Source of the DNA: an uncultured Pirellulaceae bacterium
GTDB lineage: Bacteria > Planctomycetota > Planctomycetia > Pirellulales > Pirellulaceae
Direction: 5' to 3'
DNA length: 64,000 nt
Assembly (NCBI GenBank): GCA_937929805.1
Contig: CALFUT010000004.1
Coordinates: 1 to 64,000 of the forward strand
Part shown: positions 1 to 64,000 of the stretch, in pieces
Position numbering within the stretch: position 1 is the stretch's first letter
Layout of the letters: the number at the start of each line of letters is the position of its first letter
Translations under genes and position numbers: made by a program
Notes under the pieces: generated by a model
What the model was told of the DNA's origin: nothing
Seen by the model: the letters and a program-made list of their open reading frames with translations, nothing else
The model's database searches: none

Positions 1-7
1 TCTGACA

Positions 8-83
8 CGGGATCACATTCTTTCCAGCTCATTATTGTGGCTCCTTTGGAGCCACAATAATTAAGACCAAAATGTGATACCCA
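8..83. repeat. Nested inverted repeat, possible bidirectional terminator
   Basis: A perfect 14-bp inverted repeat occupies 31-44 and 48-61 around a TTT loop, so it would fold the same way in RNA from either strand. It sits inside a looser outer inverted repeat (a GGGATCACATT-like arm near 9-20 and its complement near 69-82). It lies just past the 3' end of the minus-strand acyltransferase gene. A/T-rich flanks fit an intrinsic terminator for this gene and for one beyond the window edge. A dispersed palindromic element is the alternative. Confidence 0.55.
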
Positions 84-183
84 TGTCTCCGAACACCTGT
101 AACCTATCTCCCCGGTCTGTACAACGGAGCCTTCCCCTCCCGAGTATCGGTTTCATTCAGCTAAAGTGGCACTGTCCAATTAA

Positions 184-1416
184 TCAATCTGCTGATTCCA
201 AAATGCTCGGTGGGGCCTGAGCTGGGATTCGCGGAAGAATGGAAGACGCTGGGTGTCGGCGGCCGTTAAGTAGCATGCCAATCGCGGTGTCTCGTACAAA
301 CAGTTGGTAGCTAATCATGCAAATCGCCATCGTCAGTGCAGAGGCGCAACACAGTTTGGCGATACCCGCTATATCAAGTGGAGCAAGCCAGCCTTGTACG
401 AGAAAGAGTACCGGCATGTGAGCGAGATAAACCCAGTAGGATGAATCAGCGACGTATCGGATGATGGCGTTAGGTTGTTGGCAGTAACGAATTGCGACTC
501 CCATCAATCCCCAAATCATGGCCCAGCCCGCCACAGCGGATACGCTCGCCAGAACGAGTGGCATCCATGCTACTTCCGTGTTTTCTTGCATCTGCATTAG
601 TAGCAACATTCCGTAGACAGCCAGAAGAACGACTCCGATGGTCAGGCATCGCCATGATCGGAGTACGATTCGATCCAAGGCCTGTCGGTTTGCATAAAGT
701 GCTAAGCCGTAAAAAAAGTACACGCCGTAGGCGGCAAACACATGGCCCGCGGGAATGTAGGTCGCGTTAGTTTCAACGAATCCAGGCCACGGGTGCATTT
801 TGATATTCAGCAAGGTTGTGAGAACGACCAGCGTGGCAATTCCCGCAGGCGAGCAAACCAAGAATTCTCCTAGACGGCGAACAGTTTCCTGAAGCCGGTG
901 GTTTACCTTTTGAAGTAGCAAACCAGCGACGGCAGTGATCAAGCATAGTAGTAATAGATGCCACAGGAACCAAAGGTAATGCAAGTCGTTCCACAGGAAA
1001 TGCCACACACCGTTCCGACCGTACGATGTCATGATCGCTGATCCCGGCTGCAGGCAGGCAAACTTTGTCGCCGCGTGCATCAAAGGTAAAAGCAGTAGGA
1101 CCGCAAGGATCAACGGCAGCGCTACACGCTGTAGGCGGTTGAGCACCATGGCTTTCAAAGAGCGTCTGGAAATCAACAGCAACGTAAAGAACCCGGCCAG
1201 CACGAAGAAGATTGGCAGGCGGTAAATATGCACCGGGACGTAAAATACAACTGCCAGCCACGATTCGGCATCGTCATAGAAGTACCAGCGATTGGGGGCT
1301 CGCATGCCGGGCTGATTCGGAAAATAGCTCAGACTCACATGAAGAAACACACCCAGCAATAACATGCTCGATCTAAGCGCATCGAAGCCGTGGTACCGTT
1401 TACTTTTCAATTTCAT
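184..1416 (-). CDS. Acyltransferase 3 family membrane protein
   Basis: A 410-residue polytopic membrane protein with about ten hydrophobic segments. The N-terminus has the arrangement typical of acyltransferase 3 / OpgC-like enzymes: the motif FDALRS near residue 11, then a membrane helix carrying His26. Arg15 and His26 match the conserved Arg/His pair of the family. Known members transfer acyl groups such as acetyl or succinyl to periplasmic or extracellular carbohydrates. The substrate cannot be read from the sequence, and the neighbours (secreted matrix-like proteins) do not settle it. Length is normal for the family. It appears to be a single-gene unit ending at the 31-61 hairpin. Confidence 0.8.
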   Translation of the reverse strand: MKLKSKRYHGFDALRSSMLLLGVFLHVSLSYFPNQPGMRAPNRWYFYDDAESWLAVVFYVPVHIYRLPIFFVLAGFFTLLLISRRSLKAMVLNRLQRVALPLILAVLLLLPLMHAATKFACLQPGSAIMTSYGRNGVWHFLWNDLHYLWFLWHLLLLCLITAVAGLLLQKVNHRLQETVRRLGEFLVCSPAGIATLVVLTTLLNIKMHPWPGFVETNATYIPAGHVFAAYGVYFFYGLALYANRQALDRIVLRSWRCLTIGVVLLAVYGMLLLMQMQENTEVAWMPLVLASVSAVAGWAMIWGLMGVAIRYCQQPNAIIRYVADSSYWVYLAHMPVLFLVQGWLAPLDIAGIAKLCCASALTMAICMISYQLFVRDTAIGMLLNGRRHPASSILPRIPAQAPPSILESAD

Positions 1417-1637
1417 CGTGTCGTATCGCTCGTGACTTGCCGATGTCTACGGGTATCGGCGAACGGGCGTCCGTGGTCCGACGGAATTGGGCGAATCCGT
1501 ACAAGCCTGATTGTCGGTGCGGTAGGTAGCAATAAAAAAACGCTCAACCCGAACAACCCTCTTGGTTGCTCAGGTCTCGCGTTTTATTGTAATCATCGGT
1601 TCTGCGTTGTAAAACCGATCTCAAAAATTAACATGCA

Positions 1638-2429
1638 CTAATGGCGCCGACGCAGCAAAACGCCGGCCATTCCCGCTGCCAGTAGTCCGAATGTTCCCGG
1701 CTCTGGAATCGCAGCAGTCTCAAATGCCCTGACGGCAGTTCTGTCGAACTCTATTGGATCAATTCCGTTATTCAGGATGATCCAGAATGGTTCCGACGTT
1801 AGCTCAAATTCGTCAAGGCTGGTGCCGGCAAAATTGCTTTGCAGCTCAACCAGAATCCCGTAGGCTGCCGGCGGGGCGTTATCATTCAGCAGGTCGAAAA
1901 CAATGTGCTCGTCAAACTCATCAACTCCGCCCGTGAGATCTGCCTCTGCTTCCGCAATGAATTGGGACGTTGGCCCGCTGACGATTGAGTCACCGTTTAG
2001 TACCAAGTCGGCCGTGCCTGCCGTATTGTCAATGATACTGATCTGGCCAGCGGCTTCCAGTTGATCGGTCAGAGGGTTGTAGCGAGTGACATAGCCCAAC
2101 CCACCGAACAAAGCGCTGGTCGAGGAATCAAGCACGTTCAGGAAAATCTGGTCTCCCACGTTAATGTCGAGTCCTTCGTCCGGAGCAGTGGCAAACCCGG
2201 GGTCTTCCGCCGTAAGGTTTCCGGCGTCAAAGAATTCGTCGAATTCCTCGAACGTTCCCTCAAAGATCGGTACGCCAGTGGCAGTCACTTCGCCAACTTC
2301 AATTTCCAATTCGGTTCCACCCGCGCTGTAACCAAATTCAACGTCTAGGTGTTCGGGTTCGACTTGTGCAAATGCACTGCTTGCAACCAGTGTTGCAGTA
2401 AGAGCAAAAGTTAAAACTTGGGTCTTCAT
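1638..2429 (-). CDS. PEP-CTERM sorting domain protein
   Basis: A 263-residue secreted protein. Residues 1-21 form a signal peptide ending ASSAFA. The acidic middle domain (about 25-235) is of unknown function. The last 25 residues are a PEP-CTERM module: PEP at 242-244, a hydrophobic stretch, and terminal Arg-Arg-Arg-His. Such tails are recognised by an exosortase (EpsH/XrtA type) that processes and anchors the protein at the envelope, usually alongside exopolysaccharide. The middle domain is clearly homologous to residues about 25-245 of the next gene upstream on this strand: both contain a DQIF.NVLD block, a YG-LVELQS block and LTSEPFWII. The pair is therefore a tandem duplication with different C-termini. 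Confidence 0.8.
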   Translation of the reverse strand: MKTQVLTFALTATLVASSAFAQVEPEHLDVEFGYSAGGTELEIEVGEVTATGVPIFEGTFEEFDEFFDAGNLTAEDPGFATAPDEGLDINVGDQIFLNVLDSSTSALFGGLGYVTRYNPLTDQLEAAGQISIIDNTAGTADLVLNGDSIVSGPTSQFIAEAEADLTGGVDEFDEHIVFDLLNDNAPPAAYGILVELQSNFAGTSLDEFELTSEPFWIILNNGIDPIEFDRTAVRAFETAAIPEPGTFGLLAAGMAGVLLRRRH

Positions 2430-2600
2430 CGTGTCTCTCTCTAAGAAAAAATCTCAAGGGTAAGTTTGAAATGCCCTTTCGGGCGAAAATTACAATGTGG
2501 TCATGGTCTTCTGCGATTTTGTCGCTGTATTAGTCGTGAGGATCGAGTTCGTGATGCCATCGATGCCCGTTCAGTTCAGTCATTGCGGCTTTGGTGTACG

Positions 2601-3716
2601 TCAGTTGGCGTTGCTGTTGCCAAGATTTGCTACCAGCAGGAAAGCGTCGCCAAGAACGTTGACGGTGGCGTCACCATTCAAGTCACCATTACTCCAGCTT
2701 GTTACTTGGCTGCCAAGATTCCCAACCAGAGCAAAAGCATCGCCCAATACATTGACGGTTCCATCTAGATTGATGTCACCTGCAAACGTGCCTTTGCCTC
2801 CGTTCGAGGTCTCGACCAACTGTTCGTAATGTTGTTGAAAGTCCTCACTGTCGACGACACCATTAGCGTTCAAATCCAAAGCTTGTAGATCTCCGATGGC
2901 GTCCATGCCCAGATTTCCGATGTAACGATCTAGGTCCGCTAGGTCCACATCGCCATCCTGATCAAAGTCGCCCAACACAACGCTTGAACCTGCATTGATG
3001 AAAGCTGGCAAAGCCAAGTTCTGAAAATCCGCGTTTGACATCTGGTGGTTCCAAATGATCCAGAATGGTTCAGAAGTTAGATCAACTTCCCCATCAGGAG
3101 ACGGGCCAAAATCACTTTGCAATTCCACCAGTACGCCGTAGGCGCCGGGGAGAGCCGTCGCATCATCCAACAGGTCTATCAAAAGGTGTCGATGGAGGCC
3201 AAATCCTGATGAGTTTGCGACTGAGAACCTGCCGAAGTCGACAAAGCGAGAAGTGTCTCCCGATTCGATCTCGCCACCATTGAGAGTTAAGCTAGGGGCT
3301 GCGAACGAGTTCGAGCGGAACGCAAGCCGACCACTCCCTTCGATTGCATCCTCTGCAGGGTTGTAGAAATTAACGTATCCAACACCACCCCAGAGCGGAT
3401 TCTGAGACGCATCTAGAACGTTGGCGAATATTTGATCGTCCTCATTGACCAAAAGATTCAAACCGGCATTGGTGATAAAGCCCGGGTCGTTGGTTCCGAA
3501 GTCATCCGGGAGAAATGGATCTGGCACTCCAAACACGTCTTCGAAATACGGAACGGAAGTCGCAGTAAATCCATCCATGGCCGCGATCAAGAGTTCTGTC
3601 GGGTTTGATAGGTCGTTATACCCAAGTATGACGTCAGCGGGGTCTGGAGCTTGGGCATGGCAATTCGTTGAACAAAAAATGAGTGCCGTTGCTGCTGCGA
3701 GAAAATATGATCGCAT
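2601..3716 (-). CDS. Secreted protein with dockerin-type calcium-binding repeats
   Basis: A 371-residue secreted protein with a signal peptide (1-21, ending CHA). Residues about 25-245 are the same domain as in the PEP-CTERM protein at 1638-2429. The C-terminus instead carries four EF-hand-like loops of the dockerin type I pattern (DxDxDGxVxxxD), starting near residues 250, 281, 314 and 345; the last two are near copies with the shared string VNVLGDAF. Such repeats bind calcium and in planctomycetes are frequent on large secreted proteins. There is no PEP-CTERM tail. Surface attachment through the dockerin-like region is inferred. Confidence 0.75.
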   Translation of the reverse strand: MRSYFLAAATALIFCSTNCHAQAPDPADVILGYNDLSNPTELLIAAMDGFTATSVPYFEDVFGVPDPFLPDDFGTNDPGFITNAGLNLLVNEDDQIFANVLDASQNPLWGGVGYVNFYNPAEDAIEGSGRLAFRSNSFAAPSLTLNGGEIESGDTSRFVDFGRFSVANSSGFGLHRHLLIDLLDDATALPGAYGVLVELQSDFGPSPDGEVDLTSEPFWIIWNHQMSNADFQNLALPAFINAGSSVVLGDFDQDGDVDLADLDRYIGNLGMDAIGDLQALDLNANGVVDSEDFQQHYEQLVETSNGGKGTFAGDINLDGTVNVLGDAFALVGNLGSQVTSWSNGDLNGDATVNVLGDAFLLVANLGNSNAN

Positions 3717-3769
3717 TCTTTCGCCTCAAAAAAAATAGAAATGAATTCAGGAGAAGTAAGATTGAAAAA

Positions 3770-4906
3770 CTAGTTGTCCAGTGAGTTGATGTAACCATCA
3801 TCCCGCCCACCAATCGCCCACCAGACTTCTTGCGAAACCGAGTCGGGCACAAAGCGAACCGAGCCATCAACCATCGCTAGGTTCACGCCGCCATCGTGAT
3901 GACTGCTTGGAGTGACAACAAAGTTGCCCTCTGATTCTGCGGTGTCGTAGTGACCGATCAGCGAGTCGGGGGTCTGCACGTGCATGTAAGTAGGAGCCAC
4001 CAATGGCCACCCGCTGGACCAAGAACGACCGATGTATGCGGACTCTTTGACGTCCAAGTGTGTATTGGCCATTTGTGTAACGATCTCACTGAGAGATTCG
4101 AATTGTCGCAGGATGTGCATCGACAGAACTCGATCGTCCGTTCCGTTTCGAATTTCATCACCGCTGTTCCCTTGCTGGATTAGTCGTTCAGAAAGCAGCG
4201 CCGTGTTTGAAGTGCCATCAGCAAAGTCTTTCGTGGAGATCTTGCTGGTGTGCCACTCCACAGGTGCTGAAGGGTGGATCAACGGAATGGCTCCATTCGC
4301 AAGACCGGGAGTGGCTCGTTCTCCGGAGATCCCTGTGGCGTAAGATGGCCAACCAGCGTTTGCGGCATAACTTCCGGGTGCCGGATTCGCCGACCCAAGA
4401 AGCACGCTGTTTTCCTGATTTGGAGTGTCAGAGGGACAAAGGAACGCCGGAACCACCGTGTTGACTGCTTGGGCGTTCGCATGCGTGTCACTAACCCGGA
4501 AGTCATCACCGTCCCCGTTGCTGCTGCTTAGATCCAACGAGTCATAAACGTTCGTCTGTTCCATGTGCGGCAACAATGGCACCAACCAGCTATAAAGCCC
4601 TGACTCGAATTCGCCCGCAGCGGAAGCTTTTTCGTTTCCCGGTCCTATCTGATTGACGGGAAACTTTTGCAACCCAGATTCGTAATTGTGAATTGCCAAC
4701 GCAAGTTGCCGCACGTTGTTTGAGCAAGCCGTGCGTTGGGCGGCCGAGCGAACTGACTGAACTGCGGGCAGTAACATCCCGATCAAAATTCCAATGATCG
4801 CGATCACGACCAGTAGCTCTACTAGGGTGAACCCCGTGCGGGCTCGGTGGGTGAATGACGCCATCGTGAACGATCCTGTAAAGTTTTCGCTACGTTGCTG
4901 AAACAC
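3770..4906 (-). CDS. DUF1559 domain, type II pseudopilin-like protein
   Basis: A 378-residue protein of the large planctomycete DUF1559 family. A prepilin-type N-terminus (GFTLVELLVVIAIIGILIG, about residues 25-43) is preceded by a short basic leader, as in type II secretion and type IV pilus pseudopilins cleaved by prepilin peptidase. The rest is the DUF1559 domain; near the end is the conserved block H-x(n)-GGVNLAMVDGSVRF. The chosen start is a GTG with a perfect AGGAGG six bases upstream. An in-frame ATG 42 bases further in (4862-4864) also has an AGGA-like site and would give the more usual leader length. Genomes of this group carry many copies; the exact role is unknown. Confidence 0.8.
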   Translation of the reverse strand: MFQQRSENFTGSFTMASFTHRARTGFTLVELLVVIAIIGILIGMLLPAVQSVRSAAQRTACSNNVRQLALAIHNYESGLQKFPVNQIGPGNEKASAAGEFESGLYSWLVPLLPHMEQTNVYDSLDLSSSNGDGDDFRVSDTHANAQAVNTVVPAFLCPSDTPNQENSVLLGSANPAPGSYAANAGWPSYATGISGERATPGLANGAIPLIHPSAPVEWHTSKISTKDFADGTSNTALLSERLIQQGNSGDEIRNGTDDRVLSMHILRQFESLSEIVTQMANTHLDVKESAYIGRSWSSGWPLVAPTYMHVQTPDSLIGHYDTAESEGNFVVTPSSHHDGGVNLAMVDGSVRFVPDSVSQEVWWAIGGRDDGYINSLDN

Positions 4907-5546
4907 AATTAACCTCCTGATACGAGTGTGCTGATCACTTGATCAACATCCGCGCGCCCAGCGATCTATCGAGGGTATGAACCGCGCGTTTTTGATTGGC
5001 TTGACGGACTCGTCGATTTCAAAATCACAAACGAGTAACAATCACGAACCGGTTGACACGATGCTTGAAACAGCCGACTAAGGCAGGTGGCAAGTTGAAA
5101 CCTGCCGTTAAACACAATGAAACCTTGAAGGATTCACTCAATCTGACGGTAAGTAATCTTTTGCCACTTGACTAACATGGCAACGTACAACGACCGGAAC
5201 ATCGATTGGTTCGGTGTTGAGTTGCCTGTCGTGTTTGCCTACCTAGATGCGAGTCGAATGCTTTCGTATCAACAAAAGCAAACAAAAGCATGCTCGATGC
5301 ACTCAATATCAGTGATCATTCGTCCTGCGAGAGACATAGCGGGCTTCGATTAAAGCTCCGCACCGATCACTTGCGTTGCACCTTTTGCTGCGAGGTTTTT
5401 GAGCTCACCCCAAGATTTTCGGAAGCGATCGACATCAATTCCCGGCACCAACAAGCGAAGCCAGTAGCCAGCAAGGTGGATCGAATGAAGCGGACCGAAC
5501 CAAATCGAAAAGGATGAACCGCGCGCAGCGGCAAACACTCAGTCGA
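4907..5546. other. Intergenic region without a supported gene
   Basis: About 640 bp upstream of the DUF1559 gene and downstream of the His/Cys-rich gene. The open frames here are short, have no Shine-Dalgarno site, and read like non-coding translation. It should contain the DUF1559 promoter, but no convincing -35/-10 pair was picked out. Confidence 0.5.
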
Positions 5547-5930
5547 CTAAATAGTCGCTGGTGGTCCACGGGCGGTGGGAGAAAAGTGAGCCGCGTTGAT
5601 CCGAATTGGCTCAACGGCTTCAGCCAGAAAGACGCGATCTTCCGCTTCCATCATGTCAGCATGGCTGACAACTACGTGAAGCTGATCGAAGTACTCACAA
5701 AATGCACAGTCGTGATCAGCGTTTGAAGAGACTGATGCTGTTGAATCGTCGGTTTCGGGTTCCGCGTGGCTGTGGCAGCAACAGCAAGAATGCTGAATGT
5801 CACCACTCTTCGCAGAATGCGAATGCGAATGAAAACCCAAGAAATCGGCGCGGTGGAGCGACGGTCCCAAGTTCCAAAGCAGAACTAGGTAGCCGAGCAA
5901 AAAGCAAATTAAGGATTGCTTGTTCCGCAT
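5547..5930 (-). CDS. Small His/Cys-rich membrane-anchored protein (DUF2946-like)
   Basis: A 127-residue protein with one N-terminal hydrophobic segment (about 6-25), then a His-rich stretch with HSHSHS, a run of four cysteines flanked by His (HSCCCCHSH), an acidic linker and a second CxxC (CAFC). It ends with an ARGPP motif that recalls the conserved RxPP end of DUF2946-type putative metal-binding proteins. The pattern suggests an extracytoplasmic metal (copper or zinc) ligand cluster. ATG at 5928-5930 was chosen over an upstream TTG. It stands alone, with no metal transporter next to it. Function is inferred from composition only. Confidence 0.55.
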   Translation of the reverse strand: MRNKQSLICFLLGYLVLLWNLGPSLHRADFLGFHSHSHSAKSGDIQHSCCCCHSHAEPETDDSTASVSSNADHDCAFCEYFDQLHVVVSHADMMEAEDRVFLAEAVEPIRINAAHFSPTARGPPATI

Positions 5931-5942
5931 CAACAACGCCAA

Positions 5943-6448
5943 AAATGGTCAGGTAAAGTCAGCTTAACCGCTGAACTCAGTGGCTTGAATAGTAAATGAT
6001 AACGTTCGACGGTCAAGGTCGAACAACCCGATGTTAGGGAAAATTTGTCGGTTCCCAAATACTAATTGCCTTTCTGTGGTACGCCCAACAGCAGGCAAAG
6101 GTTCGGCTTTTTTTACTGTGAGTTCTACTACGGCCACTCGACACCGTATTTCGCCGTTCTGAAAACCCGAGCAAACCAAAACCGCAGAAAGCACAGCTCA
6201 GGGCAGTCCTTTTGATTTTCGGTGACGAAGGCGATCCCGCGTCACCCAGCTTGGCTCAATCGTCTGAATCCTGCATTTGACCGCAGGGCGTATGACGGCA
6301 GTACGTTTTGTACCGCCCCGTCGTGTACCACCCCTCAATAGGAGTGTTGGGGATTAGGGTGCCACCCGCGAACCCCATGTTGCTTCCAAGTGATGTGATG
6401 CTTTCGGGCCAGAGTGAGAAGCACTCGCATCCAGATCGCCGCAGCTGA
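5943..6448. other. Intergenic region without a supported gene
   Basis: About 500 bp between the His/Cys-rich gene and the 3' end of the porin-like gene. Short frames on the minus strand show no recognisable protein features. Nothing else was seen before the 20-bp duplication at 6449. Confidence 0.45.
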
Positions 6449-6488
6449 AGCCGAGGGAGTTTCAAAACAGCCGAGGGAGTTTCAAAAC
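6449..6488. repeat. Perfect 20-bp tandem duplication over a stop codon
   Basis: The 20-base unit AGCCGAGGGAGTTTCAAAAC occurs twice head to tail (6449-6468 and 6469-6488). The second copy includes the stop codon (6482-6484) and the last codon and a base of the minus-strand porin-like gene. The duplication therefore copied the gene's 3' end without altering its protein. Confidence 0.9.
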
Positions 6489-8779
6489 TTGTGTCGCAGT
6501 TCCATGCGAAAGCCGTGGATGTCTTCGTCATTTCGGCGGAATCCATACATTGCGTCGCTGCGGAAGATGATGGCATTGGTCAGCGGCAATTGGTAACGGA
6601 AGCCTACACCGTATTGGTCACCCTGAGCGTTTCGATTTGGATCGTCGCCCATGACTCCCAGCATTGAGGTTTCGACCACTAGTTGCTGTCCGAAGTCGCT
6701 GGCGATCAGGTTTAGCCCTAGCGACATTCCGAACGTGTCGTTGGCAGTTGCGTCGAGAGTCGGGAATCCCGTCATGCCGTCAGACTCGAACAAGAGCCCC
6801 GTGTTGCGAAGCACACCACCGGCTGCGGCAGCTCGTGCTGCTGACTGCGGACGGTCAAAACCTGCGAAGAAGTTCAGGTACGGAACGACCGTTGACGGCG
6901 CGCCGGTGATTAACGAGTTTTCAGACAACAACAGCACGCCGTCGGCAGTGTTTTCTACGACATCCGTCGACTGGCCTGCATTGACGATGATTCGAGTCGA
7001 ATTGGAAAGCAGGCGACCAAACCGCCGAGTGAATGCAATTCCAATATTGTGGTAGCTTCGATCGTCGGTTGTTCGATCTTCTAGAAATGCGTAGTCAATT
7101 TCCCAATAACCGTTGTTGGCTTCGATGAATGAAGCGATCCCGTAAATTTTTGCGGCGCTGTTGTCGCCCGGAAACGCGTCGCTATTCAGCTGATCGAAGC
7201 CTGCAAAGAATGTGATATCCATATTGGAGATATCAAACCGAGGACTGTTGCGAGCCGGAATCGTGGCTGCAAAACCAAGAATCGCATCTTCCATCCAAAT
7301 GCCGTTCTGGAACAGCAGCGGGATCTCCCCGATTGCAAATGGAAAATCGAACGGAAGCGTCTTCCCTACGAATCCACCTACGATCGCACCTAAATCTCCT
7401 TCGAAGTAGCCGAAATCGATTTGAGCATCGAACTCGTTGACAAATTCGTCGTCGTCGAACCGGTAACCGGTGTTAGTAACACCGTCATCCAATGGTGACA
7501 TGAATAGGTGAAACCGTTCGGTTCCTGTCAGTTTCAGGTCGAAGTCCAGATTCAATTCGCTTGCCGAAAGCGTCGTGCTGTTGCCGCCCAATTGATTCGA
7601 AGCGATCGCGGTCCGAAAGTCTCCGTACACAAGAAACTGAGGAGTAATGTTGTTGTGGAATCCAAGCAACGAAGAGCCCGGATTAAGTTGGCCAAGTTGG
7701 TACCATGGCCGCCCTAGCTCAATGAGTGGTCGCTGATTTGCATTGAGCGTCTTGCCCTCATAGATCTGCATCTCGGCCCACGGATCGACTGGCATATGAG
7801 GATCGATCGCATCAGGGGAAAAGTCGGACATGTACGTCTCTGATTTCCAAGCACGCTGATCAACAACGGGATTCTCCAATTTGTAGTGAGCGCCCAACTC
7901 AGGTTGAGCCGCCAGCACAAACGAGTCGGCACTCGCCAGTACGCCGGGGGCTTTTTGTTTTTTCTTGGCTGCTGATTTGGCAGCGCCAGCGTTCGTCTTG
8001 GAACCCTTGGTTTGTTTGCCGGGCAACGAAGGTAGCGAAGGGAGGTCTTGAGCCATCTTGCGAGTCGACGCGAACCGAAATGGAGAAGTTGGCTTTGAAG
8101 ACTCGGTCGTTTCGTCGTTTGGTAGATCGGTGGGGAAGTCATTCCAGTCCGCCCGCTGCAAGGAAGGTTCCGATGGCGCGGGTGGCGACAATTCGACGAT
8201 AGAGTCACCAGTTTGAGGCTTGCTGATTGCCGCGGCGTTCGTATTCGCGGGTGTAATTCGAGACGGATAAATCTCGACGGGTAACAAGGCTGGACCACGT
8301 TCCTTTACCGGACGCTCTAAGCTGCTCGGAGCAATCAATGGCATCGCGTTGTCAGCGGCTAAGTCCCTCGTGGGGATTTGCTCTGTCCGGCCACCACTGC
8401 CGATGCCTGCTGCTTTCGCCGCACGTGCTTGATGGAAAGCCTCCGGTGAAATCACCTCGTCCGTCTCATTCGAGTCGCCGGTTGGAAACGAACTGGGTTC
8501 CACTTGGGATTCAAATCTGGGCCCGGCCTTCACGCCACCGGTTGATTCGGATTTGGAAGTCCGTTCCATGGTCGATGGTTTTGGCGGCGCGGTTTCTTGA
8601 GCGTTTGGGCTCACGCCTTCAACGATTGACGATTCCCAAACGATTGCGGCTGGAGTTTGCGATGCTGCTTCTTGGCCCTGAGCCTCATCGCAAAACACTG
8701 CGCAAGTTACCGCGGCCATCAGCTGGGCAATTAAGCCGGCTGACATCAGCGTGGTTCGAAATGTAAAAAGCGAGATCAT
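6482..8779 (-). CDS. Outer-membrane beta-barrel (porin-like) protein
   Basis: A 765-residue protein. Residues 1-36 are a long signal peptide; about 37-290 is a Pro/Ser/Thr/Lys-rich low-complexity linker; from about 330 to the end are alternating amphipathic beta-strands with many aromatic residues and acidic turns. The last residue is Phe (…LRHKF), the classical signature for BAM-dependent outer-membrane insertion. The 23-bp gap to the upstream pentaheme cytochrome gene on the same strand argues for co-transcription. Together they could form a porin-cytochrome pair carrying electrons across the outer membrane, but no MtrB-type motif was seen, so this is inference. A general porin is the plain alternative. 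Confidence 0.65.
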   Translation of the reverse strand: MISLFTFRTTLMSAGLIAQLMAAVTCAVFCDEAQGQEAASQTPAAIVWESSIVEGVSPNAQETAPPKPSTMERTSKSESTGGVKAGPRFESQVEPSSFPTGDSNETDEVISPEAFHQARAAKAAGIGSGGRTEQIPTRDLAADNAMPLIAPSSLERPVKERGPALLPVEIYPSRITPANTNAAAISKPQTGDSIVELSPPAPSEPSLQRADWNDFPTDLPNDETTESSKPTSPFRFASTRKMAQDLPSLPSLPGKQTKGSKTNAGAAKSAAKKKQKAPGVLASADSFVLAAQPELGAHYKLENPVVDQRAWKSETYMSDFSPDAIDPHMPVDPWAEMQIYEGKTLNANQRPLIELGRPWYQLGQLNPGSSLLGFHNNITPQFLVYGDFRTAIASNQLGGNSTTLSASELNLDFDLKLTGTERFHLFMSPLDDGVTNTGYRFDDDEFVNEFDAQIDFGYFEGDLGAIVGGFVGKTLPFDFPFAIGEIPLLFQNGIWMEDAILGFAATIPARNSPRFDISNMDITFFAGFDQLNSDAFPGDNSAAKIYGIASFIEANNGYWEIDYAFLEDRTTDDRSYHNIGIAFTRRFGRLLSNSTRIIVNAGQSTDVVENTADGVLLLSENSLITGAPSTVVPYLNFFAGFDRPQSAARAAAAGGVLRNTGLLFESDGMTGFPTLDATANDTFGMSLGLNLIASDFGQQLVVETSMLGVMGDDPNRNAQGDQYGVGFRYQLPLTNAIIFRSDAMYGFRRNDEDIHGFRMELRHKF

Positions 8780-8802
8780 TGGAAGTTTGATAGAGCGCCG
8801 GA

Positions 8803-11247
8803 TCAGTGGACCTCAAAGGTGACCGTTTGAACATGGAAGTCCGCAATCCACTCGTTCATCATCCGCTCCATTTCGGGCGTCGAGTCACAGAATCGCATGA
8901 AGTAGATCGGTTCGGCTCGGCTACGCATGCGGACCGACATGCGGTACACGCCAGGTTCGTTCATTAGTCGCGATGGAACGACAAACTTTGCGTTGCGTGA
9001 CCCGAGAGCCGGGATCGAGTGACCTTCCATCCGAATGAATGGAGGGTGGTTGAGAACGGTGACCGGCTGCGCAGGAGGTCTTAGGAATGGCAGTTGGTCA
9101 AAGTCGATATTGATCGGCAAATACATTTCCCGATCGGTTCCTTTGACGTTGGTGGTCAAGAATTTCGTTTGCAAGTTGAACAGCTGGGTGTCGAAGGGAA
9201 CCTTTCGGTCCAGCACATCCAGCGAGTGGTTGTCGGCCAAGTCGCCGTTGGAGTCGACGTACCCGGTTTCCCAGATTCGCTGACCGCTTGGGCCAATGAG
9301 CACGACGTTCATCCATAATTGAGGTTGAGCCCCGAGTGAACCACTGGGCATGTTGTGGCCAGAATTGGTGTTGGTCAGGCAGTAACGGAATTTAAGGGGT
9401 TGCCCAAGCGTCGGGGTTTCGTGAAAGAAGGGGCCATCAAGTTTGGATCCGTTTTCCAAAACTTGGCGTCGCAGATCTTTCTTGTATTCCAGTTTCTTTA
9501 GGTTGGCGTCCACGATTTCACGTGCGTCGGCGCGGTCGTCGGCGTCTTCCCAAACCGGTGGAAAGTGTGTGTGGAACCGGCCTTCGTCGACCGCTTTTTC
9601 GAATTCTTCGGTGCCCCAGCCGCTTCGCCAATCGAATTGCAACCACTCGTTTACCGTCCACTTCGTTTTCTTCAGCGTGTGTGGAAAGATGCCTGGGTGA
9701 GCAATTGAATAACCCGGTCCGTAGAACGCGTGGTTAGAGTGTTTTCTTTCTGCATTGACGACTTTGTCGTTAACGACAGCCGCCGGGCCGATGGAGTATC
9801 CGCCATCAACGCCTGGTACTTTTCCCATGTGACAATCCTGACACGAGACTCCTTCACGGCAGGCGGGCGAGGCTCGATACTGATCCCATACAACCTCCAG
9901 TTTGATGCCTGGTTGCACGGCCACCTGATGGCATGACATGCAAAACGTTGACTCGCTCAATTCATCAAACTGAATGGCTCGGCGATGCATCAATTGACCT
10001 TGCTTCTTGTCATTCGGGTCGTTGGTGATTTTGAAGAAGTCTTTGTACTTGTTCGCGATTGCTCCACCGGTTCCGTCCGAAGCACCGTAGACAGGGTCAT
10101 GCAAACCGCCCGGTTCGATGCGTCGTTCGCCGTTGGTCTTCGTGTACGGAGTTTTGACGCGATGGCAAGCAACGCATGTGACTCCCTCACGGAACACTTC
10201 AGGCCCGTCCCAGATCGGTTGATCTCGCCGCAGTCCCATCGTAGTGGCAACCGGCGCGTGGCAACGCAGGCAGAAGTAGCCCAGCGTTCCCTGCGCAAGC
10301 ATGTTGATTTTGTTTTCGAACTTGTGGAACATCGGCGAAATTGACGCGTAGGCGTGGCTTGAGCTGGCCCATTCCTCGTACAGTTGTTTGTGGCAGGTCG
10401 CGCAGTCTCGGGCGGATGGAAAAGCCGATCGCGAATAGATTTCTAAGTGAGGGTCACTGTCTGAGTTCTTTCCCGCCGCTTTCTTGTTGGCTTGGAACTG
10501 GTTCAAATCAGATTTCGTTTTGCTGGGCGAATGCGGGTTAGGCATGGCGGCCAACCTGTTTTGGGGTGGCGCCGAGTGCATCGCCTGAACGGCTTCAACC
10601 GGTACATTGGCGGAAGCTTGGGCAACGAGTTGGCGCGGTAGACGCTCTCGGGCGGGGACGACCTGCGACAGGTCCAGTCCGGGCAGTTCGCTGGTGCACA
10701 TCGGTGGCAGTTCCCGCAGTGTGGCCTGGTCTTCGGCCGATAGTTGACTGATCGTCTGAGCAGTCACTTGGTTGGAGGCGGGACTTGCCGTTGGAATTTT
10801 GGCGATGGAGTCAGCGAACGCTTTGGATTGCACCAGTTCTTTGATTGCTCCCTCGCGACCGACCGGATGCAACGGATATCGGCCAGCTCTTTTCAGCAGG
10901 CTATGATTTGAAGCAACAGAATTAGGTGCGGCTTGGTTGCCAGCAGCGGTTGCTTGCATCGGAGGCAACGGCGTGACGTAAGCAACTTGTTTGATTTCGG
11001 CTGGGGGCTGACGCGGATCGCTCGGACGCTCAGGAGCCGGGATCAATGGCTGTGCTTTGATTGCGACGGCGGGCGAAGGCGTCGATCGCTGGTAATGGGG
11101 CTCCGTCAGCGGTACGGCCGCAGATTCGTCGAGATTTACCGCGTTTTCAGTGCCACCGTCCCGTGTAGGCGCATTCAGTGCCATCACGGCAACACCAGCA
11201 GCAATAAGAACTGCTGCGATTCTGGCACGGATACTCAACGCAATCAA
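8803..11247 (-). CDS. Pentaheme cytochrome c (cytochrome c554-like)
   Basis: An 814-residue exported cytochrome. Residues 8-26 form an N-terminal hydrophobic signal/anchor; about 30-270 is a Pro/Ala/Gln-rich low-complexity region. Five CxxCH heme-attachment motifs follow: CATCH (282), CLRCH (326), CVACH (358), CMSCH (436) and CQDCH (469). The spacing and the region around them resemble the cytochrome c554 / multiheme c family. Residues about 480-814 are a heme-free C-terminal domain. Upstream of the first heme is a planctomycete-type long N-terminal extension. It is first in a likely two-gene operon with the beta-barrel protein, and divergent from rpmJ. Partners and terminal acceptor are unknown. 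Confidence 0.75.
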   Translation of the reverse strand: MIALSIRARIAAVLIAAGVAVMALNAPTRDGGTENAVNLDESAAVPLTEPHYQRSTPSPAVAIKAQPLIPAPERPSDPRQPPAEIKQVAYVTPLPPMQATAAGNQAAPNSVASNHSLLKRAGRYPLHPVGREGAIKELVQSKAFADSIAKIPTASPASNQVTAQTISQLSAEDQATLRELPPMCTSELPGLDLSQVVPARERLPRQLVAQASANVPVEAVQAMHSAPPQNRLAAMPNPHSPSKTKSDLNQFQANKKAAGKNSDSDPHLEIYSRSAFPSARDCATCHKQLYEEWASSSHAYASISPMFHKFENKINMLAQGTLGYFCLRCHAPVATTMGLRRDQPIWDGPEVFREGVTCVACHRVKTPYTKTNGERRIEPGGLHDPVYGASDGTGGAIANKYKDFFKITNDPNDKKQGQLMHRRAIQFDELSESTFCMSCHQVAVQPGIKLEVVWDQYRASPACREGVSCQDCHMGKVPGVDGGYSIGPAAVVNDKVVNAERKHSNHAFYGPGYSIAHPGIFPHTLKKTKWTVNEWLQFDWRSGWGTEEFEKAVDEGRFHTHFPPVWEDADDRADAREIVDANLKKLEYKKDLRRQVLENGSKLDGPFFHETPTLGQPLKFRYCLTNTNSGHNMPSGSLGAQPQLWMNVVLIGPSGQRIWETGYVDSNGDLADNHSLDVLDRKVPFDTQLFNLQTKFLTTNVKGTDREMYLPINIDFDQLPFLRPPAQPVTVLNHPPFIRMEGHSIPALGSRNAKFVVPSRLMNEPGVYRMSVRMRSRAEPIYFMRFCDSTPEMERMMNEWIADFHVQTVTFEVH

Positions 11248-11486
11248 TTTAGGCTCCGCAATCGGTAAATCTTAACTATCCCGTAGGGTTGTTTCGTCAA
11301 TCGGGTGGGTTGAAGTGAGCGTTTCTGACGAGAAATTCAGTTTAATGAGCCGGAAGAACGTCGAATTTCGGTCTTGGTGGGCGGCGTTGGGCGATTGGGT
11401 CGATGCCAATATCACTCATTTGGTGCGGACTGAGAAAAGAACCGGATCAGCCTCATAATTCGAGCAAAATCTGACGAAATTGGGCC

Positions 11487-11516
11487 TTGTGAACACTGCC
11501 CACTAATCCATATACT
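11487..11516 (+). promoter_or_regulatory. Candidate sigma-70 promoter for rpmJ
   Basis: TTGTGA (11487-11492) and TATACT (11511-11516) are separated by 18 bp, 43 bp before the rpmJ start codon. The hexamers match the consensus well. It lies in the 312-bp divergent gap between the cytochrome gene and rpmJ; no other feature was seen in that gap. Confidence 0.45.
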
Positions 11517-11559
11517 GTTGGGCTTCCAAAAACGACAAAATTTTAAGAGCAAAACCGCG

Positions 11560-11673
11560 ATGAAGGTCCGCGCCAGCGTCAAAAGAATCTGTGAAAACTG
11601 CAAAGTCGTAAAACGACGGGGCAAGGTGTACGTGATCTGCACGAACCCTCGCCACAAGCAGCGGCAGGGCTAG
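11560..11673 (+). CDS. rpmJ: 50S ribosomal protein L36
   Basis: A 37-codon gene beginning [19 protein letters not shown] and ending RHKQRQG. Cys11, Cys14, Cys27 and His32 form the C+ type zinc-ribbon of L36. Length is standard (37-38 residues). It binds 23S rRNA in the large subunit and stabilises the region near the peptidyl transferase centre. It heads the local ribosomal block and is followed, after a 269-bp gap, by rpsM, as in many bacteria. The genes that often precede it (secY, map, infA) are not here. Confidence 0.95.
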
Positions 11674-11942
11674 AGCCGACCTCTTTCGCCAGGGTGATGG
11701 TCGGGCAGTGCTCGGATTGGCTTGGCGTGGGCGATCAAGCGTGTTGGATAGGAAGCACGAATCTGATTCAGGGTTTGAATCAGTCGCAGTTCCTGCAAAC
11801 GCCGGTTACCTGCTCGAACGCCGTTAGGTGAACTCGGCGTGCGGTTCATTGCCAAAGACGTTCAGAATCGGAGACCTAAAACGGTCTCGTTGCAAATACA
11901 TTATTTATTTTAGCGGCCCAAGTGGGGCCTGGAGAAACTCGA

Positions 11943-12326
11943 ATGCCACGTTTGTTGGGTGTTGATATCCCGAACGACCGAAAGACGGTCATCTCATTGA
12001 CTTACTTGTACGGTGTCGGTGACCAGACGGCTCGTGATCTGTGCCACAAAGCGGGCGTTGATCAGAACAAGCGGGCTCGTGATATGACCGACGAAGAGAT
12101 CAGTCGCATCGCGGCGATCCTTGAGCGGGACTACACCGTGGAAGGTCCACTGCGTCGTCAAGTTCAGCAAAACATCGGTCGCTTGCGTGACATCAAGTGT
12201 TACCGTGGCATTCGTCATCGTGTTGGCTTGCCCGTCCGCGGCCAACGTACCAAAACAAACGCGCGTACGCGTAAAGGCCCTAAGAAAACCGTTGCCGGTA
12301 AGAAGGGTGTTAAGGACCTGAAGTAA
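11943..12326 (+). CDS. rpsM: 30S ribosomal protein S13
   Basis: 127 residues beginning [19 protein letters not shown], with the S13 helix-two-turn-helix core, the basic [19 protein letters not shown] segment that contacts 16S rRNA near the decoding region, and a Lys-rich tail. The start is ATG 11943 with GGAG eight bases upstream; a GTG 21 bases earlier would add seven residues absent from the family. Slightly longer than E. coli S13 (118). It is followed by an unusual terminator-like hairpin before rpsK. Confidence 0.96.
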
Positions 12327-12380
12327 CGGGTCTGCCGAAGTTGTCAGCTGTTGTGGTTGATGGCTCAATTAAATATTCAT

Positions 12381-12413
12381 GAAGCGCCAGTTGTCTGGTG
12401 CTTCGCCTTTTTT
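12381..12413 (+). terminator. Intrinsic terminator-like hairpin between rpsM and rpsK
   Basis: Ten-base stem GAAGCGCCAG (12381-12390) pairs with CTGGTGCTTC (12395-12404, one G-U pair) around a TTGT loop. GCC and a six-T run follow. This is a textbook intrinsic terminator shape, yet it lies inside the ribosomal gene block. Confidence 0.75.
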
Positions 12414-12433
12414 CAATTCAGGTATTTCGAATC

Positions 12434-12814
12434 GTGGCTAAAACGAAGAAGAAGCGGGTCCGTCGTAACGTGACCTACGGGATCGCTCATATTCAAGCGA
12501 CCTTTAATAACACCACCGTAACCATCACCGACACCAAAGGCGAAACGCTTTGCTGGTCCAGTGCGGGTATCTGCGGTTTCAAAGGGAGTCGTAAAAGTAC
12601 TCCGTTTGCCGGCCAGAGTGCCGCTCAGGATGCTGCCGAAAAAGCAATGAAGTTCGGTGTCAAGGAAGTGGATGTCCGAGTCAAAGGCCCAGGAAGTGGC
12701 CGCGAAAGTGCGATTACCGCCTTGCAAGCTGCCGGGTTGAACGTGAAGTCGATCGAAGACTGCACGCCGATTCCGCACAATGGTTGCCGGCCTCGCAAAA
12801 AGCGTCGTGTCTAA
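12434..12814 (+). CDS. rpsK: 30S ribosomal protein S11
   Basis: 126 residues with the start (V/M)[15 protein letters not shown] and the diagnostic S11 segments [28 protein letters not shown] and the end [15 protein letters not shown]11 sits on the platform of the small subunit near the E site. GTG at 12434 is the likely start by alignment; an upstream ATG in frame would add 12 residues foreign to the family. It is flanked on both sides by terminator-like hairpins. rpsD, which commonly follows, is absent here. Confidence 0.95.
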
Positions 12815-12843
12815 GTGTTTTGCTTCGGCAGAACACCGTTTTT
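12815..12843 (+). terminator. Intrinsic terminator-like hairpin between rpsK and rpoA
   Basis: Nine-base stem GTGTTTTGC (12815-12823) pairs with GCAGAACAC (12828-12836, one G-U pair) around a TTCG tetraloop. CG and five T follow. It begins one base after the rpsK stop codon and lies 83 bp before the rpoA start. Confidence 0.7.
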
Positions 12844-12926
12844 GTTTCTTTGACATCCCCCTAATTCCAATAAGCAGTATTGCCGCTGAAAGAGCGCGGC
12901 ACTGACTTTAAAGGAGAGTTTTTCAG

Positions 12927-13916
12927 ATGCATATTCGTTGGCGCGGACTAGAGCTTCCAAGCATCGTGAACGTCGATCGTTCGACGCTCAGTGCAGAGTA
13001 CGGCAAATTCACAGCCGAACCATTCGAGCGTGGTTTTGGCATGACCGTCGGTAATAGTCTCCGACGCGTTCTGCTGTCCAGTTTGCAGGGCAGTGCGGTT
13101 ACTCAGATCAAGATTCGTGGTGCGAACCATGAGTTTTCATCGATCCAAGGTGTCTTGGAGGATGTGACTGATATCGTTTTGAACGTCAAATCGTTGGTCG
13201 TTAAAAATCACACCGATCAGATGAAGGTCATCACGATCGAGAAGAGTACCGCTGGCCCAATTACCGGTCACGATATTCAGACCGGTGGTGAAGTCGATAT
13301 CATCAACCCGGATCACACGCTTGCGACGCTGACCGAAGACATTTCGTTCATGATGGAAATGGTCGTCGAAAACGGGCGTGGCTACGTTCCCGCCACTGAC
13401 CACAGTGGTCGCGATCACGAAATTGGGATCATTCCGGTCGATGCCGTTTACAGTCCGGTGACTCGCGTTCGCTACGATGTCGAAGAGACTCGGGTCGGTC
13501 AGCGTACCAACTACGACAAATTGACTTTGGAAGTCTGGACCAACGGTTCGGTCAACCCACAGATGGCGATGGTCGAATCGGCCAAAATTCTTCGCAAGCA
13601 CCTCAACCCATTCGTTCAGTATGTTGAACTGGGCGCCGAGGTTCATGCTCAGCCTCGCAGTCGTGGTGGAATCGATGCCGCGTTGGAAGCCAAGCTCAGC
13701 ATGCCAATCGCGGAACTACGATTGTCTGTCCGAGCGTCCAACTGCTTGGAGTACGACGCCATCGAGACGGTCCGCGACTTGGTTAAAAAGAACGAAGACC
13801 AACTGATGGAGATCCGAAACTTCGGCGAAACAACGCTTACGGAAATCCAGCAAGTATTGACCGAACTGGGTTTGCATTTGGGGATGAAAGTTCCTGACGC
13901 TCCAGTGATTAACTAA
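12927..13916 (+). CDS. rpoA: DNA-directed RNA polymerase subunit alpha
   Basis: 329 residues, the same length as the E. coli protein. The N-terminal assembly domain shows [20 protein letters not shown] and [11 protein letters not shown]; the flexible linker is followed by the C-terminal domain with [19 protein letters not shown] and the helix-hairpin-helix that contacts DNA UP elements and activators. Start ATG 12927 has a clear AGGAG upstream. The subunit nucleates RNA polymerase assembly. Direct rpsK-rpoA adjacency, without rpsD between them, fits the planctomycete arrangement. Confidence 0.97.
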
Positions 13917-14016
13917 CGTTTCGGTTGATCAACGAATCATTTAATTCAAAACCACACGCCGCTCGATCGTGTCCACGACGATTCGGCAACTTAGAACTGT
14001 TTTGGTGTAAGTAACC

Positions 14017-14745
14017 ATGAGACATAAAAGAAAAGGTCGCCGTCTGGGCCGCTCGTCTAGTCACCGCGTTGCATTGATGCGAAACCTCGCATCCGCATTG
14101 TTTTTGACTGAGCGTGATGATTTGGCGTACGAAGGTTTGTTCCAAGCGGACGGCAAAACCAAGGTCAATCCGCCGACTCACAAAGGTCGGATCGTCACCA
14201 CGATTCAAAAGGCCAAGGAAGTCAAGCCGTTGGTCGAAAAGTGCATCACGATTGCCTGCAAGGCGATTCCGCACGAGCGCGAAGCGGAAAAGTTCGCGAC
14301 GACTGCCGAGCGCAATACGTCGGATTGGAAGACGTGGCGTGAGAGCGAGAACCATGCGAAGTGGGTTGCCGCGATGGCGCCTGCGGTTAACGCTCGCCGT
14401 CGTGTGTTCTCGATGTTGCGTGATAAGGAAGCGGTCGCGATTCTGTTCGGCGACGTGGCTCCTCGTTTTGAAGGTCGTCCGGGTGGTTACACTCGCGTGA
14501 TGCGATTGGCCAAGCCACGCTTGGGCGACAACGGCACGCGAGCGATTCTCGAATTCGTTGGCAAGCACGATCGCGTTGCAGCAGCATCGGCTCCCAAGCC
14601 AAGCTTTGCCAGTGATGATGCACCAGCGGCTGAGGAAACCTCGGCGACCGAAGAGAAGCCAGTTAGCGAAGAAGCAGAAGCGGCCACCGCAACTGCTGAG
14701 GCTCCTGCGGAAGAAGCTGCGGCAGAAGAATCGACCGAGAGTTGA
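14017..14745 (+). CDS. rplQ: 50S ribosomal protein L17 with extended tail
   Basis: 242 residues. The family core is clear: MRHKRKGRRLGRSSSHRVAL, then LFLTERD in place of the usual loop, and the end of the core around PRLGDNGTRAILEFV. Compared with the usual 120-130 residues there is extra sequence in the middle (about 70-120) and an added C-terminal tail (from about 185) made almost entirely of Ala, Glu, Ser, Thr and Pro. The core binds 23S rRNA next to the exit tunnel. The acidic tail is probably disordered; its role is unknown. A strong terminator follows. Confidence 0.93.
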   Translation: MRHKRKGRRLGRSSSHRVALMRNLASALFLTERDDLAYEGLFQADGKTKVNPPTHKGRIVTTIQKAKEVKPLVEKCITIACKAIPHEREAEKFATTAERNTSDWKTWRESENHAKWVAAMAPAVNARRRVFSMLRDKEAVAILFGDVAPRFEGRPGGYTRVMRLAKPRLGDNGTRAILEFVGKHDRVAAASAPKPSFASDDAPAAEETSATEEKPVSEEAEAATATAEAPAEEAAAEESTES

Positions 14746-14775
14746 TCTGCTGATCGTACAACTGAAAATGCAAAT

Positions 14776-14804
14776 AAGCCGTTGGTATTCCCAGCGGCTT
14801 TTTT
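14776..14804 (+). terminator. Intrinsic terminator after rplQ
   Basis: Stem AAGCCGTTGG (14776-14785) pairs with CCAGCGGCTT (14791-14800) around a five-base loop and runs into a T tract (14799-14804). It closes the ribosomal block. Confidence 0.8.
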
Positions 14805-15089
14805 CGCGGTGTGCCTGAACGGAAGAAAGTTGGGAACACCAATCGGCACTGATCTTCACTAATGAGTGGGTGCCTAGACGCACGGTGTCCAAAGGCGGCA
14901 TTGATTGGAATTTGATACCAGAACGTGATACGATGCCCCCTTTCGCTCTCCGCAATCAGCCACGTTGACTACAGAAGATCACGGCTACCAGAGCATCGAC
15001 GATTGCGTTTTTGATGAGCTATTCGTTCTTGTTGGTGAAATTTCTCATCTGAAGCCCGCGTTTGAAGTAACTTTGATGGAGGTAGACGC

Positions 15090-16511
15090 ATGAGCACAGT
15101 GTTTTGGCTTCCGTATTTTCAGTTGATGGAAAAGAGGGATGTCCCAATAAATGATGGGGTAGAGTTCGGGAAGTCCGTTCGGGTAGAAGAGTTCAATCTC
15201 GGAAAAGCAATTGTTCTTCCTGATACCGCCGACGTTTGGCAAAAAAGGATCGGGAGTGATCGCCCGCAATACCTCGAAATGTATCGCGAAGAAGCGTGGG
15301 ACAGCTCTGAAGATGCGCCGCCAGCAATTGGAACGGCAATCGTCTCCGGTGACGATGATTGGCTTGAAGAGTATGCGGAACGCATCGTTTCCATTCTGTA
15401 CTTTTTATGCGATAGCAATACGACGCTTCGTCCCGCTGAGTTGTTCAGATATCATCGACTCAGTACGAAGACCGGAGACGGCACCTTCACCGTCCTTCAC
15501 AATAAGTTTGCTTCGTCAGGCGAGGGCGTATTCGACGAGTCTGGTGGAACCGTTCGCTCGCTTTCGATCTATCCTCCATCAGTCATTCGTGGCGTGCAAC
15601 GCAAATGTCACGTGGACTTTTCGTTACCGCATAGCACCAAGCTAATCGACCGCTTCAAAAGGAATCCTGCTGACCGACTTTTTGTCGCGATTCGACAATA
15701 CTTCCGCGCGCGATTCGCCGACCTGTTTTCGTCAACTTTTGAAAGCGACTATGCGTGCTATTGTGCGTCTCTTGAAGCCGCGCTTAAGCTGCCTGAAGGT
15801 GAACAGACTGGGAAGGAATTTGAAAAACAGCTTGTCGATTTCTACGACGCTAAAGAGCTTTGTCCATCGAAAGAAGAACTTCGGAAGCTATTCAGCGGAT
15901 GGTTTGGTGCTCGATCCCTGTATGTCCACGGCGGAAGTGGAGGGAAATCGAAAAGGCGAGATCGGCAAGAGGCGTATGAGTATTGGCAGTCTCTCCAATT
16001 CAAGACTTCCGTGGCCAGAAACGTTTGTCGAGAAGCCATTTTACGATCCATTGACGACAAGAATGATCACGACACGGCAGACCAGGTGATTGATTTGGTA
16101 CTTGCATCGAAAAAAGTGTGGAGTCAGCTGAAGAAAGAGGTCATTCGCGACGCCGCTGCGAAACGGATAACATCGCGGGATGACTACAAGGTGTTTTATG
16201 AAATAGCAGAGAACGTATCAAACCGCTTTGATTGGGCATGTGTATCCCCGTTACCCAGCCCTAGGACAATGCACCGTGGGCTGTTGACATTGGTGCTGGT
16301 GCTCGGACACTTAACCGATAGTTCAGGCCGAGTTTATGAATTGGTAGTCGAATTGGGAAAAGCGGCGGACGCACGTTCAGATGACGCCGTGCGCGACTGG
16401 TTGAGGAATGCGAGTAGCTGGAAATCTGTCAAATGCGAGAACGACATTGAAGTGATCCAGTACCTGACGTGGAAACTTGCCGAGAGTTTTCGGAAGTTGC
16501 GTCCCAAGTAG
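15090..16511 (+). CDS. Apea-like HEPN domain protein
   Basis: 473 residues, not matched to a named protein. Residues about 215-320 fit a HEPN domain of the Apea type: a helix with acidic/aromatic residues followed by R275-S-L-Y-V-H280-G, the Rx4H motif that forms the metal-independent RNase active site in HEPN toxins. Residues 1-210 contain no motif I recognise; 330-473 is helical. Start ATG has GGAGG upstream (15077-15081). It is the first of three co-directional genes with gaps of 12 and 2 bp. A role as an RNase effector or toxin, held in check or modified by the HipA-like kinase next door, is inference. HEPN domains can also be non-catalytic. Confidence 0.6.
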   Translation: MSTVFWLPYFQLMEKRDVPINDGVEFGKSVRVEEFNLGKAIVLPDTADVWQKRIGSDRPQYLEMYREEAWDSSEDAPPAIGTAIVSGDDDWLEEYAERIVSILYFLCDSNTTLRPAELFRYHRLSTKTGDGTFTVLHNKFASSGEGVFDESGGTVRSLSIYPPSVIRGVQRKCHVDFSLPHSTKLIDRFKRNPADRLFVAIRQYFRARFADLFSSTFESDYACYCASLEAALKLPEGEQTGKEFEKQLVDFYDAKELCPSKEELRKLFSGWFGARSLYVHGGSGGKSKRRDRQEAYEYWQSLQFKTSVARNVCREAILRSIDDKNDHDTADQVIDLVLASKKVWSQLKKEVIRDAAAKRITSRDDYKVFYEIAENVSNRFDWACVSPLPSPRTMHRGLLTLVLVLGHLTDSSGRVYELVVELGKAADARSDDAVRDWLRNASSWKSVKCENDIEVIQYLTWKLAESFRKLRPK

Positions 16512-16523
16512 GGCTCGAGAATC

Positions 16524-17360
16524 ATGGCATTCAATTCTTCGCCGGATTTTCGGCCAACATGTGTCACGACGTTCATTCGTAGCTTCGACAGCGGTGCGGG
16601 GACTCTGCTAGTGGAGACCGATGCTGGCAGAGCGTACATCAAAGCTAAGGGAAACCCCGGTGGGCCGCATGTGCTGGCATGTGAATACGTCGGAACTCGT
16701 CTTGCAACTCTACTCGGCCTTCCCACGTTTGACTACGCGTTGATACAAGTAGATGAAATCGACGAATTGCCGTTTGCAAATGGTAAGGATTTCGCCGAAC
16801 CGGGCACCGCGTTTGCGGCTCGTTCAGAGACCGGCACGACGTGGGGCCAAGATAAACGACTCTTGGGCAGACTGGGTAATGTCGACGAGGTGTCCCGTTT
16901 GGTGGTTTTTGACACATGGGTCCTGAATTCCGACAGATATGATCCTAACGGTTCCCGCATCAATTTGGACAACGTATTTTTTAGTAGCGAATCGAGTGGT
17001 TTTGAGGTCGAATTACGAATAATGGATCATACTCATTGCTTTACAAACGGCCGAGATTTGACCGCACGAGTCAAGCAGATTGGGATAGTAAAGGACGAGG
17101 CCATTTATGGGCTCTTTCCTGAGTTCAAACCACTGCTTGATCGCGAAGTTGTGTGTGCGACGTGCGAGCAACTTACAAACCTTAGCGTCGATGATGTTGG
17201 CGAAATTGTTCATTCGATCCCAAGAGACTGGTCGGTCGGAAAACCTGCACGGGATGCATTGCAGGAGTTAATTGTCCGACGTGCGGAGTACGTCGCGGAA
17301 ACTATTGAGGAAAGTCTTTTTGGCCCAATACAAGGAGACTTGTTCCAGACAAGTGATTAG
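16524..17360 (+). CDS. HipA_2-like protein kinase
   Basis: 278 residues, resembling the HipA-like kinase family (HipA_2). Lys40 in AYIKAKGN could be the ATP-binding lysine. The segment FDTWVLNSDRYDPN (129-142) has the catalytic-loop pattern N-x-DR-x3-N of HipA kinases (Asp130, Asn135, Asp137, Arg138), and Asp168 in IMDHTHCF is placed like the Mg-binding Asp of the DFG-equivalent. HipA toxins phosphorylate glutamyl-tRNA synthetase, but the shorter HipA_2 proteins have no established target. There is no HipB-type helix-turn-helix partner. The gene is directly followed (2 bp) by a DUF3037 gene, a pairing known from many genomes. Weak ribosome site; translational coupling is likely. Confidence 0.7.
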   Translation: MAFNSSPDFRPTCVTTFIRSFDSGAGTLLVETDAGRAYIKAKGNPGGPHVLACEYVGTRLATLLGLPTFDYALIQVDEIDELPFANGKDFAEPGTAFAARSETGTTWGQDKRLLGRLGNVDEVSRLVVFDTWVLNSDRYDPNGSRINLDNVFFSSESSGFEVELRIMDHTHCFTNGRDLTARVKQIGIVKDEAIYGLFPEFKPLLDREVVCATCEQLTNLSVDDVGEIVHSIPRDWSVGKPARDALQELIVRRAEYVAETIEESLFGPIQGDLFQTSD

Positions 17361-17362
17361 CC

Positions 17363-18184
17363 ATGAAACCATCAAAAGGTTATTACAGCGTCATTCAGTA
17401 CATTCATGATTTGGCCCGAGCTGAGTCCGCCAATATCGGTGTCTTATTGTTCGTGCCTGAGCGTGGGTTCCTCGATGCGCGCGTTGTTCATGACAACGCT
17501 CGTGTGCGGCATGTATTTGGCGTTGCGGGTGACGATCTTAAACGACTCAACTCGTTCAAATCAAGTTTTAGCGAACGCGTGAAAGTGGAGCGGTACAACA
17601 TCGAAACCGTTGAGCACCTGAGTAAGTTTATTGATACGCGGGGGAACCAAATTCAGCTCACAGAGCCACGCTTTGCAAAAGTGACTAACTGTGAAGAATT
17701 GCTGGATGATCTTTTCAAGAAGCTTGTGGATGGGGAGGCGAAGAAGAAGAAGCTTAAGAAGTCGTTTACGAAAAACATCGAGAATCGGTTTGTGGCCGCA
17801 GGAATTCAGGAAAAGGTACAGCGAAACATTTCGATTCACGTTCCCGTCGTAGACCGTGACATTAGCGTTACGTTTGGCTTTCAAAACGGCGCTTTCAACT
17901 TGATGCAAGCCGTGAGCTTTCAAAGCGAATCCGTTGATCGGAATGCAAATGTAGCAATCCGACATTCGTTTGAGGGGCACGCTTTGCAAAGTCAAGCGGA
18001 CAACGAATACGGGGGATTAAAATACCGAGTTCTTGGGCGTTTCCAAAGCAACAAAGATGAATCAATTCCTGTAGTGCGTCGAGTGCTTCGAGAGAATGCT
18101 GTGCAACTCTACACCGAAAATGACCTCCCTGAACTAATCGACGAAATTCGTCGCACCGGAAAGTTTCTCGACGAGCATATCTGA
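17363..18184 (+). CDS. DUF3037 domain protein
   Basis: 273 residues. The N-terminus (YYSVIQYIHDLARAESANIG, then VLLFVPE) is the conserved start of DUF3037, in which a protein-family core of about 120 residues opens with Y-S-V-x-Q-Y and a later NxGV. The remaining ~150 residues (a Lys-rich stretch near 120-135 and a beta-rich C-terminus) go beyond the usual domain. DUF3037 genes commonly sit beside HipA-like kinases; their role is unknown, with antitoxin or kinase partner as a guess. It ends 28 bp before the convergent glycosylase gene, so the three-gene unit is closed. Confidence 0.7.
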   Translation: MKPSKGYYSVIQYIHDLARAESANIGVLLFVPERGFLDARVVHDNARVRHVFGVAGDDLKRLNSFKSSFSERVKVERYNIETVEHLSKFIDTRGNQIQLTEPRFAKVTNCEELLDDLFKKLVDGEAKKKKLKKSFTKNIENRFVAAGIQEKVQRNISIHVPVVDRDISVTFGFQNGAFNLMQAVSFQSESVDRNANVAIRHSFEGHALQSQADNEYGGLKYRVLGRFQSNKDESIPVVRRVLRENAVQLYTENDLPELIDEIRRTGKFLDEHI

Positions 18185-18212
18185 ATTACTCATGAAGTGC
18201 TGATTCAATCAA

Positions 18213-18833
18213 TCACTCATCAACTTCCAAGCTGCGCCAGAGGTACCAGGATGCGATGGATGCGTAGGGTCGCCAAGGCTCGGCGATCTCGGTGATCTGA
18301 GCCGAGTTCGGAAGATCGGGCAGGTCGTAGGCTTTCGCAACCGCTTTTCGGATGCCCAGATCATCCACCGGTAGCACGTCCAGCCTGCCCAGCGAAAACA
18401 TCAGAAACATTTGAGCGGTCCATTGCCCGATCCCTTTGACTTGAATCAGGGCCGCCGCAACCTCTTCGTCGCTCAGCCGGCTCAGCTTCTTCAATTCCAG
18501 CGAACCGTCATTTACTTTCTGGCACAGGTCCAACAGATAACCAGCTTTCTGCCGCGAGATCCCGATCTCCCGGTACCGGTCGACCGAGAACTGGCTCAGA
18601 CACTCGGCCGACAATTTTTCCGGGGCGACGGCGTCGATTAGACGTTGCTCGATCGTGCGAGCGGCGGCGGTGGAAATTTGCTGACCCAAAATGGATTTGA
18701 CCAATGCCGCGAAGCGATTGCGACGAGTCTTCAGCGTGAAGGGGCCGACTTGTTTGAGCAACTTCTTCATCACTGGGTCGGACTTTTGCAGTTGCAGACG
18801 AGCGGCTTTGATATCTTGGGCGGAAAACGACAT
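18213..18833 (-). CDS. DNA-3-methyladenine glycosylase (HhH-GPD family)
   Basis: 206 residues with the AlkA-type fold. SILGQQIST (47-55) is the conserved helix of the family; the helix-hairpin-helix is QVKGIGQWTA (131-140); the catalytic aspartate is by alignment Asp158 in LPVDDLGIRK. The enzyme removes alkylated bases such as 3-methyladenine in base excision repair. It is somewhat shorter than E. coli AlkA because the N-terminal beta domain is missing, as in many short AlkA homologues. It is convergent with the HipA/DUF3037 cassette and divergent from the AMP-binding gene with about 60 bp between starts. Confidence 0.88.
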   Translation of the reverse strand: MSFSAQDIKAARLQLQKSDPVMKKLLKQVGPFTLKTRRNRFAALVKSILGQQISTAAARTIEQRLIDAVAPEKLSAECLSQFSVDRYREIGISRQKAGYLLDLCQKVNDGSLELKKLSRLSDEEVAAALIQVKGIGQWTAQMFLMFSLGRLDVLPVDDLGIRKAVAKAYDLPDLPNSAQITEIAEPWRPYASIASWYLWRSLEVDE

Positions 18834-18895
18834 GCGAAAATGCGGAACTCGAAGTGGGGAATGCGGAAAAAGGCAGCGGTGTATATGATAACCGC

Positions 18896-20233
18896 ATGTC
18901 CGATCCTTTGACTCGTCGAACTGATAGAAACCGCAGGCTTGCGATCCAGCAATGGGATCGAAAGTGTCTGCACGGTTACCAATGCGAGCGACTGAGCCAA
19001 TTGCTTGCTGCCATACTGCCTGAGAACCGTTTGTACTCGAGTAAGCTTGCCGGTATGGGAACGTCAGTCAGTTCCATTGATGAACTTAACTCATTTCCGT
19101 ACACGACCAAGCAAGAATTGAATGGATCCGCTGAAGGAGCAATTGAAGACGCGACCGCAGCAGAGGGCCGGGCGGCAGAAAATGATTTTGCTCGGAATCT
19201 CACTTGGCCCGTTGAACGCTATATCCGTTTCCACCGAACGTCAGGAACTCAGGGCCGTCCGATGATCGTGCTTGATACGGCGGACGACTGGCAATGGTGG
19301 ATGGAGGCTTGGCAGTATGTGTTGGACGCAGCCGAGTTAACCAAAGCGGACCGCGTCGTGATGGCGTTCAGCTTTGGACCGTTTATCGGATTCTGGAGCG
19401 CGTTTGATGCAGTCAAGGAACGAGGCGCGTTGGTGGCTCCAACGGGAGCCATGTCTTCGGTCGCAAGGTTGGAGTTAATATTTTCGATCGATGCCACGGT
19501 CGTCTTTTGCACTCCCAGCTATGCGTTGCACTTGATCGAAGTTGCGGAACAACAGCAGCTGGATTTACGAAAGTCTGGCGTTCGAAAGATCATCGTCGCG
19601 GGAGAGCCGGGTGGATCGATCCCTGCGGTTCGCGATAGGATTGAAGCTGGGTTTGACGCGCGGGTCATCGATCACAGTGGGGCCACCGAAGTGGGACCGT
19701 GGGGATTCGCCAACGAACAGGGAACGGGTATTCTCGTGAACGAAGCGCAGTTCATCGCCCAGTTTCAATCGATCGAGACAGATCAGCCGGCCAGCGAGGG
19801 CGAGCTTTCTGAACTAGTCCTGACCACGCTCGGTCGGACAGGCTGCCCGGTGATTCGATACCGAACGGGAGATCTGGTTCGACCATCGTGGAGCCATGAA
19901 TCCGAAAGCGGGTTCGTGTTGCTTGAGGGAGGCGTGCTGGGCCGGACGGACGATATGATGATTATTCGCGGCGTTAATGTGTTTCCGACATCGATCGAGC
20001 AGATTCTGCGTGGCTTTCCTGAAGTTGATGAGTTTCGCATGACGGCCTTTAAGGAATCAGCCATGGATCGATTGAAAATTGAAGTGGAGGATCGGGCGAA
20101 CGATCCCGATCGCATCGCGAAAGCGTTACAGTCTCGGCTAAGTTTGCGGATCGAAGTCTCCGCAGTCGCATCAGGCAGTCTGCCTCGATTCGAAGCCAAA
20201 GGAAAACGATTTGTTGATCGGCGTGAGTCATGA
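18896..20233 (+). CDS. Phenylacetate-CoA ligase-like AMP-binding enzyme
   Basis: About 445 residues from ATG 18896 (an in-frame start 42 bp upstream is less likely). The AMP-binding P-loop FHRTSGTQGRP lies near residue 110; VIDHSGATEVGPWG and the acidic YRTGDLV segment are typical of the phenylacetate-CoA ligase (PaaK) branch, followed by the C-terminal lid domain (GRTDDMMIIRGVNVFPTSIE). Such enzymes activate aromatic or other carboxylic acids as acyl-AMP and then CoA thioesters. No phenylacetate degradation genes are nearby, so the substrate is unknown. Its stop overlaps the start of the DUF971 gene by four bases. Confidence 0.8.
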   Translation: MSDPLTRRTDRNRRLAIQQWDRKCLHGYQCERLSQLLAAILPENRLYSSKLAGMGTSVSSIDELNSFPYTTKQELNGSAEGAIEDATAAEGRAAENDFARNLTWPVERYIRFHRTSGTQGRPMIVLDTADDWQWWMEAWQYVLDAAELTKADRVVMAFSFGPFIGFWSAFDAVKERGALVAPTGAMSSVARLELIFSIDATVVFCTPSYALHLIEVAEQQQLDLRKSGVRKIIVAGEPGGSIPAVRDRIEAGFDARVIDHSGATEVGPWGFANEQGTGILVNEAQFIAQFQSIETDQPASEGELSELVLTTLGRTGCPVIRYRTGDLVRPSWSHESESGFVLLEGGVLGRTDDMMIIRGVNVFPTSIEQILRGFPEVDEFRMTAFKESAMDRLKIEVEDRANDPDRIAKALQSRLSLRIEVSAVASGSLPRFEAKGKRFVDRRES

Positions 20234-20565
20234 TTGAACCAATGAACGAGCATCCTCAACCGATTGAATTAAGGAAGACGGACGATCGCAGCCTAAAAAT
20301 TGTCTGGAGCGATTCGGTTGAGCAAACGCTTTCGTTCCGAAAGTTAAGAAAAGCGTGTCGCTGCGCCAATTGCATGCAAGAGCGTGAGAAGGCGATTCAG
20401 GAGCCGCAATCTTTAGGTGCGTTGCCGGTGTTGTCGGCGGCTGAAGCGCGGCCGTTAGACATCGAGCAAATGCATCCGGTAGGCAACTACGCGTACAACA
20501 TTCATTTCTCGGACGGTCACAGTGCGGGGATTTTCACATTTGAAATGTTGCGCGCGATCGAGTGA
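20230..20565 (+). CDS. DUF971 (GBBH-like N-terminal domain) protein
   Basis: 111 residues with the DUF971 pattern: PIELRKTDDRSLKIVWSD, then LRKACRCANC (Cys43, Cys45, Cys48), and HPVGNYAYNIHFSDGHSAGIF near the end. The domain is also the N-terminal Zn-binding part of gamma-butyrobetaine hydroxylases and is often linked to Fe-S assembly ATPases of the Mrp/ApbC type. It starts inside the last codons of the AMP-binding gene (ATGA overlap), so the two are co-translated. Function here is open. Confidence 0.82.
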   Translation: MIEPMNEHPQPIELRKTDDRSLKIVWSDSVEQTLSFRKLRKACRCANCMQEREKAIQEPQSLGALPVLSAAEARPLDIEQMHPVGNYAYNIHFSDGHSAGIFTFEMLRAIE

Positions 20566-20604
20566 GGGTGCGCCGTTGCTGCAACTGTGTCTACCGTTTG
20601 AGGT

Positions 20605-22092
20605 TCAAGGTTGTGTTTGAGCAAGCGGTTCAGTCTTTGCCGGTGAATCCGAGTGGGCCTTCGCGACAACTTTTGCCTGATCCTGCGCTTGACCCAGCAA
20701 GTATTCGACAGCAGGATCGCGTTGAGATCTTTTTGACTTGAGGTCGTTCAGCAGCTTGATTGCTTGATGGAAATTGTTCGCATCAAACTCGGCCTGCGCT
20801 CGCTGGTAAGCCGACAAATAATCCGGTGAAAACGTTGGAGTTCCCAAGGGTAGAGCTTGAAACAGCTCGATCGGCTGCTGAATCCCTTTGAGGACTGATC
20901 GGCCAATTTTTCGGACGGGTATTGCTCCTGAGATCCGCTGGGCGGTGGCGGCCGACACAAGCAATGGGCAGCCTATTTTCTGAGTCATCCCTTCAATTCG
21001 GCTGGCGACGTTGACGGTATTGCCTTGAGGACCGTACTTCAGCCTCGAACGACTGCCAGAATTGCCAACTTGAGCCATTCCGGTATGAACGCCGATTCCT
21101 ATATTGATCGTTTGCCCCAATCGGTTTTTCCAACGTTTGTTCAGATCGATCATTGCCTCGAGCATTTCAGTGGCACACAAGCAAGCAAACATTGGATGTT
21201 CAGTTTGCTCGATGGGGGCGTTCCAAAATGCGGCAAGTCCGTCGCCAAAGAAGTCGATGACGACACCATCGTGATCGGAAATAATCGCACAGAAGCAATC
21301 CATGACATCGGTCAGCAATTCGTAAGTCATCTTCGGGCCGATCTTCTCCGAGATCGATGAGAACTTTCGCAGGTCAACAAACATGACGGTCACTTCGGTC
21401 GTCTTGCCTTCCAAGAAGCGTGGGTCGTTTTGCAATTGACGCGAGACCTTCGGCGAGAACGTCTGATCAAGTAGGGCTCGGGATCTTGCGGCGCTAGCTT
21501 CTGCTTCCATTCGCGCCATGGCAGCTGAAATGGAGTCAGCAATGACTTGCACGAATTGAGCCTCTAAGAGTCGGATGCCCTGACGATTGTTTTGAGTGCC
21601 GGGGTTGCGAATGCCGTAGATGGCGGCAACAGAATTGCCTTCGTTATCAAACACAGGAGACACGACCGCACTGTGAAGCTGGCAACTGCGGAGCTCTGGA
21701 TGAAAGTTCTGGGTATTATGAAAGATCGTCGAACGAGTCGAGACTGCCAAGTCAACAAGATCTTCGCGATAGTCGATTGTAGAATCAGAGGATGTGGAGT
21801 GCTTGGCCGCGACTTCCCAACCGTCACATGAACGCAGCAAGATCAATCCGGCTTCCAGTCCGCCCGGATCACGAACCGCTCGCGCAGCCTGCTCGAAGAA
21901 CGCCTGACTTCCTGCAACCGATCGCTGTAAGTCTCCCAACGCGCGCAGCCACAGCGACAAGGTTCTGGCTCCCGGAGCGGGTCCTTGAGGCGTATTCATG
22001 TTGACGCCAGATGTCGGCTGTTGAGGCAGCGACGTCAGGGACGCGTCGAGCATCTTGATGTCCGGGCTTTGGGCCACGAAATATCCAGTCAA
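20605..22092 (-). CDS. GAF-domain class III nucleotide cyclase
   Basis: 495 residues. Residues about 55-195 look like a GAF sensor domain; about 232-420 is a class III adenylate/guanylate cyclase catalytic domain: FVDLRKFSSISE with metal-binding Asp240, DFFGDGLAAFW with Asp284, and GNTVNVASRIE with Asn361 and Arg365 for transition-state binding. The purine-selecting Asp of adenylate cyclases is replaced by Asn358, so cAMP versus cGMP is not certain. The C-terminus is a TPR-like helical pair and a low-complexity tail. It is divergent, across 194 bp, from the redox operon, whose third gene carries two cyclic-nucleotide-binding-like domains. Confidence 0.82.
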   Translation of the reverse strand: MTGYFVAQSPDIKMLDASLTSLPQQPTSGVNMNTPQGPAPGARTLSLWLRALGDLQRSVAGSQAFFEQAARAVRDPGGLEAGLILLRSCDGWEVAAKHSTSSDSTIDYREDLVDLAVSTRSTIFHNTQNFHPELRSCQLHSAVVSPVFDNEGNSVAAIYGIRNPGTQNNRQGIRLLEAQFVQVIADSISAAMARMEAEASAARSRALLDQTFSPKVSRQLQNDPRFLEGKTTEVTVMFVDLRKFSSISEKIGPKMTYELLTDVMDCFCAIISDHDGVVIDFFGDGLAAFWNAPIEQTEHPMFACLCATEMLEAMIDLNKRWKNRLGQTINIGIGVHTGMAQVGNSGSRSRLKYGPQGNTVNVASRIEGMTQKIGCPLLVSAATAQRISGAIPVRKIGRSVLKGIQQPIELFQALPLGTPTFSPDYLSAYQRAQAEFDANNFHQAIKLLNDLKSKRSQRDPAVEYLLGQAQDQAKVVAKAHSDSPAKTEPLAQTQP

Positions 22093-22286
22093 AAGAGGGA
22101 GATTGTGGTTCGATTACCCAAGTGTAGGTTGAGAATTTCCGGCTTGTCGCCGTTGCTTTCAAGGAAATCCGGGCCTAGGCCGATGAACAGACTACACCCG
22201 GCTGAAAATCAGCAGGCGACTTTAACGATTCTGCGGGTTGCGGTAACCGGCAGGGTTCTGCTGTTGAAGACGATATGGACAAGTAA

Positions 22287-23669
22287 ATGGCGTTGTTGGA
22301 AAACAGTTTGTTGATCATAGGTATCGCCATGTGCGCGCTGGCTTTGCTGCCGCTTGCATTTTGGTCGGTCCAATCGTGGGCAGCACTACGCCACAACCAA
22401 TTGCAATTTCGTGAATCTCAGCGGTTGTTGCGTCAGCAGATTCTGAACGCGAATGTTCATCGCTCCCAAACGCCCGAAGCACCTCGCTCAGATGATACCC
22501 ATGCGGCAGCAAATCAGATAACTCCCAAAGCTGCCTCTCCAGTTCCACACCCGATCGTGGCGAACGAAGTTATTCCTGCGGAAGATACCGGTGCGGCTGT
22601 TTTGGCGGATGGAACGTGGAAGGGATTTCGCAAGTTTCGTGTACAGAAACTGGTCAAGGAAACGCTCACCTGTACATCCGTGTATCTTGAGCCGGTCGAC
22701 GAAAAACCAATCGCCCATTTCCAATCGGGGCAACATTTGACGTTGCGGTTTCAGATACCGGGTCAACCGAAGCCGGTCATCCGCTGCTACTCACTTTCAG
22801 ATGGCCCCGGAAAGCCCTGTTACCGGATCACCGTGAAGGCGATCGCGGCGGAGCAGCCCGGTGTGGTCAGCAACTTCATCAACGACCATTTACAGCAAGG
22901 CGACGTGATCGAGTCCAAAGCCCCTGCCGGTTCGTTCTGCTTGGATTTGAATGATTCACGGCCGATCGTCATGCTAGCCGGAGGGATCGGGGTCACTCCC
23001 ATGATTAGCATGATTGATTCGATTCTGAACCATTCGCCAAATCGACTTGCGATTCTTCTTTACGGTGTACGAGACAAGTCAGAATTGGCGTTCGTCGAAG
23101 AACTGCGTCGGACAAAGGAGACGAACAAGAATCTACACGTCGTCTATTGTGTGTCTGCCCCTAGTCCAGACGATGGTCAGGACAAGGGCTATCAAGTGGA
23201 AGGGCGGGTGTCGATTGAGCTAATCCAGCAATTGCTGCCCCACAACGACTGCCAGTTCTATCTGTGTGGTCCGTCGACGTTCATGCAGACGCTTGGCGAG
23301 GGATTGAAGGAGTGGGGGGTGCCTGATGATCACGTTCACTCAGAAGCGTTTGGTCCGTCATCGATCAGCAAGTCGCGTTCGGCGCCCACTGTCCCAGAGG
23401 TCGCCGGAGCGATTGAAGTTGCGTTTACCCAATCGAATCAGACAGTCAAATGGGATCCGAATTGCGAATCGTTATTGGAGTTGGCCGAATCGAACGGCAT
23501 CAACATCGATTTCGGTTGTCGCGCAGGAAGCTGTGGCACATGTGCAACCGAGTTGTTGGCAGGCGATGTTACGTATCCCGAAGATTTGCAGGTTGATTGC
23601 GAGCCGGGGCAATGTCTGACTTGTGTGGCGCGTCCTGTCGGGTCAATCAAACTAGGAACCCTACCATGA
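22287..23669 (+). CDS. Membrane-anchored FAD/2Fe-2S oxidoreductase
   Basis: 460 residues. One N-terminal transmembrane helix (about 8-28) is followed by a flavodoxin-reductase-like core: FAD motif RCYSLSDGP (near 165), NAD(P)-binding GGIGVTP (near 231), and CGP (near 326). A C-terminal plant-type 2Fe-2S domain has CRAGSCGTC (near 411) and a final CLTC. The domain order FAD-NAD-2Fe-2S is that of phthalate dioxygenase reductase and of Hcr. It would pass electrons from NAD(P)H, via flavin and iron-sulfur, to the other proteins of this operon. Its stop overlaps the next start (ATGA at 23666). Confidence 0.85.
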   Translation: MALLENSLLIIGIAMCALALLPLAFWSVQSWAALRHNQLQFRESQRLLRQQILNANVHRSQTPEAPRSDDTHAAANQITPKAASPVPHPIVANEVIPAEDTGAAVLADGTWKGFRKFRVQKLVKETLTCTSVYLEPVDEKPIAHFQSGQHLTLRFQIPGQPKPVIRCYSLSDGPGKPCYRITVKAIAAEQPGVVSNFINDHLQQGDVIESKAPAGSFCLDLNDSRPIVMLAGGIGVTPMISMIDSILNHSPNRLAILLYGVRDKSELAFVEELRRTKETNKNLHVVYCVSAPSPDDGQDKGYQVEGRVSIELIQQLLPHNDCQFYLCGPSTFMQTLGEGLKEWGVPDDHVHSEAFGPSSISKSRSAPTVPEVAGAIEVAFTQSNQTVKWDPNCESLLELAESNGINIDFGCRAGSCGTCATELLAGDVTYPEDLQVDCEPGQCLTCVARPVGSIKLGTLP

Positions 23670-24661
23670 ACCTTGTCAAAACAGGATTGTCGGGAGTCGG
23701 TATCACGTTGCTGGTGTTCTCTCTGGCGTCAGGGCAACCGCCTCAATGTGACCCGTCCAAAGTCAACACGGCAGAGACTTGCGCCAAGTGTCACTCGAAC
23801 GAAGTCCAGACTTGGAAACAGACGCCGCATTTCCAAACTTTCGAGCAACTCAGTCGAAACCCGGAAGCGAAACAAATTTGCAGCAACCTTGGCTTGAGGT
23901 CCGTCAAACGTAGCGATGTGTGCATCGATTGCCACTTTACAACGAAGGAAATAGACGGCCGTGTCAAAGCGATCGCTGGAGTTTCTTGCGAGTCGTGCCA
24001 TGGAGCTTCTGTTGATTGGATTTCGATTCACAACGATTACGGCGGGCCAATGGCGACCAAAGAAGACGAAACACCCGAGCACCGCGCGGCGCGGCTGGAC
24101 GAGTGTACTTCGCTGGGCATGAGGAACACTCGTGATTTGTACCTGATCGCGAGCAGTTGTTACCAATGCCATACCGTGCCTAATGAACGGTTGGTTAATG
24201 TTGGTGGCCACAATGCGGGCAGCGAAGATTTCGAACTAGTTCGCTGGTCACAGGGGATGGTGCGACACAACTTCCTGCGAACCGAGGGTGAGTACAACGC
24301 TGAATCAGATTCGAGCCGGTTGCGAGTGATGTACGTTGTCGGCTTGATTGCGGATTTGGAGTTCAGCACCCGCGCGACAGCCAACGCAACCGAAAAATCA
24401 AATTACGGATTGAAGGTCGCCAATCGAGCTGCCAAGGCCGCAGTGAAGCTATACGAAGTCCAACAACGAATTGATAACTCATTCGTGCAGTCGGCGCTTG
24501 AGTCGTTTGCGGGAGCAGAGTTGCGAGTTAACAATCGTGCGTCGTTGTTGGTCATTGCCGATCAAATTCAGGTCGCCGGTCGTCGGTTCGCGATGTCGTC
24601 TGACGGAAGTGAACTGGCTGCCATGGATGAACTTTTACCGGACCCAAGCACGTACAAATAG
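23666..24661 (+). CDS. Tetraheme cytochrome c554-like protein
   Basis: 331 residues from the ATG overlapping the upstream stop; the longer open frame starting 69 bp earlier would bury the signal peptide. Signal sequence LVKTGLSGVGITLLVFSL, then four CxxCH motifs: CAKCH, CIDCH, CESCH and CYQCH, all before residue about 180. The rest is heme-free and helical. It resembles the cytochrome c554 family and would sit in the periplasm or paryphoplasm next to the anchored reductase. It is translationally coupled to the reductase. Confidence 0.82.
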   Translation: MNLVKTGLSGVGITLLVFSLASGQPPQCDPSKVNTAETCAKCHSNEVQTWKQTPHFQTFEQLSRNPEAKQICSNLGLRSVKRSDVCIDCHFTTKEIDGRVKAIAGVSCESCHGASVDWISIHNDYGGPMATKEDETPEHRAARLDECTSLGMRNTRDLYLIASSCYQCHTVPNERLVNVGGHNAGSEDFELVRWSQGMVRHNFLRTEGEYNAESDSSRLRVMYVVGLIADLEFSTRATANATEKSNYGLKVANRAAKAAVKLYEVQQRIDNSFVQSALESFAGAELRVNNRASLLVIADQIQVAGRRFAMSSDGSELAAMDELLPDPSTYK

Positions 24662-24662
24662 G

Positions 24663-24698
24663 AGTAAACCCTTAGCAGTAAACCTTCAGTAGTAAACG
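24663..24698. repeat. 14-bp short tandem repeat in intergenic spacer
   Basis: The heptamer AGTAAAC starts at 24663, 24677 and 24691, i.e. every 14 bp, with similar intervening bases (CCTTAGC, CTTCAGT). It fills most of the gap between the tetraheme cytochrome and the cNMP-ferredoxin gene. The role is unknown. Confidence 0.7.
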
Positions 24699-24710
24699 TT
24701 GGGCCATGGA

Positions 24711-26507
24711 ATGGCCAAACCCGGTGAGCATTCACGTGAAGGCTCACGAAGTTCGACGACAATGCAAGGATGCATTCGCTTGAGTAAACAGCTTCAGACA
24801 ATTCGACGTCCTGCCCGATGGGATGAACCGCTTGATGCTCAAATGGATGAGCCGTGCGTTCAATCGTTGTTGACGACCGAACCATTTGCGTCGATGGATG
24901 CGGCGAAGTTTCCACAACGGAGTCCGCTTGCGGGGATTCTGCAGAACGACTGTCGCATCCTTGATCTCCAGCGTGGTGACATCATCGTTCGCGAAGGCGA
25001 CTACGGGAGTAGTGCGTTTTTGATTCTTGCGGGCGAGGCGATTGTTTCGTTGCAATCGTTGCCGCCTCAGTTGCTGGGCCGCCAAGGCAAACCCAAGCAC
25101 AGCTGGACCCGCGCGATCGCAAAGCTTTTGGGCAATTCAAAACACGCCGAAGTTCGTGACTATAGCGCGACCAGTGATTCGGCGGAAATTGGGGCTCGTG
25201 TAACCGGCGAAGGGCAGCAGGTTTTTTTGCACGATATCCCACGCGTGATTCCACCGGGCAAGTCGGTGACGCTAACCGAAGGCGAAGTTTTTGGCGAGCT
25301 TTCAGCGCTGACGCGAACGCCGCGATCGGCCACCGTCGTGGCAGGCTCGGAGATGAAGGTGTTGGAAATTCGCTGGCAAGGGTTTCGCGATTTGATGAAG
25401 TCGGATCCAACGCTTCGCCAGCACGTGGATCAACTTTATCGCCAAAACAGCTTGCAGGCTCATCTTCGCGAGACGGAAATTCTGGCGGACCTGTCAACCG
25501 AATCGATTACCTCGGTTGCGGCGACAACACAATTGGAAACCTTCGGGCAATTTCAATGGAACCATGATTTTGGCAAGAACCAGAAAGAAGATATTGGTCG
25601 GAGAATTTTGGGCGAGCCACTCATTGCCGAACAAGGACAGCCATTGGATGGTTTGATCCTGATTCGAAACGGTTTTGCGCGGCTAAGTCGACAGCATGGC
25701 GATGGTCATCAAACAATTGCTTATTTGGGCAAGGGCCAAGCGTTTGGTTTACGTGAGCTTGCCCATAACTGGAAAACCGGTCAGCAACGCCCGGCCATGT
25801 TAAGCTTGCGAGCAGTCGGCTATGTGGATGTCTTGAAGATTCCGGTGGCGACGGTCGAACAACTGATCCTGCCCGCAGTGCCATTTAAGAAGTTGCCGCC
25901 TGAGTTGCCGGCTCTCGTTTCTGAAGGCCAGCAACCGAAAAACACTCGCAGGATGGTGCAACGCGAGCAAAGCATGGATCAAGGCTTGCTGGAGTTTCTG
26001 GTCGAGCAACGATTCATCAATGGCACTCAGACCATGATGATCGATTTGGACCGATGCACTCGATGCGATGATTGCGTTCGAGCCTGTGCGGCGACGCATG
26101 ACAACAACCCTCGCTTCATTCGGCATGGAAAGCAGCACGAAAATTGGATGATCGCCAATGCGTGTATGCACTGTTTGGACCCAGTGTGCATGATCGGCTG
26201 CCCGACGGGAGCGATTTCACGTGACGCGGAATCAGGAAGTGTGACGATTAATGATCCGACGTGTATCGGATGTGGAACTTGTTCGAATAGCTGCCCGTAT
26301 TCCAACATTCAGATGGTCACCATCAACGACCGAAAGGGGCTGCCGATTCTGGAACAAACATCAGGAAACCCCATCCAAAAAGCAACCAAGTGTGACCTGT
26401 GTGCCAGCACAAACCACGGTCCGGCTTGCCAGTCGGCGTGTCCTCATGATGCACTCGTTCGAATCGACATGACCTCGCCCGGCGCGGTGACCAACTGGAC
26501 CAAGTAG
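24711..26507 (+). CDS. Double cyclic-nucleotide-binding / 4Fe-4S ferredoxin fusion
   Basis: About 598 residues from ATG 24711; TTG 24699 and ATG 24762 are alternatives with no decisive ribosome site. Two cNMP-binding (CRP/cap-like) domains: the first (about 65-225) has GDIIVREGDYGSSAFLILAGE and later GEVFGELSALTRTPRSATV, a good match to the phosphate-binding cassette; the second (about 270-400) is diverged. Then comes a DmsB/HybA-like ferredoxin domain with four Cys clusters: CTRCDDCVRAC, CMHCLDPVCMIGC, CIGCGTCSNSC and CDLCASTNHGPACQSAC. So electron transfer may be gated by cyclic nucleotide. Fusion of sensor and ferredoxin is the odd point here. Confidence 0.85.
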   Translation: MAKPGEHSREGSRSSTTMQGCIRLSKQLQTIRRPARWDEPLDAQMDEPCVQSLLTTEPFASMDAAKFPQRSPLAGILQNDCRILDLQRGDIIVREGDYGSSAFLILAGEAIVSLQSLPPQLLGRQGKPKHSWTRAIAKLLGNSKHAEVRDYSATSDSAEIGARVTGEGQQVFLHDIPRVIPPGKSVTLTEGEVFGELSALTRTPRSATVVAGSEMKVLEIRWQGFRDLMKSDPTLRQHVDQLYRQNSLQAHLRETEILADLSTESITSVAATTQLETFGQFQWNHDFGKNQKEDIGRRILGEPLIAEQGQPLDGLILIRNGFARLSRQHGDGHQTIAYLGKGQAFGLRELAHNWKTGQQRPAMLSLRAVGYVDVLKIPVATVEQLILPAVPFKKLPPELPALVSEGQQPKNTRRMVQREQSMDQGLLEFLVEQRFINGTQTMMIDLDRCTRCDDCVRACAATHDNNPRFIRHGKQHENWMIANACMHCLDPVCMIGCPTGAISRDAESGSVTINDPTCIGCGTCSNSCPYSNIQMVTINDRKGLPILEQTSGNPIQKATKCDLCASTNHGPACQSACPHDALVRIDMTSPGAVTNWTK

Positions 26508-26515
26508 AACGAATT

Positions 26516-27376
26516 ATGAAATCAGACGTGAACATCCCAACTTCGAATACGCCTCGGTCGAAGCTGCGCGGACGCCGCGTTCGCAACGTCGCGTTGATGA
26601 TTTTCGCGCTGATTACGATTGGGTCGTTGGTCGTATGGCAAAACCAGAACCTGATTCACTCGACTTTCACGACGGGCTACATCCTGCTGGGCAGCTTTCT
26701 GTTATTGACGGCTTTTAATATGCGCAAGCGGATCCCTTCGATTGCTCAGTTGGGTTCGGCGGCGTTCTGGATGCAAGTTCACATCTACGTGGGGCTTGCG
26801 ACGTTTGTCTTATTTGGTCTTCATGTTGGCTGGAAGATTCCAAACGGACAGTTCGAGCTTTTGCTGACCATGCTTTACTTGATCGTGGCCGTTAGTGGGG
26901 TTTACGGCCTTTATGTGACTCGAACGATTCCAAAAAAGTTGTCCGCGATCAACGATGAAGTCATCTACGAGAGCATTCCAAATTTTCGCGTGAAACTGGC
27001 TGCCGAAGCGCGGGGGTTGGTCTTGGAAGCCTGTCAGCATTCGGATGTGCTGGCTCGATTCTATCGCAATCGCTTGGCGGAGTACTTTGAACGACCTCGA
27101 TCGTTGGCGTATCTGGCCAATCCGAACGGGCGGTTGCGTCGCCAGTTGACCTCGGAGATCGATGATCTTGATCGCTACCTTTCAAGCGATCAACGTTCAC
27201 TCAGCCAGCAACTTAGCCTGATGGTTAAGAAGAAAGACGATCTCGATTATCATGCGGCTCAGCAAGGGCGTTTGAAGATCTGGCTGTTTGCACACATCGG
27301 ATTTACTTACAGCCTGCTACTACTTTCAATTTTTCACGGCGTGATGGCGCATGCGTTTGCCGGAGGCCTGCGATGA
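26516..27376 (+). CDS. Polytopic membrane protein, possible b-type cytochrome
   Basis: 286 residues with about five transmembrane helices: roughly 27-43, 51-66, 81-103, 114-133 and 258-280. Histidines in or at helix ends (MQVHIYVG, LFGLHVGW, LFAHIGF, SIFHGVMAHAF) come in pairs as heme-b ligands do in diheme quinol-oxidising membrane proteins. The soluble section between (about 135-250) is charged. Start ATG is 8 bp after the previous stop. Its 3' end overlaps the next gene by four bases. The likely job is to link the membrane quinone pool with the ferredoxin fusion and the cytochromes; that is inference. Confidence 0.6.
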   Translation: MKSDVNIPTSNTPRSKLRGRRVRNVALMIFALITIGSLVVWQNQNLIHSTFTTGYILLGSFLLLTAFNMRKRIPSIAQLGSAAFWMQVHIYVGLATFVLFGLHVGWKIPNGQFELLLTMLYLIVAVSGVYGLYVTRTIPKKLSAINDEVIYESIPNFRVKLAAEARGLVLEACQHSDVLARFYRNRLAEYFERPRSLAYLANPNGRLRRQLTSEIDDLDRYLSSDQRSLSQQLSLMVKKKDDLDYHAAQQGRLKIWLFAHIGFTYSLLLLSIFHGVMAHAFAGGLR

Positions 27377-29796
27377 TTCGCAAACTTGGCAAGGAAGCAC
27401 CAAAAACGAAAAACGATTACCACCGGCCTCATGACAAATGGCAAGATCAACCGCTGGGCTACGGTGGATCTGAGACGGGTGGAGCGACCCAGCGTGTTAG
27501 GAGCCTGCGTTCACGGCGAAGGATTTTCACGTTGGCCGTCACGGCGTTCACCGTTGGGGCGCTATTGATTCTTGGGACCTCCGAGTACAAGAACGATTTT
27601 TTAGCACCGGGTCCGTTGTGTTCCAGTCATGCCCAGATTTTGGCGGGGCAGGGTGCGGATCGATGTGCGGCATGTCATGGTGCGTCCGACAAAAGCTTGG
27701 CTGTTTGGTTAACGGACACGCTGACGGGAGGCCGGACGATTCCGGTCAGTCAGTCTGAGCTGTGCATGAAATGCCACGAAAATTCAATCTCGCCTGACTT
27801 CGCTTTGAATCCTCACAGCGTTGCCAGCAGCGAATTGAACAAGCGAACCGAGAAGTTCAAGCAAGCTTCGGTTACTTCCTCGAAATCAATGTTGGGGTCG
27901 TTCGGGGCGATGACTGGTGCTCATTCAGCGGCTCATGCCGAAATCGCTTGTAGCGCGTGTCATCGCGAGCATCATGGCTCGGCCAGTCTAACCGCAGTCA
28001 CGGATCAACAATGCCAGACCTGTCATACCCAATCGTTTGACAGTTTCGAAGGGAATCATCCCGAGTTCACGAATTGGCCTCAGCAGCGAAGATCGAAGAT
28101 CGCATTTGACCATTCGACTCACGCGATGAAATATTTTCCCGGCAAGTCAACCGAATTCAATTGCAATCAATGCCACGTGGATGGGCCACACGGAAACGTA
28201 AAGCTGCTCGCGTCGTTCGAGCAATCGTGCGCGGTGTGTCACGAACAGCAAATTCATCAGAGCGGGGAAGGTGGATTCGCAATTTTCAGTTTGCCTTCCA
28301 TCGACCCGGAAGCGATCGCTGATCTGAATCTGGACATTGGCGGTTGGCCTCTTGCGGCGACTGGCGATTTTGATGGTTCCATTCCGCCCGCGATGCGACT
28401 TTTGCTTCAAGCCGATCCAGAGGCTCGAAAAGTACTGGATGGTTGGCACCAAAAATTCGGCTCAAAGGTTGACTTTGCAGACGTCGATCCAGAGGCTGCC
28501 GGCGATGTCGAACGGGCGGTCGAGTTGGTTTGGGCGATTAAGCGATTGCTATACGAGCTGGCAACAGATGGCCAAGAAGCATTGCGAGTGCGATTGGGAG
28601 ACGCGTTGGGCGGCGATGTTTCGTTGGATCAGGTCATGTTGTTGGCCAGTCAGTTGGACAAAAGTGTGTTTCGAAACACCGTGCGACGTTGGCTGCCGAA
28701 CCTGCAAACCGAAATCGCTCAACACGACGCGGGTGGCTTAAGCCGATCGAATGGTGGAGCACAAGGGACAGATCACGTTGATCGGCTAGGTTCCGCGTTT
28801 CGCAAAGTTAGATTTTCGAAGCTCGTTCGGCAGGATGATGGGCTGTTGGTCGAAAATCCGCTCCGGAAATTGTTGTCGGGTGGTAGCTTTGCTGATGAAC
28901 GGACGGCGCAAGCTGGGCAAGAGTCGGCTGCTTCGTTGGATGATGCCGACTCAAGCCAATTGGCTCTCGATCAGCCGTCGACGCGACCTTCAAGTGGGCC
29001 TTCGCAAAAGAAGCAGTCGGTGAAGCAGTTGGAACTTCGAAAAGAAGCAGTGGGCAAAGTTCCGGCGGATCCCGATTTGTTGGCGGTGAACCCATTGGCA
29101 GGCGGAAGCTTGTCCGAGGACACGTTGTTGTCTTCCGATGATCTGTCGGGAGAACCATTGAGCGAGGAAACTGGACGCGGGAGGAAGCCGGAATCCAAAT
29201 CAACCGCTGCGACGTGGGAATCGCCCGGGGTGACTCGTGCCGGGTGGTATCGAGACGATGACCTGTTTCGAGTGTTCTACCGTCCCGGTGGTCATGAAGA
29301 TGCGTGTGTCAAAGCGTGGAGTGATCTGGTTTCGTCTGCTAAGGGTGCGAATGAGCAGCCAGAGTTGCAACCTTTATTTGAGCAACTATTGTCTGACCGA
29401 GGGATCGGCATGTGCGCGACTTGCCACACCGTAGACCGACAGCGGAATGCCTCGTTTGTGGTGAACTGGGGTCCCGAGTATCGCGATCCATCGATTGGAG
29501 CGTTCACAAAGTTTTCGCATCAGCCGCATACCTTGCAGCCTCATCTGCGAGACTGTTCAGCCTGTCACGACATGTCGCAGCCCGTGAGCAACAAGGACTC
29601 GTTCGTGAGTCACAATCCGCACGAGGTGGTCAGCAACTTTGCCCCAATCTCAAAGATGAACTGCGTCAGCTGTCATCGCAAGGGCAGTACCAGCAGCGGC
29701 TGCAGCCATTGCCACAGCTACCACGTTGGAGCAAACTCACTTGCCACCAGTGAAGACGATGGCCGTGAAGTTGAATCTGAAACGTCCGGCGACTGA
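27373..29796 (+). CDS. Decaheme cytochrome c
   Basis: 807 residues. A basic N-terminus is followed by one membrane helix (about 52-68). Ten CxxCH motifs: six before residue 300 (CAACH, CMKCH, CSACH, CQTCH, CNQCH, CAVCH) and four in the last 130 (CATCH, CSACH, CVSCH, CSHCH). A heme-free middle part (about 300-670) is acidic and low in complexity. It is the last gene of the operon and is coupled to the membrane protein by an ATGA overlap. It would be an exported multiheme electron conduit; whether its partner is a nitrogen oxide, sulfur compound or another carrier is unknown. Confidence 0.85.
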   Translation: MIRKLGKEAPKTKNDYHRPHDKWQDQPLGYGGSETGGATQRVRSLRSRRRIFTLAVTAFTVGALLILGTSEYKNDFLAPGPLCSSHAQILAGQGADRCAACHGASDKSLAVWLTDTLTGGRTIPVSQSELCMKCHENSISPDFALNPHSVASSELNKRTEKFKQASVTSSKSMLGSFGAMTGAHSAAHAEIACSACHREHHGSASLTAVTDQQCQTCHTQSFDSFEGNHPEFTNWPQQRRSKIAFDHSTHAMKYFPGKSTEFNCNQCHVDGPHGNVKLLASFEQSCAVCHEQQIHQSGEGGFAIFSLPSIDPEAIADLNLDIGGWPLAATGDFDGSIPPAMRLLLQADPEARKVLDGWHQKFGSKVDFADVDPEAAGDVERAVELVWAIKRLLYELATDGQEALRVRLGDALGGDVSLDQVMLLASQLDKSVFRNTVRRWLPNLQTEIAQHDAGGLSRSNGGAQGTDHVDRLGSAFRKVRFSKLVRQDDGLLVENPLRKLLSGGSFADERTAQAGQESAASLDDADSSQLALDQPSTRPSSGPSQKKQSVKQLELRKEAVGKVPADPDLLAVNPLAGGSLSEDTLLSSDDLSGEPLSEETGRGRKPESKSTAATWESPGVTRAGWYRDDDLFRVFYRPGGHEDACVKAWSDLVSSAKGANEQPELQPLFEQLLSDRGIGMCATCHTVDRQRNASFVVNWGPEYRDPSIGAFTKFSHQPHTLQPHLRDCSACHDMSQPVSNKDSFVSHNPHEVVSNFAPISKMNCVSCHRKGSTSSGCSHCHSYHVGANSLATSEDDGREVESETSGD

Positions 29797-29824
29797 TGGA
29801 CGTGAATGCTTGACGCCCGCCGAC

Positions 29825-30580
29825 TTACAGCAAGCCGCCGGCAGAATCGCCGTAGCTGTCACCGTAATTGTCGCCGAAACCTTCGTTGGTACGATCGGTG
29901 TTTTGATCGGCTGAACCGTCTAGGCCAAGGTCGGTGCGAAGTTGATCGAACTTTTGGGCGTATTTTGCGGACGAAGAATGAACGTGCTCCGATTCAGTAA
30001 CGAATCGAATGTCGGGATTCTCTTGAACTCCGGCACCGTCCAAGATGAACTCGTAAGGCTCCAAGGGACTGCCATAGCAGATCAATAGCTTGTGCTCTTC
30101 GAATTGAATCTCTTGGGGAATCGAAGGGTTCAGCACGGCGATACCCGTGCAACCGTCGTTCAGAAGCAAGTCTTCGTACTGCCACAAGATGCTGGTCAAA
30201 ACTGGCATGTCGATGTGTTCTCGATAGAAGTCTACATGCCCTTTGGATTTCGAGTCGTGGCTTGACTCGATCACAACATCGACGACGGAGCCAAGTCGCT
30301 GAATCAGCTTCATGAAGGTCGCAAAGATTTTCTCTTGCGAAACAGAAGCCATGATCACCGGAATTTTTCCTCCAGTTGTCTCGTCCACATACGTGTCGTT
30401 GCGAAAGCCCTCGCTCGGCACGATACTTGAATTCTTGGACGGGCGAACAGCCGATGTGGGGACAAAGACGGATGGCTCGCGGCGGCTTGGTTGGACAGGT
30501 GAATTCAAACCTAACGGAAAATCAACTGGTTGATTTGTCGGGTTAAATTCCTGACCAAAAAAACGATTGAGATAACTCAT
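29825..30580 (-). CDS. Conserved hypothetical protein
   Basis: 251 residues, not recognised. No signal peptide. Residues about 70-190 look like a folded alpha/beta domain (with FMKLIQRLGSVVDVVIESS and VLTSILWQYEDLLLNDGC). The final 35 residues are Gly/Asp/Tyr-rich (GFGDNYGDSYGDSAGG). Convergent with the decaheme cytochrome gene. Starts MSYLNRFFGQEF. The composition and length of the folded part support a real gene. Confidence 0.65.
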   Translation of the reverse strand: MSYLNRFFGQEFNPTNQPVDFPLGLNSPVQPSRREPSVFVPTSAVRPSKNSSIVPSEGFRNDTYVDETTGGKIPVIMASVSQEKIFATFMKLIQRLGSVVDVVIESSHDSKSKGHVDFYREHIDMPVLTSILWQYEDLLLNDGCTGIAVLNPSIPQEIQFEEHKLLICYGSPLEPYEFILDGAGVQENPDIRFVTESEHVHSSSAKYAQKFDQLRTDLGLDGSADQNTDRTNEGFGDNYGDSYGDSAGGLL

Positions 30581-30896
30581 TAGTGGGATCCTAGGTCTAA
30601 GGTGCGACTCGGCAGCATCGGGTACATGAATGCCGTCCGAGCCGATATGACAAATCTAGGTCAGGAATCGCGTCCTCTTTCCCGATGGCTGGTGGAGAAC
30701 GGATTTTTGATCGAGAACCGCTCTTTATCGCCGTTACAACCCTAACGCCGGTGTTGGAAAGACGAAACATGACGACAAAAAACACCCAAAACACGAAAAA
30801 AAATGCGTTTGGCCGCAGATCCTCGCGATGGCCCGCCCGCAGGCTTCTTTGCCTGTTGTCGATCGGTTCAAAATCATATTTGCGGTAGCGGGTGGA
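30581..30896. other. Intergenic region without a supported gene
   Basis: 316 bp between two minus-strand genes. One short open frame on each strand lacks a ribosome site or recognisable protein. It probably carries the promoter of the 29825-30580 gene. Confidence 0.45.
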
Positions 30897-32249
30897 TCAA
30901 GGCTTCGTCAGATCGACGGCAATGATTTCTTTGTCGTTGCGAATGTATGCCGTACGGTTGGCGTAGGCCGGGTGGCTCCAGACAACGGCGCGTCCAAAGG
31001 CCTCTTCCGTTGGTTCCACCGTTTTGAAACGCCCCAGCGACTCAAATTTCTCTGGTGTCAATCGTGCCATCATCAGATCTCCGGTTTCGCTCATGACGAA
31101 ATAGCGATCCGAGTCACCCACGCGCGTCAGAAACGCGGTGCCGTGTCGCAGCATTCGGTCCTCGGATGGATCGGTAGCTTCGAACGTCTGCCACAGGCGG
31201 CTTCCGTCTTTCGCATTGACCGCCATTAACGCACCAACGATACAGTCGGTTCCATAAATTGTCCCGTCGACGAACATTGGGGTCGAGTTGGAACAGTGGA
31301 CGGCCTTCTTTGGGTTTTGGTCGCTCCAGAGCAGCTTTGCTTTTGGTGATTCACTCTCAAGTTCGATCAGCATCGCTTCTTGTTTCATCGAGCTTGCGTA
31401 AAGGAGGTTGCCGTCTTTCATTGGACGCGTAATGGACATGTCGTACTTGGCATCGCCAGGAAAACTCCAGTACTGCGAACCGTCGGCCGGATTCAGGCTG
31501 GCAACACCTTCAGGGTGAAAAATGATCAGCTGACGAGTTCCACCTGCTTCGATTATCGAGGGCGGGCAGTAGCCGGCTCGGGCATCGAGTGCTTTCCATT
31601 TGACTTCACCGGTCATTTTGTCGAATGCGATTACTCCTTGTCCCTTACCACCAACCATGGAGTACACAAAATCTCCGTCGACCAGCAGGTGCGATGCGAA
31701 GCCCCAGATGGGCACTTCGGCCGAAAAATCTTCTTTCAGCGTTTTCTTCCAGACCAGTTCACCATTGGCTACTTTTAGGCATCGCAGGTCGCTCTCGCTG
31801 CCAAGGATGTAGACGTGTTTCCCGTCGACAGTCGGCGTGCATCTTGGGCCGGCGGGATATGAAATGCTGTACGGGCAATCGTAAGCGTGCTCCCACAGTA
31901 TGTCGCCGGTTTCTTCGCTCAGTGCCAGCAAACGCTCTTTACCTTGGACGTTGGCCCGTTTGATCGGATCGTTGAAGGATTCTCCGGCAGTCTTCTGATA
32001 ATCGAACACGAACACTTTTCCATCCGCTACCGCAGGGCCAGCGTAGCCACCGGAGATCGATGTACGCCATTTGACATTCAAGCCAGATGCCGGAATCGCG
32101 TCGATGATTCCCGATTCACGATAAACACCGTCGCGTTGGTTGCCCATCCAGCCAGTCCAGTCGTCGGCCACGATGTCCACAGCCATCGCTCCCATCAGAA
32201 TGATGGCGGTGATGAATGTCGCTAGTGGTAAAAAAGAGTGTCTTCGCAT
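30897..32249 (-). CDS. PQQ-binding-like beta-propeller protein
   Basis: 450 residues with an N-terminal signal peptide (about 1-28, hydrophobic ATFITAIILMGAMAVDIVA). The body is a beta-propeller of the PQQ/BamB-like type: repeated blades with the patterns GKVFVFD, LLALSEETGDILWEHAYD, DGKHVYILGSESDLRCL and NAKDGSRLWQTFEA. Such secreted propellers are abundant in planctomycetes; enzyme activity with PQQ is not implied, since there is no dehydrogenase motif. Monocistronic as far as can be seen. Confidence 0.85.
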   Translation of the reverse strand: MRRHSFLPLATFITAIILMGAMAVDIVADDWTGWMGNQRDGVYRESGIIDAIPASGLNVKWRTSISGGYAGPAVADGKVFVFDYQKTAGESFNDPIKRANVQGKERLLALSEETGDILWEHAYDCPYSISYPAGPRCTPTVDGKHVYILGSESDLRCLKVANGELVWKKTLKEDFSAEVPIWGFASHLLVDGDFVYSMVGGKGQGVIAFDKMTGEVKWKALDARAGYCPPSIIEAGGTRQLIIFHPEGVASLNPADGSQYWSFPGDAKYDMSITRPMKDGNLLYASSMKQEAMLIELESESPKAKLLWSDQNPKKAVHCSNSTPMFVDGTIYGTDCIVGALMAVNAKDGSRLWQTFEATDPSEDRMLRHGTAFLTRVGDSDRYFVMSETGDLMMARLTPEKFESLGRFKTVEPTEEAFGRAVVWSHPAYANRTAYIRNDKEIIAVDLTKP

Positions 32250-32906
32250 CGCCTAGGCTCCCATTAAATTACTTAGCAGACTGACTTGAAGCAAAACGAA
32301 AGCAAATCGCAATCGCGTCTTGTTGTTTGCCATGCAAGCAGTAGAGTCGATTTGTCGTAACGCCCGTGTGTCACGTGGTGGCCACGAACTGGGAGTAATT
32401 AGACGCGAAAATCGCTGCCCTTTAAACCGCTGGCGGCATTGGTAAAGCGAATCCACAAAGCGATCGAAGTCATCGTTTTCGTTGGATCTGTTTGCCTTAT
32501 TCGATTTTGCCCTTGGGTAAATTTCAGATAGTCGGTTTGGGTTTGCTTGATGAGTATATTGATCGGATTTACCATCAAGTAAGGTCTGCCTTCGCTCGTG
32601 GTGGCTCGCCATCGCGATTCATTGCAAATTGATAACCGGCCGGTCAACGCTTGCCCGCTTTTTTTCGAAAGTCGCCAGCTTCGATGGTCTGCCAGCACTT
32701 TTGACTGGCATTGATTGATTAACGATGCTTGCACTACAGTCTCGTTCGGTTCGAATCCTGATTTTGGAAAACGTCCGATCGGGAGATGTTGATCTTGCTG
32801 TTTCTGAGAAGTCAGTCAAATACAGCCGGGTCTGAAAATCGATCGAATCTCGAATGTTCAAGCGGACGGATTGAGTGCAAGAGCGAGTACGATTGTGGCT
32901 GGAATC
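32250..32906. other. Intergenic region without a supported gene
   Basis: About 650 bp between the propeller gene and the glycosyltransferase. Minus-strand open frames (up to about 119 codons) read as non-coding and have no ribosome site. It must hold both promoters, since the flanking genes diverge. Confidence 0.45.
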
Positions 32907-34949
32907 ATGTCAATCCTATTTTACTTGATTGCCAGCTTGGCCATTTCTCTTTCGATCAAGCCAAAAGGATTGACTCAGCTTTGTACCACGACCTTGATTG
33001 CTTTCGCAGCGATGATTCTGCTGGGCGGTTACGCAACCAGCTGGACGGATCAGTTGGGGAACGTGAACGCGTGGTTGCTCTGTTCGGTTGTCTGCCTTAA
33101 CGTCAGTCTCGCTGCCGCAAAAATGAGCGGCGTGAACCCTAGGCGTCAGCTTGGCGAGACCTTTAAAGCTGTCGCATTCAAAGTAATGGCGTTCAGAGTT
33201 GCCCATCGTAACAAGGACTTTATGGTTCGGCTTTGCGGTGCTTTGCTGATCGCATTCGTATTGATTCAGGTGGCTCAAATCGCATCTTGTCTGGTGCCGA
33301 CGTGCCACTACGACAGTCTGTCGTACATCATGCCACGCATGGCTCAATACGTGCAGCAGAACAATCTGGACTTTTATGAAAGCAACTTTCTTGCTCAGAC
33401 AGTTCATTTCAAGAATGCGACGATCCTGCAGATCTTTGCGTTTTTAAGCACGGATCGAAACGAGTCGATGGTGCAAATGGTCGCTTTCGTCAGCAGCATC
33501 CTTGCGACGCTAAGTGTATTTGGAATCGCACGAACCCTGTGGAAGAACGAGGTTGCCGCGTTATCGTCTGCTCTGATCTTTTCGATGTTTGTTAACAATT
33601 TGCTGATCGCGGTGACTCCTCAATTGGATATGCCGATCACCGGCGCGATCGGGGCCGCGACTTTCTTCTTGACCTGTTTTTTCGAAGAGCGAAATCTCAA
33701 ATGGGTGCCATTCGCTTGTCTTGCAGCGGCCATTGCATTCGGGATCAAGGCAAGCGCATTACTATTAGCACCTAGCCTTGGGCTAATTGGTTTGTTCTGT
33801 CTGTGGCGAATCTATCAAGCGGATGGACTTAAAAAGGCGACTGCCGGGTTTGGGTTGGCTTCCGCTTCCACGGTCATCTGTGCTGCATTGTTTATGTTGC
33901 CAGCGGGATACGCCGAAAACGAAGAACGGTACTCGCACCTGATGGGGCCTGAAGGATGGCGTAAGCACCACGAGCTTACCGATGTCACGCCAACTGAACG
34001 CTTGGTGGTCGGCACGGAAAACATGGTCAGATACGGTTTGCATTTTATCAGCTTTGAGGGAATGCCTGAACAGTTCGAGTATGTCCAGTTGGCGATAAGA
34101 GCACCTATCTCATGGTTGTTCAACACTATCGGCATCGATGTTCACTCGCAGAAACATGTTCGCCAACCTTTCGACGTCAGGCATTTTCCCGTTTTGTCTC
34201 CCGACGGATCATATTGGGGACCGGCAACGTTACTTTTTGTCTTGCCGGCAGTTGTTGTTGGATTGATGCGTTATCGAAAACAACGACTTGTGGTTGCGCT
34301 CACGATCGCCGGAGGACTGTATTTTGTCTGCCAATCGTACTCAAGTCAGTACGATCCGTGGCGAGGCCGTTCTTTCACCAGCCTTGGCATCTTTCTTGGT
34401 CCCATGATCGGCTGTTTGTTCCTTGAACGAATCGGACAACTGAAGGTGTCCCTAAATCACCGCTCACGAGTGCTGCTGACGATTGCGACGGCCATGATCT
34501 TAGTATCCGCTCTGACCGTGACGGTCAAGCGATCCAAGCACACGTCGAGAGGGTGGGCAAAAAGTGGTGATCGCGTCGGATTCATCAATCGAAGTTTTTC
34601 TGTCTATGCCGATCGGTTTCGTAAGTACGAGTCACTGGTTCCGCCCGGATCAACCGTCTTGATGTCACGTAGAACCAGCCACGAGCAGCATTACCTGGTG
34701 TATGGCGAAAAATTGAATCGCCGAGTTGTCTTCGACGAGTCAGCCGCAGACGGAAAAACGATTGACTTCAAGATCATCGCAAGCAAGTTCGAAAAGCCGT
34801 TATCAACCGATATCCCGTTGGATGAAGTGGACAGCCCCAGTTTTGACGGTAGATGGTACTTGCGGCCGCTCGCTGCCGATCAGCAAGACGCAGATCGATT
34901 TGCTTCGCGAAACTCTTCAAGCGTGGCCCGCTCGACAGAAAATAGGTGA
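32907..34949 (+). CDS. Glycosyltransferase family 39-like membrane protein
   Basis: About 680 residues from ATG 32907 (TTG 32871 is an upstream alternative). Some 11-12 transmembrane helices and a long soluble C-terminus. After the first cluster of helices there is an extracytoplasmic loop with HYDSLSYIMPRMAQYVQ, whose placement recalls the DD/DE acceptor loop of polyprenol-phosphate-dependent GT-C enzymes. Such enzymes take a mannosyl- or arabinosyl-phosphoprenol donor. It is followed at 9 bp by an SDR epimerase and then a DPM1-like GT2, which could make the lipid-linked donor; the three form an operon for protein or lipid glycosylation. Confidence 0.7.
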   Translation: MSILFYLIASLAISLSIKPKGLTQLCTTTLIAFAAMILLGGYATSWTDQLGNVNAWLLCSVVCLNVSLAAAKMSGVNPRRQLGETFKAVAFKVMAFRVAHRNKDFMVRLCGALLIAFVLIQVAQIASCLVPTCHYDSLSYIMPRMAQYVQQNNLDFYESNFLAQTVHFKNATILQIFAFLSTDRNESMVQMVAFVSSILATLSVFGIARTLWKNEVAALSSALIFSMFVNNLLIAVTPQLDMPITGAIGAATFFLTCFFEERNLKWVPFACLAAAIAFGIKASALLLAPSLGLIGLFCLWRIYQADGLKKATAGFGLASASTVICAALFMLPAGYAENEERYSHLMGPEGWRKHHELTDVTPTERLVVGTENMVRYGLHFISFEGMPEQFEYVQLAIRAPISWLFNTIGIDVHSQKHVRQPFDVRHFPVLSPDGSYWGPATLLFVLPAVVVGLMRYRKQRLVVALTIAGGLYFVCQSYSSQYDPWRGRSFTSLGIFLGPMIGCLFLERIGQLKVSLNHRSRVLLTIATAMILVSALTVTVKRSKHTSRGWAKSGDRVGFINRSFSVYADRFRKYESLVPPGSTVLMSRRTSHEQHYLVYGEKLNRRVVFDESAADGKTIDFKIIASKFEKPLSTDIPLDEVDSPSFDGRWYLRPLAADQQDADRFASRNSSSVARSTENR

Positions 34950-34958
34950 GATCAGGTT

Positions 34959-36038
34959 ATGAAAATTCTGATTACAGGTGCATGCGGATTTGTTGGCATG
35001 CGGGTCGCGAAGTACCTCGCCAATGCTTTTGCCGGTTCCGGACGCTCGCTTGAGTTACTCGGCATCGATAATTTTTCTCGGCCGGGTAGCGAGCTAAATC
35101 GCAATGAGTTTTCCAAAATCGGCGGTCGTCTTTTTCACGGCGATCTTCGGATGGCAAGTGATTTGGACGCGATCCCACGTGTTGATTGGATGATTGATGC
35201 TGCCGCCAATCCCAGCGTGCTGGCCGGTGTCGATGGCCGCACCAGCAGTCGGCAAATCATCCAGCACAATCTTGAGTCCACGATCAACATGCTGGAGTAC
35301 TGCAAGACTCATTCAGCAGGATTTGCGCTGATTAGTACCAGTCGCGTTTACTCGATACAAGCATTGAGCCAGATCCCGATCGTGGAGCACAAAAACGGAT
35401 ACGCAGTCAACGTGTTCGAGAGCCTGCCGCAGGGGCTGTCCGCCAAAGGAATCGCGGAAGACTTTTCGACCTCAGCGCCGATTTCACTCTATGGCTCCAG
35501 CAAACTAGCAGCCGAAGCACTTGCTGTTGAATACGGGGCTGCGTTTGATTTTCCAGTTTGGGTTAATCGCTGCGGGATCCTTGCCGGTGCAGGGCAATTT
35601 GGACGCCCGGATCAAGGGATTTTGAGCTACTGGATTAATTCGTACTGTCAGCAGAAGCCGCTGCGGTACATCGGTTTTAACGGTCTGGGCTACCAAACGC
35701 GGGATTGTTTGCACCCGGACGACTTGTCAGCACTCATGATTCAGCAAATGAGCAGCAACGACGACTCGCACGACAGGGTTTTCAATCTTGGTGGCGGAGT
35801 CGATTCGACATTTTCGTTGGCCCAGCTTTCCGATTGGTGTGCGGACAGATTCGGACACCGGAAAATCGATTCGGAACCCGAGCAACGAAGGTTTGACATT
35901 CCGTGGTTGGTCATGGACTCAAGCAAGGCACGGCAGCGTTGGGGTTGGTCGCCCAAGATCAGCCGTCAACAAATCTTCGAAGAGATCGCCTCGCACGCGA
36001 GCGCTAATTCAGAATGGTTGGAGGTGTCGGCGGCATGA
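34959..36038 (+). CDS. NAD-dependent sugar epimerase (CDP-paratose 2-epimerase-like)
   Basis: 359 residues. The Rossmann dinucleotide motif GACGFVG is at 7-13; the SDR catalytic pair is YGSSK (Tyr and Lys), and Ser/Thr of STSRVYS. Sequence segments such as GIAEDFSTSAPISLYGSSKLA and VNRCGILAGAGQFGRPDQGI resemble CDP-paratose/tyvelose epimerases. The product is a nucleotide sugar for the adjacent glycosyltransferases. It overlaps the next gene by four bases. Confidence 0.83.
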   Translation: MKILITGACGFVGMRVAKYLANAFAGSGRSLELLGIDNFSRPGSELNRNEFSKIGGRLFHGDLRMASDLDAIPRVDWMIDAAANPSVLAGVDGRTSSRQIIQHNLESTINMLEYCKTHSAGFALISTSRVYSIQALSQIPIVEHKNGYAVNVFESLPQGLSAKGIAEDFSTSAPISLYGSSKLAAEALAVEYGAAFDFPVWVNRCGILAGAGQFGRPDQGILSYWINSYCQQKPLRYIGFNGLGYQTRDCLHPDDLSALMIQQMSSNDDSHDRVFNLGGGVDSTFSLAQLSDWCADRFGHRKIDSEPEQRRFDIPWLVMDSSKARQRWGWSPKISRQQIFEEIASHASANSEWLEVSAA

Positions 36039-36904
36039 GGCTCCCGTTCTTCAAACCAGCACCTAACTCAAAGCCCACCGTGCTTTCTGATGCCGCACGT
36101 GCTCAGGCGACGCCGTTGGAGCGCCTTTCGATTGTGATCCCTGCCAAGGATGAGGAGGGTTGCATTCGTTCAACCGTCGAACACCTGCATCTGGAATTAT
36201 CTTTGAATGGCATCCCGCACGAAATTCTCGTCGTGGATGACCACAGCACCGATGCGACGTTGGAAATCTTGAATGATGTTTCGGAACGCATCCCCGAGGT
36301 TGTTCCCGTTCAAAACAAAGGTCTGGGAGGCTTTGGGCGGGCGATTATTTGTGGCTTACGGCAATTCAAGGGCGACGCAGTTGTCATCATGATGGCTGAC
36401 GAATCAGACGATGCTCGTGATGTCGTGCGCTATTGGGACCTGCTGTGTGAAGGTCACGACTGTGTGTTTGGCAGCCGCTTCACCAAAGGCGGTGGTGTGA
36501 TTGACTATCCGTGGTTGAAATTGCAGTTGAACCGTATCGCCAACACGTTCGTCAGGATTCTGTTTGGCTATTCGTTGAACGACACGACCAACGCGTTCAA
36601 AGGGTATCGCCGCTCTGTCATTGAAGGTTGCGGCCCCTTCCTTGCGGCTCATTTTAACTTGACGGTCGAACTACCTTTGAAAGCCATCGTGCGAGGCTAC
36701 TCGTGGACGGTGATTCCGATCACGTGGCAAAATCGAAGAACTGGGATTGCGAAACTGAAAATCAAGGAAATGGGTAGCCGCTATCTTTTTATCTGCCTAT
36801 ACATGTGGTTGGAAAAGCACCTGACATCCGACGACTACTTGAAGTCGCGGCCAGTTCATTCGCAGCTTGATCCGGTGGAAACGAATGTTTCACGAGCCGC
36901 CTGA
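36035..36904 (+). CDS. DPM1-like family 2 glycosyltransferase
   Basis: 289 residues from ATG 36035, which overlaps the upstream stop and has a GGAGG site; an ATG 21 bp earlier is possible. LSIVIPAKDEEGCI begins the GT-A fold, VVDDHSTD holds the nucleotide-binding Asp, and MMADESDD lies at the DxD position. Further match to dolichol-phosphate mannosyltransferases: the RTGIAKLKI block and a basic C-terminus. One weak membrane segment near 245. The likely reaction is transfer of a sugar from a nucleotide donor to a polyprenyl phosphate, used by the GT39-like protein upstream. Confidence 0.82.
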   Translation: MRLPFFKPAPNSKPTVLSDAARAQATPLERLSIVIPAKDEEGCIRSTVEHLHLELSLNGIPHEILVVDDHSTDATLEILNDVSERIPEVVPVQNKGLGGFGRAIICGLRQFKGDAVVIMMADESDDARDVVRYWDLLCEGHDCVFGSRFTKGGGVIDYPWLKLQLNRIANTFVRILFGYSLNDTTNAFKGYRRSVIEGCGPFLAAHFNLTVELPLKAIVRGYSWTVIPITWQNRRTGIAKLKIKEMGSRYLFICLYMWLEKHLTSDDYLKSRPVHSQLDPVETNVSRAA

Positions 36905-36935
36905 TCGTCTGGTTAGACGTGTAACGCACTCGCGG

Positions 36936-37373
36936 TCATGCATTGTGCGGCGGACGGCGTTCCCAATGCTTGGCCAAGTGTTCCAGTAAACCGTCGATGG
37001 TTTTCTTCTGAATCTTGTGCGGTGGCGACCAAGGGTGCCACTCATAGCTCTCATGTTCGGTAACCACAATGTCAACATCACGAACCAGTTCGGCAAGGTA
37101 GACGATCAGCGTTTTCATGACCGGTTTATCGCCATACCGTTTCAGGTTAACCTCGTACTGGTGCTGGAACAGGAAATTGGTGTCGATGTTGATATCCGAT
37201 TCCGTGATCCCCGTTTCCTCAACCAGTTCGCGCAAGGCGGCTTCTTCGTCGGTTTCGCCCGGATCGATGTGACCTTTGGGAATGTCCCAACGGTCCACAT
37301 GCTTCATTAGCAAAACAGAATGCTCTGGCTGGCTGCGATAAATCAGAAAACCACACGATCTCGCAACTTGCAT
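36936..37373 (-). CDS. Nudix hydrolase (Ap4A hydrolase-like)
   Basis: 145 residues with an exact Nudix box: GHIDPGETDEEAALRELVEETG (G-x5-E-x7-REL-x-EE-x-G), split here as GHIDPGETDEEAALRE + LVEETGI. WDIPKGH precedes it, as in bis(5'-nucleosyl)-tetraphosphatases. Typical length. Such enzymes clear diadenosine polyphosphates or other nucleoside diphosphate derivatives. It is divergent from the cobalamin adenosyltransferase, with 70 bp between starts. Confidence 0.9.
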   Translation of the reverse strand: MQVARSCGFLIYRSQPEHSVLLMKHVDRWDIPKGHIDPGETDEEAALRELVEETGITESDINIDTNFLFQHQYEVNLKRYGDKPVMKTLIVYLAELVRDVDIVVTEHESYEWHPWSPPHKIQKKTIDGLLEHLAKHWERRPPHNA

Positions 37374-37443
37374 TTCAACCTCCGGTATCAGAATTTAGAC
37401 TCGCTAACTCTCACAGACGACCGTTTTCGGCTCGTTCGATTCC

Positions 37444-38010
37444 ATGAAAATTTATACTCGCACAGGTGACGATGGTGAAACCGGGCTGCTGGGGGGCCGG
37501 CGTGTTTCAAAGTCCCATCAAGTGATCGAAGTTTGTGGATCATTGGACGAAACAAACAGCTGGATTGGGTTGGTGCGGTGCGAACCACTTGATGATCGGA
37601 TTGAAGAACTGCTGACCCGAATACAAAGCCGTCTGTTTGACCTTGGCAGTCGGGTTGCGGCTTGCCTGACCGAATCCAGCCGCGCGGCGGATTTTCCGGC
37701 GGCTTGCGTCGCAGATCTGGAATCGGCGATTGACCATTGGGATTCCACCTTGAAACCTTTAGAAGCATTTATTCTGCCCAGCGGAAGCGAAGCGGGAAGC
37801 CGCTTGCACATGGCTCGGTCGGTCTGTCGTAGGACGGAGCGGCAGCTGGTTTCGTTGATGGAAATGCTCGATTCTCAGGAGCTGAAGTTGGAGATGATGT
37901 ACTTGAACCGGCTGTCCGACCTGTTATTTGTGTTGGCACGATCGGTCAATCAGATGGCCGGCAACCAAGAAACAAACTGGACTGCAAACCGGTTGAAAGG
38001 CTCGGACTGA
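37444..38010 (+). CDS. Cob(I)alamin adenosyltransferase, PduO type
   Basis: 188 residues. N-terminus MKIYTRTGDDGETGLLGGRR is the ATP-binding signature of PduO-type ATR; EVCGSLDETNSWIG follows, and SVCRRTERQL carries the conserved Arg pair. The protein forms trimers and converts cob(I)alamin to adenosylcobalamin. No B12 riboswitch was recognised upstream, and no B12 enzyme is adjacent. Confidence 0.93.
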   Translation: MKIYTRTGDDGETGLLGGRRVSKSHQVIEVCGSLDETNSWIGLVRCEPLDDRIEELLTRIQSRLFDLGSRVAACLTESSRAADFPAACVADLESAIDHWDSTLKPLEAFILPSGSEAGSRLHMARSVCRRTERQLVSLMEMLDSQELKLEMMYLNRLSDLLFVLARSVNQMAGNQETNWTANRLKGSD

Positions 38011-38124
38011 CCAATTCTCTCGGTCAGACCTCGCCATTACTGGGGGTTTAAGGGCAATTACTGAACAAGAATTACATTTAAGGTGCTCAACGAATAGATT
38101 TTTCGCCTCGTCCAACCGATGTGG

Positions 38125-38153
38125 GTGAGTAATTATCCCGCATGAGCTATAAT
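38125..38153 (+). promoter_or_regulatory. Candidate promoter for glnB
   Basis: A perfect -10 hexamer TATAAT (38148-38153) lies 17 bp after GTGAGT (38125-38130), a weak -35. It would give a leader of about 115 nt before the glnB ATG. No sigma-54 -24/-12 element was seen upstream of glnB. Confidence 0.4.
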
Positions 38154-38209
38154 TTGAGGGAACCGTTCACGGTGGTCGATTGGTCTGTTTCCAGTCGGTG
38201 GTTAGCTAA

Positions 38210-38617
<408 letters not shown>

Positions 38618-38720
38618 TGAAGGCTGCGTTGCGACTCTGCAACGTGCCCTAACCGTTTGCCATAGAAGCTGAGTCGTGAAGTTGGCTGTGATGACCACGT
38701 CAGCCACCGAGCGAAATAAG

Positions 38721-38776
38721 ATGCAGAGAATCGAATGACAACATTGACCACCTGTTGTTTTCGATTCCATCTGCAT
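38721..38776. repeat. Imperfect inverted repeat before glnD
   Basis: Left arm 38721-38743 (ATGCAGAGAATCGAATGACA plus ACA) pairs with right arm 38753-38776 with two or three mismatches and a 9-base loop. It would form a long hairpin of about 23 bp. There is no T run after it, so it may be a palindromic repeat element or a regulatory fold more than a terminator of glnB. Confidence 0.6.
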
Positions 38777-38910
38777 TGTCTCAGTTTATGGTTTAAAACA
38801 TTCAACGATCATGATTCGGTATCAAGAGCCGTTGTTAGGCATCCTGATTTTGAAGCATCTCATTTCGAGTCGTATTCGACTGGAAACTAAGATACGCGCT
38901 CGCCTTGTCT

Positions 38911-38951
38911 AAACCGTCGACCTCTGAAACCGTCGACCTCTGAAGCCGTCG
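38911..38951. repeat. 16-bp tandem repeat upstream of glnD
   Basis: Two exact copies of AAACCGTCGACCTCTG (38911-38926 and 38927-38942) and a partial third (38943-38951), ending 20 bp before the glnD start codon. It may be a recent slippage product or an operator; the sequence cannot tell which. Confidence 0.85.
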
Positions 38952-38970
38952 TTAACCGGGGAGCTATCCA

Positions 38971-41622
38971 ATGAATTACTCCAGCATTGGTATGCGACCG
39001 GCAGTGACCGCTGCGCGTCAACGTTGGGCGGAAGGCCGCGAGGAAATTCGCAAACTCCATAACGGAGGTGCGCCGGGACGGGTCGTTTGCCATCGCATGA
39101 GCGATTTGCTCGATGCGGTGTTGATTGATATCTACAACGCAGCGCTGCAAGACTATTCGGACAAACTTGCAACGCGAGTTTCCTTGGTTCTGCTGGGCGG
39201 CTGCGGTCGGCGAGACATCGCGCCGTGGTCGGATGTCGATTTGATGACGCTTTATCAGGGCACCCTGACGGACGAGGTGGTTGAATTCTCACGCCGGATT
39301 AGTCAGGACGTGACCGATTCTGGCATGCATCTTGGGTACAGTCTCCGTACGCCGCGCGAAGCCTGCTCGATGGCGTTGCAGGATGCCTATGTGCTGTCTT
39401 CGTTAACGGAGGCAAGGTACCTGTGTGGCAACGAACCGCTGGTGAAAAAATTTAAGCAACGATTCAAACGGATCGTTGGCCGCCGTGCAACCAGCATGAT
39501 TCGCGGCATTCTGGCTGCTCGGCAGGAAGAGCGTGTTGAGTTTGGTGAAACGGTTTATCTGTTGCGACCAAATATTAAAAAGTCACGCGGCGCGTTGCGG
39601 GATGTGCATTTGATTCGATGGCTTGGTTTTGTACGGCATGGTGTTACCGATCTCCAGCAACTGCTCGAAAGGGGCGGGATCTCAACGGCCGACACGAAGC
39701 AATTGAACGAGTCGACTGAGTTCTTGCTGAGGGTGCGAAACGAAATGCATTTTCACGCGGACAAGGCCGAGGACCTGTTGGGGCGGAACGAACAGGTACG
39801 GCTGGCTGAATTGTTCGGTTATTCCGGGTCCGATGCGTTGCTGTCCGTCGAGACATTCATGCGAGACTATTTTCGATATACCAGTCGCATTAGCTACATT
39901 TGCAATCACTTTGTTTCCAAAATGGTTGCTCGTAAACGCGGGCCTGCTTCAACCGTGCTGCAACCCCTGCTTGCGCAGCAAATTGACGACCACTATGTGA
40001 TCGGGCCGATGGAAATTGGTGTCAGGCCTTCGTCGATTGACGACGTTAAATCAGACCTCGAGCGAGTGCTGCACTTGATGCAATTGGCGTCATTGCACGG
40101 AAAAGATCTTGAGCATGACACGTGGATCGCGATTCGGCACGAGATGCTGAAGAATCCAGAAGTTGCTTTTACTCGCGAATGCGCCCAGCGGTTCATGGCG
40201 CTGTTGTCCGGAACGGCACGCTTGGCAGGTTTGTTGCGCCGGCTGCACGAAATGTTGGTTCTACAGAAAATCATTCCCGGATTCCAGCACGTGCGAGGGC
40301 TGTTGCAGTTCAACGAGTATCACAAGTACACAGTCGATGAACATTCTCTGCGTGCGGTGGCTGCTGCGTTAGATTTTCAGGATCAAAATTCTCAAGTCGG
40401 CCACGTTTATCGAAAGATCAAACGCAAGAACATTCTCCATTTGACGCTGCTGCTTCATGACTTAGGCAAAGGTTTTGAGGAAGACCACAGCGAAGTGGGG
40501 CGCCGAATTGCGGAGGAAACTGGAAAACGGTTTGGCCTATCGGATGATGACACGGCGGACATCATGTTTCTCGTGCACAATCATCTAGTGATGTCGCATC
40601 TGGCACTCCATCGAGACATCAATGACATGTCGTTGGTGGCTGAATTCGCGTCAAATCTTGGCTCGATGGAAATGTTGTCGATGCTCTATGTGCTAACGTG
40701 CGCGGATATCACCGCGGTCGGCCCGGGGGTTTTGACACCGTGGAAACAGGGGTTGCTAGATGATCTTTTTGTCAATGCTCGATCAGTTTTGACTGGAAAG
40801 AAAGGCCAAGCCGCGAAGTTGAGACTCGCGTCGTTCTATGACGAGGTGGCTGAGCAGGCTGAAAACGAGCCTACGTCAAAATGGCTGAAAGAAAAAGTTA
40901 CAGGTTTACCCAACAACTATTGTACGACGCACTCGCCCGAGATCGTTTCCGCTCAGCTACTGTTGATGCAAGGCATGACCAGCGAGAGTGTTTTTTGCTG
41001 GGTGAATCCCGTGCAGAATACTCGGCTGCACGAGGTTTGCGTTGGCAAAAAATTGAGGCCTCGTTCGGGCAACTTCTATAAATTGACGGGCCTGCTGATG
41101 TCGATGGGGCTGAGGATTCAGTCTGCTGATATCAAAATGATTGATGATGAAATTCTGTGGTATTGGTTTCAGTTTGAAGACAGCGAAAACCAGAACCCTT
41201 CTACCGCTCGATTGCAGGAGATCCGTCAAAGGAGTCTTGACCTGATCAACGGAGTGGAAGACGGTCCGCCCAAGTTCCGAAAAGTGTGGGGCGCTGAAAC
41301 GGATGAAAGCCGTGCCGCCCAGCTTTCACGTCCTAAAATTCAGGTGCGAATCAACAACGAAACGGCCAACAACGCGACGATTGTTGATGTCTTTGCCTAC
41401 GACAAGCTCGGTTTACTGTACCGGATTACCAAAAAGATCTACAAATTGGGATTGGACCTGCGTTTCGCTCGAGTTGCGACTTATGGGCATCAGGTCATCG
41501 ACGTGTTTTACGTGACGGACGCCGACGGAAACAAAATTCGCAACTTGAATCAGATTCAAATCATTAAGCAGGAGCTTTACGATACCGTGACCGACTTCCT
41601 CGCTTCGGAAGACGAAAGCTAA
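38971..41622 (+). CDS. glnD: [Protein-PII] uridylyltransferase / uridylyl-removing enzyme
   Basis: 883 residues in the GlnD domain order. Nucleotidyltransferase domain: LLGGCGRRDIAPWSDVDLMTLYQ (about 70-92) has G-x-R and the DxD metal pair. A central GlnE-like helical domain follows. The HD domain, KNILHLTLLLHDLGKGFEEDHSE (near 485-507), removes UMP. Two C-terminal ACT domains sense glutamine: ESVFCWVNP onward and TIVDVFAYDKLGLLYRI onward. Target is the PII protein encoded just upstream. Ribosome site GGGGAG. The following TPR gene begins 5 bp after its stop and may be co-transcribed. Confidence 0.93.
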   Translation: MNYSSIGMRPAVTAARQRWAEGREEIRKLHNGGAPGRVVCHRMSDLLDAVLIDIYNAALQDYSDKLATRVSLVLLGGCGRRDIAPWSDVDLMTLYQGTLTDEVVEFSRRISQDVTDSGMHLGYSLRTPREACSMALQDAYVLSSLTEARYLCGNEPLVKKFKQRFKRIVGRRATSMIRGILAARQEERVEFGETVYLLRPNIKKSRGALRDVHLIRWLGFVRHGVTDLQQLLERGGISTADTKQLNESTEFLLRVRNEMHFHADKAEDLLGRNEQVRLAELFGYSGSDALLSVETFMRDYFRYTSRISYICNHFVSKMVARKRGPASTVLQPLLAQQIDDHYVIGPMEIGVRPSSIDDVKSDLERVLHLMQLASLHGKDLEHDTWIAIRHEMLKNPEVAFTRECAQRFMALLSGTARLAGLLRRLHEMLVLQKIIPGFQHVRGLLQFNEYHKYTVDEHSLRAVAAALDFQDQNSQVGHVYRKIKRKNILHLTLLLHDLGKGFEEDHSEVGRRIAEETGKRFGLSDDDTADIMFLVHNHLVMSHLALHRDINDMSLVAEFASNLGSMEMLSMLYVLTCADITAVGPGVLTPWKQGLLDDLFVNARSVLTGKKGQAAKLRLASFYDEVAEQAENEPTSKWLKEKVTGLPNNYCTTHSPEIVSAQLLLMQGMTSESVFCWVNPVQNTRLHEVCVGKKLRPRSGNFYKLTGLLMSMGLRIQSADIKMIDDEILWYWFQFEDSENQNPSTARLQEIRQRSLDLINGVEDGPPKFRKVWGAETDESRAAQLSRPKIQVRINNETANNATIVDVFAYDKLGLLYRITKKIYKLGLDLRFARVATYGHQVIDVFYVTDADGNKIRNLNQIQIIKQELYDTVTDFLASEDES

Positions 41623-41627
41623 GCAAC

Positions 41628-42914
41628 ATGAATTCGTCTCGTGTACGAGAGAAATTTGACCATCCCGTTGCGACAGCGCTGACGCTAGTTTTTTTCGCGT
41701 GCTTGGTGCTGGTGCCGACACTGTTGCGATACGAGCCATTGAAATGGCAGGCCGCACACGCCATGGTGCAATACGAAAGAGGCGATCGTGACACCGCAAT
41801 TAAGTCGCTTCAACAGGCTGCTTCGAAACTGACAGGTGACCAGCACATCCAGTTCACACTGGTCGAGTGGTTGATCGAAAATGGGAGAGCTGACGAAGCG
41901 GTCGAACATTGCAATCGGCACCTTGAGCATGCCCCGGAGTCCGCTACATGGTTGAAATTCAGGCGCGAATCGGAGTGCGGTGCTGGAAATTTTCAAGCGG
42001 CGTGGCAGACACATCAGGAATTGAAACAGCTCAAAGCGCAAACGTTAAGTCGATCGGCAGAGGACCTCAATGAGCAAGCGTATTTTCGAGCGTTGGCCGG
42101 AAAGGATTTACCAATTGCGTGGACTGAGATCCAACAAGCGGTAGCCAAGGTTTCTTATGACTCTGGGGTCCCGGGCTTCGACGTGCCGTTGCCCAGCCAA
42201 GCGATCATTGCGGCCAGCTTGCTGTCCCGTCATGTTGAGGCTCAATCGAGTGTTTTGCCGCAGTTGCACCGACGCATCGGTGATGTGCGTAAAGCTCTGG
42301 AAGACCGAGAACGTTTGCTGGTGGATTCACTCGGGGAACTATCGAAAGAGTCGTTCCCGCTGAATGAAAGTCGCGAACTTTTACTCCAAGACAGACGCTC
42401 GACTGTCAATTTTCGCCGACAAGAATTGGCGTTTTTGATGGTTTGCAGAGCTCTATTGTTTGAAGATCTTGAGGATCACGATCGCTGTGATTCCGATCGC
42501 GTAGAAGTTTCTGAACTGGGATTTCAGCCGCAGACGGTTGCGGACATGCTTCCTGAGGATTCCCTTTGTCATCCCATCGCGACCAGAGCAATTGCTTACC
42601 TCGACACCCGTGCATTGGTTTTGACAAAAATGTTGTCGGACGATCTGGGGCGGCGGATCGACGATAGGTTGACCGGAAGCGACGCGTTGGCCGACTTAGA
42701 CATTTCGATTGCGGTGTGCGAAGTGATTGATCGCCAAATACTAAAATTAAAAGAATCGACTGCGCAAGAACTTAAACAATTTAGAAAGGTCTACGCGGCC
42801 GTGCTGCACCATCGAGTGATTGCCCACCGGAAATTTGGAAATGCCGAACAGGCTCAGTTGGATCGCGAGCGAATAAAGTCGCTGGGAGTCAACCCAGACG
42901 CGCACCTTTATTGA
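41628..42914 (+). CDS. TPR-like protein with N-terminal membrane anchor
   Basis: 428 residues, not recognised by name. One membrane helix (about 18-36) then tetratricopeptide-like helical repeats (near 44-115, e.g. MVQYERGDRDTAIKSLQQAA, and NGRADEAVEHCNRHL). The rest is helical and charged, perhaps more degenerate repeats. It begins 5 bp after glnD, so co-transcription is likely, but a role in nitrogen control has no support beyond position. Confidence 0.7.
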   Translation: MNSSRVREKFDHPVATALTLVFFACLVLVPTLLRYEPLKWQAAHAMVQYERGDRDTAIKSLQQAASKLTGDQHIQFTLVEWLIENGRADEAVEHCNRHLEHAPESATWLKFRRESECGAGNFQAAWQTHQELKQLKAQTLSRSAEDLNEQAYFRALAGKDLPIAWTEIQQAVAKVSYDSGVPGFDVPLPSQAIIAASLLSRHVEAQSSVLPQLHRRIGDVRKALEDRERLLVDSLGELSKESFPLNESRELLLQDRRSTVNFRRQELAFLMVCRALLFEDLEDHDRCDSDRVEVSELGFQPQTVADMLPEDSLCHPIATRAIAYLDTRALVLTKMLSDDLGRRIDDRLTGSDALADLDISIAVCEVIDRQILKLKESTAQELKQFRKVYAAVLHHRVIAHRKFGNAEQAQLDRERIKSLGVNPDAHLY

Positions 42915-43836
42915 TTAATGGTCATCTGCGGCACGATCGTCGTCGCTGGCAACGTTGAGACAACGCATTGTTTGGTCTGTCGATTGGTGGCTGCATCCAA
43001 CTTGGTTTTTCTTGCGCCACGGAGACGGTAGTCGAAAGCCAATGCACTCTAGCGAGCGATCATGTTTCCGCGAAGCCAGTAGAAGCCTGTCGCGATGGTT
43101 AGAACTGCCAATAGGCCTGCCATTTCACCATCAAGCTGCTGCGCCATCTGCGCTAGCTCAAATTGGAGTAAGCGGAAGTAACGAAAGATAAATTCCATGT
43201 CGAGTTCCGATACAAGAAAAAGACAAAATGAGGCGAACCAAAGCAACAATTGAAAAGACTGAACGGCTGTGCCGACCTTAGCACTCTGCCTACTTGTTGC
43301 TTTGAATGAGTGGACACTAAGAACGAGCCTTCTATTGAGAACGTACAACTTGCTTTGGCCGAGGTACGACCATTTCGTTTTTCCGAATTAAAGTTTGCCG
43401 TTTGGCGATTCTTTGATGGCCAAAATTCACGGTTGTATCGATTGTAACGCGGCCTATGGCATTTGGTGGGTGGATGCTGGGTAGCTCAGCCCCGAAGCGG
43501 ATGTTGATTCTGTTCGTGACTGACGCATTCTCTTATCTCGAATGTGGGGGGCGGCTACGGCGGTTTTGGGCTGGTCATTCCAGAACGAGGCCGAGGCTGA
43601 AATCAGCAGGTGCCGGATTTGGATCGCCCGCCGCGCGGCGGCATGATCGCCCTCCGTCAACGGTCTTGTCGGAATAGGCCTGAAACGCGGTGTTTCGCAA
43701 AATTGTTCGGCGAAATTTCTTGGTATTGGGAGCGCAGACGGCTTGCAAATCTGGGTAATTCCAGATATTTTCTTGAACTTCGATCGGGGAAAACTCGATA
43801 GAAAATTCGAGCGTAACGCTCGGAGAACGCCATTTT
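42915..43836. other. Long intergenic region before tRNA-Asp
   Basis: About 920 bp. The only frame with some protein character is on the minus strand (43049-43198 or to 43348; see separate entry). The rest shows no coding signal. It ends in the tRNA-Asp promoter region, where no clear -35/-10 pair was found. Confidence 0.45.
43049..43198 (-). CDS. Possible very small membrane protein
   Basis: A 49-residue frame starting MEFIFRYFRLLQFELAQM, then one hydrophobic segment (MAGLLAVLTIATGFYWL) and a short basic end. An upstream ATG would extend it to 99 residues with another hydrophobic stretch. No Shine-Dalgarno site supports either start. It might be a genuine small membrane protein or a chance frame. 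Confidence 0.3.
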   Translation of the reverse strand: MEFIFRYFRLLQFELAQMAQQLDGEMAGLLAVLTIATGFYWLRGNMIAR

Positions 43837-43910
43837 GGCGCGGTAGCTCAATTGGTTAGAGCCCCGGACTGTCGATCCGGAGGTTGCGGGTTCGAGTCCC
43901 GTCCGCGTCG
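43837..43910 (+). tRNA. tRNA-Asp (GTC)
   Basis: A 74-nt cloverleaf. Acceptor GGCGCGG pairs with CCGCGTC (one G-U), D arm GCTC/GAGC, anticodon stem CCGGA/TCCGG around CTGTCGA (anticodon GTC), T arm GCGGG/CCCGT with TTCGAGT loop, discriminator G. The CCA end is not encoded. It reads in the same direction as, and 415 bp upstream of, the type I restriction locus; tRNA genes are common integration points, but no repeat of its 3' end was seen downstream. Confidence 0.97.
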
Positions 43911-43915
43911 CTTAG

Positions 43916-43953
43916 AAAAACCCCATGAAAACCAGTGTTTCGTGGGGTTTTTT
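43916..43953 (+). terminator. Intrinsic terminator of tRNA-Asp
   Basis: AAAAACCCCATGAAA (43916-43930) pairs with TTTCGTGGGGTTTTT around a 7-base loop; the T run (43948-43953) follows directly. It ends the tRNA transcript, six bases after the gene. Confidence 0.88.
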
Positions 43954-44325
43954 CGTGGGCTGAGGCTTTCATCATAAGAACGGGGAAGTGTTCACTAGCA
44001 GCGCCCTCGCGTTCGACGACATGGTGGATCGAGTCCTAGGTGCCTTCACCTACGGAGACGCTGAACCAGTGGCCAACTTTAACATGACATCATGATTGTG
44101 TGCGGAAGGAGTGGTAGCGCAGAAACGTGGACGGAGCACAGTCATTGTGAGCGCACTTCCTCTGCCCCTTGTTGCGTCTCTACGCTTTAAGCCTTCCCAG
44201 GCCGAACTTGGCTGCATGCTCACGCTCGTTCACTAAGTGAGAGCCAAAGAAGTTGAGGTATCGCAAAACTTGCAACCAAGCATTCCAATACATAATCTTT
44301 GAATGATCGCGTAGAACAAAAACAG
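43954..44325. other. Intergenic region upstream of hsdM
   Basis: About 370 bp between the tRNA terminator and hsdM. No gene is supported; it should contain the promoter for the restriction-modification operon. Confidence 0.45.
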
Positions 44326-46506
44326 ATGCCAAACAACCACCAAGAGATCGCGAACTTCATTTGGGGAATTTGCAACTTGTTGCGGGGACCGTACAAACGC
44401 AATGAGTATCGCAAAGTAATCCTTCCTTTGACCGTTCTGCGGCGTTTCGACTGTCTGCTTGCCGACACAAAAGACGACGTGCTGGCGGAGCATAAGAAAA
44501 TCAAAGCCAAACCCGATTCGGTCATCGAGCTGAAGCTAAGGGCCATCACGGGGCGACCGTTTTACAACCTGTCTCGTATTCGCGATAAACACGGAGCAGC
44601 TTTTCCAAAGTTACTGGACGACCCAAACCAACTCGCTCCCAACCTGAATAGTTTCATCAACGGGTTCTCGAAGAACGTTCGAAACATTCTGGACCGGTTC
44701 TCTTTCGACCAGCAGATCGCAAAGATGGCCGAAAAGGACCTGCTATTCGAGGTCATCAAAGCCTTTGCCAGTCCCAAGCTGGACCTCTCCGAAAGCGCCA
44801 TCGACGAGACCCAGATGGGCTATGTCTTTGAGGAACTTATCCGAATCGGAGCGGAACAATCCAATGAAGAAGCAGGAGAACATTTCACCCCGCGTGAAGT
44901 CATCCGATTGATGGTCAACCTGCTACTTGACCCGGAAGAGGACCTACGCAAAAGCCACGTCGTCAAAACCATCTACGATCCCTCTTGCGGAACCGGCGGC
45001 ATGCTCAGCGTCGCCGAACGCTACATTAAAGAACTCAACAACGAAGCCGCCCCCAAGTTGTTCGGTCAGGACTGGAACGACGAAGCGTGGGCCGTTTGCA
45101 AATCGGACATGCTGATCAAGGGCGATACCGCCGACAACATAGTGCTCGGTGATACCTTTACCGCTGACGGTTTCGCCAAAGACGATCAGGACGAAAAATG
45201 GCAATTCGACTACATGCTCGCCAACCCACCCTTTGGCGTCGAATGGAAACAGCAAAAACGCTACATCGAAAAAGAAGTCGAAGACCATGGCTTTGACGGC
45301 CGCTTCGGAGCCGGACTGCCGCGAGTCAACGACGGAGCCCTGCTGTTCCTGCAACACATGCTCGACAAAATGCGAGCCCCACAGGACGGAGGCAGCCGCA
45401 TCGCCATCGTCTTCAACGGCTCGCCCCTGTTCACCGGCGACGCAGGCAGCGGGGAAAGCAACATCCGCCAGTGGATCATCGAGCAGGACTGGTTGGAAGC
45501 GATCGTCGCCCTGCCGGAGCAACTGTTCTACAACACCGGCATCTCCACCTACATCTGGGTGTTAACCAACCGGAAAGAGAAAGCACGCAAAGGCAAAGTT
45601 CAACTGATCGACGCCCGCAACTTCTGGCTGCCGATGAAGAAGAGCCTCGGCAACAAGCGGCGAAAGATCGGCGACCCCACCGACACGCAATCACCCAACG
45701 ATCCCGACCACGTCGGCGAGATCACCCGCATCTACGGGAACTTTACCGACGACGAAGAACGCAAATTCGCTTGGCGCACCGTCCATCCTCGGCGAAAGCA
45801 ACGCAAGGGCGACCCTGACGAACTCTCCATGGTCGTCAGCAAGATATTCGACAACGAAGACTTTGGCTTCCGTAAGATCACCGTCGAGCGGCCCTTGCGA
45901 CTGAACTTCCAAGTCACCGATGAGCGGCTCGCTCGGATCGAAGACGAAACCGGCTTCAAGAATCTGGCCACCAGCAAAAAGAAGAACGCCGCCACGCGAC
46001 AAGCCGAAATCGAGGCGGGCCGCGTGCGTCAACAGAAGCTACGCGAATTCTTCAAGTCGCTACAAACGGAGCTCAGCGAAGACGGACAGCCGATGCTGTT
46101 TCGCGACCGCAAGGAGTTTTTGCAGCGACTGAAAGCCATCGACAAGCAAGAGGGCATCAAGCTCACCGCCGCCGAACTCAAAGCCGTGCTCGCTGGCCTG
46201 TCGGAGCGAGACGAAGACGCCGAAGTCTGCCGCAAGTCAGGCGGCCAGATCGAAGCCGACTCCAGCCTCCGCGACACCGAATCCGTCCCGCTGAAGGAAT
46301 CGGTGGACGAGTATTTTGAGCGCGAAGTCAAGCCACACGTTGGCGATGCGTGGATCGACGAGTCGAAGGAGAAAGTCGGCTACGAGATACCGCTCAATCG
46401 CCACTTCTATTGTTATGAGCCGCCGCGCGAATTGGACAAAATTGAAGCCAACATCAAAGATTTGGAATCGGAAATCGTTCAGTTGTTGAGGGAAGTCACT
46501 GCATGA
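44326..46506 (+). CDS. hsdM: Type I restriction-modification DNA methyltransferase (M subunit)
   Basis: About 726 residues from ATG 44326 (TTG 44299 would add nine). The N-terminal helical HsdM domain (IANFIWGICNLLRGPYKRNE) is followed by the N6-adenine methylase domain: SAM motif I YDPSCGTGGML (near 217) and catalytic motif IV ANPPF (near 296). The long C-terminal part (from about 500) is coiled-coil-like and rich in Glu/Lys. HsdM methylates adenine in the sequence chosen by HsdS and protects host DNA. The stop overlaps the start of hsdS by four bases. Codon use from 44900 to 46450 looks richer in C-ending codons than the neighbours, which may mean acquisition. Confidence 0.93.
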   Translation: MPNNHQEIANFIWGICNLLRGPYKRNEYRKVILPLTVLRRFDCLLADTKDDVLAEHKKIKAKPDSVIELKLRAITGRPFYNLSRIRDKHGAAFPKLLDDPNQLAPNLNSFINGFSKNVRNILDRFSFDQQIAKMAEKDLLFEVIKAFASPKLDLSESAIDETQMGYVFEELIRIGAEQSNEEAGEHFTPREVIRLMVNLLLDPEEDLRKSHVVKTIYDPSCGTGGMLSVAERYIKELNNEAAPKLFGQDWNDEAWAVCKSDMLIKGDTADNIVLGDTFTADGFAKDDQDEKWQFDYMLANPPFGVEWKQQKRYIEKEVEDHGFDGRFGAGLPRVNDGALLFLQHMLDKMRAPQDGGSRIAIVFNGSPLFTGDAGSGESNIRQWIIEQDWLEAIVALPEQLFYNTGISTYIWVLTNRKEKARKGKVQLIDARNFWLPMKKSLGNKRRKIGDPTDTQSPNDPDHVGEITRIYGNFTDDEERKFAWRTVHPRRKQRKGDPDELSMVVSKIFDNEDFGFRKITVERPLRLNFQVTDERLARIEDETGFKNLATSKKKNAATRQAEIEAGRVRQQKLREFFKSLQTELSEDGQPMLFRDRKEFLQRLKAIDKQEGIKLTAAELKAVLAGLSERDEDAEVCRKSGGQIEADSSLRDTESVPLKESVDEYFEREVKPHVGDAWIDESKEKVGYEIPLNRHFYCYEPPRELDKIEANIKDLESEIVQLLREVTA

Positions 46507-47849
46507 TTGCCCCAACGAAGAACAACGATTTCGCCAATCTCTCACTACCGAAAGATTGGGATTACTTGCCGCTGAAGCGACTTGTAACTGAGCCACTGAA
46601 ATATGGAGCGAACGAGTCCGCCGAATATGACGATCCCGCTTGGCCTCGTTATGTCCGGATTACGGACGTAACCGAGAATGGAAAACTCCGAGAAGAAACT
46701 TTCAGGTCACTGCCACCAGCAATCGCTAGTGATTACCTCCTAAAACACGGAGACATTCTCTTCGCTCGAAGTGGCGCAACATCTGGGAAATCGTTCATGT
46801 ATCGAGACGAATGGGGACCCTGCGCTTACGCAGGCTACATGATTCGGGCTCGTTTGAATCTCAAGAAATGTAACCCAAACTTTCTGCGGTATTTCACAGC
46901 GTCAACTCTTTATTGGGCGTGGATTTCGTCGAGCCTAATTCAGGCCACAATCCAAAATGTAAGTGCCGAAAAATACAATGACATTCGTATTCCACTTCCC
47001 GACCCTGACGAGCAAAAACAGATCGCTCGTTTTCTGGATTCGGCGGTGGGGAAGATCGACACGTTGGTGTCGAAGAAGCGAGAGCTGATCGAATTGCTTC
47101 AGGAAAAGCGTCGAGCGTTGGTCTCGCGTTGTGTCACTCGCGGGCTGCCGCCCGACGCCGCCCGCGCCGCCGGACTCGATCCCCAACCAAAACTCAAACC
47201 CTCCGGTGTCGATTGGCTCGGCGATGTGCCGGAGCATTGGGATGTAGTCCAACTTCGCAGGAAATGGGATGTCCTCGATTGCAAGCACAAGACAGTCTCA
47301 TTCGTGGATGACGAAGATGCGTTCCCGCTTGCAAGTATTCGAGAGGTTAGTTCCTTTGAAGTCGATCTGAGCAATGCGAAACGTACGACGCGAGAAGAAT
47401 ATCTCGACATGATCGACGGAGAACGCGACCCAAGAATTGGTGACATCATCTACAGTCGCAACGCGACGGTTGGCGACGCTTCCATTGTCGCAACTGAGAA
47501 ACCTTTCTGTATGGGCCAAGACGTGTGTCTTATCCGATCAGTTTCTCAACATCCCCGCTACGTGATTTACATGCTGCGTTCAATTCCGCTCCTTGAACAA
47601 GCGGAGTCGATGATGATTGGCTCTACGTTTAGACGAATCAACGTCGGTCAGATCAAACAGTACTGGACTGCTCTACCGCCGCACGATGAACAAGTTGAAA
47701 TCGCCAAGTATCTCGATACTGAAACTAGTCGGATTGACACACTTCTTGCCAAAGTAGACGAGGCTACCGAGCGACTGACGGAATACCGTTCCGCCCTCAT
47801 CACTGCCGCAGTCACCGGCAAAATCGACGTTCGAGAGGTAGAGGTATGA
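46503..47849 (+). CDS. hsdS: Type I restriction-modification specificity subunit
   Basis: 448 residues with two target-recognition domains (about 1-170 and 230-395), each followed by a conserved coiled coil: EQKQIARFLDSAVGKIDTLV (central) and EQVEIAKYLDTETSRIDTLL (distal). These helices set the distance between the two half-sites. GVDWLGDVPEHW marks the start of the second domain, and LPKDWDYLPLKRL that of the first. Recognition sequence cannot be predicted here. Four-base overlaps link it to hsdM upstream and to the small ORF downstream. Confidence 0.93.
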   Translation: MIAPTKNNDFANLSLPKDWDYLPLKRLVTEPLKYGANESAEYDDPAWPRYVRITDVTENGKLREETFRSLPPAIASDYLLKHGDILFARSGATSGKSFMYRDEWGPCAYAGYMIRARLNLKKCNPNFLRYFTASTLYWAWISSSLIQATIQNVSAEKYNDIRIPLPDPDEQKQIARFLDSAVGKIDTLVSKKRELIELLQEKRRALVSRCVTRGLPPDAARAAGLDPQPKLKPSGVDWLGDVPEHWDVVQLRRKWDVLDCKHKTVSFVDDEDAFPLASIREVSSFEVDLSNAKRTTREEYLDMIDGERDPRIGDIIYSRNATVGDASIVATEKPFCMGQDVCLIRSVSQHPRYVIYMLRSIPLLEQAESMMIGSTFRRINVGQIKQYWTALPPHDEQVEIAKYLDTETSRIDTLLAKVDEATERLTEYRSALITAAVTGKIDVREVEV

Positions 47850-48133
47850 GCGCCGATTTCATCGTCAACAGTTTTGAAGCATACCTCGACGTGATCCAAT
47901 CGGGATTGTCGAAGCTCGACGGACGCCGGTACAACCAAACCGTGAGCGGCAAGGCACTAGTCGCCGCTTCGTTGCGCTGGTTACCGGCGGCTAGCGCCTT
48001 GCCGCTCACAATACGTTCGCACTCCACTCTGCGCCCTCCGCGTCTCTGCGTTTCCAACTTCACGACGGGTTTATTAAACGCAGAGTCGCAGAGAACGCAG
48101 AGATTTTCTCAAAATCGAGAGGCCGTTTTATGA
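47846..48133 (+). CDS. Small coupled ORF containing palindromic repeats
   Basis: A 95-codon frame. Its ATG overlaps the hsdS stop (ATGA at 47846) and its TGA overlaps the start of the next gene (ATGA at 48130), so it bridges both genes by translational coupling. Only residues 1-29 (MSADFIVNSFEAYLDVIQSG, then LSKLDGRRY) look like normal protein. From about residue 33 the frame runs through two palindromic repeat elements, so the rest is repeat-derived. It could be a gene truncated by repeat insertion, or a non-functional coupling leader. Confidence 0.4.
   Translation: MSADFIVNSFEAYLDVIQSGLSKLDGRRYNQTVSGKALVAASLRWLPAASALPLTIRSHSTLRPPRLCVSNFTTGLLNAESQRTQRFSQNREAVL
47943..48008. repeat. REP-like palindromic element
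   Basis: Arm 47943-47966 (TGAGCGGCAAGGCACTAGTC GCCG) and arm 47985-48008 (its reverse complement with two mismatches) form a GC-rich hairpin with an 18-base loop. The GGCAAGGC/GCCTTGCC core resembles dispersed palindromes of planctomycete genomes, as I recall them; only this copy is visible in the window. Confidence 0.75.
48027..48102. repeat. CTCTGCG/CGCAGAG palindromic element
   Basis: Arm 48027-48053 (CTCTGCG…CTCTGCGTTT) and arm 48076-48102 (AAACGCAGAG…ACGCAGAG) are reverse complements with a few mismatches and a 22-base loop. CGCAGAG occurs three times in the right arm. This is the familiar 'CTCTGCG' intergenic repeat of many environmental genomes. It follows the REP-like element by 18 bp. 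Confidence 0.8.
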
Positions 48134-50007
48134 AAACAGCTCAAGAACTTCTCGACGAACTCAATGCGGCCGACGAAAGCACACGCATCGAAGCCAAGCG
48201 TGCCTCCGAGATCGGCAAAAGCATTTTAGAAACCGTTTGCGCCTATGCGAATGAACCGGGCCTTGGCGGCGGCTATTTGTTGCTGGGAGTGGTGCCGGTC
48301 GAGAACTCGTTTTGGCCCATGTACGAACCGGTCAATATCGCAGACCCTGACAAGATCCAAGCCGATCTGGCGTCTCAGTGTGCGTCGATGTTCAATGCCG
48401 CGATCCGACCGCAAGTTCGCGTCGATCAACTGTCTGGAAAAAATGTGATCGTCGTTTTTGTTCCCGAATCGAGTCCGCATGAAAAACCGGTCCACTTTAA
48501 GAATAAACCGCTGCCGGCAAGTGCTTGGCGACGAATCGGATCGACCGATCAACAGTGTACCGACGATGACATGGTCGTGTTTTATCAAAGCCGCAAAAGC
48601 GAGTCGTTTGATGAACAGGTACTGGCGGATGCTCGTCGATCCGATATTGATCCCGAAGTGGTCGATCTTTATCGCAAGCTACGTCGTGAAGTCAATTCCT
48701 CTGCCGAAGAGCTAAATTGGTCAGATGATGATTTGCTGGAATCTTTGAAGGCCGTACGCCAAACTGAGCAGGGGCTTCAGCCTACCGTTGCGGGCATTTT
48801 ACTTTTCGGCACGCCAATGGCGTTGCGTCGGTTGTTTCCGATGATGCGAATCGACTATATGCGTGTTAATGGAACTCGATGGGTGGAAGATCCTGACCGC
48901 CGATTCGATACGGTGGAAATTCGGAGCCCATTGATTCGGGCGATCAATCGTGCTCGTTCAGCCGTGCTGGATGATATTCCCAAAGCGTTTTCGCTGCCGG
49001 CAGATCAAACGCAAAGCATCGAAGAATCGACGTTGCCCGAACGCGTTGTGCGTGAGGTTGTTGCCAATGCCGTGATGCACCGCGACTATCGCAAACACGG
49101 CTCGATCCAGTTGATTCGGTACTCAAACCGACTGGAGATTCGCAATCCGGGTTATTCGCTGAAGGCTCCTGAACGTTTGGGCGAACCCGGTTCCGATATC
49201 AGAAACCCCACGATTGCAGCGGCGCTATACGATTTAAAAATGGCGGAAACCAAGGGCAGTGGAATTCGCGTGATGCGTTCGGAAATGGAAGCTCGTGGAC
49301 TTTCGCCGCCGCTTCTGGAATCTGACCGAACTGGAAATCAGTTTATGGCGATGCTGTTGTTTCATCACTTTCTCGGCGAGCAGGATATTGAGTGGCTGTC
49401 TTCGCTGGGGCAAGAGCTGACCAACGAAGAGCGTCGAGCGATGGTGCAAGCGCGTGAGGTAGGTGCGGTTGATAACTCGACCTATCGAGATCTGAATCGG
49501 GACGCGGATACTCTTACGGCCAGCCGACACCTACGAAGACTTTGCGACTTGAAACTGCTGGAGAAAAAGGGAAAAGCAGCGAAGACCTACTACATTCCCA
49601 CGGATCTTGCATTGGCCAACTGGCCTCCAAAGTCGCCTGAATCACCGGAGCTCAGGGGCAAACCACCGGAGTCTGACACCAAACCACCGGAGCTCGTGGG
49701 GAAACCACCGGAGCTTGAACTGCCTGAAGCGATCGCCGCCAAAATCAGTAGCTTGGGTGGCAAAGCGGCAAAAGGGGACTTGGTGACGGTGATTATGGAA
49801 TTGCTGGCGTGGCGGGAACTGTCATTGGCGGAAATTGCGGGTTTCGTCGATCGGAATCCTGATCACATTCGCAAAACGTACTTAAATGAAATGATCCGGG
49901 CTGATCTGATCAGGCCAATGTCAGATTCTCCAAATGATCCGCGGCAAACCTATCGAGCTACATCTGTCATAAAACAAATTGAACGTGATGAACAAACAGA
50001 CGACTGA
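48130..50007 (+). CDS. AlbA_2 / ATPase transcriptional regulator-like protein
   Basis: 625 residues. The N-terminal AlbA_2 (Schlafen-type nucleic-acid-binding) domain covers about 10-135 (ESTRIEAKRASE, GGGYLLLGV). A GHKL ATPase-like domain (about 285-400) shows ERVVREVVANAVMHRDY. The C-terminus has winged-helix-like segments and, near 505-540, a Pro-rich run in which KPPEL-type units repeat four times. Such proteins are often named RecG-like or transcriptional regulators and are common inside type I restriction loci, between hsdS and hsdR; a regulatory or accessory defence role is probable but unproven. It overlaps hsdR by 20 bp. Confidence 0.78.
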   Translation: MKTAQELLDELNAADESTRIEAKRASEIGKSILETVCAYANEPGLGGGYLLLGVVPVENSFWPMYEPVNIADPDKIQADLASQCASMFNAAIRPQVRVDQLSGKNVIVVFVPESSPHEKPVHFKNKPLPASAWRRIGSTDQQCTDDDMVVFYQSRKSESFDEQVLADARRSDIDPEVVDLYRKLRREVNSSAEELNWSDDDLLESLKAVRQTEQGLQPTVAGILLFGTPMALRRLFPMMRIDYMRVNGTRWVEDPDRRFDTVEIRSPLIRAINRARSAVLDDIPKAFSLPADQTQSIEESTLPERVVREVVANAVMHRDYRKHGSIQLIRYSNRLEIRNPGYSLKAPERLGEPGSDIRNPTIAAALYDLKMAETKGSGIRVMRSEMEARGLSPPLLESDRTGNQFMAMLLFHHFLGEQDIEWLSSLGQELTNEERRAMVQAREVGAVDNSTYRDLNRDADTLTASRHLRRLCDLKLLEKKGKAAKTYYIPTDLALANWPPKSPESPELRGKPPESDTKPPELVGKPPELELPEAIAAKISSLGGKAAKGDLVTVIMELLAWRELSLAEIAGFVDRNPDHIRKTYLNEMIRADLIRPMSDSPNDPRQTYRATSVIKQIERDEQTDD

Positions 50008-53000
50008 AAAAGCCTTTGAAACTTACGTCGAAGAGATTCTGACGACAACGTCTGGATGGACTAGAGGTGCGGGCCACCAGTGGGATAAATCGATCGCTAT
50101 GTTCCCCGATCGAGTTTGCGCGTTTCTTGAGCGGACTCAGGTCAAACTTTGGGGCGAAATGCGTGAACTCCACGGCGATGCTCTGGAAGCGATGATCGTG
50201 AAGGGGCTTGTGAAGGAACTTGAAATCAAAGGGACACTGCATGTTCTCAGACACGGCTTCAAGTTCTACGGCAAGCTATTCCGGATGGCATACTTCAAAC
50301 CTGCCCACTCGTTAGCGGACGACGTCTCAGAGTTGTACGAACAAAACGAACTAACCGTTACGCGGCAAATACCTTGCCACCCCAAAGACAATAGCACGGT
50401 TGATATCCTTCTGTCACTCAATGGCCTGCCTCTAGCGACCATTGAACTGAAGAACCCGCAAACCGGCCAGAACTGGCGAAACGCAATTAAACAGTACAAG
50501 GAAGATCGCCTGCCGTCTGCTCCAATGTTCGGTTTCAAAACTCGCAGCCTCGTACACTTCGCTGCCGACAGCGAAGAAGTCTACATGACGACGCGGCTGA
50601 GGAAAGAAAAGACCTACTTCCTTCCGTTCAATCGAGGCAGTCACCCAAACAAAATTGAATGTGGTGCCGGTAACCCGGCGCACAAGTCCGGCTATCGAAC
50701 CGGCTACTTTTGGGAAGACATTCTCCAACGGGATAGCTTCCTAGAAATCATCGGCCAGTTCATGTTCCTCGCTAAGAAGGACGAGAAGGTAGATGACGGC
50801 AAGGGTGGTAGCAAAAGAATTACGACCGAGACGATGATCTTTCCTCGCTACCATCAACTTGATGCGGTCAGGAAGTTGATTGCGACCGCCCGCGCGGAGG
50901 GGACCGGTAACAACTATCTGATTCAACACTCGGCTGGTAGCGGAAAAACGAACAGTATCTCATGGCTTGCCCATCGACTTGCCAGCCTTCACACCGCGTC
51001 TGATAAGAAGATCTACGACTGCGTCGTCGTCATTACTGACCGTCAGGTTCTCGATAGCCAATTGCAAGATGCGGTCTACCAAATTGAGCATGCTCAAGGC
51101 GTGGTGCAGGCGATCGACGAGAACTCGAAACAGCTCGCCGAATCTCTCGCCGACGGCACGAAGATCGTCGTCACGACCCTCCAGAAGTTTCCCTTTGTGA
51201 TGAAGGGGCTGCTAAAAGTCGCCGGTGCCGAAGACGTAGACAATCCTGATGAACAATCGAAGGCCAAGGCCAAGGAATGGGAGGCTCAAATTGCCAACCG
51301 AAAGTATGCGATGATCGTTGATGAGGCCCATTCGAGCCAATCAGGTGAGTCTGCCCGGGAAATGAAGGAGATTCTGGGAGCCAACGCTCAACAAGCCAAG
51401 GACGAAGCCGAAGAGGACGATGGTGATTCGGAATCAATGCTCAACGCGGTGATGGCATCGCGTGGTCGTCAGCCCAACCTCAGCTTCTTCGCATTTACCG
51501 CAACACCCAAAGGCAAAACGCTAGAGCTTTTCGGAACACCGGGAAAGGACGGAAAGCCAGAGGCGTTTCACACCTACAGCATGCGGCAAGCCATCGACGA
51601 AGGCTTTATTCTCGACGTACTTCGCAACTACACCACCTACGAGACTTACTTCCGGCTGGTAAAAGCCAACGAAGAAGACAAGACGATTCCCAAACGCAAA
51701 GGCGCGAAGGCGCTAGGGAAATTCATGGTGATGCACCCGCACAGCATCGAACAGAAGATCGAAGTGATCGTCGAACACTTCCGGCGAAGCGTACGGCATC
51801 ACCTCAAAGGACGCGCTAAAGCGATGGTGGTGACTTCCTCGCGTCAACTCGCTGTGAAATACCGGCTGGCCTTTGATCGTTACCTGAAAGAGAACGGCTA
51901 CGACGATATCAAGGCGTTGGTTGCCTTCAGCGGAAAGGTCGAGCTGCCTGCTGACGACTCAGATTACACCGGGCCGGATTCATCGACGTACACCGAACCC
52001 CAAATGAATCTTGACTCAAACGGCAACACGATCAGCGAGAAGCAACTTCGCGAGAAGTTTGCCACCGATGATTTCCAAGTGCTGCTGGTAGCAAACAAGT
52101 ATCAAACAGGTTTCGATCAACCTTTGTTGATGGCCATGTATGTCGATAAGCGACTCGATGGAGTTCAAGCCGTTCAGACCCTCTCCCGACTCAACCGAAA
52201 GATTCGCGGAAAGGAAGAGCCGTTCGTTCTGGATTTCGTTAACAATGCCAACGACATCTTCAAGGCGTTCAAGCCCTACTTCGACGCAACGCAGCTTCAG
52301 GAAAAGGCTGATCCAGCCCAACTAGGCCAAATGAAGCACGAGCTGGACGCGCAACAGATTTACCATTGGAGTGAAGTCGAAGCATTCGCAAAAATTTTCT
52401 ACAAGCTCCCGGATCGCCAACGAGCCAAAGACCACGCCGACCTCAACCGTTGGGTTCAGCCCTGCGTTGATCGTTTCAAAGCGTTTGATGACGAAGATGA
52501 GAAGAAATGGGAATTCAGAGACAGGTTCTCGGCCTTCGTACAGCTGTATTCATTCCTTAGCCAAGTCATGCCATACCCTGACCCGGAATTTGAGCGACTA
52601 TACAGCTTCGGGAAATTCGCCCTGCCGCATCTTCCAACTGGTCGTGATTCATCGTCAGTTAATCTGGCCGACGACGTATCGCTGGAGTACTACAGACTGT
52701 CACGCGTGTGGTCTGGGGCCATCGAACTTCGCGAAGAGGGCGAACCATACGTAAAGAGCCCTACAGACGTTGGAACTGGTCGATCCAAGGAAGACCATGT
52801 CGAGCTTTCGGAACTCATCAAGACCCTGAATGACAGGTTTGGTACCGACTTCAAGGAGGAAGATCGCTACTTTGCCAAACAGTTCTGCGAAAAGGCCGCA
52901 AAGAATGAGCGGATCATTAAGACTGCTAAGGCGAACCCTTTGGACAAGTTCCAACTGGGCATCAAAGAGATGCTCTCTGAATTCATGATCCAAGCGATGG

Positions 53001-53116
53001 GAGATAACGATGAATTTGTGACTAAATACATGAGCGATCCCAAGTTCCAAGCCGCGGCGCTACCGTTTCTTGCGAAAACAATCCACGATTCAGTGAACGC
53101 GTTCAGCGAGGAATAG
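49988..53116 (+). CDS. hsdR: Type I restriction enzyme, R subunit
   Basis: About 1042 residues from ATG 49988 (TTG 49979 and GTG 49985 are alternatives). The PD-(D/E)xK nuclease is near 120-150: VDILLSLNGLPLATIELKN gives Asp, Glu and Lys. The SF2 translocase motor follows: Walker A QHSAGSGKTNS (near 315), Walker B/DEAH VDEAHSSQSG (near 447), motif III FFAFTATP (near 500), and the QTLSRLNR motif VI (near 735). C-terminal helical domain binds the methylase. It cuts unmethylated DNA at a distance after translocation. The catalytic residues are intact, so it appears active. Confidence 0.94.
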   Translation: MNKQTTEKAFETYVEEILTTTSGWTRGAGHQWDKSIAMFPDRVCAFLERTQVKLWGEMRELHGDALEAMIVKGLVKELEIKGTLHVLRHGFKFYGKLFRMAYFKPAHSLADDVSELYEQNELTVTRQIPCHPKDNSTVDILLSLNGLPLATIELKNPQTGQNWRNAIKQYKEDRLPSAPMFGFKTRSLVHFAADSEEVYMTTRLRKEKTYFLPFNRGSHPNKIECGAGNPAHKSGYRTGYFWEDILQRDSFLEIIGQFMFLAKKDEKVDDGKGGSKRITTETMIFPRYHQLDAVRKLIATARAEGTGNNYLIQHSAGSGKTNSISWLAHRLASLHTASDKKIYDCVVVITDRQVLDSQLQDAVYQIEHAQGVVQAIDENSKQLAESLADGTKIVVTTLQKFPFVMKGLLKVAGAEDVDNPDEQSKAKAKEWEAQIANRKYAMIVDEAHSSQSGESAREMKEILGANAQQAKDEAEEDDGDSESMLNAVMASRGRQPNLSFFAFTATPKGKTLELFGTPGKDGKPEAFHTYSMRQAIDEGFILDVLRNYTTYETYFRLVKANEEDKTIPKRKGAKALGKFMVMHPHSIEQKIEVIVEHFRRSVRHHLKGRAKAMVVTSSRQLAVKYRLAFDRYLKENGYDDIKALVAFSGKVELPADDSDYTGPDSSTYTEPQMNLDSNGNTISEKQLREKFATDDFQVLLVANKYQTGFDQPLLMAMYVDKRLDGVQAVQTLSRLNRKIRGKEEPFVLDFVNNANDIFKAFKPYFDATQLQEKADPAQLGQMKHELDAQQIYHWSEVEAFAKIFYKLPDRQRAKDHADLNRWVQPCVDRFKAFDDEDEKKWEFRDRFSAFVQLYSFLSQVMPYPDPEFERLYSFGKFALPHLPTGRDSSSVNLADDVSLEYYRLSRVWSGAIELREEGEPYVKSPTDVGTGRSKEDHVELSELIKTLNDRFGTDFKEEDRYFAKQFCEKAAKNERIIKTAKANPLDKFQLGIKEMLSEFMIQAMGDNDEFVTKYMSDPKFQAAALPFLAKTIHDSVNAFSEE

Positions 53117-53326
53117 TTGCTTCGTCGACCCGCAGCAATTTTGTTTGGTGTGCGTTTACGAGCAATACGTTCGGAAATGAAAAATGCCGGTGCTTTTTCT
53201 CGCTATTTTTTTCCTGCTAGCGGGGCCTCTCAATGCTCGTGCCCTGATCAAATTTGCTTGATACACTTGACGTGATTTCCTCGGGCTAAGGCATCGCTGC
53301 CGTTTGATTCATTGCAAGGTTAGAAA

Positions 53327-54256
53327 ATGAGCTTGGCAAACAACGAACCTAATCCAAACCAGAAAATGGCGTCAACTCTTGGACAGACGTTTCGATTTGA
53401 TGAGGTCGATTCAGAATCACAAAAGACTTCTGCGACGAAGGCTTTTCTGAACGTCATTCGCAGTCGCGCTGATTTGGGTGCCTATGTTTTTATCAATGGG
53501 CCGGTTGTGGTTGGACGCGATCCAAACTGCAACATCCCTCTTCAAGACTTAGGTGTTTCCCGACGCCATGCAATGATCTCGCCGACCACCGGTGGTGAAT
53601 TTGTGTTGACAGATCTGGCGTCAACCAATGGAACTCGCGTCAATGGTATGCCTGTCGCACAAGAGTGTGTTTTAAGAGACGGCGAGAAAATTATTGTTGG
53701 TGATACGGTGTTGCGGTTTGGCTTGGCCGATCAAATGGATATCGATTTCCATAGCGAAATGTCAACGCTTGTTAGCACGGACCCGCTTACAGGATTACCG
53801 TCCAAACGCCGTTTCGATCAAGCCCTTGAATTTGCAATGGAACACTGCGGGCACAACTCGCTGCCTCTATCGTTACTGATGATGGACATGGATGGTCTGA
53901 AGAAAATCAACGACACTCACGGCCATCTGTTTGGAGCCTATGCGATTGGCGAGACTGGGAAGGTGATTGACCGAGTGCTGGGCGGAACAGGGCAAGCGTG
54001 TCGATTCGGCGGGGATGAGTTCAGCGCATTCTTGCCGGACCACGACATCAAGACAGCAACTGCGTTGGCGGAACAAATTCGCTTGGCGGTCGAGACTGCT
54101 GGGCTAGAGAAAGACGGTATTTCATTAAAGCCGACGATCAGCATTGGATTGGCATCCTATCCGGACACTGGCAAAGAACTACTCGATCTTGTGGCCTGCG
54201 CCGACGAAGCTTTGTACCGCGCCAAAGCGATGGGCAAAAATTGCGTGGCTTCGTGA
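53327..54256 (+). CDS. FHA-GGDEF diguanylate cyclase-like protein
   Basis: 309 residues. An FHA domain (about 45-130) shows VVGRDPNCNIPLQDLGVSRRHAM and LTDLASTNGTRVNG, the phosphothreonine-binding loops. The GGDEF domain (about 145-309) has DPLTGLPSKRRFD, MDMDGLKKIND and an intact GGDEF loop (CRFGGDEFSAFLP). No EAL domain and no I-site RxxD was identified. It would make cyclic di-GMP under control of a phosphoprotein; the Ser/Thr kinase encoded 3 kb downstream could supply that signal. Confidence 0.88.
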   Translation: MSLANNEPNPNQKMASTLGQTFRFDEVDSESQKTSATKAFLNVIRSRADLGAYVFINGPVVVGRDPNCNIPLQDLGVSRRHAMISPTTGGEFVLTDLASTNGTRVNGMPVAQECVLRDGEKIIVGDTVLRFGLADQMDIDFHSEMSTLVSTDPLTGLPSKRRFDQALEFAMEHCGHNSLPLSLLMMDMDGLKKINDTHGHLFGAYAIGETGKVIDRVLGGTGQACRFGGDEFSAFLPDHDIKTATALAEQIRLAVETAGLEKDGISLKPTISIGLASYPDTGKELLDLVACADEALYRAKAMGKNCVAS

Positions 54257-54657
54257 TCATTGTTGAGATTCCCCATCGGGAACGGACGATTGCTTACGGA
54301 ACGATTCCGTTACCTGCAACCGATCAGCCAACCGCACCTTTAGGTCTCAGGATGCCATGCTAGGCACCCGGTTCGTCGCTTGCGCAGTCTTGGAAAATCC
54401 AAGGTAGCGATGTGCCCGCGCAGACGTGATTTTGCGCCCCTCTACAGCAAGGGCTCAATGCTATGTGAAAAATTTCTGAAGTCGAAAAGTCCCTAAAACG
54501 CTTGAGATAGACGTTGAAGGTCAGTGAAACGGAATCTTTCCATTTTTCTGTGCAACAAATTTTCAACGGCTGCGACTGTCCTCTCAAAGCCTTTGATTGG
54601 TTTGGCAAAACGGCCAAGATCGGGGCTTCGGCCGCGTTTTTGAGGAGACGGTTCACA
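54257..54657. other. Intergenic region upstream of the coiled-coil gene
   Basis: About 400 bp; an in-frame extension of the next gene into it (ATG 54514) is judged non-coding because it would place a hydrophobic signal internally. No clear promoter was picked out. Confidence 0.45.
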
Positions 54658-55485
54658 ATGTTTAAGTTATTGAAGTATAGCGCGGGGGCTGTGTTGGCTG
54701 TGTGCTTAACGGGGTTCGTGGTTTTCGGGTCCGATCTGACCAGCATGATCACCACGACGGCAAAGTCTGTCCAAAAGAAAGTTAAGCGAAGCGTTCCGAT
54801 GGAGTTCGAGTTGCAACGCGCAAAAGAGAAAGTCAATCAGATCCTGCCGGATTTACAGTCGCAGGTTCGAATGATCGCTGAAGAAGAAGTCGCGGTTACT
54901 CGGCTGGCGAAGGAAGTTAAGGCGGACGAGGCACGCCTAGAGTCGCAGGAGACGAAACTCACGCGGTTGCGTGAAAAAATGAGAGATACTCAAACGGCCT
55001 ATCGGGTTGGGACCGTGGATATGAGTCGCCAGCAAATGACGGATCATTTTCAGGCTCGGTTTAATCACTTCAAACAGTTTCGTGTGTCGTTGCACGCCAA
55101 AGAAAAATTGCTGGACAAACGGAAGGAAGGTCTTGCTGCCGCAGTGGCAATGCTCGACCAGATGCGTTGCCGGCAGTCGGAGCTGAAACTGAAAGTGGAA
55201 GCGCTGGCGGCCCAGCATCGTTTGATCAAGGCGGATCAAATCCAGTCTGGAACTCTGATCGATGGCAGTCAACTTTCGCAAGCCGACCAGTTGCTGGAGG
55301 AGATTGAGACTCGTTTGCAGGTGGCTCAGCGAGTGATGGATTATCAAGACGATGGGCTTAGTGAGTCGAACCTTGATTTGGTAAGCAATGAGCAGGATGT
55401 CCTGTCAGAATTCGATGAGTACTTCGGCACGGCGGTCGATTCCTCGGTGGCGAAGCTAGAAGCTGATTTGATTCATCAGGATTGA
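54658..55485 (+). CDS. Coiled-coil protein with N-terminal membrane segment
   Basis: 275 residues from ATG 54658, which has GAGGAG upstream and puts the hydrophobic segment (about 9-24) at the N-terminus. Residues 40-245 are almost entirely helical and charged (heptad patterns such as LAKEVKADEARLESQETKLTR), i.e. long coiled coils; the final part is acidic. It recalls a structural membrane-bound coiled-coil (PspA-like length, but no PspA motif was seen). Function unknown. It starts the run of genes leading to the kinase. Confidence 0.7.
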   Translation: MFKLLKYSAGAVLAVCLTGFVVFGSDLTSMITTTAKSVQKKVKRSVPMEFELQRAKEKVNQILPDLQSQVRMIAEEEVAVTRLAKEVKADEARLESQETKLTRLREKMRDTQTAYRVGTVDMSRQQMTDHFQARFNHFKQFRVSLHAKEKLLDKRKEGLAAAVAMLDQMRCRQSELKLKVEALAAQHRLIKADQIQSGTLIDGSQLSQADQLLEEIETRLQVAQRVMDYQDDGLSESNLDLVSNEQDVLSEFDEYFGTAVDSSVAKLEADLIHQD

Positions 55486-55610
55486 GTTTGGGTTGTTTCT
55501 GAAGTGCCGCAAAATGGTCCTTCTGGCCGTGAATGTCGCAAAGATTCTTGTGCCGTAAGCGAATACTGTTCGTCGTTTCTTTGCCAGCCTCATCCAACCG
55601 AGTGAATTTC

Positions 55611-57062
55611 GTGTTTAACCTTGACTTGAAACGAGCCGAAACCGCATTGCACGCGGGTCGACTGGAGGATGCTTCGCGGATCTTGCAGTCGGCGTTCGTC
55701 AAAGGCCACGCCAAAGCACAAGAGTTGACTGACCAGTTGATTGCGGCGCTGCTGGATCGAAGCGAGAAGCACTTGGCGGCGCAGCACCTGCCGCAGGCAA
55801 GGAAAGACGCAGAGTTGGCAAAGAAGCTTGGCGGACGACAGCTGAGGATCGCTTCAACGCTGCAACGGATTGACGCTGAGATATTCTCGGGTGCCTCGGA
55901 AGCATCCGACCAGCGCCAACAAAGTGCAACCGATAAGATTTCTTTGCTAGTCACTGCGGGGAGGCATGAGGATGCGATCGCCGCCTTTGGTGGCTTGAAG
56001 CGACCTGTGTCCGACATCGATGCGATCCGAGAGCTAGTTGGCCCTTCGGCGCAGCATGTGCTTGAGCGTGCCCGAGCTGATCTCGTTTTGGGGAACTTGG
56101 ATCGGTGCGAATGCGCGTTGCGGATGCTAGAAGCAGCTGGTTTGCCGGGTCCATCTGAACAGGAACTGAAGCTTTTGCTTGAGCGATGCTACAATGTCCG
56201 TGGCGCGGTTGAGCGTTCTGATTATGTTGAGGCGTTGCGGGAATTGAAACTGCTTGCTCGAAAACTGCCAGACGCGACGTGGGTCACGGAGATGATTGAT
56301 TCGGTGCAGGTTTGCTTAGATCGGGTCGAAGGCGTGAAGGCGGGGCCGTTTGGTTTGCTGCAGCGGGCTCGCGGCACGTATCCAGCCAGCAACAGAAAAC
56401 TGGTGCCCATTCGAAGCGATGAGTCTTTGCTTATGAAAAACCATTTCGGCGACAGTGACTTCGTGCCAAACGGGAACGCGGCAGCGGTGCGTTCAGTATT
56501 GCAAGTCGATCGGTTGGGAAGTTTGTTGCTGGTGCAGGGAGATTTGTGTTCTGTGGGCGGCGCGACGGCCAAGCGTTGCGATGTCGTGTTGCAAACGGAG
56601 GGGGCAAAAGACCCGATCTTGATTTGCCGCGATGGGGAAGATTATTTCGCGAGTAGCCGAACAGCGTTTTTCGTGAACGATCTGTTGGCGGAACGACACT
56701 TGCTTCAACATGGCGACACGATTCACGTCGGGAAGCGTGGGCGGTTGAAATATTTGCGACCCGTTGCCGCAAGTAGCACCGCGATCTTGCAAATCAGCGG
56801 CAGCAAAATGAAACGACGTGACATTCGTGCGATTGTTTTGGTCGACGACGCGATCATGTTCGGGCAAAGCCGAGGTCATTTTCGCTTGCCCAGTTTCAAG
56901 CCTGCGGTCATCCTGAGGGCTGCGATGAACTCCAAAGGAGATTTTCTAATTCACCAAAAAGGCCAGACCGAACACCAATTGCTTCGACAGGATTCAAGCA
57001 TGCAGATAAACGATTGCCAGTTTGCTCTTTCGTCCGTTTATCATTCCGGGAGCACAATTTGA
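55611..57062 (+). CDS. Helical-repeat protein with FHA-like C-terminal domain
   Basis: About 483 residues from GTG 55611 (an in-frame ATG 78 bp upstream would add residues unlike a protein start). Residues 1-250 are TPR-like helices (AETALHAGRLEDASRILQ, LLVTAGRHEDAIAAFG). The C-terminal part (about 300-410) looks like a degenerate FHA fold: short beta strands with HLLQHGDTIHVGKRG and FFVNDLL. The stop shares a base with the kinase start (TGATG), so the two are coupled and may act together as kinase and phospho-reader. Confidence 0.6.
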   Translation: MFNLDLKRAETALHAGRLEDASRILQSAFVKGHAKAQELTDQLIAALLDRSEKHLAAQHLPQARKDAELAKKLGGRQLRIASTLQRIDAEIFSGASEASDQRQQSATDKISLLVTAGRHEDAIAAFGGLKRPVSDIDAIRELVGPSAQHVLERARADLVLGNLDRCECALRMLEAAGLPGPSEQELKLLLERCYNVRGAVERSDYVEALRELKLLARKLPDATWVTEMIDSVQVCLDRVEGVKAGPFGLLQRARGTYPASNRKLVPIRSDESLLMKNHFGDSDFVPNGNAAAVRSVLQVDRLGSLLLVQGDLCSVGGATAKRCDVVLQTEGAKDPILICRDGEDYFASSRTAFFVNDLLAERHLLQHGDTIHVGKRGRLKYLRPVAASSTAILQISGSKMKRRDIRAIVLVDDAIMFGQSRGHFRLPSFKPAVILRAAMNSKGDFLIHQKGQTEHQLLRQDSSMQINDCQFALSSVYHSGSTI

Positions 57063-58774
57063 TGTCCGGTTTTCGATACAACAAGGGAGATCGGCCGCTA
57101 GATGGGTATTCGATTGAGTACGGTTTAGGCCGAGGCGGTTTTGGCGAGGTGTATTTTGGTGTCAGCGATTCGGGGCGTGAAGTGGCGCTCAAGGCGGTTC
57201 AAAACTACGAAGAAATTGAGCTGCGCGGTATCAGTCATTGCATGAATCTGAAGTCGCCGCATTTGGTGACAATCTTTGATGTGCGGCACGATGTCCAAGG
57301 GACGCCTTGGGTGATTATGGAGTACGTTTCAGGTCCTTCTTTGCGAGACATGCTCAACGAACCGGACGCTCGTGGCGGCATTGGCGAGGATCAGGCGTTG
57401 TACTTTATGCGTGAATTGATCAAGGGCATGAGGTACTTGCACGACGCGGGGGTGGTTCATCGCGACTTGAAGCCACACAACATCTTTTTCGAAGACGGCG
57501 CGGTGAAGATCGGCGACTATAGCCTTAGCAAAGCGATCAGCAACACGCACCAAACGGGGCATACGACAACGGTCGGTAGCGTTCACTACATGGCTCCGGA
57601 GATCGGCGAAGGCCGGTACGACAAAGCGGTCGATGTTTACGCGCTGGGTGTGATCCTGTTTGAGATGCTGACTGGTAGTCCTCCTTACGTTGGCGAAAGC
57701 ATGGGTGAGGTGCTGATCAAGCATATTACCAGCGAGCCCGATGTCAGCGGGATCAAAGAGCCATTTGCCAGAACGATTAAAAAAGCGATGGCTCGTGATC
57801 CGGCGGAGCGTTTTCAGTCCGTGGATGAGATGTTGCATTCTTTGTCGCCGGATGATCATTCTAGCTATCTGCCTCCGCCCGCGTCGCTGTCAATGATCGG
57901 CGATCGAATGGCGAACAAGCGAGCACGTCAGACTGTCCCCGATGCGATTGTTTTGGAGGACGATTTTGATACTGCGATTCCAGTTGCTTCGTTGGTCGAT
58001 ACGAACAAGGACTCAGATTCACAGCCGTTTGAGCGACCGGGGATTCCTACTTTAGACGGCGATTTTGGGCGGCGTTTGAATCATGCAGGGATTTGGTGGC
58101 TGCGTCCACAGAAAAAGCTGACCGGTTGCGATTCAGTTAGTCTCGGCCGCCGGGCGTTCATCGCTTGGCTTGTCTGTACTGTGATTGTTGTTCTTACTGC
58201 GGAAGCAACGCATACAAAGCCGAATGGAGTTGTGTTTCTGATTGCGACGCTGCCGATGGTTGGAGCGCTGTTGACTTGGCTGTTTCTGCAAACGCTCCCT
58301 CGGAGCCCAAAATTTCGATGGACGTTTGTAAGCCGATTCATGACGACGGCGATCTTCATGTTCGTTGGGGTTGTCTACGGCGGTATTCTTGCGGAGATCG
58401 CTGATCTTCGATTCGATGACGACTGGATGGTGGGATTATTCTTCATAGGGTTGTTGGTGGAGTGGCGATGTTTCATCTCGGCGGATCGCTATCCTCGTGT
58501 CGGATCTTTGCGAACACTTTTTGCAACGAGCGTGTTTTATTTGAGCCTTTTGATGGTTTCTCATCGTCGTCAGGAGCAGGAAACTATTGTCGTAGCCGCG
58601 ATGGTTTGTGCCGTTGTGATCACGATCCAATTGTTTGCGCCCCAGTATCAAATCCTGAAAGAACAGGGGCGAGATGTCGCGAACAGTGAAACCCAAAATA
58701 AGAAACAGCCATGGGCAACGTGGCTGACCCGGGCTGAGGCTTCATCTGACGTAAAGGACGAGATCCATGTGTAA
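57062..58774 (+). CDS. Ser/Thr protein kinase with membrane domain
   Basis: 570 residues from ATG 57062. The N-terminal kinase domain (about 15-285) has glycine loop GLGRGGFGEVYFG, Lys44, VHRDLKPHN with Asp135, and HYMAPEIGEG. The Mg-binding DFG is DYS (Asp152-Tyr-Ser). A linker precedes about four transmembrane helices (near 375-530). It is a Hanks-type kinase anchored in the membrane. Neighbours (FHA proteins, sigma factor) suggest a phosphorelay-like cascade controlling transcription. The next gene overlaps it by 8 bp. Confidence 0.9.
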   Translation: MSGFRYNKGDRPLDGYSIEYGLGRGGFGEVYFGVSDSGREVALKAVQNYEEIELRGISHCMNLKSPHLVTIFDVRHDVQGTPWVIMEYVSGPSLRDMLNEPDARGGIGEDQALYFMRELIKGMRYLHDAGVVHRDLKPHNIFFEDGAVKIGDYSLSKAISNTHQTGHTTTVGSVHYMAPEIGEGRYDKAVDVYALGVILFEMLTGSPPYVGESMGEVLIKHITSEPDVSGIKEPFARTIKKAMARDPAERFQSVDEMLHSLSPDDHSSYLPPPASLSMIGDRMANKRARQTVPDAIVLEDDFDTAIPVASLVDTNKDSDSQPFERPGIPTLDGDFGRRLNHAGIWWLRPQKKLTGCDSVSLGRRAFIAWLVCTVIVVLTAEATHTKPNGVVFLIATLPMVGALLTWLFLQTLPRSPKFRWTFVSRFMTTAIFMFVGVVYGGILAEIADLRFDDDWMVGLFFIGLLVEWRCFISADRYPRVGSLRTLFATSVFYLSLLMVSHRRQEQETIVVAAMVCAVVITIQLFAPQYQILKEQGRDVANSETQNKKQPWATWLTRAEASSDVKDEIHV

Positions 58775-60221
58775 TCAAATGATGCTCCAATCGTCATTGG
58801 GAATGCCTGAGCTGTTTCTGATTGTATTGCTTTTCGGTTTTGTGATTTGCGCTGTTATTTGGATCAGATGGTGGCGAAGGCCTCACGAAAGTGCTGTGGT
58901 TCAAGTGGAAAAATCGGGCCTAGGCTGGCCGTACGTCGCGATCGGGATACCGGCAATATTCGGAGTGGTAATGTTCTTGTCTTTGCTCTCCGTAGATTCT
59001 CCAGTGAATTCAGTGCCCGTTGCGCTGAATGATGGTTTGCCGACGGTACAAGTAAATCGACGGCGGACGCTACCGGGGACCCATCTTGACCGAGGTTTAA
59101 GCGAGGCTGGTACAGGGCGTTTGTCTAGCGCCAGCGTCTCGGACATCGATCCGCCAGCAACTTCTGCATGGGACGAGAACATTGCTCCCGTTGCGAATAT
59201 TTATCCGGGCATTCCCGAATGTGGCAAGCCGTTGGCGGCGAAGCTGATAACTCATTTGCAAGACGAACAAAAAGTAAGAGAAGAATCACCGCAGGCTGAG
59301 GCGGAGGCTGTCCCCAAGTATCGCGTTGCACTAAAAAACAGCGGGCTCGATCAGCCTGATTTCCTCAATTTTCTGATCAACTTCCGCAAGGAATTCACCG
59401 CTGCATTTCCGGGCAGTTTCGTGGATGACATGACGGCGAGTGAATATCCAGCTCGCCAAAACCCGGACAAGGAGAAAAAGCTCCAACGTCTTTTCGTCAC
59501 TGTGTATCACTCAAATGATGGGCAAGAAGGCTTCGCAAAATGGGATGATGGGACACCACAGAAGGCTTTGGAACGAAGTGGTCAGATCGTTTGCCAATTG
59601 CGAGGCAACGGCCGCATGGGGCAAATAGAATTCGCGGGCGACTTTATCGAAAAAGCGTGGGTGGCCGATGCCGATAAGTTTGTCAGCCGATGGCCAAAAC
59701 GAAAATTCATCATTGGATTTTCTCCCCGGCTTGCAAGAAGTGAGCAGGAAGCACGTGTGTCTGCGTTGCGGGATGCGAACGTTCGACTGGCCAAATCGAC
59801 CAACAAAATCTTTTCGCCTAACTACGACATGGAAAGAAACGTCGTCGACCGATTCATTCAGAAGTTGACCATGCCATATGGAAGCGTCTGGCGCGAAGCG
59901 GTTCTGGTTGACCATGGGTTGCCCACTACATCGTTTCAGCAGTTTTACGGGGACAATCGTGTCGCCGTGAATATCGCCTCGGGCGAAAGACAAAGAACTT
60001 CATCTGCTAGGTCCGCAACCCCGGCGGTTGTAAAATCAAAGGGAAGTATCGACCCAGAAGCGATGCTGGCGGGGCTGATGATCCTGACGGTCACTTTGGG
60101 TTGGATTTCCAATTGGATGACGCAAGGTTATTATCGAGGGCAGGTCTGGACAGTCGCTGGGACACTTTTCTGTCTTGGGGCCGCGGCATTTGTTTTACTC
60201 GTGATCTTCAACTGTGCATGA
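58767..60221 (+). CDS. Membrane protein of unknown function
   Basis: 484 residues. N-terminal helices at about 13-32 and 52-72, and C-terminal helices at about 432-450 and 460-480, enclose a soluble domain (75-425) not recognised by family. It overlaps both the kinase upstream (8 bp) and the sigma factor gene downstream (8 bp). Location suggests a sensor or partner for the kinase/sigma pair. Confidence 0.65.
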   Translation: MCNQMMLQSSLGMPELFLIVLLFGFVICAVIWIRWWRRPHESAVVQVEKSGLGWPYVAIGIPAIFGVVMFLSLLSVDSPVNSVPVALNDGLPTVQVNRRRTLPGTHLDRGLSEAGTGRLSSASVSDIDPPATSAWDENIAPVANIYPGIPECGKPLAAKLITHLQDEQKVREESPQAEAEAVPKYRVALKNSGLDQPDFLNFLINFRKEFTAAFPGSFVDDMTASEYPARQNPDKEKKLQRLFVTVYHSNDGQEGFAKWDDGTPQKALERSGQIVCQLRGNGRMGQIEFAGDFIEKAWVADADKFVSRWPKRKFIIGFSPRLARSEQEARVSALRDANVRLAKSTNKIFSPNYDMERNVVDRFIQKLTMPYGSVWREAVLVDHGLPTTSFQQFYGDNRVAVNIASGERQRTSSARSATPAVVKSKGSIDPEAMLAGLMILTVTLGWISNWMTQGYYRGQVWTVAGTLFCLGAAAFVLLVIFNCA

Positions 60222-61125
60222 AACAACGGAACGAGTCTCAGAAGCAGATCGCCATCTGTTGCAACTGGTAGCGGTGGGCGATGAAAACGGATGGCGAATG
60301 TTGGTTTCGCGATTCCAGCAACGACTGCTTGCGTTCAGCCGCGGCAAATTGAGTTCGGCCGATCGGACGGCCGTTGCGGAAGACCTTGTCCAAGAGACGT
60401 TTGTTGCGTTCCTAAAGGCCGTTCAAACGTTTCGCGGTGAATGCTCTTTGGAGACATTTCTGTTCCGCATTTTGCGATACCGCCTGAACGATCACTTTCG
60501 GAAGATCGGAGCTGCTTCTTGGGTGCCGGGCTGCGAGATCGCGTCGGTTCCACTTGAGGCACGCGATCTTTCAGTTAGCCAACACGCGGTGCGTCGAGAG
60601 CAGCTTCAGAAAGTGGAAAATCAATTGGGCGATGCAATTTTTGATCTGACTAACGAACTGAAAGAACAGTCGAAGTTCCGTGATCTGAAAGTTGCCGAGG
60701 GTCTGTTTTTCGCGACGCTTCGCAATCAGCAGTTGGCGGAACTGATGGAGGTGCAGGAAAACGAGGTTGGCGTGGCGAAGCATCGGCTGCTCAAACGGTT
60801 GCGTTCGTTATTGAGCAACGACCTGAAGGATCAAAGTGGCGATGCTGAGATCGAGTCGAAGCTTCTGCCCAGCCTGCATCAAGTTTGGGAAAACCTCCGT
60901 CCCAGTTGTCCGAAACGAACGACGCTTGGAAAATTCTCGCTCCAGCTTTTGCCAAATGACTGGACGGACTTTGTTCACTTTCACGTTGAGTTAATTGGTT
61001 GCAGTTACTGTCGGGCGAACTTATTTGAGATGGAAGCTGAATCCGAAGAATCGACTTCGGAGGATTTCAGTCAACAGCTGTTTCAATCAACGATCGGATT
61101 TCTAGGTCGGCCAAGTTCGTCGTAA
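60214..61125 (+). CDS. ECF-like sigma factor with C-terminal His/Cys motif
   Basis: 303 residues. Sigma region 2 is at about 15-100 (AVAEDLVQETFVAFLKAVQTF and FLFRILRYRLNDHFRK). Region 4 (about 130-200) is weaker, with a helix-turn-helix-like LAELMEVQENEVGVAKHRLLKRL. Beyond it, 200-303 is an extension with H255, H257, C263-x-x-C266, similar in layout to the HxxxCxxC zinc motif of ZAS anti-sigma factors. So sigma and a metal-binding inhibitory-type domain may be fused. It is the last of a four-gene overlapping run with the kinase. Confidence 0.78.
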   Translation: MHETTERVSEADRHLLQLVAVGDENGWRMLVSRFQQRLLAFSRGKLSSADRTAVAEDLVQETFVAFLKAVQTFRGECSLETFLFRILRYRLNDHFRKIGAASWVPGCEIASVPLEARDLSVSQHAVRREQLQKVENQLGDAIFDLTNELKEQSKFRDLKVAEGLFFATLRNQQLAELMEVQENEVGVAKHRLLKRLRSLLSNDLKDQSGDAEIESKLLPSLHQVWENLRPSCPKRTTLGKFSLQLLPNDWTDFVHFHVELIGCSYCRANLFEMEAESEESTSEDFSQQLFQSTIGFLGRPSSS

Positions 61126-62155
61126 AGTTCGCGGGCGTTAATGTTGCGGCGTCACTTTACATAAATTGCCCAGCCATCGGCTGCCGTTCCGTCTTTGATC
61201 GCCGCTTGGTTGTGCATGAATCGCCATGCGTCGACACTGCCAAGGCGACTTTTGGGACCAAGGTATTCAATGATTCGATATGAGTCTGGTTTCTGCTGCC
61301 AATTGCTTGGGCAGAAGTTATCGGTAGGTTTGACCAAGAATGCGTGATAGTGGGTGTGAGTTCGTTTTCGAATGGCTGTCATTTGTCGCTCCGCAAAAAA
61401 GGCATCAAACAACTGGCGACCCTGCCGACGAAATTGCTCCTCTTTGAACCGGGAGTTGTTTTGAATGTCGACAGAAGTATCGCAAGGTCGTTGACACATC
61501 TGGTCCTTTGGATCGAAGTGCCAATGAATTCCCTTTATGAGCCGCTTTTTCTCGCATCTTCGTGCGTCGAGTGGGCACTTCCATGTCAATAGTTTGCGTA
61601 TTTCTTTTGCTGCAGCGCTTCCAGAAAAAGGGGTTTTGGCGATTCAGTTGCAAGTAGAAAGATAGATTCCATTTTATTGGAGCGACGACTGCATTGAGGG
61701 CTTCCCCAAATAGATCGCGAAAACGCCCGCTGAGCTTGAGCTGGCAGAACTTCCGGCCGGTTTCGGATTTCAATATGAGCTCAAACTTACCGACACGACT
61801 GAAAACGAATTCCAACCGTTTCTCGACTTGGTCAGACTGAATTTTTGAGCTACTTGAACGCGCACGTGAGCCAACCGTGCGAATCGGTTCAGCCTAATGA
61901 CTTTGAGCAGGTTGCCTCGGCATACCAATGGTCCGCCAATAGTCCGATAGTCGACTCTCAATCGAAGGGTTTTGTCCGCCGTTGAAATCCGAACATTCGG
62001 CACACGTGTAATATGCGGTCGACTCTGACTTCTGATTCGCAGTTTGAATGACTGCCTCCCCGTGCGCCGTGGGGAAAAAGGTACGGTTTTGACGCGTTTG
62101 GATTTTACTGCAACGCACAACCTTCCTTTCCTTATCTCTGCTGTCGAGCACCCAC
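61126..62155. other. Long intergenic region before the exopolysaccharide genes
   Basis: About 1 kb with no confident gene. Two overlapping minus-strand frames at 61152-61815 look faintly protein-like (see next entry). The rest should include the promoter for the glycosyltransferase gene at 62156. Confidence 0.45.
61152..61815 (-). pseudogene. Possible degraded gene in two frames
   Basis: Frame A (61405-61815) begins MEFVFSRVGKFELILKSETG and frame B (61152-61589) ends with WRFMHNQAAIKDGTAADGWA. Both read as plausible protein over part of their length, and they overlap, which fits one old gene broken by a frameshift near 61590. No family was recognised. Chance frames are the alternative. Confidence 0.25.
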
Positions 62156-63361
62156 ATGGCCAAAATTGCCGTCGTACACGACTGGTTCAACTGTATCGCT
62201 GGATCTGAAAAAGTCGTAAAAGAGATGATGCACTGTTATCCGGACGCGGATGTTTTTTCGTTGGTTGATCATTTGACCGATCAGCAGCGGCAGGCGCTAG
62301 GAATTCATAAACCAATCACCACGACGTTTATCAACAAGCTTCCTTTTCAGGCGAAGTTTAGAAATTACTTGCCGTTGATGCCAATCGCGATCGAGCAACT
62401 TGATCTGCGAGGCTACGACATTGTTCTTTCCTCAAGTCATGCTTTCGCACGGAGTTGCTTGACTAATTCACAGCAGTTGCACATCTCCTACCTGCATACT
62501 CCGATTCGCTATGCATGGGACATGTACCATGAATACCTCGCGCAGCAGAAAAGAGGTTTGGGCGTCAAGAATGCGATGTTGCGTTGTGTGTTGCACTACA
62601 TTCGCAATTGGGATCGTTCCACGGCCGACCGGCCCGACGTTTATATTGCCAATTCCGGTTACGTTCGAAATCGGATTAAGAAAACGTACAACCGAGAAGC
62701 TCATGTGGTCTATCCGCCGGTTGATGTTCATCGAATGAAAGTCGAACGCAGCAAGGATGACTTTTTTCTGGCGGCCGGGAGGTTAGTTCCCTACAAACGT
62801 TTCGATCTTGTAGTCGAAGCCATGAAGCACCTGCCCAATGAGCGTTTGGTGCTAATTGGAGACGGTCCCGAGATGAAGAAAATCAAATCATTGGCAGGCT
62901 CGAACGTGGAAGTGATGGGGTACCAGTCGGACGAAGTCATGCACGATCACATGCGGCGAGCCAAAGCGTTTGTGTTCGCGGCGATAGAAGATTTCGGGAT
63001 CATGCCCGTTGAAGCTCAGGCGTGCGGAACCCCCGTGATCGGCATCAATCAGGGGGGCGTTGCCGAGACCGTGATTCATAGGGAAACCGGCTTGCTGTTT
63101 CAAGAACAGACAGTGGCATCGCTCACGGACGCGATGGCGACTCTTGCCGAAGTGCCGGCTGACTTCTTTGACCCGAACCATATTCGGCAACACGCGGAAA
63201 CATTTGGCTGTGAGGTGTTTCGGGATCAACTCCAAGCAGTTGTCAGCCAATCGTCAATTGAAAGGGCGAAGGAGATGCGGATCCGAAAACCGGGTGAACG
63301 GCTTTCTAGCGACGTTGAGAACAGCACGTCGTCTACGTCTCCGCAGTCGGAGTTGGTTTAA
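62156..63361 (+). CDS. Family 4 glycosyltransferase
   Basis: 401 residues. N-terminal VVHDWFNCIAGSEKVVKEM and IVLSSSHAFARS, with YLHTPIRYAWD, are typical for WbaZ-like mannosyltransferases of GT4. The donor-binding domain has FFLAAGRLVPYKRFDLVVEA, and the E-x7-E motif near EDFGIMPVEAQACGTPVIG. The likely job is addition of a sugar (probably mannose) during exopolysaccharide repeat-unit assembly. A chain-length regulator follows after one base. Confidence 0.88.
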   Translation: MAKIAVVHDWFNCIAGSEKVVKEMMHCYPDADVFSLVDHLTDQQRQALGIHKPITTTFINKLPFQAKFRNYLPLMPIAIEQLDLRGYDIVLSSSHAFARSCLTNSQQLHISYLHTPIRYAWDMYHEYLAQQKRGLGVKNAMLRCVLHYIRNWDRSTADRPDVYIANSGYVRNRIKKTYNREAHVVYPPVDVHRMKVERSKDDFFLAAGRLVPYKRFDLVVEAMKHLPNERLVLIGDGPEMKKIKSLAGSNVEVMGYQSDEVMHDHMRRAKAFVFAAIEDFGIMPVEAQACGTPVIGINQGGVAETVIHRETGLLFQEQTVASLTDAMATLAEVPADFFDPNHIRQHAETFGCEVFRDQLQAVVSQSSIERAKEMRIRKPGERLSSDVENSTSSTSPQSELV

Positions 63362-63362
63362 C

Positions 63363-64000
63363 ATGCGTCTGCGTGACTTGGACATTGAAGAGGTTGGGAA
63401 GTGCTTCTTTCGGCACTGTACTGATCCAAAAGCACTTTATGTGACCCTGATCGAGCGATGGTGGGTGCTTGCCGTTTGCTGTGTGATCGGCGCGGTGGTG
63501 GGTGTGGCTGTCATTAAAACTAGCACCAAACAGTTTGCTTCACACGGCAAGTTGTTGGTGTATCAAAAGCTGCCTACGTTCATGGACGACGCCACGCGAG
63601 TTCCAGATCCCAAAGCATATGACAGCCTATTTGCGACTCATGTCCATTTGATGGGAAGCCCGCTGATCGTTGACAAAGCCGTTGCCGATTTTGGATTGGC
63701 AGAATTGGAATGCATCGACAACCTGCACGCGGAACATCGTGAGTTGGGTGACAAATCGGTTGGCGATATGATTCGCGAAAAACTGCGTGTCGGCAGAGCT
63801 GGAGCCGGGGACTCGGCCGGGGCCTTTGTGATTTCCGTCGAATTCAATCACGTTTCAGCCAAAGAAAGTCCCAAAGTTGTTGACGCAATTTTGCGAACCT
63901 ACAAGTCGTACGTTAACGACTCTGTTCTGGATGACCAAAGCAAGGCGGTGGGGTTGATGGAACAGTTTGAGGAAAAACTGGCAACCGAAGTCGGACAACG
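63363..64000 (+). CDS. Wzz-like polysaccharide chain-length protein (partial)
   Basis: Cut by the end of the window after about 212 codons. MRLRDLDIEEVGKCFFRHC starts a short cytoplasmic part; a membrane helix (WVLAVCCVIGAVVGVAVI, about 34-51) precedes a periplasmic domain with VISVEFNHVSAKESPKVVDA, as in Wzz/BY-kinase adaptor proteins. The downstream part (coiled coil, possible tyrosine kinase domain) is outside the window. Starts one base after the glycosyltransferase stop, so co-transcribed. Confidence 0.75.
   Translation, partial: MRLRDLDIEEVGKCFFRHCTDPKALYVTLIERWWVLAVCCVIGAVVGVAVIKTSTKQFASHGKLLVYQKLPTFMDDATRVPDPKAYDSLFATHVHLMGSPLIVDKAVADFGLAELECIDNLHAEHRELGDKSVGDMIREKLRVGRAGAGDSAGAFVISVEFNHVSAKESPKVVDAILRTYKSYVNDSVLDDQSKAVGLMEQFEEKLATEVGQ

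Follow-up and report, generated by a model that had tools for sequence, protein, structure and literature searches.

To our knowledge, most descriptions of how extracellular electron transfer is controlled concern gene expression; in Shewanella, for example, control is exerted by cAMP-CRP through transcription. Among trans-envelope conduits, the closest described system is subgroup II of PCC4, which was proposed in 2017, in a bioinformatic study, to act as a conduit for extracellular electron transfer (PMC5566968). As far as that description goes, the hosts of this subgroup include Planctomycetes, the model carries electrons inwards from an extracellular donor, and similar sets of membrane protein and cytochromes without a porin gene were considered less likely to serve extracellular transfer (PMC5566968).

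The window reported here, meaning the whole 64,000-nucleotide stretch of DNA analysed, encodes two CNB domains and a ferredoxin in one polypeptide (Table 1), and the electron pathway predicted around this fusion, including the genes at 6482-11247, resembles the PCC4 trans-envelope conduit. Judged by gene content, motifs and the published description (PMC5566968), the two have in common periplasmic 4-, 5- and 10-haem cytochromes with a porin (location and porin being predictions in the window), a membrane protein that carries a WX3HX13H pair and an SGXXG motif, a PF13247 iron-sulphur gene upstream of that membrane protein (adjacent to it in the window), and a redox gene upstream of the tetraheme gene, which in the window is the FNR-type reductase. 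Unlike those of PCC4 subgroup II, the window genes do not form one cluster: the porin and pentaheme genes are a separate group 13.5 kb from the fusion. In the close relative G297, too, ~10.7 kb separate the pentaheme gene from the fusion on one contig, whereas other loci have it nearer. Because of the distance in the window, we call the arrangement PCC4-like. The window also differs from PCC4 as described in that its iron-sulphur subunit carries tandem CNBs, where the PCC4 gene is given as pfam13247 only (PMC5566968), and in that its iron-sulphur operon has a neighbouring cyclase gene. In word searches, 'cyclic', 'cNMP' and 'pfam00027' were absent from the main text of that paper, as were 'cyclic', 'cNMP' and 'Crp' from the searchable text of the Nitrospina genome paper (PMC3578206); among the titles and abstract openings of the literature matches listed, none described a CNB-ferredoxin fusion in a conduit.

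Our main reading, to which we give somewhat better than even odds (about 0.55), is that the fusion may serve, on the cytoplasmic side, as the iron-sulphur subunit of a PCC4-like conduit for extracellular electron transfer, and that a cyclic-nucleotide switch may be built into it. Shewanella cAMP-CRP likewise places electron export under a cyclic nucleotide, but it acts via gene expression, whereas the proposal here is an action on the electron carrier itself.

Table 1. Features of the window discussed in the text (positions are those of the window).
Feature	Position	Strand	Remarks
Predicted outer-membrane beta-barrel (porin)	6482..8779	-	partner of pentaheme
Pentaheme cytochrome	8803..11247	-	in other genomes adjoins operon
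GAF-class III nucleotide cyclase	20605..22092	-	divergent upstream of operon; base-recognition pair Asp/Gly
FAD/NAD(P)/[2Fe-2S] reductase, FNR type	22287..23669	+	N-terminal hydrophobic segment
Tetraheme c554-like cytochrome	23666..24661	+	hydrophobic signal-like N terminus; start by ORF inspection
CNB-CNB-ferredoxin fusion protein	24711..26507	+	open frame, 598 aa; start perhaps 24762
CNB1	24933..25460	+	residues ~75-250; Pfam and AlphaFold2; canonical cNMP site (predicted)
Phosphate-binding cassette of CNB1	25281..25328	+	residues 191-206 (GEVFGELSALTRTPRS)
CNB2	25473..25895	+	residues ~255-395; without canonical phosphate-binding residues
HydN/HycB-like ferredoxin domain	26028..26480	+	16 Cys for four [4Fe-4S] clusters
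Inner-membrane protein, predicted di-haem b	26516..27376	+	two WX3HX13H motifs, SGXXG
Decaheme c-type cytochrome	27373..29796	+	one N-terminal hydrophobic segment

An earlier note on this DNA had read the protein as two CRP-like cNMP-binding domains ahead of a DmsB/HybA-type ferredoxin. The architecture is borne out: Pfam assigned PF00027 to two stretches (protein E 1.5e-25) and, above cut-off, matched several models of 4Fe-4S diclusters, PF13247 included (35.8 bits against a cut-off of 26.2), and an AlphaFold2 model built on a 25-row alignment contains two CNB folds. The model has modest confidence (pLDDT 69.7, with an insert at ~114-183 inside CNB1 modelled with low confidence) and is silent on gating. 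The alternative start is the position at which the homologue L034 begins, and the tblastn match of L034 to the fusion starts at residue 8, before that position. The ferredoxin type did not hold up as well. NCBIfam models for HydN (63.5 bits) and AegA (62.9 bits) scored slightly higher than those for DmsB (56.0 bits) and HybA (51.1 bits), all of them far below their cut-offs, and the best PDB chain was a HycB-type subunit, which places the domain slightly nearer HydN/HycB and led us to reject a strict DmsB/HybA identity. All 16 cluster Cys residues are invariant in 25/25 homologues (alignment A1) and by number suffice for the four predicted clusters.

For the two N-terminal domains, Foldseek ranked the tandem CNBs of the PKA regulatory subunit and PKG highest (E ~1e-15), with TM values of only ~0.2/0.4, so that the domain arrangement is not closely matched. 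Unlike PKA and PKG, the fusion keeps a canonical site in CNB1 only, and a ferredoxin takes the place of the kinase as its output. CNB1 alone matched, about equally well, 2gau, a Crp/Fnr-family regulator (Z 14.0, rmsd 2.4, 126 aligned), and 3cl1, a cGMP-bound CNB of M. loti (Z 13.9, rmsd 3.2, 130 aligned). The CNB fold is common to the fusion and to CRP/FNR transcription factors, but the fusion, unlike these, joins two CNBs to a ferredoxin in one chain. A CRP-type transcription factor was ruled out, as Pfam found no DNA-binding domain and no C-terminal helix-turn-helix, the ferredoxin standing in that place.

A search for the same fusion elsewhere, as the earlier note had suggested, showed that it recurs in Planctomycetota and Nitrospinota. 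The former had matches at E <= 1e-30 in 52/294 genomes, some of which cover just CNB2 and the ferredoxin; 28 of the 52 genomes reached 269 bits or more, which we term close-type. Of 77 genomes from the phylum to which a Nitrospinaceae MAG belongs, 22 matched at E <= 1e-60, 18 of them over nearly the full length. Among plasmid records, 29 matched the fusion protein, 9 of these from Sphingobium, and none of 36 pattern matches in viral contigs was a relative. Taken by sequence, a CNB-ferredoxin fusion with a conserved predicted binding site is well supported. Four distant forms (L060, L062, L073 and L075) bear an extra N-terminal [2Fe-2S] (PF13510) and 4Fe-4S region, suggesting that several redox inputs have become attached to the CNB-ferredoxin module.

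The fate of the two nucleotide sites was followed in alignment A1, whose 25 rows omit three of the loci L033-L059, namely L051, which is truncated, and L058 and L059, which are divergent. G195, E196 and R205 of CNB1 are kept in 25/25 homologues, whereas the phosphate-binding Glu and Arg of CNB2 are both gone in 25/25: when the CNB1 and CNB2 cassettes are equated by our own alignment, L, F, A, I or M stands at position 347 (for Glu), and positions 362-364 (for Arg) are variable. The earlier note had named loss of these residues across homologues as a refutation of its sensing claim; CNB1 withstands this test and CNB2 does not, and the idea of both CNBs as canonical sensors was discarded. Retention in CNB1 together with loss in CNB2 makes one ligand site per chain likely, and by this alignment one site per chain in the close family is held under constraint while the second has decayed. 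Among close and distant forms together, a permissive motif scan found at least one GE...R cassette in 57/57 sequences from 57 loci, and on our reading of that scan 13/20 distant forms have the cassette in both CNBs.

It could be argued from the loss of the CNB2 site in all 25 homologues that the CNBs have given up nucleotide sensing and now serve as a structural scaffold, and that the neighbouring cyclase belongs to another circuit. CNB-fold proteins that bind other things or nothing do exist, the DNR sensor domain appears among the fold matches of the fusion, and a linked cyclase is missing in most lineages. We nevertheless regard this explanation as very unlikely: the Glu and Arg of CNB1 are invariant across two phyla while identity to the window protein drops to 34%, and cyclases of two subclades, as well as a cNMP-phosphodiesterase-like gene, adjoin such loci.

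The genes around the fusion supply the rest of the predicted pathway. The three window cytochromes carry 4, 10 and 5 CXXCH motifs, each with a hydrophobic N-terminal segment, and from this we infer a periplasmic location. In the membrane protein, WX3HX13H motifs lie at 85 and 256 and SGXXG at 127; among homologues above 80 bits, both WX3HX13H motifs are present in 38/38 and SGXXG in 28/38. Three segments of this protein passed a simple hydropathy scan, compared with the five transmembrane helices of the PCC4 description. CNB-ferredoxin, membrane protein and decaheme genes occur together in 25/27 close-type loci of Planctomycetota (L033-L059; the remaining two, L043 and L051, stop at a contig edge) and in 9/9 close-type loci of Nitrospinota (L149-L157). 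The tetraheme and FNR-type reductase genes usually accompany this trio, with the reductase last in gene order in Nitrospinota; four Planctomycetota loci from one genus (L045, L046, L048 and L049) have no FNR-type gene in the operon.

The pentaheme gene and the haemless protein encoded beside it bear on whether the pathway reaches the cell exterior. The latter had no Pfam match, and its C-terminal 435 residues were modelled as mostly beta barrel (pLDDT 78.4), with OprD-type, MOMP and AlgE barrels as best Foldseek matches at ~10% identity; we predict from this model that it is an outer-membrane porin. A cNMP-responsive ferredoxin that feeds a purely periplasmic redox chain, unlinked to the cell exterior, would fit the 13.5 kb between porin-pentaheme pair and fusion in the window, as well as three genomes in which the pentaheme gene is on the same contig ~1 Mb (G152) or ~4.7 Mb (G107) away or on another contig (G198); sets lacking a porin gene are, moreover, those deemed less likely for extracellular transfer in the PCC4 description (PMC5566968). 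We consider a purely periplasmic chain improbable, since the pentaheme gene and its adjoining porin homologue were present in the fetched stretch of 19/36 close-type loci of both phyla, several of which end at contig edges, and since a pentaheme gene was found in 26/28 Planctomycetota genomes with a close fusion versus 17/266 others, a comparison among genomes related by descent in which a Fisher value is no true probability. In plasmids, just 3 weak records matched the pentaheme protein. One locus, L050, has two successive pentaheme genes adjoining the operon (523-4712).

Under our main reading, electrons would enter or leave via NAD(P)H, through the flavoprotein, and/or via the quinone pool, and would pass along the four clusters of the ferredoxin, the haem b pair in the membrane protein, the cytochromes of the periplasm (10-, 4- and 5-heme) and the porin. 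The product of the sensor-cyclase, a cyclic nucleotide, would bind CNB1; its hinge helices would then move, the degenerate CNB2 would relay the motion, and the docking of the ferredoxin to the membrane protein would change in such a way that the conduit opens or closes. In PKA, PKG and HCN, ligand moves the CNB hinge helices, and by analogy the ligand would be expected to activate. Electron flow might run inwards, as in the PCC4 model, yet the reductase would also allow export from NAD(P)H. We infer binding and gating of the fusion by a cyclic nucleotide from gene sequences, and as a hypothesis gating has good circumstantial support: the fusion itself, its conserved CNB1 site, the conserved core and partner genes, and a repeated linkage to signalling genes.

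Nucleotide binding at CNB1 could also serve another end, namely to govern how the iron-sulphur subunit is assembled, stabilised or recruited to the membrane, and not the rate of flow. The conservation of the cassette fits this equally, and the hydropathy scan found no membrane segment in the fusion, so that docking could be what is regulated. The data fit docking and gating alike, and nothing direct counts against such control; we rate it as unlikely.

The source of the ligand in our main reading would be the cyclase encoded divergently upstream of the operon, across a gap of 194 bp. The earlier note had called it a GAF-cyclase; class III membership was confirmed by PF00211 (64.1 bits, cut-off 21.9), and the GAF match of 22.3 bits fell 0.1 below the Pfam cut-off of 22.4. 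The genome (4.2 Mb, 74 contigs) has two PF00211 matches, the window cyclase and one other. Such a divergent cyclase is present in 8/9 close-type loci of the window's class (the window, L033, L034, L041, L045, L046, L048 and L049), L044 being the only one without it; L033 and L034 were assigned to the class by their record titles. In 17 other Planctomycetota loci, of which several are truncated at contig ends, and in 14 Nitrospinota loci, the operon had no neighbouring cyclase of comparable score. The proposal that producer and sensor are encoded side by side therefore holds within this class and not in those loci, and universal linkage was ruled out: among close-type loci, linkage is confined to one class. 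A weak cyclase-like match (48.7 bits) lies downstream in L056, and matches also occur near the distant forms L074 and L076.

In a 53-row tree, the linked cyclases fall into two well-supported subclades, each with unlinked relatives. One is GAF-type, with L093 as sister; the other is FHA-type and groups four linked cyclases with L078, L094 and L104 (FHA by Pfam). As these four (L045, L046, L048 and L049) come from one genus, four of the eight linked cyclases are not independent. Two recruitments would be the simplest reading of this tree, and one early linkage followed by two or three losses could also account for it. The sister sequence L093 is encoded in the genome of L044 (G137), ~160 kb away on the same contig.

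At the base-recognition positions, Lys-Asp is the pair of adenylyl cyclases; in guanylyl cyclases Glu replaces the Lys, and the pair in Cya2 is Glu-Gly (PMC4215837). Asp and Gly stand there in 8/8 linked cyclases, a pair seen in 0 of 45 other Planctomycetota cyclases, of which 37 have Lys and 4 (L093, L078, L094 and L104) have Asp with Thr or Ser; these 45 are best-scoring, perhaps most canonical sequences, left from 57 loci after 12 were dropped (3 copies of linked cyclases, 8 loci read on the wrong strand and 1 that gave no translation). The best PDB match of the window cyclase, 2w01, which we take to be the guanylyl cyclase Cya2 of Synechocystis, has Glu and Gly at these positions in our alignment. 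Both enzymes thus combine an acidic residue with Gly; unlike Cya2, the linked cyclases use Asp, not Glu, and have GAF or, in relatives, FHA input domains. Because an acidic residue replaces the ATP-specifying Lys, as in guanylyl cyclases, the ligand may be cGMP. The Glu of guanylyl cyclases is at that position in 0/8 linked cyclases, all of which have Asp, so the Asp/Gly pair points to cGMP short of showing it.

A serious competitor, which we would set only a little below even, is that the linked cyclase yields cAMP (or cCMP/cUMP) and that cGMP is not the ligand. The base-recognition Asp differs from the Glu of known guanylyl cyclases, 2w01 was deposited under the name adenylate cyclase, and position 206 of CNB1 (T 11, S 9, V 4, A 1 of 25) is not diagnostic of ligand. 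What speaks against cAMP is the absence of the ATP-specifying Lys from every linked cyclase, when most of the comparison set, best-scoring and perhaps most canonical as it is, retains it, and the acidic residue and Gly of 2w01 if this is indeed Cya2.

The catalytic residues of the linked cyclases are intact with one exception: the two metal Asp and the transition-state Asn and Arg are all present in the window cyclase and in 6/7 of the others, while L041 is without the Asn, and an active cyclase with Ala at this position has been described (PMC4215837). At the level of genomes, a class III cyclase was found somewhere in 17/17 close-type Planctomycetota tested versus 68/107 others; a PF00211 match was absent from 2/18 Nitrospinota genomes (completeness not stated) that carry the fusion at full length, which, like the confinement of linkage to one class, counts against our main reading. 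A more ambitious proposal is that in at least two phyla a trans-envelope conduit is gated allosterically at the ferredoxin that feeds it, that the ligand is a cyclic nucleotide other than cAMP, probably cGMP or a further such species, and that in some lineages a dedicated neighbouring cyclase makes it. We advance this combination tentatively, with the odds somewhat against it.

Signalling genes also accompany distant forms of the fusion. Two of the nine Sphingobium plasmids were examined (L178 and L179), and both have a run of genes for FAD-CNB-CNB-ferredoxin, membrane protein, decaheme and metallophosphoesterase (L178 7858-13902; L179 7711-14062). The relative of the fusion comprises an FAD domain, a pair of cassette-bearing CNBs and a ferredoxin (Pfam, in one of the two plasmids); the membrane protein has the same WX3HX13H-type motifs as that of the window in both, and the decaheme has an FHA-like match below cut-off in one. 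The phosphoesterase is annotated CpdA in one record, and both copies are nearest SpdA and CpdA in NCBIfam, below cut-off. This run suggests that a second-messenger gene lies beside CNB-ferredoxin in unrelated bacteria as well, for breakdown there and for synthesis in the window. In L178, a 1329-aa protein with 10 CXXCH motifs is encoded nearby on the opposite strand. At L074, an FHA-cyclase-like gene that is degenerate at metal and base positions lies 33 bp ahead of the fusion. FHA or FHA-like matches recur across these loci, on cyclases or the decaheme (L045 4954-6717, L074 5864-6781, L178 11234-13033), which hints at a phosphothreonine input at CNB-ferredoxin loci as well.

If gating is true, Planctomycetota and Nitrospinota would be able to control the passage of electrons across their envelope quickly and post-translationally, with a redox counterpart of the cyclic-nucleotide-gated ion channel. 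Such gating would further offer a way into the study of PCC4 conduits and would assign a candidate role to the class III cyclases of these phyla.

Other parts of the window contain gene groups of separate interest. At 15090-18184, a run of three genes encodes a 473-aa protein that matched no Pfam model, a HipA-like kinase (PF20613) and a DUF3037 protein; in make-up it resembles a small cassette of the defence or toxin type. Two adjoining secreted-looking proteins are encoded at 1638-3716, one with a PEP-CTERM signal and the other with a dockerin match just below the Pfam cut-off.
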